Shown: positions 1 through 38,626 of the stretch, piece after piece
How positions within the stretch are numbered: the stretch's first letter is position 1
Layout of the letters: each line of letters starts with the position of its first letter
Assembly: GCA_023129535.1 (NCBI GenBank)
Contig: JAGMBW010000009.1
Location: 1 to 38,626, forward strand
Reading direction: 5' to 3'
Source: Desulfobacterales bacterium
GTDB taxonomy: Bacteria > Desulfobacterota > Desulfobacteria > Desulfobacterales > C00003060
Length of the DNA: 38,626 bases
Notes under the pieces: generated by a model
What the model saw: only the letters and a program-made list of their open reading frames with translations
Told to the model about the DNA's origin: nothing
Databases searched by the model: none
Position numbers and translations under genes: made by a program

Positions 1-54
1 TTGATAGAATCAAGGAGCAATACGTCATTCCTAACCCGGATAAACCGGAACCAA

Positions 55-322
55 AAAGTGCCTAAAGCCCGCCCTGGCGCGATGCACACAAACGGTCTAT
101 GGACTATAGAAGCCAGGTCTGGGCCAGGGTTTGAAGTGCCTAAAGTGCCTAAAGTTAAGGAATGCGCTTTCAGCGCGCTCGATTTTAAAAAATGACATAA
201 GACCTCAACCCTGGCCCAGGCCTGTTTTGAACTGCTGGAAACAAAAAGCCTCCAGTCTTGAAATATTGGGCAGCTGCATTGTGTTGCATACATGTCGCAC
301 CAGGGCGGGCTTTAGGCACTTT
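55..322. repeat. nested inverted-repeat element
   Basis: The outer arms at 55-77 and 300-322 are a perfect 23-bp inverted repeat (arm contains GTGCCTAAAGCCCGCCC). An inner imperfect pair lies at 116-134 and 205-222 and contains CTGGGCCAGGGTT. GTGCCTAAA is also repeated in tandem around 137-152. The 22-bp stretch before the element (about 31-50, CCTAACCCGGATAAACCGG) recurs at about 10077, next to another hairpin-rich spacer that also contains CCCTGGCCCAG. I see no convincing gene in 1-374. The element resembles a non-coding hairpin or MITE relic; it carries no transposase. Confidence 0.6.
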
Positions 323-374
323 AGATCACTTTAGGCACTTCACACTTTTGCTTAGCGGGAAGTAGTGCGGGGAG

Positions 375-609
<235 letters not shown>

Positions 610-962
610 CATACACGTAGTTCGAAGAAGGCATTTGGATAACCGCATTGGGGAATTCCTGCCCCTTCCCAGCCATTTCATGAGCCCCCAGATCCTGCCA
701 CCAAGAGGCAATGACAGTGGCCACAGATAGGGGAATTTTCCAGCTAAGGAGATACCAATAACACTTTTTCAGAAACCGGTTTTTCGCCAACACATCCTGC
801 TGAAATCGCTGCTCTTCAGGGCTAGCTGCTCTGAGATAGGGCACCTGGTGTGGGAAATGAATCATGCAGCCAACAGGAACCAAATTCCTACCCAAACGGC
901 ATCCTCCTAACCCCGCAGCCTCCGGCCCATAGCGCGTCTGAAAAATACCGGCCCTGAATGTG
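610..962. other. unassigned stretch, possible gene remnant
   Basis: No recognisable gene. On the minus strand an open frame runs through this region (for example WKIPLSVATVIASWWQDLG near the middle) and has a natural-looking amino-acid mix. It reads straight into the DUF47 relic at 963-1096 and into the Sua5 pseudogene, so the 206-codon frame as a whole cannot be one real gene. It may hold a fragment of an unidentified protein. Confidence 0.25.
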
Positions 963-1096
963 GATGAGAAATCGAGTGCAGAATCGAACCGTCTTATCTG
1001 GCAATCATGGCCCGCATGCGGTCCGAGGCGTTCTGCGCATGATCGCAATCTCGCCGACCTGCTCCTGAAATATTGGGTGGCAAGGGCGACAATTTG
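963..1096 (-). pseudogene. relic of a third DUF47 gene copy
   Basis: The 3' end and downstream flank of the DUF47 genes at 5942 and 9350 are repeated here almost base for base (GTGCAGAATCGAACCGTC, then the codons for the C-terminal ASDRMRAMIAR). The copy jumps after about 25 codons to an internal segment (GACCTGCTCCTGAAATATTG) and then stops. The flank is closest to that of copy 2 at 9350. So the gene existed at least three times in this neighbourhood, and this copy has lost most of its length. Confidence 0.8.
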
Positions 1097-1164
1097 GCGC
1101 CAATAAAACAAAAAATGTTGTCAAAATGGCATCAATGTGGCAACTTATTTTTATGAGGAAGAAT

Positions 1165-2727
1165 ATGGAGTCACTCAGTCATGAAAAAGATTTGAGCACT
1201 GTCCTGGCTGATACGGCACACCGAATACCTAAAAGGACATTTATTCGTTGTGAGGGCAAGAAAATAACCTATAGAGATTTTAGTGCCATGGCGACCTCCA
1301 CTGCCCTGAACCTCAGAGCCGAAGGGCTCAAAAAGAGCGAGGGCGTGGCGATCCTTTCACACAATTGTCCCGAATTCATCGCCGCTTATTTTGGAGTCTT
1401 GAGGGCAGACGGGGTGGCCGTTCCGATAAACACCCTCCTGAATAAAGAAGAGATCGAGTATATTCTGAATGATGCCGATACGATCATAGTCCTGTACAGT
1501 TCTCAATTCACATCTATGATTGAGAAGATATCAAATACTCTTAACAGAGTCAAATTCCTTCCTCTAAAAAAGATTACGCAGTCACGAGGAAGAGAAGATC
1601 TCTCGGGGTCTGCCACAGTCGATCCCGATAATATTGCGGTTATCCTCTATACTTCCGGCACCACCGGGCGGCCCAAAGGGGCCATGCTCACGCATAAAAA
1701 TATTATATCAAATGGCCTTGCTATTATCTCCGCCTTCAGGATAACGGCAAAAGATAGGTTTATAGCCTTTTTACCCTTGTATCATTCTTTTGCTTTTACT
1801 GTCTGTGTGATTGTTCCCATGATTTCGGATGCGTCAATAACAGTGATACCGTCTATTAAGCCATTCCAGAGAATCATGAAAAGATGCATCACAGATAGAA
1901 TTACCATCTTTGTGGCAATCCCCACAGTTTATACGATACTTACAAAAACGAAGATGCCTTTTTATTTTAGATGGCTTCTAAGGCTCAGGCTCTGCGTATC
2001 AGGCGCTGCGCCTCTCCCTGTGAAAACCGTCAAAGCCAGCCCTTTTGAGCGTCGTTTTAAAGTGCCCCTGATCGAGGGATACGGTCTTACAGAGGCATCT
2101 CCTGTGGTCTGCGTCAACCCCCTCGGTCATGGTAAACGAAGGCCCGGTACTGTGGGCATCCCTCTACCAGGAATCCGGGTAAAAGTGGTTGATGAAAATG
2201 GCAATGAAGTGCCACCTGACTTTGAAGGAGAACTCATCGTAAATGGTCCTAATGTTATGAAAGGCTATCTCAATAGAATTGAGGGAACTGCCGACACGAT
2301 CAAGGATGGATGGCTTTATACGGGAGATATTGCAACAATAGATAAGGATGGGTATGTTAAGATCGTTGACAGGAAAAAAGATATGATTATTGTTGACGGA
2401 CTTAACATATACCCGAGTGAAGTGGAGGCTTGCTTACACAGGCATCCTGATATAGAGGAATGCGCCATGGTGGGTATTTCCCCTGGTGAAGGAAAGGAAG
2501 TCCCCGTGATGTTTGTTGTAAAAAGGGAGGAATCCTTGCTCAATGGCAAGGACATCAAAGCCTTTTTAGCCAAACACATAGCCAAATATAAGGTGCCGAA
2601 AAGGATCATATTCGTAGAGGACCTTCCCCGAAATCCAACCGGGAAGGTCCTAAAAAAGGAGTTAAGAAAAAAGCCTATCCCTTTTCGAGAATCTTCTCTA
2701 TTTTTCCACACAGATCTTTTATGGTGA
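1165..2727 (+). CDS. AMP-dependent acyl-CoA synthetase/ligase
   Basis: Predicted to activate a carboxylic (probably fatty) acid through an acyl-adenylate and transfer it to CoA in the cytoplasm. The ATP/AMP P-loop signature YTSGTTGRPKG is at residues 162-172. The GYGLTEASP block and YTGDIATIDKDGY hinge region follow, and the C-terminal PTGKVLKKEL carries the catalytic lysine. At 520 aa it is a normal length for the family. I chose ATG 1165 because GAGGAA lies 4 nt upstream; an in-frame ATG at 1126 has no clear ribosome binding site. The last 17 codons run past the usual end (KKELRKK) and overlap the 3' end of the convergent kinase gene by 53 bp, which suggests the original stop was lost. Substrate chain length cannot be read from the sequence. 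Confidence 0.9.
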   Translation: MESLSHEKDLSTVLADTAHRIPKRTFIRCEGKKITYRDFSAMATSTALNLRAEGLKKSEGVAILSHNCPEFIAAYFGVLRADGVAVPINTLLNKEEIEYILNDADTIIVLYSSQFTSMIEKISNTLNRVKFLPLKKITQSRGREDLSGSATVDPDNIAVILYTSGTTGRPKGAMLTHKNIISNGLAIISAFRITAKDRFIAFLPLYHSFAFTVCVIVPMISDASITVIPSIKPFQRIMKRCITDRITIFVAIPTVYTILTKTKMPFYFRWLLRLRLCVSGAAPLPVKTVKASPFERRFKVPLIEGYGLTEASPVVCVNPLGHGKRRPGTVGIPLPGIRVKVVDENGNEVPPDFEGELIVNGPNVMKGYLNRIEGTADTIKDGWLYTGDIATIDKDGYVKIVDRKKDMIIVDGLNIYPSEVEACLHRHPDIEECAMVGISPGEGKEVPVMFVVKREESLLNGKDIKAFLAKHIAKYKVPKRIIFVEDLPRNPTGKVLKKELRKKPIPFRESSLFFHTDLLW

Positions 2728-4276
2728 AGGGTTTCTGTATAAAACCGTTACAGCCTCGTTCCAATATCTCGGTGGCTTCACCATCAATACTGAAACCACT
2801 TGAAAGCAGGACCTTGATGTCCGGGTTGATCTCCTTCATGCGGTCATAGGTCTCGCCGCCACCCATATTGGGCATAACCATGTCCAAAAGGACGAGGTCT
2901 ATCTCATCCTGATGTTTCTTGTAGACCTCTATGGCCTTTTTTCCGTGCCTGGCTAACAGTACCCGGTAGCCCATGGCCTCCAACAATTCCTGGCCTACTT
3001 CCAGGATAACCTCTTCATCGTCTACCAGGAGGACTGTTCCGGTTCTCTTAATGAACTGCTCAGCAGCTTTGACAGTTTTCTGGATCCTTTTTTCTGATGC
3101 AGGGAGATAAACACTGAAGGTGGCTCCATGACGCTCCCTGGATTCCACATCAATATATCCGTCATGGCCCTTTATAATACCGTAAGTAGAAGCCAATCCA
3201 AGACCGGTGCCCCTGCCCATCTCCTTGGTCGTAAAGAAGGGATCAAAAATGCGCTCCATGATTTCTTTATCCATACCCATGCCTGTGTCAGTAACCATTA
3301 ACAGGGCATAGTTGCCAGGCTTTGGATCATAGAGCTTGCCCTGCATATTGTTGTGGGTGACATTCATAGTTTTCAGGATAAGATTCCCACCACCATGCAT
3401 GGCATCTGCAGCATTTACAAACAGATTCAAAAGCACCTGCTCTATTTGGTCTTGGTCTGCCTCTATTGCAAACAAGTTTTCGGCAAGTTCTTGGTGAATA
3501 GTAATCTCCCTTTTAGTTCTGCCAAAGGTTTCACAAGTCTCTTCCACTAATTTGTTCAGGTCAAGAGGCTTGACCTCATACCTGCCCTTCCTGGCATATC
3601 CAAGAAGGTGTGAGGTTAGTCTGGCTCCGCTTTGAACCTGCTTTTCAATGTTCTTTAACCGATCATGATAGGGGTGTGTGGAATCCATATCCATAACCAT
3701 TAAGGAGACATTTCCCTGTATACCCATGAGCAGATTGTTAAAGTCGTGGGCAATACCACCTGCTAAGGTGCCGACAGCCTCTATCTTCTGGGCTTGCTGG
3801 AGTTGGGCTTCAATGCGCTTTCGTTCGGTAATGTCTCGTAACGTGTGCACACTGCCTATGGGAATACCGTTACGATCCAGATAAGTGGCTACGCTTATAC
3901 TGACATCAAGAATGTTTTTTTGTTTGGTGTGTCGACGGCTTTCAATGACGGAGAAACTTTTTCCCGCCAGCACCTTATCAATCATCATTTGAGTCTGAGG
4001 CCAGTTCTCCTCTGGGACATAGTCTATTTTCTTGCCCAAAAGCTCATCCGGTGTCCACCCGAAAACCTGGGTGAATGCCGGGTTTAAATAGATAACCATA
4101 CCCTCCATGTCGTAGGCAACAATAGGATCCGGAGATGCCTCCAGAACCGTACGATATTTCTCCTCGCTCTCCCGCAGTGCCTCCTTCGCATTGTATAAGT
4201 CCTCCAATATATTAAGCAGAGCAGCTCGGCTTATTGATGCAGTTTCTTTTTTCTTAGAATCTAAATCATTTTTCAT
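2675..4276 (-). CDS. hybrid sensor histidine kinase: PAS, HisKA, HATPase, receiver
   Basis: A cytoplasmic two-component protein; I see no membrane segment. An N-terminal coiled region is followed by a PAS domain at about 36-150 (ending [10 protein letters not shown]), then a HisKA dimerisation helix with phospho-acceptor His177 in GGIAHDFNN. The HATPase domain has an N box ([13 protein letters not shown]), [14 protein letters not shown] and GTGLGL. The C-terminal receiver has acidic residues VDDEE and phospho-acceptor Asp465 in LLDMVMPN. Length is 533 aa. GGGAGA lies just before ATG 4276. The PAS protein upstream is on the same strand 92 nt away and may be co-transcribed as a sensor partner. 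No separate DNA-binding regulator is adjacent, so the output is unknown. Confidence 0.93.
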
Positions 4277-4368
4277 AACGGATCTCCCGTTAGTACTACA
4301 GCGAGATTTTTGGGGCTTTTCCGTAACTTCTCAAAAAGTTCGGACATTTTTCACTGACTCGCCATTCA

Positions 4369-4884
4369 TTATTTTCGCTTTTCTGCTATTGGTTTTTCAG
4401 AAATTTTCTGTTCCAGTACCATGATCTTCTCTTTTAATTTTATCATCTCTTCTTCGCGGTCATTTGTTATTTTGATTATCCTTTCCATATCTTTTTGGAG
4501 TTTTACATTATCCGTTATAATTTTGGATACTTCAATTACGACCTCGGGCTTTCCCTCTTTGTCCCGCTTCAGAACATATGAGTTGCAGTGGAAATACATC
4601 GGTTCCCTACCTTCAGGCCTTACCATGACTTCATGTTCGTGAACCTGGCCATCCTCATACGTCTTTTGCACAAGACATTCCGGACAGGGTGCATTCCTCC
4701 CGTGATAAGCCGTGTAGCACTTCATTCCGATTAGTTTCTCTCCAAAATTACACTTAGCTAATTTGTTTCCCCACAAGACATTAAAATCCTTGTCAATGAT
4801 ACTGACATGGTCAACAAGTTCATCCAACATTTTTAGCAAGTGTTCTGCTGATACTTCCATCTCGTCGAGTTTTGTCATAGCCAT
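4369..4884 (-). CDS. single-PAS sensory protein with coiled-coil tail
   Basis: A 171-aa protein with a PAS-like domain at about 12-125 (LVDHVSIIDKDFNVLWGNK, then HCNSYVLKRDKEGKPEVVIEV). It contains a cysteine pair in the NAPCPECL segment, a feature of PAS proteins that may bind a metal or heme or sense redox. Residues 126-165 are rich in K, E, M and I in a heptad-like pattern and probably form a coiled coil. There is no kinase or DNA-binding domain. GGAGG lies 5 nt before ATG 4884. Position just upstream of the hybrid kinase suggests it feeds a signal to it. The ligand is unknown. Confidence 0.8.
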   Translation of the reverse strand: MAMTKLDEMEVSAEHLLKMLDELVDHVSIIDKDFNVLWGNKLAKCNFGEKLIGMKCYTAYHGRNAPCPECLVQKTYEDGQVHEHEVMVRPEGREPMYFHCNSYVLKRDKEGKPEVVIEVSKIITDNVKLQKDMERIIKITNDREEEMIKLKEKIMVLEQKISEKPIAEKRK

Positions 4885-5036
4885 TTTGACCTCCGATTTT
4901 TAAATTCTTAATCCTTTTCCCCTCCTCTCGTTTCTCAATCCCTAATCTTTCCTCTCGGCCACTATAGATTCCAAGATAATGTTTTTGGGGTGAGTAATCT
5001 TCTGCTTTCCAATGAACTTCTTAGCCGTCAACTTAT

Positions 5037-5122
5037 TGATACTGGATTCTGGATACTGGATTCTCGATAAAATCTTAAAAATTAGTTTCTTATCCAGGAT
5101 CGAGCATCCAGCATCCAGCATC
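5037..5122. repeat. heptamer tandem repeats forming a hairpin
   Basis: About four units of the type CTGGATA/CTGGATT on the left arm face about four complementary units (ATCCAGC) on the right arm, separated by about 40 nt. The pair can fold into a long imperfect hairpin. It lies upstream of the PAS gene in a roughly 1-kb region without a gene (4885-5941). Confidence 0.6.
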
Positions 5123-5166
5123 TGCCACAAGTGACATTATAGCATTCTCATTTCATAATAGAGCCC

Positions 5167-5198
5167 ATAACCCCAAAATCTTTTTCTTAAGGACTATA
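5167..5198. mobile_element. partial end of the MITE-like element
   Basis: AACCCCAAAAT followed by TTTTTCTTAAG and then TATA. This is one terminal repeat of the element found complete at 5511-5714 and 11706-11917. No second end is nearby, so it is a truncated copy. Confidence 0.55.
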
Positions 5199-5292
5199 CC
5201 AACCACGCACTGGAAGGGTTTATCAAGGGACTAACGAACAAACAGGCTTCGATCTTTCTGCCATTTGTAACCGTTCACGGATGTTTCTTCTT

Positions 5293-5474
5293 GCCATTGC
5301 GAGGAGCGTAGGGGTTGCGAGGCGAAGCCGAAGCAAACCCGGAGCCGCTGCTGGACAAAACGGGACGGCACAGCGGAACATGGGGCAAATGAGATTCCTC
5401 GCTTTGCTCGGAACAGGCTCCGCAATCTCCGAGGCGTGAACCATGAGATTGCTTCGCTCCGCTCGCAATGACAC
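5293..5474. repeat. palindromic intergenic repeat with ATTGCGAG ends
   Basis: The left end reads GCCATTGCGAGGAGCG and the right end CGCTCGCAATGACAC, forming a terminal inverted repeat. The interior has GC-rich complementary segments (AACCCGGAGCCG, GGAACAGGCTCCG). The several overlapping open frames across it arise from this structure and I do not consider them genes. A further half-site (CTCGCAATGACACGAAAAC) is at about 5812. Confidence 0.6.
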
Positions 5475-5510
5475 AGGCATGGCGGCGCCTGTGAAAAAAA
5501 TGAATGATTA

Positions 5511-5714
5511 CTATACATCTTAAGAAAAACATTTTGGGGTTGAAAACCAGTATAGACGAAATCAAACATGGCACATTAAGCTATCAGGCACAAGGCTAAA
5601 GGCTTAAGGCAGAACACCTTGTGCCCTGAGCCTTGCGCCCGTGGTTGATCGCAACAAAGAACGCAAAGGCAAGAGGGTGCCATACCCCAAAAACTTTATC
5701 TTAAAAACTATATA
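5511..5714. mobile_element. MITE-like element, copy A
   Basis: About 200 bp with imperfect terminal inverted repeats: the left end is CATCTTAAGAAAAAC and on through TTTTGGGGT, and the right end on the other strand is TAGTTTTTAAG and on through TTTTTGGGGT. Both ends are flanked by TATA. Internally it has an inverted pair of CAAGGCTAAAGGCTTAAGG / CTTGTGCCCTGAGCC type. It has no coding capacity. Copy B at 11706-11917 is in the opposite orientation, so A and B form large inverted repeats around the duplicated phosphate-transport region. Confidence 0.8.
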
Positions 5715-5941
5715 CTTCTTTCCGGAACGATTGGCAAGGAAGGACTTTTTGGCAGCACCACGCTCGCCGGGCAGCTACAAGGCCGGCACACATGGCACTG
5801 GCGGTCAGGCCTCGCAATGACACGAAAACTGTAATTCAGGGGGTTTTCGTTCAGGCACTAAATAGCCATCTGGCAGATGTTGAGGATTAGAACAAAGATG
5901 TCTCAGAATGATTACGGCTTTATTAATGTTTTGTTACAATC

Positions 5942-6607
5942 TTATCTGGCAATCATGGCCCGCATGCGGTCCGAGGCGTTCTGCGCATGATCGGCAATCT
6001 CGCCCACATGCTCTACCAGCGTGATCAGGTGGAATACCACGAGCGCATCTTTGATGGTGTTGAAGATCTTGAATTTCAGCTCCCGCTCCAGAAGATCGGC
6101 CTCTCTTTCGTACTGGCGGATATCCCGCACAAGGCTCTTTATTTTGATCCTTTGTGCCTCCGACCTGCTCCTGAAATATTGGGTGGCAAGGGCTACCAGG
6201 TCCGATAATCTTTCGATGGGCGGTACCACAGCTTTAACCAGGTGGCGGAAATCGGCGGCCACCTCGTCCGGGATGCCACTGGGCCGGAACGATAGCCAGA
6301 ACAGGGCCTCTTCCACTTCGTCCAGAACCTTATCCTCCTCTCTGAGGTATTGAAGAAACTGGAATTTGTCGACCGGCATGAGGATTCCTCTGGGCAAATG
6401 GTTGCGAATGTCGCGCTTGATATCATCGGCCTCACTTTCTATCCGGGCCACCTGGTCGGTCAAAAGGTCAAACTCTTTGCAGTCCTGGCCGATGTAGCAA
6501 ACAGCAGCTTCTCCGAAAAGACGAGCACATTCTTTAGCCTTGTCGGCGTGCCTCTGCAGGTCTTTAAAAGGTGACTTGAAAAATAGCGAGCTAATTACTA
6601 AGCGCAT
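5942..6607 (-). CDS. DUF47 / PhoU-like phosphate transport regulator, copy 1
   Basis: A 221-aa all-helical cytoplasmic protein of the DUF47 (TIGR00153, PhoU-like) family, usually encoded next to PiT phosphate permeases. Family features are the N-terminal FFKSPFKDLQRHADKAKEC, the central ESEADDIKRDIRNHLPRG with acidic metal-binding residues, and the C-terminal HVGEIADHAQNASDRMRAM. AAAGGAGG precedes ATG 6607. The gene follows pit copy 1 by 144 nt, a gap filled with octamer repeats. It differs from copy 2 (9350-10015) at only about eight residues, much less than the accompanying pit genes differ, which points to recent duplication or gene conversion. Confidence 0.92.
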   Translation of the reverse strand: MRLVISSLFFKSPFKDLQRHADKAKECARLFGEAAVCYIGQDCKEFDLLTDQVARIESEADDIKRDIRNHLPRGILMPVDKFQFLQYLREEDKVLDEVEEALFWLSFRPSGIPDEVAADFRHLVKAVVPPIERLSDLVALATQYFRSRSEAQRIKIKSLVRDIRQYEREADLLERELKFKIFNTIKDALVVFHLITLVEHVGEIADHAQNASDRMRAMIAR

Positions 6608-6615
6608 AAAATGTT

Positions 6616-6725
6616 CCTCCTTTAAGTATTTAGAATTTAGGAATTCAGGGATTATTTTCCTTCAATCCCTCAATTCCTTAATTCCTGAATTCCTAAATCC
6701 CTAAATTCCCAAATTCCTAAATTCC
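6616..6725. repeat. octanucleotide (AATTCCTN) tandem array
   Basis: From about 6664 the sequence runs in perfect 8-nt register: AATCCCTC, AATTCCTT, AATTCCTG, AATTCCTA, AATCCCTA, AATTCCCA, AATTCCTA, AATTCCGG. A short complementary stretch (GAATTTAGGAATTC) at about 6630 gives a hairpin. It occupies the spacer between pit and DUF47. The same octamer occurs at 10325-10360, 23850-23894 and 24781-24822. Confidence 0.85.
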
Positions 6726-6751
6726 GGTCTATCCAGGTTACGCGCTTTGGT

Positions 6752-8008
6752 TCATAATAAAAATAGCGTCAGGACCTTGTACAAAACCATGGCCAGAACC
6801 ATCGTGAATGGGAGAGTCACGATCCACGAAAGGCCGATATTCTTGAGAATACGCAGATCGAGCGTACCCATGCCTCGCATGAGCCCTACTCCTACCACAG
6901 CCCCTACCAGGACGTGGGTGGTTGATACTGGCAGGCCGAGACGGGAGCAAATCAGGACAGTAGTGGCCGCCCCGAATGTGGCGCAAAATCCCCGGATCGG
7001 TGTAATCTCCGTAATGTTTTTTCCAATGGTCTCCATGACACGCGCACCAAAGGCAAAAAGGCCGCCGCCAACCGCAATGCCGCCCGCAAAAAGCATCCAG
7101 AAAGGGACTTCTACATGTAAGGCCACAGACTTGGTTTTGATTACGGAAAAGATGGCTGCAAGTGGGCCAATGGCATTGGCCACATCATTGGCCCCGTGGG
7201 CAAAGGCGATATAACAGGCCGTAAGGACCTGAAGCTGGGCAAAGAAACAATCGGCAGGAGAGTATCCCTGAGGATTGGGTCCCAGTTCGCATTTAAGATG
7301 CACCTGCCAGCGCAGCCACTTGCGACCAAACACGGCCGCTAAGGCCGCGCAAGGGATGGCGAGCAAGACAGTAAAGAAAAAGCCGAACTCGAGATGCAGG
7401 TTCTTGAGGCCTTTAAATATGAAGGAAAGGATGAGCACCAACATCACAAAGAAGATCAAGGCTGGCCCATAGTGAAGCGCGGCTGCGTAAGGGTCCTTGG
7501 CGCCCATGACTTTTTTTTCAGTCAAATAGAAAATACTTCCTGCAATCACGGCACCGGCGGCTGGTGAGATGACCCAACTGACAGCGATGGTGATGATCTT
7601 GCCCCAACTTACAGCCCCTCCACCCACACTCATAATCCCAAAGCCCACTACCGCTCCCACAATAGCGTGAGTGGTCGAGACAGGAAGGGCAAAGTGTGTG
7701 GCCAGATGCACCCAGAGGCTGGCTGAGATGAGGGCAGCAAACATGCCAAGCATCAGTTTGTTGGGGTCGTCCATCAGGAGGCATGGGTCGATAATCCCCT
7801 TGCTGATCGTGCTGGTCACGTGCCCCCCTGCAAGTCCGGCTCCTAGTGTATTTGCAATAATAGAGACCAACACTGCTTGCTTTAAGGTCAACGCGCCAGA
7901 GCCGACCGAGGTTCCCATGGCGTTTGCAAGGTCATTGGCGCCAATATTGGCTGCCATGTATAGACCGAGCAATGCGGCAGCCGATAGGACGATGACGTCA
8001 ATGTTCAT
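6752..8008 (-). CDS. PiT family inorganic phosphate permease, copy 1
   Basis: A 418-aa multi-spanning inner-membrane protein of the PiT family, which moves metal-phosphate or phosphate with protons or sodium. The two inverted family repeats are visible: GANDLANAMGTSVGSGALT near residue 24 with LPVSTTHAIVGAVVG near 108, and HGANDVANAIGPLA in the second half with LPVSTTHVLVGAVVG near 355. Length is normal. It is followed by the DUF47 regulator in the same direction. Compared with copy 2 the C-terminal 65 residues are identical, while the N-terminus and the cytoplasmic loop region are clearly diverged, a mosaic pattern. Symbol left empty because pit names differ between species. Confidence 0.93.
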   Translation of the reverse strand: MNIDVIVLSAAALLGLYMAANIGANDLANAMGTSVGSGALTLKQAVLVSIIANTLGAGLAGGHVTSTISKGIIDPCLLMDDPNKLMLGMFAALISASLWVHLATHFALPVSTTHAIVGAVVGFGIMSVGGGAVSWGKIITIAVSWVISPAAGAVIAGSIFYLTEKKVMGAKDPYAAALHYGPALIFFVMLVLILSFIFKGLKNLHLEFGFFFTVLLAIPCAALAAVFGRKWLRWQVHLKCELGPNPQGYSPADCFFAQLQVLTACYIAFAHGANDVANAIGPLAAIFSVIKTKSVALHVEVPFWMLFAGGIAVGGGLFAFGARVMETIGKNITEITPIRGFCATFGAATTVLICSRLGLPVSTTHVLVGAVVGVGLMRGMGTLDLRILKNIGLSWIVTLPFTMVLAMVLYKVLTLFLL

Positions 8009-8461
8009 ATCTTAGTTTTCAGGTGGATATCCTGGCTCCTTGAAGCAAAGTGGATAAAGCTGATGTTATTATAGTATGCTATTTTTAATCAACTTCAAAA
8101 TAGGCTATCAATTAATTTTTAACAGGCTCAACGGGCCAAACGGGCTCAACGGGTCAAACGGTGAGTTGCACCGTTGATATAGGTTAGCCGCAGACACACC
8201 ACGCTACAGTCCCGCCTCGGAGGATCTCTGACGTTCCTCCCTGCGGGGCAGGCACACACACCTACTTTTACCCATTTCCGCTCAAGGCTGTTTTGGGTAA
8301 AAATCTTTGCCTTCTGGGATGCTCTGACAAAGCAGAGAACAGATGGGGCCCTGGTGGGCTCATTACACCGGTGTATGAGTTTGAGGGACTGGCGGAGGCT
8401 GAGGGGAGGTTGGAGGGGTTTACGAGTGAGGTTGTGCCGGTGCTGGCAAGGAGCAAGACAA
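8009..8461. other. pit copy 1 upstream region: MITE empty site and ORF relic
   Basis: The first 110 nt match the upstream region of pit copy 2 and carry the uninterrupted site TTATAGTATGC at about 8070, where copy 2 has the MITE. A block GGCTCAACGGGCCAAACGGG (about 8124-8163) recurs at 12114-12147. From 8293 a short plus-strand frame reads GGLITPVYEFEGLAEAEGRL. A weaker copy of the segment just before it (GGGCTCTTGTAAGGGTGATTACGCC) is at about 9255-9300. I read these as two relics of one unidentified gene. Confidence 0.5.
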
Positions 8462-8935
8462 TCAGGGGCTCACGATATTGAGATCGTGAAAATATGTTCT
8501 ATAAAAGTCCCTATCCCTGGTTATAAACTTATTTGCTTGTATTTTAGCATGAGCACCGATCAGGAAATCACTCAAGATGTGTTGGCGATAGGAAATAATC
8601 TCCTTGCAGAAATGGCAAGTGGTTTTTTGACGTTTGCCACAAGCAGGGCAGATAATCATATCTTTCTTGCGGCCCGAGTACTTTTTCCACGCACTGCTGG
8701 CTTCGAAAAGCGACTTTTCATTTGAGGAAACCAGTCTAATCGCTGTGTCATGCAGAAACGTATTAAGGTCCTGAGAAGATAGAAACTGAGAGCCTAATTC
8801 GGCATAAACCACCTCACAAATAATAAGCTTGTCATCCGGAGCCATACTCAATAAGCAGTTTAGAGAGGATTGAATATATGCTGTGTTGGGAATTAAGATA
8901 TCTAATAGTATATTCGTATCAACGGCCAAAATCAT
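8462..8935 (-). CDS. VapC-like PIN-domain toxin with cysteine insertion
   Basis: A putative endoribonuclease toxin. It begins MILAVDTNILLDIL, with the first catalytic Asp of a PIN domain, followed by the VVYAELGSQF block with the conserved Glu, and a C-terminal LSDFLIGAHAKIQANKFITRDRDFY that supplies the remaining acidic residues. A four-cysteine segment, CPACGKRQKTTCHFC, is inserted before the last motif; it resembles a zinc ribbon and is found in only some PIN proteins. I place the start at ATG 8935, inside the end of the upstream antitoxin gene (17-nt overlap), because an N-terminal extension to 8959 has no family match. It pairs with the AbrB-type antitoxin. Confidence 0.85.
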   Translation of the reverse strand: MILAVDTNILLDILIPNTAYIQSSLNCLLSMAPDDKLIICEVVYAELGSQFLSSQDLNTFLHDTAIRLVSSNEKSLFEASSAWKKYSGRKKDMIICPACGKRQKTTCHFCKEIISYRQHILSDFLIGAHAKIQANKFITRDRDFYRTYFHDLNIVSP

Positions 8936-9170
8936 CGGCCTCTCCACGTAGTTCGTCAATTATGTCGTCGGTTTTTTTTCCATTTAAATGGGCAAGGAAG
9001 CCTACATATTTTTTCAGGTTTTTGATTGAAGCACTCTTTTTTTTGAGAACAACGTTTGTTTCGTCTATTTCGAAAATAACTTCATCCCCAGCTCTTATGC
9101 TCAGGATTGACCGGATCTGGTGGGGAATCGTTACCTGGCCCTTGCTGGTTACCTTTGGCACGGTTAACAC
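8919..9170 (-). CDS. AbrB/MazE-type (SpoVT-AbrB) antitoxin
   Basis: An 83-aa protein with an N-terminal swapped-hairpin AbrB DNA-binding domain: VTSKGQVTIPHQIRSIL, then RAGDEVIFEIDETNVVLKK. The C-terminal half is charged and would bind and neutralise the PIN toxin. The two genes overlap, as expected for a translationally coupled toxin-antitoxin operon. AGGAGGT lies just before the start codon. The inverted repeat at 9208-9239, 38 nt upstream, is a good candidate for its autoregulatory operator. Confidence 0.88.
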   Translation of the reverse strand: MLTVPKVTSKGQVTIPHQIRSILSIRAGDEVIFEIDETNVVLKKKSASIKNLKKYVGFLAHLNGKKTDDIIDELRGEADDFGR

Positions 9171-9207
9171 CTCCTAAAAGTCTTACCCGAGGTATTACCT
9201 GCTTGGG

Positions 9208-9239
9208 AAATATTTGTCAACAACAAATGGCAAATATTT
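9208..9239. promoter_or_regulatory. inverted repeat, likely operator of the AbrB-VapC operon
   Basis: AAATATTTG (9208-9216) and CAAATATTT (9231-9239) form a perfect 9-bp inverted repeat with a 14-nt centre, 38 nt upstream of the antitoxin start codon. AbrB-type antitoxins usually bind such sites; the assignment is inference. Confidence 0.55.
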
Positions 9240-9349
9240 TCAAAGACAAGACAAAGGGCAGACGGGGCTCTTGTAAGGGTGATTACGCCCGTTTACGAGT
9301 TTGTTACAATTTGGCGTGGATGAGAAATTGAGTGCAGAATCGAACCGTC

Positions 9350-10015
9350 TTATCTGGCAATCATGGCCCGCATGCGGTCCGAGGCGTTCTGCGCATGATC
9401 GGCAATCTCGCCCACATGCTCTACCAGCGTGACCAGGTGGAATACCACGAGCGCATCTTTGATGGTGTTGAAGATCTTGAATTTCAGCTCCCGCTCCAGA
9501 AGATCGGCCTCTCTTTCGTACTGGCGGATATCCCGCACAAGGCTCTTTATTTTGGTCCTTTGTGCCTCCGACCTGCTCCTGAAATATTGGGTGGCAAGGG
9601 CTACCAGGTCCGATAATTTTTCGATAGGCGGTATCACAGCTTTAACCAGGTGGCGGAAATCGGCGGCCACCTCGTCCGGGATGCCTGTGGGCCGGAACGA
9701 TAGCCAGAACAGGGCCTCTTCCACTTCGTCCAGAACCTTATCCTCCTCTCTGAGGTATTGAAGAAACTGGAATTTGTCGACCGGCATAAGGATTCCTCTG
9801 GGCAAATGGTTGCGAATGTCGCGCTTGATATCATCGGCCTCACTTTCTATCCGGGCCACCTGTTCGGTCAAAAGGTCAAACTCTTTGCAGTCCTCGCCGA
9901 TGTAGCAAACAGCAGCTTCTCCGAAAAGACGAGCACATTCTTTGGCCTTGTCGGCGTGCCTCTGCAGGTCTTTAAAAGGTGATTTGAAAAATAGCGAGCT
10001 AATTAATAGGCGCAT
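9350..10015 (-). CDS. DUF47 / PhoU-like phosphate transport regulator, copy 2
   Basis: A 221-aa PhoU-like protein, nearly identical to copy 1. Differences include Leu4 for Val, Glu for Gln in YIGEDCKEF, Thr for Ser in FRPTGIP and Lys for Arg in PIEKLSDL. The same AAAGGAGG ribosome binding site precedes ATG 10015. It is separated from pit copy 2 by 369 nt of repeats, against 144 nt in copy 1. The downstream flank (GTGCAGAATCGAACCGTC) is shared with the relic at 963-1096 but not with copy 1. Expected role is control of or coupling to the phosphate permease. Confidence 0.92.
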   Translation of the reverse strand: MRLLISSLFFKSPFKDLQRHADKAKECARLFGEAAVCYIGEDCKEFDLLTEQVARIESEADDIKRDIRNHLPRGILMPVDKFQFLQYLREEDKVLDEVEEALFWLSFRPTGIPDEVAADFRHLVKAVIPPIEKLSDLVALATQYFRSRSEAQRTKIKSLVRDIRQYEREADLLERELKFKIFNTIKDALVVFHLVTLVEHVGEIADHAQNASDRMRAMIAR

Positions 10016-10384
10016 AAAATGTTCCTCCTTTAAGTATTTGGAATTTAGGAATCCAGGGATTATTTTCCCTCAATTCCTAACCCGGATAAACCGGAACAAA
10101 AACTATCACGAAAACACGTACTGTTCTCAAGGCGCAAGCCGCAAAGTACGAAAACACGAAAGGCTGAATGTTTTTTTATTTCGTGCTTTCCCTGGCCCAG
10201 ACCTGGCTTACAGGCTTAGGAGACTGATTCGAGCACACAGCGCCAGGGCAGGCAATTTTTCGTGCTTTCGTGATTATCTTTTGAAATTTTCTGCCAGAAA
10301 AAACACGGATTTCAGAAGTAAGTGTCTAAATCCCTTAATCCCTCAATCCCTTAATTCCGGTCTATCCAGGTTACCCGCTTTGGT
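10016..10384. repeat. repeat-filled spacer between pit copy 2 and DUF47 copy 2
   Basis: Contains CCTAACCCGGATAAACCGG (also at about 31), an inverted pair ATCACGAAAACACG (about 10108) and CGTGCTTTCGTGAT (about 10261), a CCCTGGCCCAG block like that at 211, and an octamer array AATCCCTT/AATCCCTC/AATTCCGG at 10325-10360. I see no gene here. Relative to copy 1, this spacer has gained about 225 nt, which looks like an inserted hairpin element. Confidence 0.6.
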
Positions 10385-11641
10385 TCATAATAAAAACAGG
10401 GTCAGGACCTTGTACAAAACCATGGCCAGAACCATCGTGAATGGGAGGGTCACGATCCACGAAAGGCCGATATTCTTGAGAATACGCAGATCGAGCGTGC
10501 CCATGCCCCGCATGAGCCCTACTCCTACCACAGCCCCTACCAGGACGTGGGTGGTTGATACCGGCAGGCCGAGGCGGGAGCACATCAGGATAGTAGTGGC
10601 CGCTCCAAATTCTGCACAAAACCCCCGCAGCGGCGTAATCTCCGTAATGTTTTTTCCAATCGTCTCCATGACGCGCGTACCAAACACAAGAAGCCCTCCG
10701 CCCACGGCAATGCCACCCACAAAAAGCATCCAGAATGGGACCTCCACCTGCAAGACCACTGTCTTCGTTTTGACCACGGCAAAGATGGCTGCAAGCGGGC
10801 CAATGGCGTTGGCCACATCATTGGCCCCGTGGGCAAAGGCAACATAACAGGCCGTAAGGACCTGAAGCTGGGCAAAGAGACATTCCACGGGAGAGTATCC
10901 TCTGGAATCGGGTCGTAGTTCGCACTTAACATGCACCTGCCAGCGCACCCACTTGCGGCCAAACACTCCCGCCAGTGCAGCACATGGGGTTACCACCAGG
11001 AGAGTTTGCAAAAAGCCAATCTCGAGATGGAGGTTCTTGAGGCCCTTAAATATGACCGAGAGGATAAGGACCAGGGCAACAACAAAGATCATAGCAGGGG
11101 CGTAGTGAACTGCGGCAGCCTCAGGGTCCTTAGCGGACATGATCTTTTTCTCGGCGAAATAGAAAACCGCTCCTGCAATCATTGCCCCTGCAGCCGGTGA
11201 AATGACCCAACTCACGGCAATGGTGATGATCTTGCCCCAGCTTACAGCCCCTCCACCCACACTGATAATTCCAAAGCCAACCACTGCGCCAACAATGGCG
11301 TGCGTGGTAGATACAGGCAGACCAAAGTACGTTGCCAGATGCACCCAGAGGCTGGCGGAGACGAGGGCAGCAAACATCCCAAGCATCAGTTTGTTGGGCG
11401 TATCCGCGAGGAGGCCCGGGTCGATGATTCCCTTGCTGATCGTGCCGGTCACGTACCCGCCTGCAAGTCCGGCTCCAAGTATATTGGCAATGACCGACAC
11501 CACCACTGCTTGGTTTAGGGTCAACGCCCTGGACCCCACCGAGGTTCCCATGGCATTTGCTAGGTCATTGGCGCCAATATTGGCCGCCATGTACAGACCG
11601 AGCGCTGAGGCAATCGACAAGACAAAGATATCAATGTTCAT
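10385..11641 (-). CDS. PiT family inorganic phosphate permease, copy 2
   Basis: A 418-aa membrane permease with the same two PiT half-repeats as copy 1: GANDLANAMGTSVGSRALT with LPVSTTHAIVGAVVG, and HGANDVANAIGPLA with LPVSTTHVLVGAVVG. The two copies differ most in the loop after VFYFAEKKIMSAKDP and in the segment around residues 195-260, and not at all in the last 65 residues. Both are full length with no stop codons, so both may be active, perhaps with different affinities or regulation. The upstream region carries the MITE at 11706-11917, which may separate this copy from promoter elements kept by copy 1. Confidence 0.93.
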   Translation of the reverse strand: MNIDIFVLSIASALGLYMAANIGANDLANAMGTSVGSRALTLNQAVVVSVIANILGAGLAGGYVTGTISKGIIDPGLLADTPNKLMLGMFAALVSASLWVHLATYFGLPVSTTHAIVGAVVGFGIISVGGGAVSWGKIITIAVSWVISPAAGAMIAGAVFYFAEKKIMSAKDPEAAAVHYAPAMIFVVALVLILSVIFKGLKNLHLEIGFLQTLLVVTPCAALAGVFGRKWVRWQVHVKCELRPDSRGYSPVECLFAQLQVLTACYVAFAHGANDVANAIGPLAAIFAVVKTKTVVLQVEVPFWMLFVGGIAVGGGLLVFGTRVMETIGKNITEITPLRGFCAEFGAATTILMCSRLGLPVSTTHVLVGAVVGVGLMRGMGTLDLRILKNIGLSWIVTLPFTMVLAMVLYKVLTLFLL

Positions 11642-11705
11642 ATCTTAGTTTTCAGGTGGATATCCGGCTCCTTGAAGCAGGCTGGACAGGGCTGATGCTG
11701 TTATA

Positions 11706-11917
11706 TAGTTTTTAAGATAAAGTTTTTCGGGTATGGCACCATCTTGCCTTTGCGTTTTTTGTTGCGATCAACCACGGGCGCAAGGCACAAGGCTCAGGGC
11801 ACAAGGTCTTCTCCTTAAGCCTTAAGCCTTGTGCCTTGCGCCTGATAGCTTAATGTGCCATGTTTGATTTCCTCTAGGCTGGTTTTCAACCCCAAAATGT
11901 TTTTCTTAAGCTGTATA
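11706..11917. mobile_element. MITE-like element, copy B, with empty site preserved at 8070
   Basis: Compared with the pit copy 1 upstream region, exactly this 212-nt segment is extra. Copy 1 reads TTATAGTATGCT. Copy 2 reads TTATA, then the element (TAGTTTTTAAG ... CTTAAGCTG), then TATAGTATGCT. TATA (or TA) is thus duplicated at the insertion. The terminal repeats are those of copy A at 5511-5714 in reverse. It has no coding capacity; TA-rich targets suggest mobilisation by an IS630/mariner-like transposase encoded elsewhere. Confidence 0.88.
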
Positions 11918-12172
11918 GTATGCTGTTTATAATCACCTTTAAAATAGCCCGTCAATCAATTTTTAATCCACAGATTTCGCAGATTACACGGATTACTCTA
12001 ATCACTTGAAGGGCGATGCGAAATCTGTAGGGTTTAATTCCCCGCAGCTTGCTGCGATAGAAAAGATAAAACACTTATTTTGATACCCCGCTGGTTGCGG
12101 CAGGGTAGTTTAACGGGCTCAACGGGCCAAACGGGCTCAACGGTGAGTCCCACCCTGAAAGAGGAGAGTCTT
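11918..12172. other. NUDIX upstream region
   Basis: The first about 45 nt continue the homology to the pit copy 1 upstream region. Then come a CAGATTTCGCAGATTACACGG block with a partly complementary GCGAAATCTG, two GC-rich short hairpins (CCCCGCAGCTTGCTGCG; CCCGCTGGTTGCGGCAGGG) and the GGCTCAACGGGCCAAACGGG block also seen at about 8124. No gene is visible; the promoter for the NUDIX gene must lie here or between the hairpins. Confidence 0.4.
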
Positions 12173-12697
12173 ATGTCTGTCAAAGTTCACAAGATCGCAA
12201 ATCTGTATCATGGTAAGATATTTGATGTTGTTCTTGAGAACGTAACCTTGCCAGGCGGGGCGATCAAGGACCGGGAAATCGTTCGCCATCCCGGCGCTGC
12301 GGCCATGGTGCCGCTTCTTGATGACGGCAGGGTTGTCCTGATCAGGCAATACCGCCACGCAGTGGGCAAATTCCTGTGGGAGATCCCTGCCGGGACTCTG
12401 GAGCCGGGTGAAGAGGCGATTGAGTGTGCTCGACGAGAATTAGTGGAAGAAACAGGCTATGAGGCCTCAAGTCTTGAGAAGCTCACAGAAATCTTGCCTG
12501 CTCCAGGATACACGGATGAGCATATTCACATTTTTCTGGCCACCGGATTGAGATCGGTCGGGCAGGAGCTCGATGATGAGATCTCCGACCTCCAGCTTAG
12601 AGAGTTTGACAAAGCCCTTGAAATGATCACACAGGGTGAAATCCAGGATGCCAAGACCATAGTGGGCCTTTTGGTGACCTCTCTGAAGAGATCGTGA
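12173..12697 (+). CDS. NUDIX hydrolase, ADP-ribose pyrophosphatase type
   Basis: A 174-aa cytoplasmic enzyme predicted to hydrolyse ADP-ribose or related nucleoside diphosphate sugars to AMP plus sugar phosphate. The Nudix box is perfect: Gly74, x5, Glu80, x7, Arg88-Glu89-Leu, x, Glu92-Glu93-x-Gly95-Tyr. Upstream it has the RQYRHAVGKFLWEIPAGTLE segment typical of the ADP-ribose branch, and downstream LPAPGYTDEHIHIFLA. I chose ATG 12173 because GAGGAG lies 6 nt upstream; the frame is open to 12080 but that part is repeat sequence. It converges with glyS. Confidence 0.92.
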   Translation: MSVKVHKIANLYHGKIFDVVLENVTLPGGAIKDREIVRHPGAAAMVPLLDDGRVVLIRQYRHAVGKFLWEIPAGTLEPGEEAIECARRELVEETGYEASSLEKLTEILPAPGYTDEHIHIFLATGLRSVGQELDDEISDLQLREFDKALEMITQGEIQDAKTIVGLLVTSLKRS

Positions 12698-12699
12698 AT

Positions 12700-12820
12700 C
12701 TTTGGATTGATGATTGATGATTGACCCTGGATTGATGATTGATGATTGACGATTGATGATTGAAAAACAATCAACAATCCGAAGGCAATCGACAATCAAC
12801 AATCAACAATCAACAATCGT
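12700..12820. terminator. heptamer-repeat hairpin between convergent NUDIX and glyS genes
   Basis: Left arm: repeated GATTGAT units in 7-nt register. Right arm: about five complementary CAATCAA units. The loop includes GAAAAAC. The arms can pair over more than 40 bp. Position between two converging stop codons suggests a bidirectional terminator. No clean T-run follows the right arm, so termination is inference. Confidence 0.5.
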
Positions 12821-12821
12821 A

Positions 12822-14927
12822 TCACGTAGAAATCCTGGAAAAATCGGCAAAGATCGAGAAGAGACCGGCAATCTCTGCAAGGAGGGCCAGACGGTTCTGT
12901 TTTAGACTCTGGTCTTCAGCCAACACCATGACCCCGTCAAAAAAGGCATCCACAGGCTTTTTCAGGCTTGCAACCGTCAGCAGGGCTCGATCAAACGCGT
13001 TCCTGTCTATGTCTTCAGATATGGCCCGCTTTACCTTTTGAAAGGCGTCATAGAGATCTCTTTCGCACCGTTTCTGAAACAGGCCAGGGTCTGTTTTTGC
13101 CATTTCCTGGCCAGGAGCCGAAGCAATCTCCCCAAGCCGGTTCGCCTGTCTGATAATGTTGACCACGCGCTTGAAGGCAATGGCTAAAGGTTCAAAATCC
13201 GGTTTGGCCTTCAGGGCCTCCAGGGCAGCAGTCCGCTTCTGGACCGCGGGAATATTATCCATGGAAGCGCTGACCACAGCGGCGATCACATCCTTGGAAA
13301 AGCCCTCCTCGACCAATATGTGTTCCATGCGGTGCTGAAAAAAGGTGAGCACCCTCTGCGCGGTTTGCTCTGTGTCATCAGATACCTTGTCGTTCAGGAG
13401 CTCAAGGCTATTACGAATCAGTCCTTTGAGCGAAAACTGAAAAGTCCGTGCCAACATGATTTGGATAATTCCGAGGGCCTGGCGTCTCAGGGCATAAGGA
13501 TCGGAGGTGCCAGTCGGTATGAGACCGATTCCAAAGCAGCCGCAGATCGTATCGAACTTGTCAGCCATGCTAAGCAGCGCACCGACCACCGTCTCAGGCA
13601 GCGGGCCTCCGGAATACGCGGGCAGATAGTGCTCCTCAATGGCCTGGGCCGCAACCTCAGACTCACCTGAGCGGGCTGCATAAATGCGGCCCATCACCCC
13701 TTGAAGCTTTGGGAACTCGTTGACCATTTGGGTGGTCAGGTCGGATTTGCATAGCCATGCTGCCCGCGACACGATCGGTTTGATTTCAGGGCTTGCCAAC
13801 TCGGCAAGGTGTTCTGTTAGCTTCTGGACGCGACACACCTTCTCAAACATGGTTCCCAGCCTTGCCTGGAACAGCACGCCCTTGAGTCTCTCCACCATCT
13901 CATCGGGAGACGTCTTTTCATCGGTTTCAAAAAAGAAGCGGGCATCCTCGAGCCTGGCTCTCAATACCCGCTCGTGCCCAGAGGTGACCACGGCCATGTC
14001 CTCTGCGGGTGTATTGTTAACTGCAATAAAACAGGGCAACAATTGATGGTCTGAACCCACAACGGCGAAGTATTTCTGGTGCTCACGCATCGCAGTAATC
14101 AGGATCTCCCGGGGGAGCGCGAGAAAATCCCGGTCAAAGGTCCCTGCCGACACAGCCGGGTACTCTACCAGATGCGTGACGGTGTCAAGCAGGTCATCGT
14201 CCGGAATCACCTCACCACCAAGCTTGCGTGCGCCTTTGGCTATTCCTTCCCGGATCATATTTTTGCGTTCTGCAATATCTACCAGTACGTATGCTGATCG
14301 GAGGGCAGCCACATATTCAGAAAAATTGGATATGCCAACACGCTTTGGATGCATAAAACGATGGCCAACAGTGCGCCGGCCGCTCCTGATATTTTCCAGC
14401 TTGAAAGGAATGATCCGCTCTCCAAAAAGGGCCAGAATGGAATGAATAGGCCTGGAAAAAGTAAGGCCGAGATCCGCCCACCGCATGGACTTGGGGAAGG
14501 GAATGGCGGTAATCACTTCCGGGATAATGGTTTGAAGGAGTCTCCAGGATGCCTGTCCACGTTCAAGCTTTTTGACACACACATAATCCCCTTTGGCCGT
14601 GGCCTTAATGTCCAGGCGTTTTACCGAGACCCCTTGATTTCTTGCAAAGCCTTCGGCTGCCTTCGTGGGCTGGCCTTCAGCGTCAAAGGCCACTGGTTTA
14701 GGGGGGCCCACCACCTCTTTCGTGACAGAGGCCTGCCGTTCAGCCACATCCCGAACCATAAGGGCCAGACGCCTCGGGGTTCCAAAGATCTCTGTGCCTC
14801 CGGCGCATTCGATGCGGGCCTGGGACAGTTTCTGGTGCATGAGAGTTGCCATGGCCTCAAGGGCCGGTTCAATATACCCTGCAGGTATTTCTTCGGTTAC
14901 GATTTCTACAAGTAACGTTTTGGACAT
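12822..14927 (-). CDS. glyS: glycyl-tRNA synthetase beta subunit
   Basis: Beta subunit of the bacterial alpha2-beta2 glycyl-tRNA synthetase, which contributes tRNA recognition. At 701 aa it matches the family. The N-terminus LLVEIVTEEIPAGYIEPAL, the FGTPRRLALMVRDVAERQ block, the RWADLGLTFSRPIHSILALFG block, the VTHLVEYPAVSAGTFD block and the HD-like PETVVGALLSMADKFDTI region are all recognisable, with a C-terminal anticodon-binding segment ending in the DVMVLAEDQ-like FFDGVMVLAEDQSLKQNRLALL. The gene normally follows glyQ (alpha subunit), but no glyQ lies upstream; a zinc-ribbon gene and accessory DNA begin 37 nt away. Confidence 0.96.
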   Translation of the reverse strand: MSKTLLVEIVTEEIPAGYIEPALEAMATLMHQKLSQARIECAGGTEIFGTPRRLALMVRDVAERQASVTKEVVGPPKPVAFDAEGQPTKAAEGFARNQGVSVKRLDIKATAKGDYVCVKKLERGQASWRLLQTIIPEVITAIPFPKSMRWADLGLTFSRPIHSILALFGERIIPFKLENIRSGRRTVGHRFMHPKRVGISNFSEYVAALRSAYVLVDIAERKNMIREGIAKGARKLGGEVIPDDDLLDTVTHLVEYPAVSAGTFDRDFLALPREILITAMREHQKYFAVVGSDHQLLPCFIAVNNTPAEDMAVVTSGHERVLRARLEDARFFFETDEKTSPDEMVERLKGVLFQARLGTMFEKVCRVQKLTEHLAELASPEIKPIVSRAAWLCKSDLTTQMVNEFPKLQGVMGRIYAARSGESEVAAQAIEEHYLPAYSGGPLPETVVGALLSMADKFDTICGCFGIGLIPTGTSDPYALRRQALGIIQIMLARTFQFSLKGLIRNSLELLNDKVSDDTEQTAQRVLTFFQHRMEHILVEEGFSKDVIAAVVSASMDNIPAVQKRTAALEALKAKPDFEPLAIAFKRVVNIIRQANRLGEIASAPGQEMAKTDPGLFQKRCERDLYDAFQKVKRAISEDIDRNAFDRALLTVASLKKPVDAFFDGVMVLAEDQSLKQNRLALLAEIAGLFSIFADFSRIST

Positions 14928-14963
14928 GGTATGTACCCTTCTAAAGCTGTGCCTGTTTATTTC

Positions 14964-15485
14964 TTATAACCAGCCAGGGGCCTCACCTTTCAAAACCCTC
15001 TCAATGTCCTGTCCGATCTTGTCAAAGAGTTCATCAAGGGTCTTTGGGCCAAAGTCAAAGGGAAAGGGTTCTTTTCTTTCCTCTCTCCTTCTAAAACCCT
15101 TAATCATATTGTCTATTTTCACCAAAAGATTTCGGTGGTTGTGTCTTTCCCTTGAAATTTTGTGGATGAAATCCCAGTCCGGAAGCTTCTGGTCTTCTTT
15201 CCTTTCGGCGCATACCTCGATAATCAAACCATTGAGAGAGTGGATGTACGATTTGTGCCAAACAATCTTCGCCTGTTCGTCCTTTTCCCCCGCCATTCTA
15301 TAACAATCCCGACAGTACCACTCCTCCTCAAACCAGTAATCTCCGAAGTAGAATGGCTCTATGGTGTCACCCACGTAGTAAGTTTCCATCACACATTCTC
15401 CGCGCTTGGTCTGGATTTCTCTCTGCTTAGTCTGTTTGCAGTCAGGGCACTCAAGCTCCGCTACGATCGTATCAAACATTCCCAT
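14964..15485 (-). CDS. unknown protein with N-terminal zinc ribbon
   Basis: A 173-aa protein of no family I recognise. Residues 1-20 contain AELECPDCKQTKQREIQTK and residues about 57-62 contain YCRDCYRM, a four-cysteine pattern consistent with a zinc ribbon. The C-terminal third is charged and helical (HNHRNLLVKIDNMIKGFRRR, then DELFDKIGQDIERVL). The gene begins right after the 3' remnant of a nucleotidyltransferase gene (15498-15596), the same order as in the second copy at 17535-18724. A two-gene unit is therefore likely. AGGAGAAAGAA lies before the start codon. Confidence 0.7.
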   Translation of the reverse strand: MGMFDTIVAELECPDCKQTKQREIQTKRGECVMETYYVGDTIEPFYFGDYWFEEEWYCRDCYRMAGEKDEQAKIVWHKSYIHSLNGLIIEVCAERKEDQKLPDWDFIHKISRERHNHRNLLVKIDNMIKGFRRREERKEPFPFDFGPKTLDELFDKIGQDIERVLKGEAPGWL

Positions 15486-15497
15486 TTCTTTCTCCTT

Positions 15498-15596
15498 TTA
15501 GGGGTTACCTTCCTCGGATTTGGATGGTTTCTTTCCCGCCGCTTTAAGAATGTTATAGATTTTAAGGGGCCTTTCCATCTTCTCCTCACTTACGGA
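15498..15596 (-). pseudogene. 3' remnant of a nucleotidyltransferase gene
   Basis: On the minus strand it reads VSEEKMERPLKIYNILKAAG and on to KSEEGNP before a stop, almost identical to the last 32 residues of the nucleotidyltransferase at 17900-18724. Everything upstream is replaced by unrelated sequence that starts with CGGTTACCCCGTTTG. This is the broken half of the left copy of the duplicated gene pair. Confidence 0.85.
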
Positions 15597-15751
15597 ACAT
15601 TCGGTTACCCCGTTTGCCCGTCCGTCAAATCTCTGTCGACTCCACCTGCACTCCCAAACCAGTTCCAAAGACTCCCTTCAAGTTGATGCATCACAACTTC
15701 CGTGCTACGTTGTTCCTGTATCACATCCATATAATCCCAGAGGTGAACCAA

Positions 15752-16129
15752 ATGGCCACCATTACCTTAAGCGACATTCTCGAAGACTTGCGGGCGACTG
15801 ATCAGGCTCTGCGCAAATTTGAACAACGCTATTGGCTCAGTTCGGAAGTATTCTACGAATTTTACTCCCAGGGCTTGCTGGATGACGGCTCGCACGCGGA
15901 AGACTTCGCCGAGTGGGCCGGCCATTAACAACTCAAGCTCAAACGAGAAGCGGCTTTGGAGCAGTCCTGAAAGCACCGATTGGATAGGACTTCCCCTCAT
16001 CATTACCACGAACTCCCTAACATCAAGCGCAACCGCCGTCCCTCCCCAGGCATCAGTTTTGACACTCCGAACCTGCCCACACTAATCGCTGACTGCATTG
16101 CCATGGGCGAAAGCTTCGCAAGTAATTAA
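15752..16129 (+). pseudogene. decayed small gene or two-gene module
   Basis: ATG 15752 follows GAGGTGA and opens a 58-codon frame (MATITLSDILEDLRATDQ ... HAEDFAEWAGH) that ends in TAA, where related small proteins would continue; the same frame goes on as QLKLKREAALEQ. A second frame then reads HHYHELPNIKRNRRPSPGIS and DTPNLPTLIADCIAMGESF to a stop at 16129. The pattern looks like a small accessory (possibly toxin-antitoxin) pair with an in-frame stop and deletion. A second copy of only the last codons (GESFTSN, stop) lies at about 19071-19107. The function is not recognised. Confidence 0.45.
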
Positions 16130-16280
16130 CTTTTGATCTGTGATTTCACGCTCGTTGCTAACGTCATACCAGCAAGAAATCTCAGATGGCCTTCTGCAAT
16201 CACTCGGTTACCCCGTTCGCTCACCAATCAAATCCGTATGGATGAAAAGGGCCTCTGCTCGACGGCATGAGTGGCACAAC

Positions 16281-16757
16281 TCATCCCTCCCTCCCTGGAT
16301 ATCTCCGCTGCCAGAGTTCCCATAACAGCAGTGCCGTCCCATCAAAGCCGATTAAATGCCGCCCGCATTCAAACACGGGTAAGCGCCAGTCTAGGTCAGA
16401 CAAAACGGTCTTCGGGACGAGTACAAAAATGTGATCCCGCAGAGTCATCACATGAGATACTGAAGTCTTGTGACCTTCTTGGATAAAACTCACCCCTGGA
16501 AACTCGCTTGTATAAAACGGGATACCACACTGCTCATCTGTAAAAGTTGGTGCTGAGATGTGGCAGAGCTGCCCCGGAATGTAATGTCCCTTTGCTCTCG
16601 CCATGTGCCCTGCTGAAACCGCTCTTTTTGGGCCTAAAAATGCCATTAGAGGGCCAATATTAGCGCATATCTCGGGATCATTTCTATGAAGATTAGTGAC
16701 GTAGCTTGGCCCGTCCCCTATGGCACCCCGGTAGTATACAAAAACCTCTCGCCTCAA
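16281..16757 (-). CDS. hypothetical open frame, possibly a remnant
   Basis: A 158-codon frame starting with TTG and without a clear ribosome binding site. The product (for example GHYIPGQLCHISAPTFTDEQ and FECGRHLIGFDGTALLLWEL) looks natural in composition but matches no family I know. It lies between decayed modules, so it may be a surviving piece of a larger gene. Confidence 0.3.
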   Translation of the reverse strand: MRREVFVYYRGAIGDGPSYVTNLHRNDPEICANIGPLMAFLGPKRAVSAGHMARAKGHYIPGQLCHISAPTFTDEQCGIPFYTSEFPGVSFIQEGHKTSVSHVMTLRDHIFVLVPKTVLSDLDWRLPVFECGRHLIGFDGTALLLWELWQRRYPGREG

Positions 16758-16803
16758 AAAAGAGTTTGCAAGAATGTCAAAATTTCATGTCTCCAAGTTT
16801 ACC

Positions 16804-17046
16804 TTACCGGAGCTTTTTTTCGACTTCCTCAAGAGGAATAGTGTCCTCGCCTTTCTTGAATTCGTCGAGCATGGAAAGGAAGGTATGGTTCTGTCGCAAA
16901 AGTTCAACTTCAAACTCGAATTCATCGGCTGAGCTAATAACGAAAGTGTGTCCATCCTGAGTTTTGACAAGCAATGCATCCGTGCGAGCCATGCCCAGAA
17001 GCTCATTGACTGACGGTAGGTGTGATGAAAGGTTGATAGTCTTCAT
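16804..17046 (-). CDS. antitoxin of a RelE-type pair
   Basis: An 80-aa acidic protein (MKTINLSSHLPSVNELLGMA, then LVKTQDGHTFVISSADEFEF). The N-terminal part fits a small DNA-binding antitoxin of the Phd/YefM or similar fold, and the C-terminal EEVEKKLR tail would wrap the toxin. The ATG overlaps the toxin stop (ATGA, 17043-17046), so the two are translationally coupled in toxin-first order, as in higBA-like pairs. An upstream in-frame extension to 17175 lies wholly inside the toxin gene and I reject it. Confidence 0.75.
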   Translation of the reverse strand: MKTINLSSHLPSVNELLGMARTDALLVKTQDGHTFVISSADEFEFEVELLRQNHTFLSMLDEFKKGEDTIPLEEVEKKLR

Positions 17047-17345
17047 AATACTATTTCCTCCCCCCCGATAAACAGTTTCTCGCGCTTCTTGACGCCGACG
17101 GCAAGAATTCTGACGCGCTGACTGACTTGGTCGATGTCGTAAAACACACGGAAAGGGTGAATTCGCAATTCCCAATCGGCCAGCGGATTATCCCGCAGCA
17201 GCTTCTTGTTGCGAGTCTCTTCGTCGGGATTGTGAGTCAGTTGTTCCTTAATCTCATCGAGAATTCTGTTGCGGTCAAATCGCCTGAATGCTTCTAAATG
17301 GCGATATGCTGGTTTTGTGAACTTGATTGTGAATGATTTTACCAT
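17043..17345 (-). CDS. RelE/ParE-family toxin
   Basis: A 100-aa toxin of the RelE/ParE superfamily, which includes ribosome-dependent mRNA interferases and gyrase poisons. Seen: KFTKPAYRHLEAFRRFDRNR at the N-terminus (helical pair), LLRDNPLADWELRIHPFRVF and YDIDQVSQRVRILAVGVKKR at the C-terminus, the usual core beta-sheet. Length is normal. Its upstream region is unusual: a single I-C-type CRISPR repeat (17408-17439) lies 62 nt before the start codon, reading toward the gene. Confidence 0.82.
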   Translation of the reverse strand: MVKSFTIKFTKPAYRHLEAFRRFDRNRILDEIKEQLTHNPDEETRNKKLLRDNPLADWELRIHPFRVFYDIDQVSQRVRILAVGVKKREKLFIGGEEIVL

Positions 17346-17407
17346 GTGAAAAGAATATCACGTCACGCTTCTTGTCACAATCTTAAAATCAGTGACTCAG
17401 TGGATGG

Positions 17408-17439
17408 GTTTCAATCCACGCCCCCGTGCGGGGGGCGAC
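17408..17439 (-). CRISPR. solitary type I-C-like CRISPR repeat
   Basis: A 32-nt unit starting GTTTCAATCCACGCCCCCG and ending GGGGGGCGAC on the plus strand. It belongs to the same repeat family as 19158-19188 and 19224-19255. The minus strand gives the standard crRNA orientation (ends GTGGATTGAAAC, strong GC hairpin). No second repeat follows within 100 nt on either side. Confidence 0.85.
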
Positions 17440-17477
17440 TTTATTGAGTTATTTAAAGACGTCCCCCTATGGCCCCT

Positions 17478-17515
17478 GGTTTTCAACCCCAAAATGTTTT
17501 TCTTAAGATGTATAG
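17478..17515. mobile_element. solo terminal repeat of the MITE-like element
   Basis: 38 nt identical, on the opposite strand, to the left end of copy A (5511-5548), including CCCCAAAATGTTTTTCTTAAG and the flanking TATA side. No partner end is found nearby; the duplicated gene relic begins 20 nt away. It may mark a recombination joint. Confidence 0.75.
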
Positions 17516-17534
17516 CTTGCCAGACAAAGGGATT

Positions 17535-17887
17535 TTATAACCAGCCAGGGGCCTCACCTTTCAAAACCCTCTCAATGTCCTGTCCGATCTTGTCAAAGAG
17601 TTCATCAAGGGTCTTTGGGCCAAAGTCAAAGGGAAAGGGTTCTTCTCTTTCCTCTCTCTTTCTAAAACCCTTAATCATATTGTCTATTTTCACCAAAAGA
17701 TTTCGGTGGTTCTGTCTTTCCACTCCTCGTCAAACCAGTAATCTCCGAAATAGAATGGCTCTATGGTGTCACCCACGTAATAAGTTTCCATCATACATTC
17801 TCCACGCTTGGTCTGGATTTCTCTCTCCTTAGTCTGTTTGCAGTCAGGGCACTCAAGCTCCGCTACGATCGTATCAAACATTCCCAT
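17535..17887 (-). pseudogene. truncated second copy of the zinc-ribbon gene
   Basis: The first 55 codons match the gene at 14964-15485 (MGMFDTIVAELECPDCKQTK onward). The segment encoding the second cysteine pair through about residue 110 is deleted with loss of frame, and the last 60 codons (NLLVKIDNMIKGFRKREERE to GEAPGWL) resume in another frame. It lies 12 nt downstream of the intact nucleotidyltransferase, as in the original gene order. Confidence 0.9.
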
Positions 17888-17899
17888 TTCTTTCTCCTT

Positions 17900-18724
17900 T
17901 TAGGGGTTACCTTCCTCGGATTTGGATGCTTTCTTTCCAGCCGCTTTAAGAATTTTATACATTTTAAGGGGCCTTTCCATCTCCTCCTCACTTACGCAAA
18001 GCTTTTGAATCAGTCTATCCTTGAGCCAGGTGGCTGTGTTCTTAACCTCCACGGCTTCATAGTAATCCATGACGATACCCTCATGACATATCCTGAGTGC
18101 CGTATTCAGGCCCTTGAAAATATTCTTCGGAACTATGTTCCGCATACCTTTTCTGATTTCGCCTTTTGATACCGGGACAACGCCCCGTGTCTCAAGATAA
18201 AGTATGCTAAAATTTACCGCCGCCCTGGCAAGGTAATCAGGCACAAAACACTCACATTTCTCTTTGCAGAATTTTTCGTGAAACTCCTTATCTGTTTCAA
18301 GGTCATGAAGACCCATAAAGTAAAACTCAAGCCAGTGGACAAACCAATCCTTTATCCACTTTTTCTTAGGGATGCCAAGAGGCATTTCAAGAAACGGTCT
18401 CAAAAAACTACTCTTTTCAAAGACAGGTATCCCTTTCTGAATCGAATGTGCCATCGTGCTAAAGTCTTCAAAGCGCTCTCTTAATTCTTCTTCTGAAAAG
18501 ACCACAAGTTGGGCCATTAGCGGAATGTCTTCCATCAAGCTCTGCCTCTGTTCAAGGTTCACCCTCAGGCCAGTGACACAAACCAGGTCAACATCAGAGT
18601 CCTTCATATGATCTCCCATTGCCACACTTCCAATAACAATTATGGCCTTTATATCCAGGTGGCTTGAGAGAAGCTTTTCAACCACTTCCTCTACGTCCTT
18701 TACAAACCTCCGAGGAATTCGCAT
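17900..18724 (-). CDS. nucleotidyltransferase (pol-beta fold) with C-terminal helical domain
   Basis: A 274-aa protein with the minimal nucleotidyltransferase signature at residues 31-50: IGSVAMGDHMKDSDVDLVCV, where Gly32-Ser33 and Asp44/Asp46 are the nucleotide- and metal-binding residues. The rest is helical and may be a HEPN-like partner domain fused in one chain, though no clear RxxxxxH motif is visible. Possible roles are a toxin-neutralising AMPylase (MntA-like) or an antibiotic-type nucleotidyltransferase. It forms a two-gene unit with the zinc-ribbon gene, which is truncated here but intact in the other copy. Confidence 0.75.
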   Translation of the reverse strand: MRIPRRFVKDVEEVVEKLLSSHLDIKAIIVIGSVAMGDHMKDSDVDLVCVTGLRVNLEQRQSLMEDIPLMAQLVVFSEEELRERFEDFSTMAHSIQKGIPVFEKSSFLRPFLEMPLGIPKKKWIKDWFVHWLEFYFMGLHDLETDKEFHEKFCKEKCECFVPDYLARAAVNFSILYLETRGVVPVSKGEIRKGMRNIVPKNIFKGLNTALRICHEGIVMDYYEAVEVKNTATWLKDRLIQKLCVSEEEMERPLKMYKILKAAGKKASKSEEGNP

Positions 18725-19157
18725 AAGATTATCATGACCTCTCAGAAGATAAAGGGTAATAGTTCACCGCCCGCTTCGCTCAAGGCGCAGAGAGCGCAGA
18801 GTTTATCTTTATTTTGCTTTGCGCCTGGCGGCTTGAGAACATTACCGCTGAGAGGGCGGAAAGCAAAAAGAATCAGCCCCTCCTGTGTATGTGAAGGCAA
18901 CTCGCAATGATAACACAATGAATAATAGTGTATTAAAGTTAGACTATTACGCAGCAAAGCTGCTGAGTAGTTTTCCTTTGCCGTCCTCTCAACGGCAAAG
19001 GAAAAAAACTATCTTACTTTGCGTTCTCTGCGTCTCTGCGGTAAGCCATGACGATTTTATCACATAGGGCTGAACTGTTACGGCGAAAGCTTCACAAGTA
19101 ACTAAGTTTTGATTTGTGATTTCATGCACTTTGCTAACGCAATACGAGCTTATTTCA
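18725..19157. repeat. intergenic hairpins and gene-tail relic left of the array
   Basis: Contains GGCGCAGAGAGCGCAGAG (about 18782) facing the near-complement GCGTTCTCTGCGTCTCTGCGG (about 19021), a local hairpin CCTTTGCCGTCC/ACGGCAAAGG at about 18975-19000, and at 19071-19107 a tail of the decayed module seen at 15752-16129. About 70 nt up to the first I-C repeat resemble 16103-16170. I see no gene. Confidence 0.5.
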
Positions 19158-19255
19158 GTTTCAATCCACGCCCCGTGCGGGGGGCGACACGTGCCCGATT
19201 ATCCTCATCGGCGAGGAAAGTCTGTTTCAATCCACGCCCTCGTGCGGGGGGCGAC
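19158..19255 (-). CRISPR. two type I-C-like repeats at the old end of the array
   Basis: Repeats at 19158-19188 (31 nt, one C lost) and 19224-19255 (32 nt, one C-to-T change) flank a 35-nt spacer. A second 33-nt spacer-like gap leads to the truncated repeat at 19289. Orientation matches the main array. No I-C cas genes (cas8c/Csd1, cas5d) are in the window. Confidence 0.88.
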
Positions 19256-19288
19256 AGCTGTCAACTGATTTACAAATGGACGTCCCGC

Positions 19289-19315
19289 GTTTCCTCCGTG
19301 GATGTCTTTCTCCAG
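19289..19315 (-). repeat. truncated repeat joining the I-C and I-B-like repeats
   Basis: The right 18 nt (GTGGATGTCTTTCTCCAG) are exactly those of the main array repeat. The left part is shortened to GTTTCCTCC, a net loss of 9 nt that removes TTGTTTTA. It is followed by a 36-nt gap and then the first intact repeat, so spacing is kept. It would be expected to process poorly or not at all. Confidence 0.8.
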
Positions 19316-19351
19316 GTTCTCTACGGCACCTACAGTTCGCCTCCGCCCGCG

Positions 19352-22074
19352 GTTTCAATCCTTGTTTTAGTGGATGTCTTTCTCCAGTCAGCACCATCCC
19401 CGCCACCGTTATCGTCATAATGTTTCAATCCTTGTTTTAGTGGATGTCTTTCTCCAGATTAAATGCTTGGACACCCTGTGGCTCATTGACAGTTTCAATC
19501 CTTGTTTTAGTGGATGTCTTTCTCCAGATTGAGTACGGCCAGATTGCATTGAGACAATTCCCGTTTCAATCCTTGTTTTAGTGGATGTCTTTCTCCAGAT
19601 CGATATAGGTATCCGCAGCCGTTGTAGCTCCTGCGTTTCAATCCTTGTTTTAGTGGATGTCTTTCTCCAGTGCCCTATACTATAGCACTATTTGTGCCAC
19701 TAACATAGTTTCAATCCTTGTTTTAGTGGATGTCTTTCTCCAGTAAATTGTTTATCTTTTAATCCACTATTTTCTTAATGTTTCAATCCTTGTTTTAGTG
19801 GATGTCTTTCTCCAGTGTGTATCTGAAATGGTACAAAGCTTGTGTATTCCAGTTTCAATCCTTGTTTTAGTGGATGTCTTTCTCCAGTCATAGAATGCGG
19901 CTATGGATTACATCTATCTGTATCTAGTTTCAATCCTTGTTTTAGTGGATGTCTTTCTCCAGTGATACAAGTGGCAGTATAAACAAAACAGCACTAGCTG
20001 TTTCAATCCTTGTTTTAGTGGATGTCTTTCTCCAGTCCACAAAATCCGCATCGCAAGATCCCCATACCGGTGTTTCAATCCTTGTTTTAGTGGATGTCTT
20101 TCTCCAGTACTTTGGCAGTGACCGGAACATGGGCCACTATGTGTTTCAATCCTTGTTTTAGTGGATGTCTTTCTCCAGTCTCCCGGTCTGGTATTGGTAG
20201 ACCTGTTAGGTCGTGTTTCAATCCTTGTTTTAGTGGATGTCTTTCTCCAGTAATAGCGGGGCTTCCCCCGAACACATGGCAATATTGTTTCAATCCTTGT
20301 TTTAGTGGATGTCTTTCTCCAGTTTTGAGGATGTCCCTGGCCTGCGGGATGGGGATTTAGTTTCAATCCTTGTTTTAGTGGATGTCTTTCTCCAGTTTTC
20401 AATGAAACATGGAAAGCGTTTATAGCAATCTAGTTTCAATCCTTGTTTTAGTGGATATCTTTCTCCAGTATAATAACAGAGCTGCACAGGGATGGATTAA
20501 TATAGTTTCAATCCTTGTTTTAGTGGATGTCTTTCTCCAGTAAAATCCCCATCCCGCAGGCCAAGGACATCCTCAAAGTTTCAATCCTTGTTTTAGTGGA
20601 TGTCTTTCTCCAGTGAAAGAATGATGGGGGAAAACAATCCTTTCTATAAGTTTCAATCCTTGTTTTAGTGGATGTCTTTCTCCAGTTTAAATATCGAGTT
20701 GGATAAATCGTTAAGCCAATTGTTTCAATCCTTGTTTTAGTGGATGTCTTTCTCCAGTCCGGCATCTCCTATCAGTACGCTAAAGAATTACATAGTTTCA
20801 ATCCTTGTTTTAGTGGATGTCTTTCTCCAGTTTTTTCTGTTGCGCTTGCAATATGGATAAAGAATTGAGTTTCAATCCTTGTTTTAGTGGATGTCTTTCT
20901 CCAGTTGGCATCCAAGCGCAAACGGGTGTGGCTGGAGAGTAGTTTCAATCCTTGTTTTAGTGGATGTCTTTCTCCAGTATGTATATTGCCATCATAGTCC
21001 ACACTCACGACCTGTTTCAATCCTTGTTTTAGTGGATGTCTTTCTCCAGTCTAGACGATACCTCTATGGCCACCGCTGCGTCATCATGTTTCAATCCTTG
21101 TTTTAGTGGATGTCTTTCTCCAGTTCGCCCTGCACCGAATATTCTTTAGATCGCCATAAGGTTTCAATCCTTGTTTTAGTGGATGTCTTTCTCCAGTGGA
21201 ATCGCACCATGACGGACGGCAGATTCTGGTCATGTTTCAATCCTTGTTTTAGTGGATGTCTTTCTCCAGTAATAGTAACACCAGTAAGCCTGAATTGCAC
21301 GTCTCCGTGTTTCAATCCTTGTTTTAGTGGATGTCTTTCTCCAGTATAATCTACGACCACGTTGACCTGGACGGGATCGTGTTTCAATCCTTGTTTTAGT
21401 GGATGTCTTTCTCCAGTCATTCTCAAACGGTACCTGTCCGGTGATCAGGTTAGGGTTTCAATCCTTGTTTTAGTGGATGTCTTTCTCCAGTGCCCCCGTA
21501 CATTTACGGGGCGAATTAATATCCTATGTTTCAATCCTTGTTTTAGTGGATGTCTTTCTCCAGTTCTCTGGAAGCAAGGATTAGTGCCATCTTTTAGTGA
21601 GTTTCAATCCTTGTTTTAGTGGATGTCTTTCTCCAGTCCATGAGCGTCTGCTGTACCATCTCCATCCGTATCCGGTTTCAATCCTTGTTTTAGTGGATGT
21701 CTTTCTCCAGTGTCTATACCCCATTCGCCGGGGAGAACGAGTCTTGTGTTTCAATCCTTGTTTTAGTGGATGTCTTTCTCCAGTCTTTATCCATGGTTTC
21801 AAAAGGTAATCCTTCCATGTGTTTCAATCCTTGTTTTAGTGGATGTCTTTCTCCAGTTTTTCACGGTGATATAGATGATGTAAGCGTAAAAGTTTCAATC
21901 CTTGTTTTAGTGGATGTCTTTCTCCAGTTATGGTGGAGGCACTCAATATATCATCACTCTAAGGGTTTCAATCCTTGTTTTAGTGGATGTCTTTCTCCAG
22001 TGCCAAAAAGCGATCCGGCTTACTCCCGTCCGCTCAAGTTTCAATCCTTGTTTTAGTGGATGTCTTTCTCCAGT
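19352..22074 (-). CRISPR. CRISPR array, 38 repeats and 37 spacers, type I-B-like
   Basis: The repeat is 36 nt, GTTTCAATCC at one end and GTGGATGTCTTTCTCCAG at the other on the plus strand, with a 37th base T after 35 of 38 copies and A after copies 2-4. The only internal variant is copy 16 at 20433 (GGATATC for GGATGTC). Spacers are 34-39 nt with a 36-nt repeat. The minus strand is the likely crRNA sense: it ends ...GGATTGAAAC, giving the 8-nt handle ATTGAAAC typical of Cas6 processing, and places decayed repeats at the old end (left) and cas4 at the leader end (right). The spacers at 20323-20359 and 20541-20577 are near-exact reverse complements. Confidence 0.98.
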
Positions 22075-22227
22075 CCTAATTTCTCAAAATAGCACGAAAA
22101 AATAAGGAGTTACGATTTTTTTCGAGCCCTCCTATTCTGCCGGAAAGCTGGTTCAACAGCCCTGAAGTGGCCAGTTTTAGGTCTACCAGAGTCACGTTAA
22201 CGTCCTTTCATCCTTGCACTTTTTCTC
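22075..22227 (-). promoter_or_regulatory. CRISPR leader
   Basis: 153 nt between the cas4 stop and the first repeat, containing AT-rich stretches (AAAATAGCACGAAAAAATAA, CGATTTTTTTCG). By position and orientation it should contain the pre-crRNA promoter and integration signals read on the minus strand. No open frame is present. Confidence 0.7.
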
Positions 22228-22869
22228 TTAAATCACCTTTTCGCAAATATTTCTATAGCAGCAATCGCCACATCTGGCTCTGTATTTCGTTGGCTTCGGA
22301 TACACTCCTTTTTGTACGACATCCAAGAAATCTTTGATTATGCTGTCCAATTCGGAATACATTTGTTCGGTGATAGGGACTTCGATTAGTTTGTTCTGGC
22401 TTCTGGTGTAAACTATGAACCCGCGATTAACAGGTACTTGAAAGTTCTCCTTGATCAACTGACCATAAAATGCCAACTGATATTTGTGATTCTTGAAAAT
22501 TCGTTCTTTGTACTCCGCATATTTGTAATCAAGAGGCGCAGCAGTGCCATCATCCAGGAAAAGGATTTCGTCAACGATACCCCTTAGCCCCCGTTTACAG
22601 GAAAGATACACCGATTTCTTTCGCTCAACACATCCGAGTTTCTTTCTCAAATATTCCGGGTTAACCCGAATTTTGTCTTCATGTATCGTGCGCCCCTTTT
22701 GAACCTTAAAGCGCTTTTCCTGATGTTCCGAAATTTTCAAATACAGTTCAAAATAAGTGAACCGCGGGCAAAAAAGATGCTCAAGGATATCTGAGGCTGT
22801 GATGGAAAATCCAACTTCACCATCATTGATATCAGCAAACTCGGCATTTTCACTCAAAGCATGGGCCAT
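22228..22869 (-). CDS. cas4: Cas4 RecB-like nuclease
   Basis: A 213-aa adaptation nuclease that trims prespacers and selects their PAM end with Cas1-Cas2. Iron-sulfur cluster cysteines are Cys34 (HLFCPRFTYFEL) and Cys200, Cys203, Cys209 (CGDCCYRNIC). The nuclease core has His63 (GRTIHE), Asp100 (GIVDEI), Asp114-Tyr-Lys116 (PLDYKY) and QLAFYGQLI. Here the usual Glu of the EYK motif is Asp. It lies 27 nt after the AbiEii-like gene and directly before the leader, about 11 kb from cas1 and cas2, an unusual separation. Another group of genes may therefore control its expression. Confidence 0.93.
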   Translation of the reverse strand: MAHALSENAEFADINDGEVGFSITASDILEHLFCPRFTYFELYLKISEHQEKRFKVQKGRTIHEDKIRVNPEYLRKKLGCVERKKSVYLSCKRGLRGIVDEILFLDDGTAAPLDYKYAEYKERIFKNHKYQLAFYGQLIKENFQVPVNRGFIVYTRSQNKLIEVPITEQMYSELDSIIKDFLDVVQKGVYPKPTKYRARCGDCCYRNICEKVI

Positions 22870-22896
22870 ACAACTTATCGTCTCGAAATTTCAGCG

Positions 22897-23523
22897 CTAG
22901 AGCCCCAACTCATGCTCAAACAGGTTGATGTTATCAATAAAAAAAGACTTGATGTTGTCCCACTTCCAATCTTCTCCGCGTAACAGAATAGATGGAAGGG
23001 GCTCTTGCTCGGCATCTTCGAAGAAAGTCAGACTCTTCAATACATGGTAAAAGTTAATATCAGAGCCCTTGAAGCGCTTTTTGAAAAGGTCACATACCTC
23101 TCGCACAGAATACCTCATCTTCAAGACGGCATAGAGATCAATGAAATCTTTCTTTGAACCTCGTTGTGAAATGGCTTTGATCTTTTCCGCCACAATATCT
23201 TTGCTGTGAGCTACCGTGATCCCATGCCAGGACAGGGTGGGATGCATCAAGGGAACTTCATAATAGAGAAAGGAAACTCGAATACCCTTTATATCACAGT
23301 GTATAGTCCCGAGAGCGGTAAAAAACACCTTATCAGTAGAAATCAAAGAAAGAATGGCGTCTGTGTTGAACAGCCTGTCGGAGAAAAAGTCCAAATCATC
23401 GGATCTCCTGTGTCCCAATTGCAAGCCAAGTCCCGTCCCTCCTGCCAGATAAAACGCTCCCACGTGGGGTGACAAAGATTCGACTACTTCTATAGCTTCC
23501 TGGGATAGTATTTGCTCAAACAT
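22897..23523 (-). CDS. AbiEii/AbiGii-type nucleotidyltransferase toxin
   Basis: A 208-aa protein of the nucleotidyltransferase AbiEii family, whose members act as toxins in type IV toxin-antitoxin or abortive-infection systems. The motif FYLAGGTGLGLQLGHRRSDD followed by LDFFS at residues 24-48 supplies GGT plus Asp43/Asp45. Later it has IVAEKIKAISQRGSKKDFID, the second conserved block with Lys and Asp. It overlaps the upstream DUF6922 gene by 34 nt and precedes cas4 by 27 nt, so it is likely co-transcribed with cas4. Confidence 0.88.
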   Translation of the reverse strand: MFEQILSQEAIEVVESLSPHVGAFYLAGGTGLGLQLGHRRSDDLDFFSDRLFNTDAILSLISTDKVFFTALGTIHCDIKGIRVSFLYYEVPLMHPTLSWHGITVAHSKDIVAEKIKAISQRGSKKDFIDLYAVLKMRYSVREVCDLFKKRFKGSDINFYHVLKSLTFFEDAEQEPLPSILLRGEDWKWDNIKSFFIDNINLFEHELGL

Positions 23524-23789
23524 GGTACCTCTGTGAAAGGAATATTGAACTTGACTGCCCAGTATTTTCCGGTTTGTGGGAACAAGCCTCTCCTTGTTCG
23601 AATTACCTCCACGATCTTTTCGTCAGGATATATATCCCTGAGCACCCGCACATCCTCGATGTCACCATAGTCCAGAATTCTGGCTATGACGTAAGCAGCG
23701 TGCTGCACCGCATCAATATCATCCGCATCCCAGAAAATAGAGGGGCGAAACATCGATTTAATGTTCAATCTTTGCATATAATGAAGCAT
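23490..23789 (-). CDS. DUF6922-like partner of the AbiEii toxin
   Basis: A 99-aa protein (MFRPSIFWDADDIDAVQHAA, VIARILDYGDIEDVRVLRD, IRTRRGLFPQTGKYWAVKFN). Small proteins of this kind are commonly encoded just upstream of AbiEii-type nucleotidyltransferases and are taken to be antitoxins. There is no clear helix-turn-helix. The overlap with the toxin gene implies coupled translation. The first methionines (codons 1, 4, 13) are alternatives; none has a strong ribosome binding site. Confidence 0.75.
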   Translation of the reverse strand: MLHYMQRLNIKSMFRPSIFWDADDIDAVQHAAYVIARILDYGDIEDVRVLRDIYPDEKIVEVIRTRRGLFPQTGKYWAVKFNIPFTEVPCLSKYYPRKL

Positions 23790-23883
23790 CTCCTACGGTA
23801 TCAAGGGCTTATCTCTTTTCTTGCAACCCTTCTTATCGTTTTCACAATCCCTAAATCCCTGAATTCCATAATCCCTCAATTCC

Positions 23884-23973
23884 TCAATTCCTAACCACCG
23901 TCCCAAACCCCCGCGACACAGGCTTGCCGATCCCGCAGTAATCAGCGATTTCAAAATTGACGGAAAAGGTGCC
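23884..23973 (-). pseudogene. cas6 3'-end relic 1
   Basis: The minus strand reads GTFSVNFEIADYCGIGKPVS then RGFGTVVRN and a stop. The genuine cas6 end is GTFSVNFEIPDYWGIGKSVS, RGFGTVVRD. The matching octamer array (AATCCCTG, AATTCCAT...) lies beside each. The copy is only about 30 codons and lies just downstream of the MNT gene, about 0.9 kb from cas6. Confidence 0.92.
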
Positions 23974-23979
23974 GAAATG

Positions 23980-24303
23980 TCAGATTATCCTCTCGCCAGA
24001 CTCTATTATTTCCTTGATATACGGGTTGGTTTCGTCGAAATCTGATTTTCCAAAAGAATGCGGCTCTATTCGTAAATCCACCTTCCTGGTGAGCTTCATC
24101 AAAAGCACATCCTCGTCAAAACCATCTATCTCATCCTTGTTCCAAAAAACGGCCAAATCAATATCGCTATATTTATGATAGGTGCCTTTGGCATAAGACC
24201 CATATAAATATAAACGCCAGACGGGTATGTTATGGTCTTTCATTACATTTACATACTTTTTTATGAGCAGATAAATTAACTCTTTATCTTTTCTATGAGC
24301 CAT
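23980..24303 (-). CDS. MNT-type minimal nucleotidyltransferase (antitoxin of HEPN pair)
   Basis: A 107-aa protein with the MNT signature YLYGSYAKGTYHKYSDIDLA at residues 32-51 (Gly35-Ser36, Asp47, Asp49), plus the third acidic residue in KVDLRIEP. In characterised HEPN-MNT pairs the MNT protein AMPylates the HEPN RNase and silences it. It overlaps the HEPN gene by 28 nt and follows it. The pair is inserted between cas6 and a cas6 relic, inside the CRISPR locus. Confidence 0.88.
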   Translation of the reverse strand: MAHRKDKELIYLLIKKYVNVMKDHNIPVWRLYLYGSYAKGTYHKYSDIDLAVFWNKDEIDGFDEDVLLMKLTRKVDLRIEPHSFGKSDFDETNPYIKEIIESGERII

Positions 24304-24668
24304 TGCCGTAATTCCTTGATCGCGGTTATATGCTGCCCGGTGAACCCTTTTGTGGCCTTCTTGTGGAACTTGAATTTATAGTCAGGATACCGCGTTCTAA
24401 TATTGAACGCTGTAACCTCAAGCAAATAGTTCTTCTGCTCTTCTGAAAGATCAATGTCTGCTTGCTCAGCCAGTCTCAGCAGATGGTGAATCAGCGGCGG
24501 ATTGTTATCAATATTCCTGACGTAATGAGCTTTTAGAAGTTTTTCAATAACAAGGTGAGCAACAAACAAGGCCCAAACATAGTGGCCTTTATCGTAAAGG
24601 CTCTCCATAGCCTGAAAATCCACTTCTGATGAATCGATCCAATATTTTACAATTTCTTCCTTTGTCAT
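24276..24668 (-). CDS. HEPN-domain protein (putative RNase toxin)
   Basis: A 130-aa all-helical HEPN protein of the COG2250 type: YVWALFVAHLVIEKLLKAHY, then PPLIHHLLRLAEQA and NIRTRYPDYKFKFHKK. The Arg51 to His61/62 spacing is longer than the RX4-6H of active HepT toxins, so catalytic activity is uncertain. It is transcribed with the MNT gene. ATG 24668 is used; the preceding 20 nt contain the end of a cas6 relic. Confidence 0.82.
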   Translation of the reverse strand: MTKEEIVKYWIDSSEVDFQAMESLYDKGHYVWALFVAHLVIEKLLKAHYVRNIDNNPPLIHHLLRLAEQADIDLSEEQKNYLLEVTAFNIRTRYPDYKFKFHKKATKGFTGQHITAIKELRQWLIEKIKS

Positions 24669-24683
24669 GCGATTAGTTTCCAG

Positions 24684-24783
24684 CTAATATTTTAGCGCCT
24701 TTCTTTGACCCTCCTTGCGCCTGAACTCAGCTACTCTTTTCACCGTTCCAAATCCAGGCGAGACAGACTTGCCAACACTTATC
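24684..24783 (-). pseudogene. cas6 3'-end relic 2
   Basis: The minus strand reads SVGKSVSPGFGTVKRVAEFR then RKEGQRKALKY and TAG at 24684-24686. GKSVSPGFGTV matches the glycine-rich loop of the adjacent cas6 (GKSVSRGFGTV), but the tail after it differs. It therefore seems to come from a different cas6 allele. It lies between cas6 and the HEPN gene, next to an octamer array at 24781-24822. Confidence 0.8.
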
Positions 24784-24809
24784 CCTGAATTCCATAATTC
24801 CTCAATTCC

Positions 24810-25508
24810 TCAATCCCTGACCACCGTCCCAAACCCCCGCGACACAGATTTGCCAATGCCCCAGTAATCAGGGATCTCAAAATTGACGGAAAAGGTCCCC
24901 AGGAAGCCGAGCATGGGGGTGCCTTTAAGCTCTGCGTGGATCTCTCCGAGATGACGGATATCAGCCATAATTCTGCCTGGAACCGTGTATCCCAGGCCTT
25001 TACTCATAGAAATGATATTGCCCACTAGAATTCTTTCCAACATTTCTTTCCTGCTGACTTGAGCCCCCAGTCTCTGATACTTTTCATAGTTCTTTTCGTT
25101 AAGGCCAAGCCATGGGGTCAAAAACTTATATTCTCGTCTCCTATCAAGGAAACCAATACTCGGCGCCCAAAAGGACATCTCTTGCTGTTCAACGATGTAT
25201 TCCTCGTTCCCAAGACTCAGCCGCTTTTTTAAGACAAGTGCGTTTACGACATCTACCGCTCCTTTCCAAAGACCGACAATAAATCCGTTGCCTTTGATGA
25301 TTTTGTACTGGATCAGCGGATAGTTATAGATCAGAGTCCCATCATTTGCATGTTGGTGGAAAAGGACATTATCTTTTTTCAGATTGGCCATCGCTCCGCG
25401 TAAGTCTTTCGGCTTGACCAACAGGCTGAGTGGCCGGTCAAAGATGAGTTTTATAATACATTGGTTTATCGTTACACTGTCTTGAGTCATGACGGTAGCG
25501 TCTTTCAA
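24810..25508 (-). CDS. cas6: Cas6-family crRNA endoribonuclease
   Basis: A 232-aa RAMP protein that should cleave pre-crRNA inside the repeat and leave the ATTGAAAC handle. The strongest sign is the C-terminal glycine-rich loop GIGKSVSRGFGTV. Other parts have low conservation, as usual for Cas6: SLLVKPKDLRGAMANLKKDN near the start and PGRIMADIRHLGEIHAELKG later. It overlaps cas3 by 4 nt (ATGA) and is the last gene of the cas8-cas7-cas5-cas3-cas6 operon. Two further cas6 tails lie downstream as relics. Confidence 0.85.
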   Translation of the reverse strand: MKDATVMTQDSVTINQCIIKLIFDRPLSLLVKPKDLRGAMANLKKDNVLFHQHANDGTLIYNYPLIQYKIIKGNGFIVGLWKGAVDVVNALVLKKRLSLGNEEYIVEQQEMSFWAPSIGFLDRRREYKFLTPWLGLNEKNYEKYQRLGAQVSRKEMLERILVGNIISMSKGLGYTVPGRIMADIRHLGEIHAELKGTPMLGFLGTFSVNFEIPDYWGIGKSVSRGFGTVVRD

Positions 25509-27859
25509 AATACCAGAGTATCCCCATCCGAATCCCAGAATTTGTTTTCCAGCATAATGCCCCGTTCCAAATCATAATAGCCCTCGCGTAAAACCCAGTG
25601 CCCCAAAAACTCTGTTGCAATTTCCTGGGGAGAAAATCCACGTCGAGCAAAGAGATTAACAGAAATCTCCGCAATCCTTCCTGCGAGTTTACGCCAGGCT
25701 TCCCGACGTTTCCAACGGTCATCAATACGATTGGCATCAGCCATCGCTTCCTTAAGGGAAGGGTCCTGTTCTATAACCAAAAAGGTGTGTTGCTCTCGCT
25801 CCTTACCCCTTAGTAATTCTTTGACAGATACGTCTTCTTGCCACCGAACGAATTTATTGAGGTGTTCTTTGCCCGTATCTTTTAGCTTGTCAAGTTCTTC
25901 AAAATAACGATCTGAAATAGGCAATACGTCTTCTTCTTTGATAACAGGAAAAGATTCGATGAGCCTCCTGGTCTCCTGCAAAGAAACCTCATCATAGATC
26001 ATCTCTGAATATCGCCGCCCCTTTTCATTTACCAGGTCTACAATTTCAACTGGAAGCCACTTTCCGCCTCTCCCTTCCCGGTTACACCGGCCGGCGATTT
26101 GCACGATACTATCCCACGGTGCAAAATCTCGGATAACCAGCCCCATATCAATGTCCACCCCAGCTTCGATGCACTGAGTGGATACCACAATACATGGTTG
26201 ACCATGTTTAATAAGGTCTATTTTTCGTAGTCGATCTTTTGGAGTCACGTCGGCACTCAAGAAGAACATCGGTATATCTTTGTATTCCTCCGGCCAGTTG
26301 TGCTTCAGGTGATCATATACTGTACGAGCGCTTTTTCGAGTGTTCAAGGTGACCAGTACTCTTTCTTTCTTGTTAAGCCAATCATTCAATCGTGTCGCAA
26401 GATCTTCACAGAAATCCTGAATATGGGTCTTTTCACTTATGTGCAAGTGCAACTCGTAGCGTGAAAAAGCTTTGAAATACTCTTTATAGTTCTCCAACAA
26501 GGGGATTGTTTCTGAAACAAACGGAGGCAGGGTTGCCGACATCAAAAGTATCTGACTGTTCCCCATTCCGGCTAAACTATGAAGAACAGCGTTTAACAAC
26601 TGCCACAGTTTGCATGGCAAGGACTGAACTTCATCCATGATAATCAAGGCATCACACAAATTGTGAAAACGCATTTGATATCTTGCCCTGGGTTCTATCA
26701 AACTCAATAAGAATTGGTCATAGGTTGTAATAACCAATTCAGTTCGCCATGTATCAATAAAAAAATGTTCTGCGCTTTCTTCCATCCAGGGAGCATATTT
26801 ACGGTCAGAGAGTGAATGACTGGTCAGGAACCAGGATCCATCAACTTCTTGGCCGCTTATTTCAAGAAGAGACCTGTATTCTTTGGCTGTTTGATCGATA
26901 ATGGAAAGGTAGGGCAGTACCACGATTATCTTGGGAGGAATAACAGAGTTTCTTTCAATACTTTCCCGCTTTCTAAGTGCCCACGTAGCAGCCAGCAGCG
27001 TTTTTCCAATGCCCGTGGGAGCGGTCATGTAGTAAATGCCGCCTTGTCGTTTGTCCATTGTATTTTTTATTACTTCGGTTCTAGCTTTTTTTCTCAAAAA
27101 ATTTACGGGGTTCTCTTCACATTTCCCTATCTTTTGATCTACCCAAGCAGCCTGCCAATGTCGAGGGTTCCGCTCGAGGTGAGCTTTTGGATCAGGCACG
27201 GCCAAAAACGCCTTGTCAGCTTCCAATAGAAAAGAAAAAATCAGTTGAGCCTTGAGCCTGAAATCAACACCCTTCTCAAGAGTCAGCGCATGAAATTCGG
27301 GCATGATTTTTTCTTGCAAGAACCTGTCTGCTTCCCGAAGGCTTTTATTTGATAAGCAGAATCGTTTGAGATTGATTCCGGTTTCCTCTTCCAGACACAA
27401 CAGATCCAAAGTGGGCAGTTGTTTTTTTAAGGCCCTGGCGATATGGCCGCCTGTGAAGTCGTCTAAGGTTCGACATGAACTGCCGTTTTCACTGAATTTT
27501 CTACTGGGCAGGTTCGGCAAACCACCATGATGTCCATATGCGGAAGCTGCCAGGATGAGAGTGTCCAGGGATGTCCACCCTTCTTCTTTGGACAACAATA
27601 AAGTGAGGAGGAGTGATAAAGGAGCATGAGCCTTTTCTATCGGATCTCCTTGGAAGGAAGCGGGGTCCTCGATGAATTCCTGGAAAGCATCCGACCCCTT
27701 TCCCAAATCATGAAGCCGGGCGAGTTTTCTGGACAACCATTTCACTTTTTCAGAGACTAATTTTTCCGAGTGCCATTGCCAGATTCCGTCCATAGCAAGC
27801 TGAACCTGAGCAATGTGTTCTCGCAGGAACAGATCCGGATGAGACTTCAAATTTTTCAC
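25505..27859 (-). CDS. cas3: Cas3 HD nuclease-helicase
   Basis: A 784-aa effector that unwinds and degrades target DNA after Cascade binding. The HD nuclease at the N-terminus has His15, His50-Asp51 (RLHDLGKGS) and His110-His111 (GHHGGLP). The SF2 helicase has Walker A Gly285-Lys-Thr (TAPTGIGKT), DEVQ at 409-412, SAT at 441-443, and motif VI QIAGRCNREGRGG near residue 600. All metal- and ATP-binding residues are present, so it looks active. It overlaps cas5 by 4 nt at the start and cas6 by 4 nt at the end. Confidence 0.97.
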   Translation of the reverse strand: MKNLKSHPDLFLREHIAQVQLAMDGIWQWHSEKLVSEKVKWLSRKLARLHDLGKGSDAFQEFIEDPASFQGDPIEKAHAPLSLLLTLLLSKEEGWTSLDTLILAASAYGHHGGLPNLPSRKFSENGSSCRTLDDFTGGHIARALKKQLPTLDLLCLEEETGINLKRFCLSNKSLREADRFLQEKIMPEFHALTLEKGVDFRLKAQLIFSFLLEADKAFLAVPDPKAHLERNPRHWQAAWVDQKIGKCEENPVNFLRKKARTEVIKNTMDKRQGGIYYMTAPTGIGKTLLAATWALRKRESIERNSVIPPKIIVVLPYLSIIDQTAKEYRSLLEISGQEVDGSWFLTSHSLSDRKYAPWMEESAEHFFIDTWRTELVITTYDQFLLSLIEPRARYQMRFHNLCDALIIMDEVQSLPCKLWQLLNAVLHSLAGMGNSQILLMSATLPPFVSETIPLLENYKEYFKAFSRYELHLHISEKTHIQDFCEDLATRLNDWLNKKERVLVTLNTRKSARTVYDHLKHNWPEEYKDIPMFFLSADVTPKDRLRKIDLIKHGQPCIVVSTQCIEAGVDIDMGLVIRDFAPWDSIVQIAGRCNREGRGGKWLPVEIVDLVNEKGRRYSEMIYDEVSLQETRRLIESFPVIKEEDVLPISDRYFEELDKLKDTGKEHLNKFVRWQEDVSVKELLRGKEREQHTFLVIEQDPSLKEAMADANRIDDRWKRREAWRKLAGRIAEISVNLFARRGFSPQEIATEFLGHWVLREGYYDLERGIMLENKFWDSDGDTLVF

Positions 27860-28581
27860 AGAAACATCAATACTTCGCTATGGGTTTGAAACGCCTGATC
27901 TGTCTCCACAGGTACAGGACGTGCATCTCGTTCCATAAAGTAATTTTCGTGGGAGAAAACTCTGTCTGGAGTCACCGTCCGTGGCATCCGCAAAAAGTGG
28001 ATTACCAATTCATCCTCAAAGATCTTGTCGGTATCCAGTCTGCCGTTTTTCTGTGGGAAGATGGAATTCACATGGTAAGAACCCTCAGACAAAGACGAAG
28101 CCTCCCCCGATTTCAGATAGGTCAATTCAGCCATCATCTCCGATAACCCCAGACTTGGTTGAAAATGCCATCTCCTTTTCATCAACCTTTCTTCTAGTTC
28201 GCCGAAATAAGGTTCCGGCACAGAAACCCATACAGTGTAAACCGGGTTTAAAAGCCATTCCTGCCCAATCAATGTTGCTTTCTCAGGCTTTGTTGTTCTA
28301 GGGCTTCTGTGGCTTTTTTTTACAGTTCTTGGCAGGGCCGCGGGAGGGTCTTTTCTCAATTTGGCCTTATGCCAGTGTGTTTGCGGAAGCTTGCCACTGA
28401 GGGCGATACAAGCCGGTTGAAGAAGGGACTGTGGTTGGTCTTTTTCCAATCCAAGAACTGCACCTATTATTCCCAGGATGACAGTTCTTGGCGGAACAGG
28501 ATAAGTCGGTGCACTGGCTCCGCCTTCAGCCCGCAGAAAGTGGCCGTATCGTCCGCTTAATCGAAACGATATTAATCTCAT
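27856..28581 (-). CDS. cas5: Cas5 (type I-B-like) Cascade subunit
   Basis: A 241-aa RAMP protein that caps the 5' handle of crRNA in Cascade. The N-terminal MRLISFRLSGRYGHFLRAEG followed by YPVPPRTVILGIIGAVLG is the Cas5 signature (first beta strand, glycine loop, and PPRTxxxGxxGAxLG helix). The C-terminus contains HSEVLMFL. It starts 12 nt after cas7 and overlaps cas3 by 4 nt. Confidence 0.93.
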   Translation of the reverse strand: MRLISFRLSGRYGHFLRAEGGASAPTYPVPPRTVILGIIGAVLGLEKDQPQSLLQPACIALSGKLPQTHWHKAKLRKDPPAALPRTVKKSHRSPRTTKPEKATLIGQEWLLNPVYTVWVSVPEPYFGELEERLMKRRWHFQPSLGLSEMMAELTYLKSGEASSLSEGSYHVNSIFPQKNGRLDTDKIFEDELVIHFLRMPRTVTPDRVFSHENYFMERDARPVPVETDQAFQTHSEVLMFL

Positions 28582-28593
28582 GGTCAGGTCCCA

Positions 28594-29580
28594 TCACTTA
28601 GGGTTTTCGGTTTTGAGATTTTCCACATCAAGGCAAACCCAATTAGCCGGCACATCTTGGATAAACTGTATGTCTGATGATTTGTCGTACCTTATTTTTT
28701 CTATCCGACCTTTTTGGCCATTGAGTCGCTCTATCAATGTACTCAGATCCACTTTGTAGTCTCCCGGTGAAGCCCATACCTTTTCCGGTTTCTCATTAAC
28801 GGCTTGAAGTTTTGTATAGTCATGGAGCCGTCCAAACTGGAATTCCTCACCCTTTTTGTATTCAATACTGATAAGAAAATGGGGAATCTGCCCGACCTTG
28901 GTTCTGGTATTTCCCGCCGATCTTACACCATGCCACATTGCCTTTAGAAATAGGTCGTAATCATCATCTGAAAGCAAGGAAATTTTGGCCGAGTGTTCGT
29001 TAGCAACACCAGAAAAGCCAATCAACGCATACCGGAGTCCAAAATAGGTAGTAAACGTTCCCTGGGTTTTTTCTGCACCACTGGCAAAGATGGATGTCCC
29101 ATGAATATCCACTTCCTCGGCCTGATGAAGCACTTCTCCCATGTTGAGTTGAACAGCACCCGTCATTGTCTTTGGGATTGGTTCCCATTTTGCTTTTCTA
29201 CTACTTTCTCCCTTTACTTCTTCAGCCTTAAATGCAAAGGAACTACCAAATAGCCTTGCATCAATAAAGGCATTCAGAAGTATCCTGACTAAATCCTCGG
29301 CATTTGCCTCTTTTTGGTTATGTTTTTGCAAATAATCCACAACCCTGCCGGTCAAATTAGTCGTGCGACCCTCAATATTGTCAACAAGGATATCCTGCCC
29401 TCGGTTCTTCAGAAAATCCCGTATAAAACGTTTAAGCCGGACATCGGTTACGTAGTGGGTTCCATCCGGCAAAACCCTCGGTCGGTTTTCATCAGGGTCA
29501 CCGTTAGGGTTACCCATTTTAATGTCATACAAAAAAAGAAATTCACGTCTTCCGGAAAGGATATTTGCATCTTCTTTCAT
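28594..29580 (-). CDS. cas7: Cas7 (Csh2/Csd2 type) Cascade backbone
   Basis: A 328-aa RAMP protein that polymerises along the crRNA. It has the family motif MGNPNGDPDENRPRVLPDG at about 22-40, TDVRLKRFIRDFLKNRG after it, GAVQLNMGEVLHQAEEVDIH, and GLRYALIGFSGVANEHSAKI in the middle. Length is typical of I-B Csh2. It begins 12 nt after cas8 and has a 12-nt gap to cas5. Confidence 0.95.
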   Translation of the reverse strand: MKEDANILSGRREFLFLYDIKMGNPNGDPDENRPRVLPDGTHYVTDVRLKRFIRDFLKNRGQDILVDNIEGRTTNLTGRVVDYLQKHNQKEANAEDLVRILLNAFIDARLFGSSFAFKAEEVKGESSRKAKWEPIPKTMTGAVQLNMGEVLHQAEEVDIHGTSIFASGAEKTQGTFTTYFGLRYALIGFSGVANEHSAKISLLSDDDYDLFLKAMWHGVRSAGNTRTKVGQIPHFLISIEYKKGEEFQFGRLHDYTKLQAVNEKPEKVWASPGDYKVDLSTLIERLNGQKGRIEKIRYDKSSDIQFIQDVPANWVCLDVENLKTENPK

Positions 29581-29592
29581 TTTTAATTCCCC

Positions 29593-31581
29593 CTATTTTT
29601 TCTTGAGTATTGTTTTTGTCATGGATTGCCCCAACAACAGATAGTAATTAGTTTGGGTCTGGCTCAGCTCAATGGGGTCTCCTAATTTAACGCCTATTAC
29701 GCCAATTTCATTAATCAAATCCCTGACCTTCTGGCTTTTTTCAGCTTCATAGGCGAGCAGTTTTTCCCGAATCTTAACATAAAGTTCGGGTAAATCTTTT
29801 CCTTTAAGAGTCAGTCTCTTTAGCCATGTGAGCGCGTTGGCTCCTACATTGACGCCCTTGCCCCCTTGAATTTCAAGCAATCTGCCATAAAGCGCTCCCA
29901 ACAAAAAGGCGTATGCCTTTTCCGGTGAATTGATACCGCTTTCCGTTCCAAAATATGGCTTCAGCGATACCATCTCAGGTTCAAAAAAATAATCGTTCAT
30001 TTCCAACACCTCCAAACATCTAAAATAATAAATCCACCAAACCATGTGTCTTATCCAGCCCGCTGCGGTAGGATATGGTCCTTTCTTGCCTTTGCCCTCA
30101 TATAACAGGGACTTGTAACCATCTTTGTTCTCTATAGATTGCAGACACCACCACCGAGCTGTTTCCATTACTTCATCCCAAAAACGCTGAGATGGTATGT
30201 GTGTTTTATGATACACCGCAGTAGCGATTGTTCGTTTAAGCTGAAATAATCTTTTGCTGTTGTTGGCATTCTGAGCCTTTTTCCCGCCAGGTCTGTAAAA
30301 TAGAGGGGATAACGCTTTCAATGAAAGATCCGCCCTTAAATCGAACCTGCCGCTTGATAATGCAATTTCGGGAAAAAGGGGATGCTTCCAGTTTTTGGAA
30401 TTTTCATTGATCTGTGAAAGTTCTCTGAGTCTGGTGGGAGGAACATCGGTTAACACACCTGTCACGTTTTCAAGATTCTGCCCAATATCAGCCCATAAAA
30501 AAGTGAGATTCAGAATTCCTTTTTCATCTTTTAAAATATCAAGCAGGGTTTCTTCATCAGCATCTACGTCCGTGGAAATGTTCCTGATAAATTTATCTAG
30601 TTTTCTTAACAGGTTCTGACGCATACCGGCATTCATAGCGGAAAATGGAATAATGAGCGCGGACTCACCAGCGATTCTTGCAGTAAAAGGTATTCGGTCT
30701 TTCTTGGGGCCAGTTTTTTTCAATACATGGTTTTTGTAAACATAAAGGAGGTCAGCACAGGGTACACAAAGTGCATATCCTTTCCATGCCTGGGACAAAT
30801 CAATACCAGGAAAAGCGCCTTCGCGGTCCATATTGCTTAAATTGATTCCCGCACCTTTTAAGGCATTGGGAAAAATGGAAACATCCGTTGTTCCGCAAAG
30901 TGGGCATGTGCATGCTTTATTCGCATCCACCTTTTGTGTTAGATAACGATCTCCGGCAAGCTTTTCATTTAAAAGATATTCACGATATTCAGAGCGTTGA
31001 CCTGGAAAATTCCCCATTTTATCTTGCACGGCAATCAACGATGTCCCTTTCACTGGCCCAATCTCTCGGACTATACATTCTAAAAGAGATTCATAACCCC
31101 TATCCTTCCAATTTATAATGGTGCCATCCAGCCTTATTGTTGGTAATTCCAGAATACCAAATATTTCCTCGAAATAGGAAGACCACGGTTTCCCCTGTTT
31201 GGCGAGCTCTTTGAAATGTTTCATAGTTGTGTTCAGTATTTTACGAGATGGCCCTCCTCCTTTAGCTTTTGTGTAGCTGCGCTTGATAATAGGACCTATT
31301 TGAGCACTCATGTTGCCGGACGGTTTAACAAACGGCAAATATTGTGATATTTCCGGAGTCATGTCTCTAACAAACAATTCAGCAACATCTTTTTCGTTAG
31401 ACTTTTTAATAACAAAAATTTTTTCGGTTTTTTCTGTATCTTCAACTAAAAATCGAAATAGTTTTTCTGGAGTATTAGCCCTCAAATCTTGATACCAGGT
31501 ATCAAGATTATCCGGTGGATACCCCCCATCCACCTCTTGAAACAGATAATCCAACGCCAAGGTTCGCATGGCACCAAGCAT
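29593..31581 (-). CDS. cas8b: Cas8b/Csh1-like large subunit
   Basis: A 662-aa large Cascade subunit, expected to read the PAM and recruit Cas3. A zinc site is formed by CPLCG (Cys226, Cys229) and CVPC (Cys272, Cys275), as in the Csh1/TM1802 group. The N-terminal DYLFQEVDGGYPPDNLDTWY and the central PFTARIAGESALIIPFSAMN also fit that group. Overall similarity in Cas8 is low, so subtype rests on the neighbours (Csh2-type Cas7, Cas6, Cas4). AAGGAGG lies 8 nt before ATG 31581. It is the first gene of the interference operon, and its promoter region is duplicated upstream of the 294-aa gene. Confidence 0.88.
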   Translation of the reverse strand: MLGAMRTLALDYLFQEVDGGYPPDNLDTWYQDLRANTPEKLFRFLVEDTEKTEKIFVIKKSNEKDVAELFVRDMTPEISQYLPFVKPSGNMSAQIGPIIKRSYTKAKGGGPSRKILNTTMKHFKELAKQGKPWSSYFEEIFGILELPTIRLDGTIINWKDRGYESLLECIVREIGPVKGTSLIAVQDKMGNFPGQRSEYREYLLNEKLAGDRYLTQKVDANKACTCPLCGTTDVSIFPNALKGAGINLSNMDREGAFPGIDLSQAWKGYALCVPCADLLYVYKNHVLKKTGPKKDRIPFTARIAGESALIIPFSAMNAGMRQNLLRKLDKFIRNISTDVDADEETLLDILKDEKGILNLTFLWADIGQNLENVTGVLTDVPPTRLRELSQINENSKNWKHPLFPEIALSSGRFDLRADLSLKALSPLFYRPGGKKAQNANNSKRLFQLKRTIATAVYHKTHIPSQRFWDEVMETARWWCLQSIENKDGYKSLLYEGKGKKGPYPTAAGWIRHMVWWIYYFRCLEVLEMNDYFFEPEMVSLKPYFGTESGINSPEKAYAFLLGALYGRLLEIQGGKGVNVGANALTWLKRLTLKGKDLPELYVKIREKLLAYEAEKSQKVRDLINEIGVIGVKLGDPIELSQTQTNYYLLLGQSMTKTILKKK

Positions 31582-31697
31582 TCCTATGCCCTCCTTTTAG
31601 TATTATGTCGCAAAAAGTGTGACTGAAAGGAACATCTTGCAACCCCTGTTGTATAAACTGTTAATAAACAGTGACACCATCACCCCACCCGTTTATA

Positions 31698-31890
31698 TGA
31701 GAATGCATATACTACCATATGCATATGCACTCATATGCAACCGCTTATAAACGGTGTGGTTGTTATTGTGAAGCACCGTCAAACCACCGCCTGAAAATGA
31801 GGCTTTTGGTTTACGAAACCACCATTTCATAAACCAAAATGCACATGTTTTTTTGTATACCACACCACTGCGACAGATCCGGCCCGCCTG
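31698..31890 (-). promoter_or_regulatory. upstream regulatory region of the cas8 operon
   Basis: Holds a perfect inverted repeat ATGCATAT-N6-ATATGCAT at 31703-31724, followed by further ATATGCA sites to 31739, 122 nt before the cas8 start codon. The far end carries CAGATCCGG at about 31874. The same layout occurs at 33146-33318 before the 294-aa gene. ATATGCAT sites in this number suggest binding of a dimeric repressor or activator; the protein is unknown. Confidence 0.65.
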
Positions 31891-32112
31891 ACAAGTCCTG
31901 GCATTGGCGGGCAGGTCACCCTGGGATCATTTCGGAATGTGGATTTCGGATTGCGTTTTCTGCCTTTCTTCCGGGAAGGCAGAAACCCAAAAAAATCCCT
32001 CAAATCCTGCCTGCCCCGCCTGCCCTGTGCAGTGCCTTGCTACTTCACTGGGGTAGGTGGGGACCATCGTACTGGGGTCCGTCCTGTCTAACCCAAAACA
32101 CTTACGACCAAC
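31891..32112. other. spacer with no gene between the cas8 promoter and the cas2 relic
   Basis: GC-rich filler containing a short hairpin TCTGCCTT/AAGGCAGA at about 31968-31984 and repeated CCTGCC-type words. This stretch is absent between the true cas2 stop and the sister promoter region at 33146-33318, so it looks like an insertion. No open frame is credible. Confidence 0.35.
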
Positions 32113-32170
32113 TAAAAGAACTGCTCAAGCATTTCATCGTTTACCAGCTCTTTGTCAAACTTTTGCCCCG
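32113..32170 (-). pseudogene. cas2 3'-end relic
   Basis: In the frame one base off the overlapping gene the minus strand reads GQKFDKELVNDEMLEQFF and then TAG. The real Cas2 ends GQGFDKKLVNDEILQQFF. About 19 codons survive. The relic joins the 3' end of the 294-aa gene directly and supplies, out of frame, its last codons (SLTKSW, stop). Confidence 0.93.
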
Positions 32171-33025
32171 CTCAATTTTCTTCACATCTCTAAGAATCCC
32201 CTCACTGTCCTTCCGATCTATCCAAAAATTGCCAACCAGATCAAAAAAGTTGAGCCATAGGCTGTTTTCCTTTCGATCAAAGATAAAATGATTCTGGCTA
32301 TCATACGTAAAAAAGTAGGTCGGGATGGGCTTTTCGCTGCTCAAGAGAGCGAACAGGTGACCATAAAAGCCGTGATTATATCGCTGGCCACTGCTGCCGG
32401 AGCCGCCTTGTTCATAATAGAAAAATCCGGCCTGATCTTTACCAAAGTAATATTGCTGCCAGGCGTTTCTGCTATCCCAGTGACTGAAAGGACGCGGCAT
32501 TTCGTACCTACGGTGATATTCGTATTCAACTCTCGCCCTGAAAGGATCTTCCTTTTTCCAGTATTCTTCCCATTCGTCTTCATAAAGCTCTTGATATTCT
32601 TCCTTGACCCGTTCGATCGCTATCGGATAAACCTCCAGGTCCAAATCCTTGATGACTTTATCCCTGATATCCCCCTCTTTCACGTCTTTGAATTCCGGAT
32701 CGCCCTTTAGCGCCTCAACCCGTTTATCGATAAGCTTCAGATGTTCCCTGTTCCTGTCCCACCAATATTTTCTGGCCTCTGCTTCCACCAGAGAACATAA
32801 ATGGACCTCCTCTTTCTCCGCGTAACGCTCGTCCTCCCAGAGATCATCTTCAAGGAGTTCCATAAAAACGTATGCCGAGAAAAACTGCATGGTCCTATCA
32901 ATTTTTTCAAATACATCTTCCAGGGACTTGTCTGACATGAAAGAGGATAAATCAAAGTGCCTTATTTCATCGGAGTTCGCCTTTTCTATCACTTCCTTAA
33001 TGATTTCAGGATACTCTGCCCGCAT
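32141..33025 (-). CDS. unknown 294-aa acidic, aromatic-rich protein between cas2 and cas8
   Basis: Not recognised. It is mostly helical and very rich in Glu, Asp, Tyr and Trp (WEDERYAEKEEVHLCSLVEA, YQELYEDEWEEYWKKEDPF), followed by a glycine-serine stretch (YEQGGSGSSGQRYNHGF) and a beta-rich end (PIPTYFFTYDSQNHFIFDRK, WLNFFDLVGNFWIDRK). No membrane segment, nuclease or helicase motif is seen. Its last nine residues come from fusion to a cas2 relic; the two related 3' relics at 36789 and 38374 end naturally as NRIE plus a few residues. It has its own promoter region, homologous to that of cas8. Co-regulation suggests a role in the CRISPR response, but it could equally be an accessory defence gene. 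Confidence 0.75.
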   Translation of the reverse strand: MRAEYPEIIKEVIEKANSDEIRHFDLSSFMSDKSLEDVFEKIDRTMQFFSAYVFMELLEDDLWEDERYAEKEEVHLCSLVEAEARKYWWDRNREHLKLIDKRVEALKGDPEFKDVKEGDIRDKVIKDLDLEVYPIAIERVKEEYQELYEDEWEEYWKKEDPFRARVEYEYHRRYEMPRPFSHWDSRNAWQQYYFGKDQAGFFYYEQGGSGSSGQRYNHGFYGHLFALLSSEKPIPTYFFTYDSQNHFIFDRKENSLWLNFFDLVGNFWIDRKDSEGILRDVKKIERGKSLTKSW

Positions 33026-33145
33026 ATCCGTATGTTTGTTCCTTTTCTGTTTCGTAGTTTTGTCCTACGAAAAGCGCGTTTTTGAAGACTTTCGTAATGA
33101 TGGGCTACGAAGGCGCATTACATGGCAACCATGTTTTAAATGAAA

Positions 33146-33167
33146 ATGCATATCATAGCATATGCAT
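33146..33167 (-). promoter_or_regulatory. operator-like inverted repeat upstream of the 294-aa gene
   Basis: ATGCATAT-CATAGC-ATATGCAT, 8-bp perfect arms with 6-nt centre, 121 nt before the start codon; more ATATGCA copies follow to 33183. It is the counterpart of 31703-31724. The homologous region continues to GATCCGG at about 33311, just before the cas2 stop. There is no gene in 33026-33334 apart from this control region. Confidence 0.65.
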
Positions 33168-33334
33168 ATATGCCCATATGCAAACGCCTACAAAAGGACC
33201 CGTATGTTATCACAAAATGGTGTGAGTCCAGCGGTGAACATGTGACTTTCGGTTGCCAGACGCGCCATTTTGGCAATTGTTCAGCACATTATACGGCTCA
33301 ACTCTGACAGATCCGGTCACGGTTATAAGAATTT

Positions 33335-33631
33335 CTAGAAGAATTGTTGCAGTATCTCGTCGTTGACCAGCTTTTTGTCAAAGCCCTGGCCCAGAACTTT
33401 GACCGCCCTGAAATCTTCCTGGCAGAACGGAAACAGATAGACGCTGTCTGTCTCTTCATCGATCAGGCTCAGGCATGCTTCGGCCAATTCATCAAACCGG
33501 TTCCTTTCGAGTTTCCCGAGAAACACGCTCTTTTGAACGCGGATCAGGCCATACTGTTTGCATGTCTTGGCCACCTTGTTCCGGCGTTTGTCAGCGCTAA
33601 CGTCGTACAGTATCCAAACGAGTACAGACAC
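33335..33631 (-). CDS. cas2: Cas2
   Basis: A 98-aa adaptation protein that forms the Cas1-Cas2 integrase. VLVWILYDVSADKRRNKVAK with the conserved first-strand Asp, KQYGLIRVQKSVFLGKLERN, and SVYLFPFCQEDFRAVKVLGQ are standard for Cas2. GTG 33631 is the start, with GGAG 9 nt upstream. It is separated from cas1 by the four-helix-bundle gene and two octamer arrays. Confidence 0.95.
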   Translation of the reverse strand: MSVLVWILYDVSADKRRNKVAKTCKQYGLIRVQKSVFLGKLERNRFDELAEACLSLIDEETDSVYLFPFCQEDFRAVKVLGQGFDKKLVNDEILQQFF

Positions 33632-33649
33632 GATTTTGCTCCAATTCCT

Positions 33650-33780
33650 TACGGTGAAACGGGGAGACGGCGAAACGGAGAATCGGTGACTCCATTGTTT
33701 TCCACTTCCCCGCTTCTCCCATTCGCCGTTTCACCGAATCTCTGACATACCGACTCACCGTTTCTCCGGCTCACCCTTCC
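33650..33780. repeat. octamer arrays (GGNGANNN) between cas2 and the four-helix-bundle gene
   Basis: The left arm has GGTGAAAC, GGGGAGAC, GGCGAAAC, GGAGAATC, GGTGACTC in 8-nt register. The right arm has complementary units (GTTTCACC, GACTCACC, GTTTCTCC). The two arms can form a long hairpin in the cas1-cas2 intergenic region. The same octamers flank the other side of the four-helix-bundle gene. Confidence 0.8.
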
Positions 33781-33794
33781 CCCCCCATTCATCC

Positions 33795-34175
33795 TCACCT
33801 TATGAGCCATTTATCTGCATCAACGATCATTTTTACGATCTGTGCCATGATTTGCTCATAAGCAGCATCCAGTTCATTGCAAGCTGCGTCTTCCAGATAT
33901 TGACATCTCCTGGCAAATTCGACCCACACCTGAGTTTCACAGGCTTCACTTTCTGCATCACTCAGTTTTGCGATAAACGCTGCCTTATACCGTCTCTTTC
34001 GCCATGCTTCGGCCAAATTCGCGCAAACGGAGCGAGATGAGCGCCTTATTTGGTCGACCATTGAATACTTTTCTTCAGTCGGAAATCGCTTCGTCATATG
34101 AAAAATCTTCATCGCTGCATCCATGCCGTTCTGAAAAACCCGAAGGTCCTTGTAGCTGCTTATCTTTTCTCCCAT
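33795..34175 (-). CDS. four-helix-bundle protein (23S rRNA intervening-sequence protein family)
   Basis: A 126-aa small protein of the free-standing IVP/S23 four-helix-bundle family (TIGR02436-like): SYKDLRVFQNGMDAAMKIFH, TKRFPTEEKYSMVDQIRRSS, SVCANLAEAWRKRRYKAAFI, and a C-terminal helix. Members form oligomers of unknown function and often sit in mobile or variable loci. ATG 34175 is the start; both it and its GGAG lie inside the octamer array. The gene sits between cas1 and cas2 with octamer arrays on both sides, as if inserted. Confidence 0.88.
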   Translation of the reverse strand: MGEKISSYKDLRVFQNGMDAAMKIFHMTKRFPTEEKYSMVDQIRRSSRSVCANLAEAWRKRRYKAAFIAKLSDAESEACETQVWVEFARRCQYLEDAACNELDAAYEQIMAQIVKMIVDADKWLIR

Positions 34176-34295
34176 TCTCCGTTTCCCCCTCTCACCGTTT
34201 CTCCGACTCACCGTCCCTCCGATTCACCGTTCCTCCCTTTCGCCGTCCCTCCGACTCACCGTTTCTCCGACTCACCGTTTCTCCGCTCCCTTTCT
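34168..34295. repeat. octamer array (GGAGAAAC/GGTGAGTC) between cas1 and the four-helix-bundle gene
   Basis: On the minus strand about 15 consecutive 8-nt units: GGAGAAAC, GGTGAGTC, GGAGAAAC, GGTGAGTC, GGAGGGAC, GGCGAAAG and so on to GGAGAATG. It starts at the cas1 stop codon and contains the start signals of the next gene. Slippage would change the spacing or the start. Confidence 0.85.
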
Positions 34296-35309
34296 CTAAA
34301 ATTCTTTGATTTCAAGCCAGTCCGGTCTTTTTTCGCCGAAATCCGCAAGAAGCAGATTGGATAGACGATGGGCTTCATGTTGGATAATAAACCGCCGCTT
34401 CACATTTTTTCTCCTGTAACGGACGCTTTCATCCAGATGTTTGTTCATGGCCTCCACAACGACTGGTTTACCGGCCTGGTTCAAGGACACAGCTTCCTCT
34501 TTGGCATCAAAATAGTCGCCTTTCATCTTTCTTCCCGTAAAAAGATGAATTGCCACTTGCTCGGCGTAAATCCGAAAAGGTTCAATCAGGTCGAACACCA
34601 GAGACTTTTTGTTGTAGTTGTCGGTATGCAAGAACCCAACATAGGGGTCAAGGCCCGACAGAATACAGGCCTTTTCAACCAGAGAATAGAGGATGCCGTA
34701 GCAGTAATTGAGACAGGCGTTAAATGGATCTTTTGCAGGTCTTCGTGATCGCCCTTTGAACTCATATTTTTCAGGCAGCAAGCCGGACAAACACTGAAAG
34801 TAATTCCTGCCGGCAGTTCCCTCAAGCCCCATGAGACGGTTGCGGGCCGCTTCGAGCTCAGTGCCGCTTGAGGAAAGGTCGTCCCTGGCCTTCTCGATGG
34901 CCTGGATAGGTGTGAGGAAGTGGTCTTCTCTGCCGGGGCGGGCATGCATCAATTTTTTCATAAAGCGAATCTGGTTGTCGAGCTTTTGAGCCACCATGTC
35001 AATGACGAGCTGAAGTCCCAACGGACTGCCCATGGCTTCTATCTGCCTTCTCCGAATCAATGCGGTGCTTCCCATCTTGGAAAACCAGATTCGCCCTACG
35101 GGATCGCCATAGGTGTCCAGAAAGATGATATCAATGTTGTGCTCAAGAGCCAGCACCACGGCCTGGCTGGAGATCATGGCCTGGTTGGAGATGACGATGC
35201 TCTCGACCTTTAGCGGCGAAATGTCGAACTGCTTCTCTTTTTGTTTGAGGCGAAAACACTCATCCTTTTGAGTGATGAAAGTGCCCGGAGTGTTTATGAC
35301 AAGCTGCAT
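34296..35309 (-). CDS. cas1: Cas1 integrase
   Basis: Spacer-integration enzyme, 337 aa from ATG 35309 (AGGTGG just upstream; an in-frame GTG at 35318 is an alternative). Counted from that GTG, the metal ligands are Glu166 (LEGTAGRNYF), His231 (GFLHTDNYNKKS) and Glu246 (FDLIEPFR). The N-terminal beta domain (MISSQAVVLALEHNIDIIFL) is typical. The enzyme looks intact. cas2 lies 665 nt downstream, which is unusual; the two normally touch. Confidence 0.97.
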   Translation of the reverse strand: MQLVINTPGTFITQKDECFRLKQKEKQFDISPLKVESIVISNQAMISSQAVVLALEHNIDIIFLDTYGDPVGRIWFSKMGSTALIRRRQIEAMGSPLGLQLVIDMVAQKLDNQIRFMKKLMHARPGREDHFLTPIQAIEKARDDLSSSGTELEAARNRLMGLEGTAGRNYFQCLSGLLPEKYEFKGRSRRPAKDPFNACLNYCYGILYSLVEKACILSGLDPYVGFLHTDNYNKKSLVFDLIEPFRIYAEQVAIHLFTGRKMKGDYFDAKEEAVSLNQAGKPVVVEAMNKHLDESVRYRRKNVKRRFIIQHEAHRLSNLLLADFGEKRPDWLEIKEF

Positions 35310-35428
35310 AATCACCACCTACCATCGAAAATGCAAACCCCTTTTTCGTTCTCAATCTGCCGGATATGCAACGTACGCCTTTCAACATACCTTTCCGTCG
35401 TAGCTGAGCAAGACATAAGGGTCGGGGT

Positions 35429-35466
35429 TACACTCTTGACAAGAGCAAATACCCGTCAAGAGTGTA
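35429..35466. promoter_or_regulatory. 12-bp inverted repeat upstream of cas1
   Basis: TACACTCTTGAC and GTCAAGAGTGTA are perfect arms with a 14-nt loop. The site spans the 3' end of the 187-aa gene and lies about 120 nt before cas1. There is no T-run, so I favour an operator or mRNA hairpin over a classic terminator. Between it and cas1, GAAAATGCA (about 35330) and GATATGCAACG (about 35363) faintly echo the cas8 operator region. Confidence 0.5.
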
Positions 35467-36019
35467 GCCTTGGTTTCCTTCTCTTTTCCCCGAGCCTGAT
35501 TTTCCACCGGCGCTCGCTTTTGAGATCGTATGCCGTGTCACCCTGGCGAATAAGGGTAGTTTCTTTATAGTTGAATCTGTCAACAAAATACTTAATCAAA
35601 GAAAAGACATCAAGCACTTCAAAGCCCTGGATCTTGAGTTCGCCCTTTCGTCGGCAAAATTGCGGGAAAATCAAGTCCTTCTCCATCCCGTCAATGACAA
35701 AGGAACGTCCTTTCAGAAAGTCCACACAGAACAACTGAGTATGTTTGCCTGTGTCTATGGAGACCGATTGAACTGTTTTCGGAGGCGTAAAGGTTTTGTC
35801 GTAATGGGTCCGTATGTAGTCAACAATGAATTCCCTTGGATCAATGACAAACCCGGTTAGATATCTCCTGCCATTCTTATGAACATCGATTTCAAGGTGG
35901 CCATATTCAATTTCATATTCTTCTGTCTTGGAAGGAAAATCATCCTTGTCATACCATGCCATGTTATAGAACTCAGCCACCGATATCTCTAATCTGTTCT
36001 TTTCAATCACCGCGTACAT
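35456..36019 (-). CDS. unknown 187-aa protein upstream of cas1
   Basis: Not recognised. Visible parts: MYAVIEKNRLEISVAEFYNM, YEIEYGHLEIDVHKNGRRYL, FVIDPREFIVDYIRTHYDKT, KHTQLFCVDFLKGRSFVIDG, FSLIKYFVDRFNYKETTLIR. It looks like a soluble mixed alpha/beta protein with a basic tail (GEKRRKPRLHS). Its distance to cas1 (146 nt) and shared strand allow co-transcription, but the inverted repeat between them may separate them. The start codon ATG 36019 has a weak AAAGGGAT upstream. Confidence 0.6.
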   Translation of the reverse strand: MYAVIEKNRLEISVAEFYNMAWYDKDDFPSKTEEYEIEYGHLEIDVHKNGRRYLTGFVIDPREFIVDYIRTHYDKTFTPPKTVQSVSIDTGKHTQLFCVDFLKGRSFVIDGMEKDLIFPQFCRRKGELKIQGFEVLDVFSLIKYFVDRFNYKETTLIRQGDTAYDLKSERRWKIRLGEKRRKPRLHS

Positions 36020-36129
36020 ATGTCACGATCCCTTTCGCAAATGTCAGAAAAATCTCAACGTATTTCATGCAAATCCGACGTGGACGTCCGTGCAGAAATT
36101 GCTTTGCGTTTTTTCACAGTGACCCCTAC

Positions 36130-36711
36130 CTAACCCTTTTTCGCACGTTTACCATAGGCAGCACGGCGCTTCTTAATATCAAAACCAATCTTGCGCCCCG
36201 GCTTTTCAGGTGGCTTCATAAGCTGGCGGAGGGCCTCGAATATAGTTTGAATGCTTTCGTCATGGTTTTCAATTTTCCGTTCCAGTTCGCTCAGCTTCAC
36301 TTCGAGCTTTTTGTGCGTAGAAAGCACTTCCCGAAGCTTTACAAATGCCCGCATAATGGCAACGTTCACTTGAATAGCCCGTTTGCTCCTCAGGGTGCTT
36401 GAAAGCATCGCTACCCTTTGCTCAGTAAAGGCATAAGGAAGATACCGGCGCCCACCTCTCCCCTTTGAGATCACAATCTGTGATCTCAAAGAATCGAATT
36501 CGTCCTGGGTAAGCTGAAACATAAAGTCGGAAGGGAATCTCTCCATATTCCGCTTGATGGCTTGAACGAGACTTCGTGTCTCCACCCCATAAAGATCTGC
36601 CAAATCTTTGTCCAACAGAACCTTCTGCCCACGAATGAAAAGAATAATGTTTTCAATCCGCTCAACCGGGATGACCGCATTTTCATCTACCACATCACGC
36701 CTCGTTGGCAA
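36130..36711 (-). CDS. ORF6N-domain protein
   Basis: A 193-aa protein with the ORF6N domain found in phage antirepressors and mobile DNA regulators: IENIILFIRGQKVLLDKDLA, DLYGVETRSLVQAIKRNMER, FPSDFMFQLTQDEFDSLRSQ, YAFTEQRVAMLSSTLRSKRA. A coiled helix and basic tail (KPGRKIGFDIKKRRAAYGKR) follow. A TTG start at 36711 is supported by GAGGG 7 nt upstream; no ATG fits the domain boundary. It probably binds DNA. A nearby phage-like regulator could control the locus, but this is inference. Confidence 0.88.
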   Translation of the reverse strand: MPTRRDVVDENAVIPVERIENIILFIRGQKVLLDKDLADLYGVETRSLVQAIKRNMERFPSDFMFQLTQDEFDSLRSQIVISKGRGGRRYLPYAFTEQRVAMLSSTLRSKRAIQVNVAIMRAFVKLREVLSTHKKLEVKLSELERKIENHDESIQTIFEALRQLMKPPEKPGRKIGFDIKKRRAAYGKRAKKG

Positions 36712-36788
36712 TCCACTACCCTCTATTCATGATCACAAATTGCAAGCCAAAATGCACATATTTTTTTTCGTTCCACCACAACGTGATA

Positions 36789-36998
36789 CATTCTTTCATC
36801 AAGCTGCCCAGATTCCCACTTCTTGACCCTTATGCACGGATTCTTGAGTCCTCTATCCTGTTCACATCTTTGAGAATCCGCTCGCTTTCTTTCCGGTCTA
36901 TACAAAAATTACCAACCAGATCAAAAAAGTTGAGGCACAGGCTGTTTTCTTTTCGATGAAAGATAAAAAGATAAAATGATTCTGGCTGTCATAGGTAG
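36789..36998 (-). pseudogene. 3' relic 1 of the 294-aa protein gene
   Basis: The minus strand matches the last about 35 codons of the gene at 32141 (NFFDLVGNF, IDRKESERILKDVNRIE) and continues to a natural stop (DSRIRA, TAA) and about 55 nt of shared downstream flank also present at 38374-38412. It contains a 10-nt duplication (AAGATAAAAAG) that breaks the frame, and loses homology just past GATTCTGGC. The 340-nt gap between ORF6N and the Panacea gene is mostly this relic. Confidence 0.88.
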
Positions 36999-37051
36999 AA
37001 AAAAAAGGTTGAAGTTCAAAATGCGTTCCCTGTGTGGTTGGGGATTCATTA

Positions 37052-37870
37052 TCATACCGCCGTCAATCCTGCCGAATCAGAATATGGAATGATCGACCCA
37101 GTGGCCTTTTGCTTCCAGATTATTTCTCGGTGAGCGGCGTCATATGCCATTTGTTCTTGTGGAAAAGTCAGTGCAATCCTGGTGATAATCCTTATTTCTT
37201 CGGGTGTAAGCGGTTCAGCCCTTGACTCGTCAGCATTTTTTATTTCATCAATCAGATCCCGGTAGTTATTGAGCTGAGGGCCATAAGGGAGGGAAGCATA
37301 AGTGGAGCCGGTCATGCTTTTTCCTGTCTCCCTGAAAGCTACCATATCTGCATACCACAGATACTTTGCTGCAAAGAGCATCTTGTCCCTTTTTTTCAGA
37401 ATTTTTTTGCCAAGAACAGACTCAAATTGTCTCAGGACCAGCTTTATCCTCGGTATCGAAAATGTGCGGTTACCCGTATAGTTGTCGCCACCTATCCGGC
37501 CCTGAAGAGCCATGCGAAGGGCCTGGTCCATGGATCTGCTCTGAATGAGCCCCCCTTCCCATCTCTTGATGCTGGCAATACCAACATTCATTCGTCTTGC
37601 AAGGGCTTCCTGGCTTAAGTTCAGCCCCTTTCTGCCTTCACGTATTTCCTTACCTGTCAATAGGTTAACTGCCTTGCGGTAGGCATTTGAAATGGCTCTC
37701 TGGATGGCAGCGGTCTGGCCGACGGTGCCTGCTTGTGTGCCGCAAACCGGGCACACATGATATTCTGCCTGAAAAGCTATATCTACACCACGAAAATTGG
37801 TACTTTTAGACATTTTTTTTATCATCATTTTCCCGTGTCCATTCGGGCAGTTCATCACCTTTTTTCCCAT
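37052..37870 (-). CDS. antitoxin: YgiT-type zinc finger, HTH, Panacea (SocA/DUF4065) domain
   Basis: A 272-aa protein. The N-terminus has a four-cysteine finger (CPNGHG ... HVCPVCGTQAG) as in MqsA/YgiT. Next is an HTH (GLNLSQEALARRMNVGIASI, KRWEGG), then the Panacea domain (MLFAAKYLWYADMVAFRETG, KSMTGSTYASLPYGPQLNNY). Panacea proteins are antitoxins paired with many unrelated toxins. ATG 37870 follows GGAGCGG and lies 1 nt after the toxin stop; extension to 37942 overlaps the toxin and I reject it. Coupled translation fits a toxin-first operon like mqsRA. Confidence 0.9.
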   Translation of the reverse strand: MGKKVMNCPNGHGKMMIKKMSKSTNFRGVDIAFQAEYHVCPVCGTQAGTVGQTAAIQRAISNAYRKAVNLLTGKEIREGRKGLNLSQEALARRMNVGIASIKRWEGGLIQSRSMDQALRMALQGRIGGDNYTGNRTFSIPRIKLVLRQFESVLGKKILKKRDKMLFAAKYLWYADMVAFRETGKSMTGSTYASLPYGPQLNNYRDLIDEIKNADESRAEPLTPEEIRIITRIALTFPQEQMAYDAAHREIIWKQKATGSIIPYSDSAGLTAV

Positions 37871-37871
37871 T

Positions 37872-38240
37872 TTATTCCGCTCCTGTTCCTTGCCGGTCTT
37901 GGTGCAAAGACACGAGCCACATTCGGTCTTCTTTGATGGCAAACTTCAAATAGATCTTGCCGCCCAGCCGCTTACTTTCCCATCTAAAGGCCAAGAGTTC
38001 GGTATCCAGAATGTCGCTCTCATAAGCACGTTGTGGAGGATATTGCCCAGCATACTCACGTGGTGTTATCTCCTTGAGTATATCAGCAAGAACATCTAAT
38101 ACGTCTTTGACAAGGTAGCCCAATTCTAAAGCATCCGCAGCAATACTCGCGGGATTTACCATAGAAATACGGTTCGTTAATACGGCTTTCCTTGCCTTCT
38201 TGATCTTCTTGTTGAGTTCTCTGTAAGACGGCCTGTTCAC
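37872..38240 (-). CDS. MqsR-like toxin
   Basis: A 122-aa protein starting at GTG 38240. The central ASIAADALELGYLVKDVLDV and the end GGKIYLKFAIKEDRMWLVSL have the layout of MqsR mRNA interferases (helix with ADELGL, then GxxYLK and VSFK strands). Similarity is weak, and the N-terminal 30 residues are extra. The neighbouring MqsA/Panacea antitoxin supports the call. Other toxin folds remain possible. Confidence 0.6.
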   Translation of the reverse strand: MNRPSYRELNKKIKKARKAVLTNRISMVNPASIAADALELGYLVKDVLDVLADILKEITPREYAGQYPPQRAYESDILDTELLAFRWESKRLGGKIYLKFAIKEDRMWLVSLHQDRQGTGAE

Positions 38241-38249
38241 AACACCATA

Positions 38250-38263
38250 GTATCAATTGATAC
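38250..38263. promoter_or_regulatory. 14-bp palindrome upstream of the toxin
   Basis: GTATCAATTGATAC is a perfect palindrome starting 10 nt before the GTG start codon. HTH antitoxins of the MqsA type bind palindromes in this position, so it is a likely autoregulatory operator. Confidence 0.6.
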
Positions 38264-38373
38264 CTTTTTCAAGAACTTTTTCACACTCAAATAGTCAAAA
38301 ATATTCTGTGATCACTGTGCCAGGCTACTGTACCTATTTTGCTCACGGCTCGTCCATCGCTCTGTCACGAGCC

Positions 38374-38566
38374 ATGCATAGATTCATCAAATTGCCCAAG
38401 TTCCCACTTTTTATCCCTTATGTAAAAACCCCTGAACCCTCTATCCTGTTCACACCTTTAAGAATCCCCTCACTGTCCTTCCGATCTATCCAAAAATTGC
38501 CAACCAGATCAAAAAAGTTGAGCCACAGGCTGTTTTCCTTTCGATGAAAGATAAAATGATTCTGGC
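38374..38566 (-). pseudogene. 3' relic 2 of the 294-aa protein gene
   Basis: From 38459 to 38566 it matches the 3' end of the 294-aa gene with only a few mismatches (LVGNFWIDRKDSEGILKGVN, RIEGSGVFT, stop). Homology stops abruptly after GATTCTGGC, near the point where relic 1 stops. The downstream flank to 38374 is shared with relic 1 only. The remaining 60 nt to the window edge are GC-rich and unassigned. Confidence 0.9.
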
Positions 38567-38626
38567 CCGCCCGCCTCGCCTGAGTGCTCGCGACCCGCCT
38601 GCCAACGCCTGAGACAGCATTGAGCT

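Follow-up and report, generated by a model that had tools for sequence, protein, structure and literature searches.

A type I-B CRISPR array that continues at its old end into type I-C repeats in a Desulfobacterales genome

CRISPR arrays in which different repeats are mixed have been described before: Ou and McInerney 2022 (bioRxiv 10.1101/2022.05.19.492656) is cited in PMC12282179 for 'mixed repeats between arrays', which are attributed to recombination. CRISPR systems can also share adaptation machinery and arrays, and two genomes with mutually compatible type I-B and type I-C spacers have been reported (PMC8482600). A search of the full-text literature, to which the Ou and McInerney preprint is external, returned no description of an array in which I-B and I-C repeats are stacked. 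The array presented here, from a member of the Desulfobacterales, has this architecture.

The analysed window is one entire contig of 38,626 bases and belongs to a 2.9-Mb genome of 230 contigs, which was assessed as 98.45% complete. The cas gene set, which is of type I-B and lies on the leader side of the array, is encoded on the minus strand in the order cas1, cas2, an ORF without assigned family, cas8b, cas7, cas5, cas3, cas6b, a few small genes and cas4. Cas8b, Cas7b/Csh2, Cas5b, Cas3 and Cas6b all score above curated cut-offs: Cas8b of the TM1802 family (29593-31581) matches Pfam PF09484 with 116 bits (cut-off 25.1), while it stays below the cut-offs of the NCBIfam Csh1 and TM1802 models; Cas7b/Csh2 (28594-29580) matches TIGR02590 with 192 bits (cut-off 171.55), Cas5b (27856-28581) matches TIGR02592, Cas3 with its HD and helicase parts (25505-27859) TIGR01587 and TIGR01596, and Cas6b (24810-25508) the Pfam families Cas6b_N and Cas6b_C. 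The adaptation set is formed by Cas4 (22228-22869; TIGR00372, 137 bits, cut-off 65), Cas2 (33335-33631; TIGR01573) and Cas1 (34296-35318; TIGR00287, 274 bits). This Cas1 is the sole Cas1 match in the genome. The I-C Cas1 model gives it 160.9 bits, more than the 137.2 bits of the I-B Cas1 model, and both values are under the respective cut-offs. Close relatives of it (loci L064-L068, L072 and L078) occur intact in three congeners, at 81-88% identity, and as fragments in G008, G017 and G015, a pattern which suggests that an older adaptation module is in decay in some members of the genus.

The uncharacterised ORF between cas2 and cas8b (32141-33025, 294 amino acids) has no family match; DNA resembling it follows cas1-cas2 in the congeners G006 and G020 as well, and its 3' end resembles the stretches 36842-36972 and 38439-38560. 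The interval between cas6b and cas4 (22897-24668) contains an AbiEii-type nucleotidyltransferase ORF, assigned by Pfam, with a small neighbour, and two small ORFs which by inspection look like an MNT/HEPN-type pair. Outside the cas region, a unit of two genes (ORFs of 221 and 418 amino acids) appears to be tandemly duplicated (5942-8008 and 9350-11641); by inspection, its products resemble a PhoU-like protein and a phosphate permease.

The I-B array (19352-22073, minus strand) is composed of 38 repeats (CTGGAGAAAGACATCCACTAAAACAAGGATTGAAAC) and 37 spacers of 34 to 39 nt, or of 33 to 38 nt if the near-constant T after the repeat is taken as its 37th base. The repeats had been described in the first-pass annotation as uniform and of one orientation, and so they are: all have the full length of 36 nt, 37 of the 38 are identical and the remaining one (20433-20468) differs by a single substitution. 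The 18-nt half-repeat is found 39 times in the window, where no occurrence is expected by chance. The stretch between the array and cas4 (22074-22227, minus strand) is the presumed leader, as judged by position and orientation. Since leader and cas4 lie at high coordinates and the array is on the minus strand, the old end of the array is at low coordinates, and the repeat at 19352-19387 is the oldest complete I-B repeat. The uniform array adjoins the cas genes, as in type I-B, array and genes look intact, and the I-B section is probably a normal working array. Among 21 congeners, the I-B repeat is absent at up to three mismatches.

Some peculiarities of the I-B spacers were also noted. The first five at the old end (19352-19670) are shorter than the rest (mean of 35.0 versus 36.8 nt), with a permutation p of 0.0006 for a comparison that was chosen post hoc, and the base after the repeat is A for repeats 2 to 4 and T for the other 35. 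The spacers 20323-20359 and 20541-20577 are, apart from one internal mismatch, reverse complements of each other, as though both strands of one protospacer, or two variants of it, had been sampled; an exact search of IMG/VR with the cores of this pair returned no target. A search of phages and plasmids with the whole array gave no convincing protospacer, and most of the plasmid matches concern the I-C segment and are themselves I-C arrays.

Beyond the old end of the I-B section, repeats of another kind follow on the same strand. Two I-C repeats at normal spacing had been annotated: one of 31 nt, short by one base (19158-19188; hairpin of -12.1 kcal/mol), and one of 32 nt, in which a substitution weakens the hairpin (19224-19255; -8.3 kcal/mol), separated by a 35-nt spacer (19189-19223). 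Both are confirmed, and a third copy had been missed, which lies isolated at 17408-17439 (minus strand; GTCGCCCCCCGCACGGGGGCGTGGATTGAAAC on the crRNA strand), 1,718 bases beyond the others; it matches the pattern with 0 mismatches and, with a fold of -15.1 kcal/mol, is the best preserved and best-folding of the three. The I-C core GTTTCAATCCACGCC is thus seen three times at up to two mismatches, where 0.13 occurrences per window are expected by chance, and there are no further matches to the I-C repeat pattern elsewhere in the assembly. The assignment to type I-C is based on a 32-nt, GC-rich hairpin repeat ending in ATTGAAAC, present in three copies, and on the similarity of the segment to arrays on plasmids, among them those of Nitratidesulfovibrio vulgaris, which carry the prototype I-C system. 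The three repeats differ among themselves, and this divergence, like the unequal folding energies, would be as expected of relics that are not under selection.

Between the isolated I-C repeat and the other two lie 1.7 kb of DNA that was inserted or rearranged (17440-19157), as seen by self-BLAST; this stretch, which splits the I-C remnant, contains a nucleotidyltransferase ORF on the minus strand (17900-18724; Pfam Polbeta/NTP_transf_2). The stretch 14964-15597, with a 173-amino-acid ORF of no assigned function, is duplicated at 17535-17999 (98% and 96% identity); this second copy lacks 167 bases and sits within the split remnant. The isolated repeat is followed after 36 nt by a 40-base element (17476-17515), of which two more copies are found in the window (5511-5550 and 11879-11918) and at least eight on other contigs.

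The two parts of the array meet in a short stretch. Read on the crRNA (minus) strand, the I-B repeats give way first to a damaged repeat of 27 nt and then, after 33 nt of spacer, to two I-C repeats, and the orientation is the same throughout. The junction repeat (19289-19315, minus strand), which had already been recognized as truncated, is separated by a 36-nt spacer (19316-19351) from the oldest full I-B repeat and by the junction spacer of I-C-like length (19256-19288, minus strand) from the I-C part. Its leader-side 18 bases are those of the I-B repeat and its trailer-side half is damaged, reading GGAGGAAAC where I-B repeats have TAAAACAAGGATTGAAAC. Both repeat types end in ten shared bases, GGATTGAAAC, which correspond to GTTTCAATCC on the plus strand and had been proposed as the site of a crossover. 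They would be a reasonable site, and a homology of ten bases implies illegitimate rather than RecA-type recombination. At this very place, however, the sequence of the junction repeat is GTTTCCTCC, which would agree about as well with a crossover that lay deeper in the repeat. The ten bases are therefore one candidate for the crossover; since the repeat is damaged just there, the exact site cannot be read. Scored as a decayed I-B repeat, it reaches 20.3, and the best I-B/I-C hybrid, picked from the many crossovers scanned, reaches 22.5, a gap which, given the number of hybrids tried, does not discriminate between the two.

Misassembly at 19256-19351, which had been named as a possible cause of the mixed appearance, is unlikely: no k-mer of 19 or more bases that starts in 19224-19349 recurs in the contig, so that there was little repeated sequence at which an assembler could have gone wrong. 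The identical I-B repeats could have been misjoined to one another, which would leave the neighbourhood of I-C and I-B repeats as it is. Exact searches of IMG/VR with the cores of the junction spacer and of the I-C spacer returned nothing, and no mixed array in either order was found in IMG/VR.

No I-C effector genes had been noticed in the window, and profile searches extend this to the assembly. With the I-C Cas7 (Csd2) model, the sole match in the whole genome is the I-B Cas7 (about 70.8-70.9 bits, cut-off 182.25), and the I-C Cas1 model finds the Cas1 of the window locus and no second Cas1; neither the rest of the contig nor the remainder of the assembly thus contains a detectable I-C cas locus that might use the array. 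With I-C Cas7 lacking and Cas1 found once only, Cas8c and Cas5c are unlikely to be encoded in the genome. Cas5c, which is part of the I-C set, is the usual processing enzyme of I-C repeats. The I-C repeats retain ATTGAAAC, and in the junction repeat this handle is replaced by GAGGAAAC, so that the junction spacer would be unlikely to give a normal guide. Based on the lost junction handle and on the missing gene set of the processing enzyme, the I-C tail can be regarded with high confidence as a fossil. Its spacers are probably transcribed by read-through, without maturation into usable guides.

A possible source of the I-C part can be found within the genus. The congener G013 encodes an I-C Cas7 above cut-off, G005 and G019 have weaker, split I-C Cas7 matches which lie above the cut-off when combined, and I-C-type repeats are found in G010, G011 and G013; an I-C donor or ancestor is therefore plausible. 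A comparison with relatives had been suggested as a way to find a full I-C array at the site. No intact ancestral I-C array at this site was found genus-wide, and the left-flank matches, which were considered as candidates, were rejected, as they are dispersed repeats, partial gene copies or I-C repeats located elsewhere.

Joins of the same kind recur in other genomes. When 84,980 species genomes were scanned for the end of a non-I-C repeat followed, after a spacer-sized gap, by a complete I-C repeat, four loci were obtained. A clear parallel is L057 (JAFGQG010000156.1, from the metagenome-assembled genome 'bacterium isolate Zod_Metabat.733'), in which at least 25 I-B-like repeats, starting from the contig edge, are followed by two intact I-C repeats and by a third that fades into the flank at its decayed 3' end; here, the junction repeat is intact. 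The I-B set of this genome is distantly related to that of the window, with 38% identity for Cas6b and 24% over 206 residues for Cas8b. Because the I-B repeats of both loci agree only in the 3' 22 bases and the I-C repeats differ in the stem, we read the join in L057 as an independent event. L054 is a relic of one I-B-like and one I-C repeat. In L055:1-4160, a long clostridial-type I-B array is followed by a partial I-B-like repeat of the GGATTGAAAC type and then by one I-C repeat; three systems may be stacked on this one array, the middle piece being short. L056, which consists of I-C repeats with degenerate copies, was set aside. Within the class (389 genomes), the strict I-B-to-I-C pattern gave no hit, and the same genomes were searched for the reverse order, with I-C younger than I-B. 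A mirror image of the window was found in G209, a genome of the same order (L062:45-6726), where the stretch read has 101 I-C repeats and where the last element on the old side, beyond a damaged I-C repeat and 37 nt of spacer, is one lone repeat of I-B/III-like type (GTTGAAGATAGGAATCCATTAAAACAAGGATTGAAAC). Either repeat type can thus be the younger layer.

The lengths of the junction spacers can also be compared. The junction spacer of L057, at 34 nt, lies outside the range of the I-B spacers (35-41 nt, n=24) and within that of the I-C spacers (34 and 36 nt); that of G209, at 37 nt, exceeds the 32-36 nt of 100 I-C spacers; and in the window, 33 nt compare with 34-39 nt (or 33-38 nt) for I-B and with 35 nt for the one intact I-C spacer. 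The length would therefore be consistent with the older system, clearly in L057 and G209 and marginally in the window, for a rule that was noticed post hoc on three junctions and with scan patterns that themselves required spacer-sized gaps. A junction spacer of the older system is predicted by a join inside a repeat and not by chance adjacency.

The most likely explanation for this anatomy, and the one we hold with rather better than even confidence, is in essence the takeover offered in the first-pass annotation, in which an I-B locus would have occupied the leader end of an I-C array that was already in place. Recombination inside the leader-proximal remaining repeat would have fused an I-B leader and its first repeat to the I-C array, so that the adjoining spacer of the older array (19256-19288) and the I-C repeats remained linked to the newcomer, with register and orientation kept. 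Later, I-B spacers would have been added on the leader side by the I-B adaptation proteins, and the I-C cas genes would have been lost, leaving the I-C tail to decay unselected, with diverged repeats, a weakened hairpin and the 1.7-kb split. This reading is supported by the common strand, the spacer-like spacing and the position of the I-B cas set and leader on the young side, by the absence of I-C Cas7 and of an I-C Cas1 from a nearly complete genome, and by the stacking seen in other genomes. An unlikely competitor is the insertion of a complete I-B locus, with a decayed terminal repeat, side by side with an I-C relic, in which case the 33-nt gap would be coincidental. Terminal repeats in ordinary arrays decay on the trailer side too, so that the damage to the junction repeat needs, by itself, no recombination event, and the region is rich in rearrangements and dispersed repeats. 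However, spacer-sized gaps and a common orientation are found again in L057 and G209, albeit with scan patterns that asked for such gaps, the junction repeat of L057 is undamaged, and a random insertion would usually be expected to leave behind a piece of leader or trailer of no particular length.

The same end product would arise if the I-C leader had given way to an I-B leader and repeat, either through gene conversion or because Cas1-Cas2 integrated aberrantly where the I-C leader meets the repeat; this would account for the survival of the older array's spacer and would suit the preference of the sole Cas1 for the I-C model, yet Cas1-Cas2 copies the repeat already in place and is not known to import a foreign one, and such an event has left no direct trace, which makes it improbable. 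Slightly less probable still is a continued use of the I-C tail, either by loading of crRNAs with the shared 8-nt handle onto the I-B effector or by an I-C effector encoded in the missing part of the genome. The GGATTGAAAC end common to both repeat types and the compatible spacers of the two genomes in PMC8482600 speak for it; against it stand the lack of an I-C Cas7 in the assembly, the non-uniform I-C repeats with one weak hairpin, the destroyed handle of the junction repeat and the split of the tail. The least credible account is that assembly or binning fused two arrays: CRISPR arrays are hard to assemble and this is a draft, but the k-mers across the junction occur nowhere else in the contig and the same kind of join occurs in other genomes.

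Takeover of a leader end might be part of a wider pattern. It is a speculative and rather unlikely idea that subtypes repeatedly succeed one another on one array via leader-end capture at the shared repeat tail, with the newcomer inheriting the oldest memory, and that some inherited guides may serve the new effector through the common ATTGAAAC handle. If leader-end takeover were routine, old array ends would be a stratigraphic record of the earlier systems of a lineage, the order of replacement could be read from sequence alone, and the question would arise whether a new effector uses the spacers of its predecessor. There is also a warning for repeat-typing tools: those that allow a single subtype for each array can mislabel such a locus or break it up.

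Compared with known systems, the locus resembles type I-B with Cas8b/TM1802, Csh2, Cas5b and Cas6b in its gene set, in its 36-nt repeat ending in GGATTGAAAC and in the position of the array beside the cas genes; unlike in the usual type I-B, the array does not stop at its terminal repeat but goes on with repeats of a second subtype. With the plasmid-type I-C arrays of Nitratidesulfovibrio vulgaris, the older part has in common the 32-nt, GC-rich hairpin repeat and spacers of 33-35 nt; it differs from them in consisting of three non-uniform, split repeats without an I-C Cas7 or Cas1 in the assembly. The genomes with compatible I-B and I-C spacers have separate repeats and adaptation genes for each system (PMC8482600), whereas in the window both repeat types are located on one array, with no I-C effector found. 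The mixed-repeat arrays of Ou and McInerney 2022, compared here through the citing paper (PMC12282179), are alike in mixing repeats; in the window, two subtypes are stacked from old to young and the junction spacer is retained. Mixed-repeat arrays were thus already known, and we rate the stacking of I-B on I-C as a new form of such mixing.

Follow-up and report, generated by a model that had tools for sequence, protein, structure and literature searches.

A near-exact reverse-complement spacer pair in a type I-B CRISPR array of a Desulfobacterales bacterium

Analysis of a 38,626-nt window (the whole stretch of DNA considered here) from a Desulfobacterales bacterium revealed a type I-B CRISPR array in which one spacer, A, matches the reverse complement of another, B, at 34 of 36 positions, and the two share both ends. 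The most likely source of the two spacers is a single site carried by two slightly diverged variants of one element. On balance, they appear to have been gained by independent, PAM-directed acquisitions from opposite strands of that site, with a PAM presumably lying outside each of its ends.

Organization of the array and of the spacer pair

The array (19352–22074, minus strand) consists of 38 repeats of 37 nt and 37 spacers. The crRNA-strand repeat is ACTGGAGAAAGACATCCACTAAAACAAGGATTGAAAC, 37 nt in its repeat class, and the sequence of the array repeats includes AAACAAGGATTGAAAC. A comparison of the 36 constant bases demonstrated that 37 of the 38 repeats are exact, the exception being the copy that begins at position 20433, which carries one substitution. 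Based on the orientation of the crRNA-strand repeat, the array is transcribed from right to left and has its leader at the right end; the leader side (22075–22227, minus strand) was assigned from this orientation, from a degenerate repeat at the opposite end, and from AT-rich sequence. The degenerate I-B repeat (GCGTTTCCTCCGTGGATGTCTTTCTCCAGG) is found at 19283–19318, directly left of the array, and is apparently a decayed old array end, in agreement with the left end being the old one.

Given the 37-nt repeat of the class, the T residues at 20323 and 20541 are the last bases of the repeats, and spacers A and B thus occupy 20324–20359 and 20542–20577 (minus strand), 36 nt each. Spacer A (crRNA strand, TAAATCCCCATCCCGCAGGCCAGGGACATCCTCAAA) is the older of the two and the 24th from the leader, while B (crRNA strand, TTTGAGGATGTCCTTGGCCTGCGGGATGGGGATTTT) is the newer and the 21st. 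They are separated by two unrelated minus-strand spacers, the 23rd (20397–20432) and the 22nd (20470–20504) from the leader. As B is closer to the leader, it was acquired three insertions after A.

The alignment bore out the initial annotation, which had described the pair as reverse complements with 34 of 36 matches and identical boundaries; the pair itself stands at the coordinates originally given, except that each start (20323 and 20541) took in one base of the repeat. The exact block shared by A and the reverse complement of B, GGCCTGCGGGATGGGGATTT, is slightly longer than the stretch reported at that time. In the plus-strand reading, the two differences are C/T at position 14 of A and A/T at position 36, which correspond to crRNA positions 23 and 1, the latter in the seed. 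The C/T difference is silent in one reading frame on each strand and decides nothing. Considering the 666 spacer pairs of the array, the probability of such a pair arising by chance is about 1e-15. A and B are the only related pair in the array (local score of 33 versus 12 for the next best), and an independent repeat search recovered them as an inverted repeat of 35 nt with 97% identity.

The spacers of the array show a base bias at their crRNA 5′ ends. Position 1 is A or T in 31 out of 37 spacers (P ~0.0004), position 4 is A in 19 out of 37, and G is depleted at position 1 in most arrays of the repeat class. This bias is a preference beyond the PAM.

Three repeats of the type I-C kind (GTTTCAATCCACGCCC..GTGCGGGGGGCGAC) adjoin the I-B array at 17408–17439, 19157–19188 and 19224–19255, and two of the three bracket one spacer. 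No further copies were detected in the genome beyond the window at up to 3 mismatches. A former I-C array, since lost, probably left these lone repeats behind.

The searches for a target of the pair returned no protospacer. The IMG/VR database was queried with an exact 30-mer, two shorter cores and three codon-degenerate patterns, phages and plasmids were searched by blastn, the organism's own genome and 60 relatives were scanned, and 389 genomes of the class were screened with up to 3 mismatches. The best blastn match, to Streptomyces phage LibertyBell (31 nt, 87%, E-value of 0.03), was taken as chance. The whole array compared with phages gave weak or repeat-driven matches only. The I-B array repeat is absent from the genus mates, hence they offer no sister array for comparison.

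The cas genes and their neighbourhood

A type I-B CRISPR-Cas locus, complete and encoded on the minus strand, is present in the window. PADLOC matches were obtained for Cas6b (24810–25508), Cas3b (25505–27859), Cas5b (27856–28581), Cas7b (28594–29580) and Cas8b (29593–31581), as well as for the products of the adaptation genes, Cas2b (33335–33631; E-value, 2e-39), Cas1b (34296–35318; E-value, 4e-123) and Cas4b (22228–22869; E-value, 8e-80), all encoded on the minus strand. Cas4 has been linked in the literature to correct spacer orientation. The Cas4 of this locus is full length and the only one in the genome; its comparison with solved structures returned repeat-protein noise only.

The gap between Cas4 and Cas6 (22897–24668) holds two gene sets: a nucleotidyltransferase of the AbiEii type accompanied by a DUF6922 protein, and a HEPN and nucleotidyltransferase pair. 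These genes, which lie within the cas cluster, are toxin-antitoxin-like. Near Cas8b, Cas2 and Cas1 lie genes for proteins of 294 aa (32141–33025) and 187 aa (35456–36019), neither of which matched any Pfam or PADLOC family. AT-rich palindromic stretches rich in TGCATATG are located upstream of cas8b (31674–31769) and upstream of the gene for the 294-aa protein (33147–33197), and are possible operators. An element of ~187 nt is present at gene edges around the cas locus in three copies that are 65–83% alike (32106–32314, 36786–37002 and 38374–38582). Elsewhere in the window, the gene pairs (221 aa and 418 aa) at 5942–8008 and 9350–11641 are tandem near-duplicates, with DNA 92–98% alike; judged by eye, the duplicated pair encodes a PhoU-like protein with a phosphate permease.

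Spacer overlaps and the PAM in 175 arrays

For comparison, 175 arrays with 4,328 spacers were surveyed, some sharing the repeat class of the A/B array and others belonging to Cas1-linked systems of the phylum, for which Cas1 gene neighbourhoods (profile TIGR03641) were drawn from a sample of 395 phylum genomes. Cases in which one protospacer had been taken twice in the same orientation, with differing ends or sequence, were counted as same-strand re-acquisitions. Out of 46 such cases, 36 have identical crRNA 5′ (PAM-side) ends, and the 3′ ends usually vary by 1–2 nt. Thus, the PAM fixes the 5′ end, and spacer length acts as a loose ruler. Among these cases are variant re-acquisitions (the L077, L114, L218 and L178 pairs) which, like A and B, represent one site taken twice into one array with few mismatches; in contrast to A and B, the members of these pairs point the same way and differ chiefly at the PAM-distal end.

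Overlaps between spacers of opposite strands were found within genomes in 20 pairs, with offsets from −21.5 to +24 and no excess at zero. The 19 pairs other than A/B come from Cas4-type I-B and I-C arrays (e.g., L205, L178, L141, L144) and resemble A/B in that a single genome, and usually a single array, has spacers from both strands of one stretch. They differ from it in offset, which is exactly zero for A/B and 1.5 to 24 nt for the others, L205 (−1.5) and L178 (−3.5) being the closest. Three pairs have a shift of 4 nt or less, compared with ~3.8 under an even spread. Spread over 47 offsets, the 19 other pairs lead one to expect ~0.4 exact coincidences (probability of one or more, ~0.33); by our own arithmetic, this figure falls to ~0.2 when the count is restricted to the seven other overlaps that reach 20 nt. 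The initial annotation had regarded the exact coincidence of both ends as remarkable, a view that these numbers do not sustain. The spread of offsets is uneven, short overlaps being somewhat over-represented (Kolmogorov-Smirnov test on absolute shift, P of 0.03), which points to a deficit rather than an excess near zero offset. Judging roughly from the 15 reverse-complement matches between genomes, ~0.3 within-genome pairs should have arisen by chance, so the short overlaps are not mainly fortuitous. The opposite-strand overlaps of 20–33 nt within genomes (L141, L144, L178, L205, L146, L034/L058 and L058/L124) have mostly negative shifts, i.e., PAMs spaced beyond one spacer length, in what is a small sample.

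PAM triplets were read from overlapping spacers in which one spacer exposes the flank before its neighbour. For the same repeat class, this yielded CCG, TCA, TCG, TTA, TTG, CTT, TCA, TTT, TCG, TCG and ATT. With T at −3 in 8 of the 11 flanks and C or T at −2 in all of them, the PAM of the A/B repeat class is short, about TYN. In the opposite-strand pairs of this class with a visible flank, the triplets beside the reverse-complement partners are all of the YYN type (CCG, TCA, TCG, CTT and TCG). When applied to type I-C arrays, the same method gave mainly TTC, which is a published type I-C PAM (PMC8482600), and the method was thereby checked. At a random position, a TYN PAM has a probability of ~0.14; therefore, many protospacers are expected to have a second PAM on the opposite strand one spacer length away.

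Origin of the pair and its meaning

The 18 repeats that are as old as B or older have accumulated one substitution per 648 bases. If one spacer had been copied from the other within the array, 0.11 differences would be expected, and 2 are observed (P ~0.006). Thus, the differences most likely predate insertion, which means that two target variants were sampled. The reading of A and B as two variants is well supported, and the proposal of the initial annotation that the same protospacer was taken twice in opposite orientations, most likely from two variants, holds. The same numbers make it very unlikely that one spacer was excised or copied from the other and re-inserted in reverse, e.g., by a reversal of Cas1-Cas2 integration. 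Such an event would fit the exactly coincident ends of two spacers only three positions apart in one array, and Cas1-Cas2 disintegration has been shown biochemically (PMC8390005); however, 2 differences in 36 nt contrast with the substitution rate of equally old or older repeats, and a second exactly coincident inverted duplicate was found neither in this array nor in the 174 others. The precursor transcript from A to B is computed to fold with a 35-bp duplex between the spacers (−111 kcal/mol versus −64 kcal/mol for shuffles; z of −8.4). A broader version, in which B was made from A, or both from an array-born fragment, by excision and inverted re-insertion as Cas1-Cas2 recycled its own spacers, and in which the 35-bp hairpin affects the crRNA supply of both units, is highly improbable as well. 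An element with two inverted copies of the site, one for each spacer, could supply two slightly different sequences on its own. However, since orientation is set by the adjoining PAM, copies with the same flanks would give spacers of the same strand, and the pair would call for a second PAM or a flip all the same; this origin is hardly to be expected. The genome is a draft assembly in 230 contigs, which leaves some room for an assembly or sequencing artefact, or for the inversion of an array segment. Yet an inversion would also turn the flanking repeats, and all of the repeats keep one orientation; furthermore, two unrelated spacers lie between A and B, which differ at two positions. The probability of such an artefact or inversion is considered very small.

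The reading preferred here is that of two PAM-directed acquisitions. The site would bear a PAM (approximately 5′-TYN-3′) just outside each end, the two facing outward and 36 nt apart. One acquisition would then have been made from each side, and the spacer-length ruler would have made the ends coincide. By distance from the leader, A was gained first, the two unrelated spacers followed, and B came last, most likely from a variant of the target. B may owe its acquisition to priming by A, whose guide mismatches that variant, and the difference between the B variant and A at crRNA position 1, in the seed, would suit an escape followed by primed acquisition.

A rare flip is a possible, though less probable, origin of the pair. 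According to this explanation, both spacers come from one PAM-defined prespacer site, and one of them was integrated backwards by Cas1-Cas2 in a single event. Flipping is a documented error of adaptation; for type I-F, fewer than 0.5% of spacers are estimated to be flipped (PMC5059440). Spacers flipped during primed or naive adaptation in that type, or in type I-E, would likewise represent the same protospacer reversed with coincident ends; their defining mark is a PAM at the wrong end, and the A/B system is of type I-B with Cas4. The surveyed arrays often took up one PAM site more than once (46 cases), a flip would bring the ends together automatically, within the 1–2 nt of the ruler, and the two spacers that it left behind would be no different from those of two acquisitions from two PAMs. 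On the other hand, the 175 arrays show no excess at zero offset, A/B being the sole exact candidate against 46 same-strand re-acquisitions, and the Cas4 tied to correct orientation is intact in length. Both spacers also begin with T, in keeping with the A/T preference at crRNA position 1, which was weighed against a flip; the preference as such does not discriminate between a flip and acquisition from two PAMs. With 46 re-acquisitions and a rate of at most 0.5%, ~0.2 flips are expected, versus 0.2–0.4 chance coincidences. Because these expected counts are similar, acquisition from two PAMs is preferred to a flip only moderately. As for the loss of orientation control, which the initial annotation had named as one of two alternatives, TYN-like PAMs are also found beside opposite-strand spacers, so no such loss is implied. 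Loss of orientation through a missing Cas4 was rejected, the protein being present, full length and encoded by a single-copy gene.

The A/B pair needs no new mechanism and offers an uncomplicated natural example of a single invader site recorded from both strands. Common flipping in Cas4 systems would have shown up as a surplus of pairs at zero offset, and none was seen in the 175 arrays. The survey provides a baseline for judging similar pairs: PAM-side ends are mostly exact, far ends vary by 1–2 nt, and opposite-strand offsets are many. It also demonstrates that overlapping spacers suffice for reading PAMs, with no need of a protospacer database.

Follow-up and report, generated by a model that had tools for sequence, protein, structure and literature searches.

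A gene of no known family between cas2 and cas8b of a type I-B CRISPR-Cas operon, flanked by a duplicated cas2 end and control region, as probable accessory cargo

The window analysed here, a single contig of 38,626 nucleotides (38.6 kb) from a 2.9-Mb Desulfobacterales genome assembled in 230 contigs, carries a type I-B CRISPR-Cas operon in which every gene concerned lies on the minus strand. From the cas1 side, cas1 (35318-34296) is followed by a gene of the 23S rRNA intervening-sequence protein (IVP) family (33795-34211), the intact cas2 (33335-33631; PF09827, 1.2e-23; TIGR01573), a control region that we call P1 (33135-33316), and a gene encoding a protein of 294 aa, here named X (32141-33025). 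Behind X come a relic of the cas2 3′ end (reaching to 32112), 229 nt of repeat-like DNA, a second control region, P2 (31692-31882), and cas8b of the TM1802 family (29593-31581; PF09484, 3e-33), the first gene of an interference operon that continues with cas7, cas5, cas3, cas6, a HEPN-MNT pair, a relic of the cas6 3′ end, an AbiEii-like gene and cas4. The IVP-family gene also occupies the cas1-cas2 interval of related CRISPR loci (L018, L030, L042 and L087). Upstream of cas1, an ORF6N gene (36130-36711) with some P2-like DNA in front of it and an antitoxin-type gene (MqsA/HTH/Panacea, 37052-37942) lie beside two minus-strand fragments of the 3′ part of X (36845-36988, 7e-14; 38433-38567, 1e-20), whose 3′ flanks resemble that of a free-standing X in another genome (G005). 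Further away, two closely similar copies of a pair of genes for proteins of 221 and 418 aa (5942-8008 and 9350-11641), whose sequences suggest a permease of the phosphate-transporter type with its partner, stand near one another.

The upstream regions of X and cas8 are homologous, as the original prediction had proposed. The likeness of P1 and P2, both read on the minus strand, extends over about 190 to 207 nt, from a CCGGATC through the TTTAAA/TATAAA past the inverted-repeat array described below, with a local alignment score of 62 against 27 for the best shuffle; the likeness between the two copies is only about 70%. A cas2 end stands before each of them: the intact gene before P1, and an 18-codon relic (32112-32168, minus strand; residues 81-98 plus the stop codon; tblastn 4e-4) before P2. 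Over 48 nt (32112-32159) this relic is 79% identical to the cas2 end, with a score of 46 where the best shuffle reached 28, so that the predicted duplicated unit of cas2 end and promoter region, one end real and the other a relic, was borne out. The 3′ end of X is joined to the relic, and the terminal residues of the protein are an out-of-frame reading of it. The copy made of relic and P2 is split by the repeat-like DNA (31883-32111), which has partial matches elsewhere in the genome, on other contigs. P1 is also homologous to the DNA behind cas2 in G006, and P2 to the DNA behind X in G020 (score 155, shuffle maximum 27). Inside P2 lies a terminator-like hairpin of 16 pairs with a T-rich tail (31804-31839, minus strand), shared by G020; a variant of it is found in G017, beside a cas1 remnant. 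We considered P as a dispersed repeat and discarded this option, since the array and hairpin occur in at most one or two places per genome. A scan for sigma-70 promoters gave no more sites than in shuffled sequences.

Within each control region there is a perfect inverted repeat, ATGCATAT-N6-ATATGCAT, located at 31703-31724, 122 nt before cas8, and at 33146-33167, 121 nt before X, exactly where it had been predicted. Second copies with one mismatch (31719-31740 and 33162-33183) lengthen these repeats into arrays of ATGCATAT half-sites (31703-31740 in P2 and 33146-33183 in P1), which read on the sense strand GCATAT-N6-ATATGCATAT-N6-ATATGCA, followed by a TTTCATATAAA-like stretch. Chance does not account for them: allowing up to 3 mismatches, the window holds 4 matches against 0.17 expected, and none of 100 shuffles reached 4. 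An equal spacing of 121/122 nt inherited by both genes was rejected, because the stretches between array and start codon are not homologous (score 14, shuffle maximum 23).

The distribution of the motif points to the CRISPR loci. In the whole 2.9-Mb genome it is present at P1 and P2 only, and among 281 genomes of the class TGCATAT-N6-ATATGCA was found in five, three of which have it in the cas2-cas8 interval; the other two contain isolated matches, one in a coding region and one in a hairpin. The looser TGCATAT-N4-8-ATATGCA occurs in three of 22 genomes of the genus, namely this one, G020, where it lies upstream of an AAA-ATPase gene behind cas2, and G004, where the array (L121:205-224, G004:C107) precedes a helicase that scores as a type I-D Cas3′ (TIGR03158, 7e-24). 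A diverged copy of the array stands upstream of a second cas6 in G137. By this distribution, nearly confined to CRISPR loci among relatives, the array is a CRISPR-specific cis element of the clade and very likely a control element of CRISPR operons, the simplest reading being a putative operator for a regulator of these operons; CRISPR operons may share this one element across subtypes (I-B here, I-D in G004). No published description of the ATGCATAT array was found.

The X protein has no match of weight in Pfam, NCBIfam, PADLOC or PHROGs, and none of the known Cas or ancillary families in the first three of these collections claims it as a cas product. Its profile gave only chance-level matches against solved structures (best E 0.21), and no relatives appeared in collections of phages, plasmids and viruses. 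Models by AlphaFold2, either of the entire protein with a four-sequence alignment (pLDDT 39) or of the C-terminal domain alone (pLDDT 42), were too low in confidence for a fold search. Homologs or fragments of X are present in 16 of 389 genomes of the class, and distant homologs, with 26-27% identity, in other classes of the phylum. Even these distant proteins keep a set of residues that includes W183-D184, R186, Q190-Q191, G207-G208, S211-S212, R215, Y241-D242 and N245; this conservation suggests that the C-terminal half contains a functional site. The dN/dS values of 0.13-0.19 between X and its two nearest relatives indicate that the gene is under purifying selection.

The original prediction asked whether homologs of X recur beside cas2 or cas8b, and by its own standard for a refutation the result is mixed. 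By a hand count over contigs of differing length, mostly from fragmented assemblies, about 13 of 21 X loci are CRISPR-linked, compared with the roughly 0.5% of a genome that is cas DNA; G544, a contig with cas2 relics and an X fragment only, was counted as linked, and G044, a short contig, as unlinked. The linkage is far above chance but not exclusive. X follows cas2 directly, or occupies the slot from cas2 to cas6 or cas8, in several genera, namely in this genome, G020, G216, G006, G177, G052, G293, G213 and JAFDHL010000111; the position is directly behind cas2 in G020, G216 and G006. In that slot the gene is cut by the contig end in G006, broken in G177, and reduced to fragments in G052, G293 and G213; X is often fragmentary, and it is degraded in many CRISPR loci. 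The full array is found upstream of X only in the window: it is absent in G020, where X begins 47 nt behind cas2, truncated in G006, and missing in G216 and G177. X also sits in toxin-antitoxin or defence neighbourhoods at other loci, several of them with no cas genes nearby. The company of X includes PhdYefM/PIN and a ClC channel (G005), Fic and RhuM (G044), PLD (G034), HigA and AbiEii (G525) and a weak RelE-like match (G604); it occurs as a tandem pair in G094, in G132 it has a type I-C locus at a distance of a few kb, and no defence gene is in view around it in G306. The conserved partner gene that would mark a type II toxin-antitoxin system is absent beside X, whose neighbours vary from locus to locus.

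The junction of X with a cas2 relic is not a peculiarity of the window, since it was seen in six X copies from five genomes and three genera; at the X copies outside CRISPR loci the relic is absent. Moreover, X is only one of several genes enclosed in this way. Altogether we found nine inserts, which may not all be independent, flanked on one side by an intact cas2 or cas6 and on the other by a copy of the 3′ end of the same gene (75-90% identity over 48-146 nt), with X, an AAA ATPase, a nucleotidyltransferase, ORF6N and HEPN-MNT as cargo. Scars of this kind at cas2 also surround a nucleotidyltransferase (L018), ORF6N (L091), and X together with an AAA ATPase (L029), while those at cas6 surround ORF6N in four loci, which may go back to a single old event, and the HEPN-MNT pair in the window (23980-24668; matches to HEPN and NTP_transf_2). 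Behind this last pair, the cas6 relic (23887-23997, minus strand) is 89% identical to the gene end over 90 nt and continues for 29 nt past the stop codon. The relics of cas2 are C-terminal ends without exception, as are those of cas6 save for short internal pieces in L080 and L084 that accompany a C-terminal one. The copy ends at the stop codon in seven of the nine scars; the two in the window extend beyond it, through P after cas2 and for the said 29 nt after cas6. Left out of the count were five more C-terminal relics of cas6 near cas4; the genomes that carry them have no matching intact cas6 immediately upstream, and these relics could derive from a gene since replaced. In G544, which belongs to another class, an AbrB/PIN-like pair lies between two relics of the cas2 3′ end (L119:2138-3121) on a contig with no intact cas2 and with an X fragment further on. 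A search of the open-access literature for cas2-end duplications around cargo returned nothing specific.

We regard it as probable that X is accessory cargo inserted at the 3′ end of cas2, with duplication of the cas2 end and of the control region behind it. From an ancestral order cas1-cas2-P-cas8, DNA carrying X would have been joined at the 3′ end of cas2, leaving cas2 intact, and a copy of its last 18 or so codons plus P would have moved to the far side of X, giving cas2-P1-X-relic-P2-cas8. By this path X would have gained a copy of the control region of the CRISPR operon, with an array probably bound by a regulator of such operons, and would possibly be switched together with cas8 in this genome. 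As no recombinase was seen, we favour homology-assisted joining between related cas loci over the action of a site-specific recombinase. In G020, a second relic retains the junction to a HEAT-repeat gene, and because the same HEAT gene directly follows the intact cas2 in G004, this relic looks like the displaced native cas2 end, the intact one having apparently been brought or rebuilt by the incoming DNA. Some observations sit less easily with this scheme. The likeness of about 70% between P1 and P2 implies that the event is old or that the copies came from diverged lineages, and, with seven copies that stop at the stop codon, a single mechanism may not fit all nine scars. A sister with the same cas8 and an empty site (cas2-P-cas8) was not found among the sampled genomes.

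That X is a CRISPR-linked factor, for which the original prediction singled it out as the best candidate, is the first alternative to be weighed. X would then be a genuine auxiliary, helping for example in adaptation or interference, and the duplicated control region would have it expressed along with cas8. The predominance of CRISPR-linked loci leaves room for such a role, and the position directly behind cas2 in three other genomes, the purifying selection, and the CRISPR-specific array upstream of X in this genome speak for it. Against it stand the copies outside CRISPR loci and the pseudogenes and fragments in CRISPR loci whose cas genes remain; most of the sampled cas1 loci of the class do without X, the array is not its constant companion, and the slot is common to unrelated inserts. 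We consider this reading unlikely, and the ranking of X as best candidate is not supported.

A comparably improbable alternative dispenses with any insertion of X: two diverged CRISPR-Cas loci would have been fused, cas1-cas2-P1-X coming from one lineage and the cas2 end, P2 and cas8 from another, which would leave a similar picture. The modest likeness of the two control regions and of the two cas2 ends fits such a junction, and the interference module has probably been exchanged, because few genomes of the class, and none of the genus mates sampled, have this type of cas8. It is more difficult to reconcile with the finding that G020 and G017, both of which lack this cas8 type, have relic and X fused at almost the same place, and with the like scars around other small cargo at cas2 and cas6. 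Finally, a CreTA arrangement, with silencing of the cargo by a crRNA-like guide, is hardly credible and was rejected: X does lie between cas genes of a type I-B system, but CRISPR-repeat-like sequence in P1, P2 or X does not rise above shuffles, the spacers of the CRISPR array have no convincing match to the window, and CreT toxins are small RNAs (PMC8501985), whereas X is a 294-aa protein.

As inserted cargo, X would most likely be a free-standing defence or addiction protein, given its toxin-antitoxin and defence company, its frequent decay, and the purifying selection where it is intact; that it acts directly in CRISPR immunity is less likely, though possible. The claim that X is regulated together with the interference operon stands for this genome as a plausible one, since P1 retains the full array; to judge from the other loci, co-regulation with cas8 is not a conserved property of the family. 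Rather than housing a new core component of CRISPR, the spot at the 3′ end of cas2 appears to be a place where defence cargo has landed repeatedly.

More tentatively, the 3′ ends of cas2 and cas6 could be preferred landing sites across the class, where a CRISPR-specific operator shared by I-B and I-D systems would wire a regulated second line of defence to the CRISPR operon. If so, each arrival would spare the cas gene, leave its displaced 3′ end as a scar, and be able to put the cargo under that operator. Toxin-antitoxin-like genes are common in CRISPR loci, but the route of their arrival is rarely visible. The scars preserved around several unrelated cargo genes at two cas genes offer a testable route by which accessory genes may be gained with the cas operons unbroken. 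In addition, the ATGCATAT array provides a handle on the putative regulator of CRISPR expression, linking the type I-B operon of this genome with the I-D system of a sister genome, and the X family, unlike anything known and under purifying selection, is small enough for expression and testing.

Compared with known systems, the host operon is an ordinary one of type I-B (cas8b TM1802-cas7-cas5-cas3-cas6-cas4-cas1-cas2), from which the window departs by the duplicated control region with its array. Like other toxin-antitoxin or abortive-infection cargo in CRISPR-Cas loci, the HEPN-MNT, AbiEii, ORF6N, AbrB/PIN and X genes occupy intergenic slots of cas operons; X differs from such cargo, CreTA included, in having no constant partner, no known toxin or antitoxin family and no ectopic CRISPR repeats. 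Integrative elements that target the 3′ ends of genes insert there and rebuild the gene end. The loci studied here share with them an intact host gene and a displaced 3′ end on the far side, but the inserts comprise one to a few genes, with neither an integrase nor a fixed core site; the insert of the window consists of X alone and carries no recombinase. A further parallel is the insertion with long target duplication described for restriction-modification genes, as summarized where PMC3031569 and PMC1643837 cite Nobusato et al. (2000). Against that description, the same targets, the 3′ ends of cas2 and cas6, recur here, most scars restrict the copy to the gene end, and the empty site was not seen. 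What both have in common is a small selfish or defence cargo, no IS, and direct target copies of variable length flanking the insert, in our case the cas2 end and P on both sides of X, and the gene end on both sides of the cargo in eight more scars.
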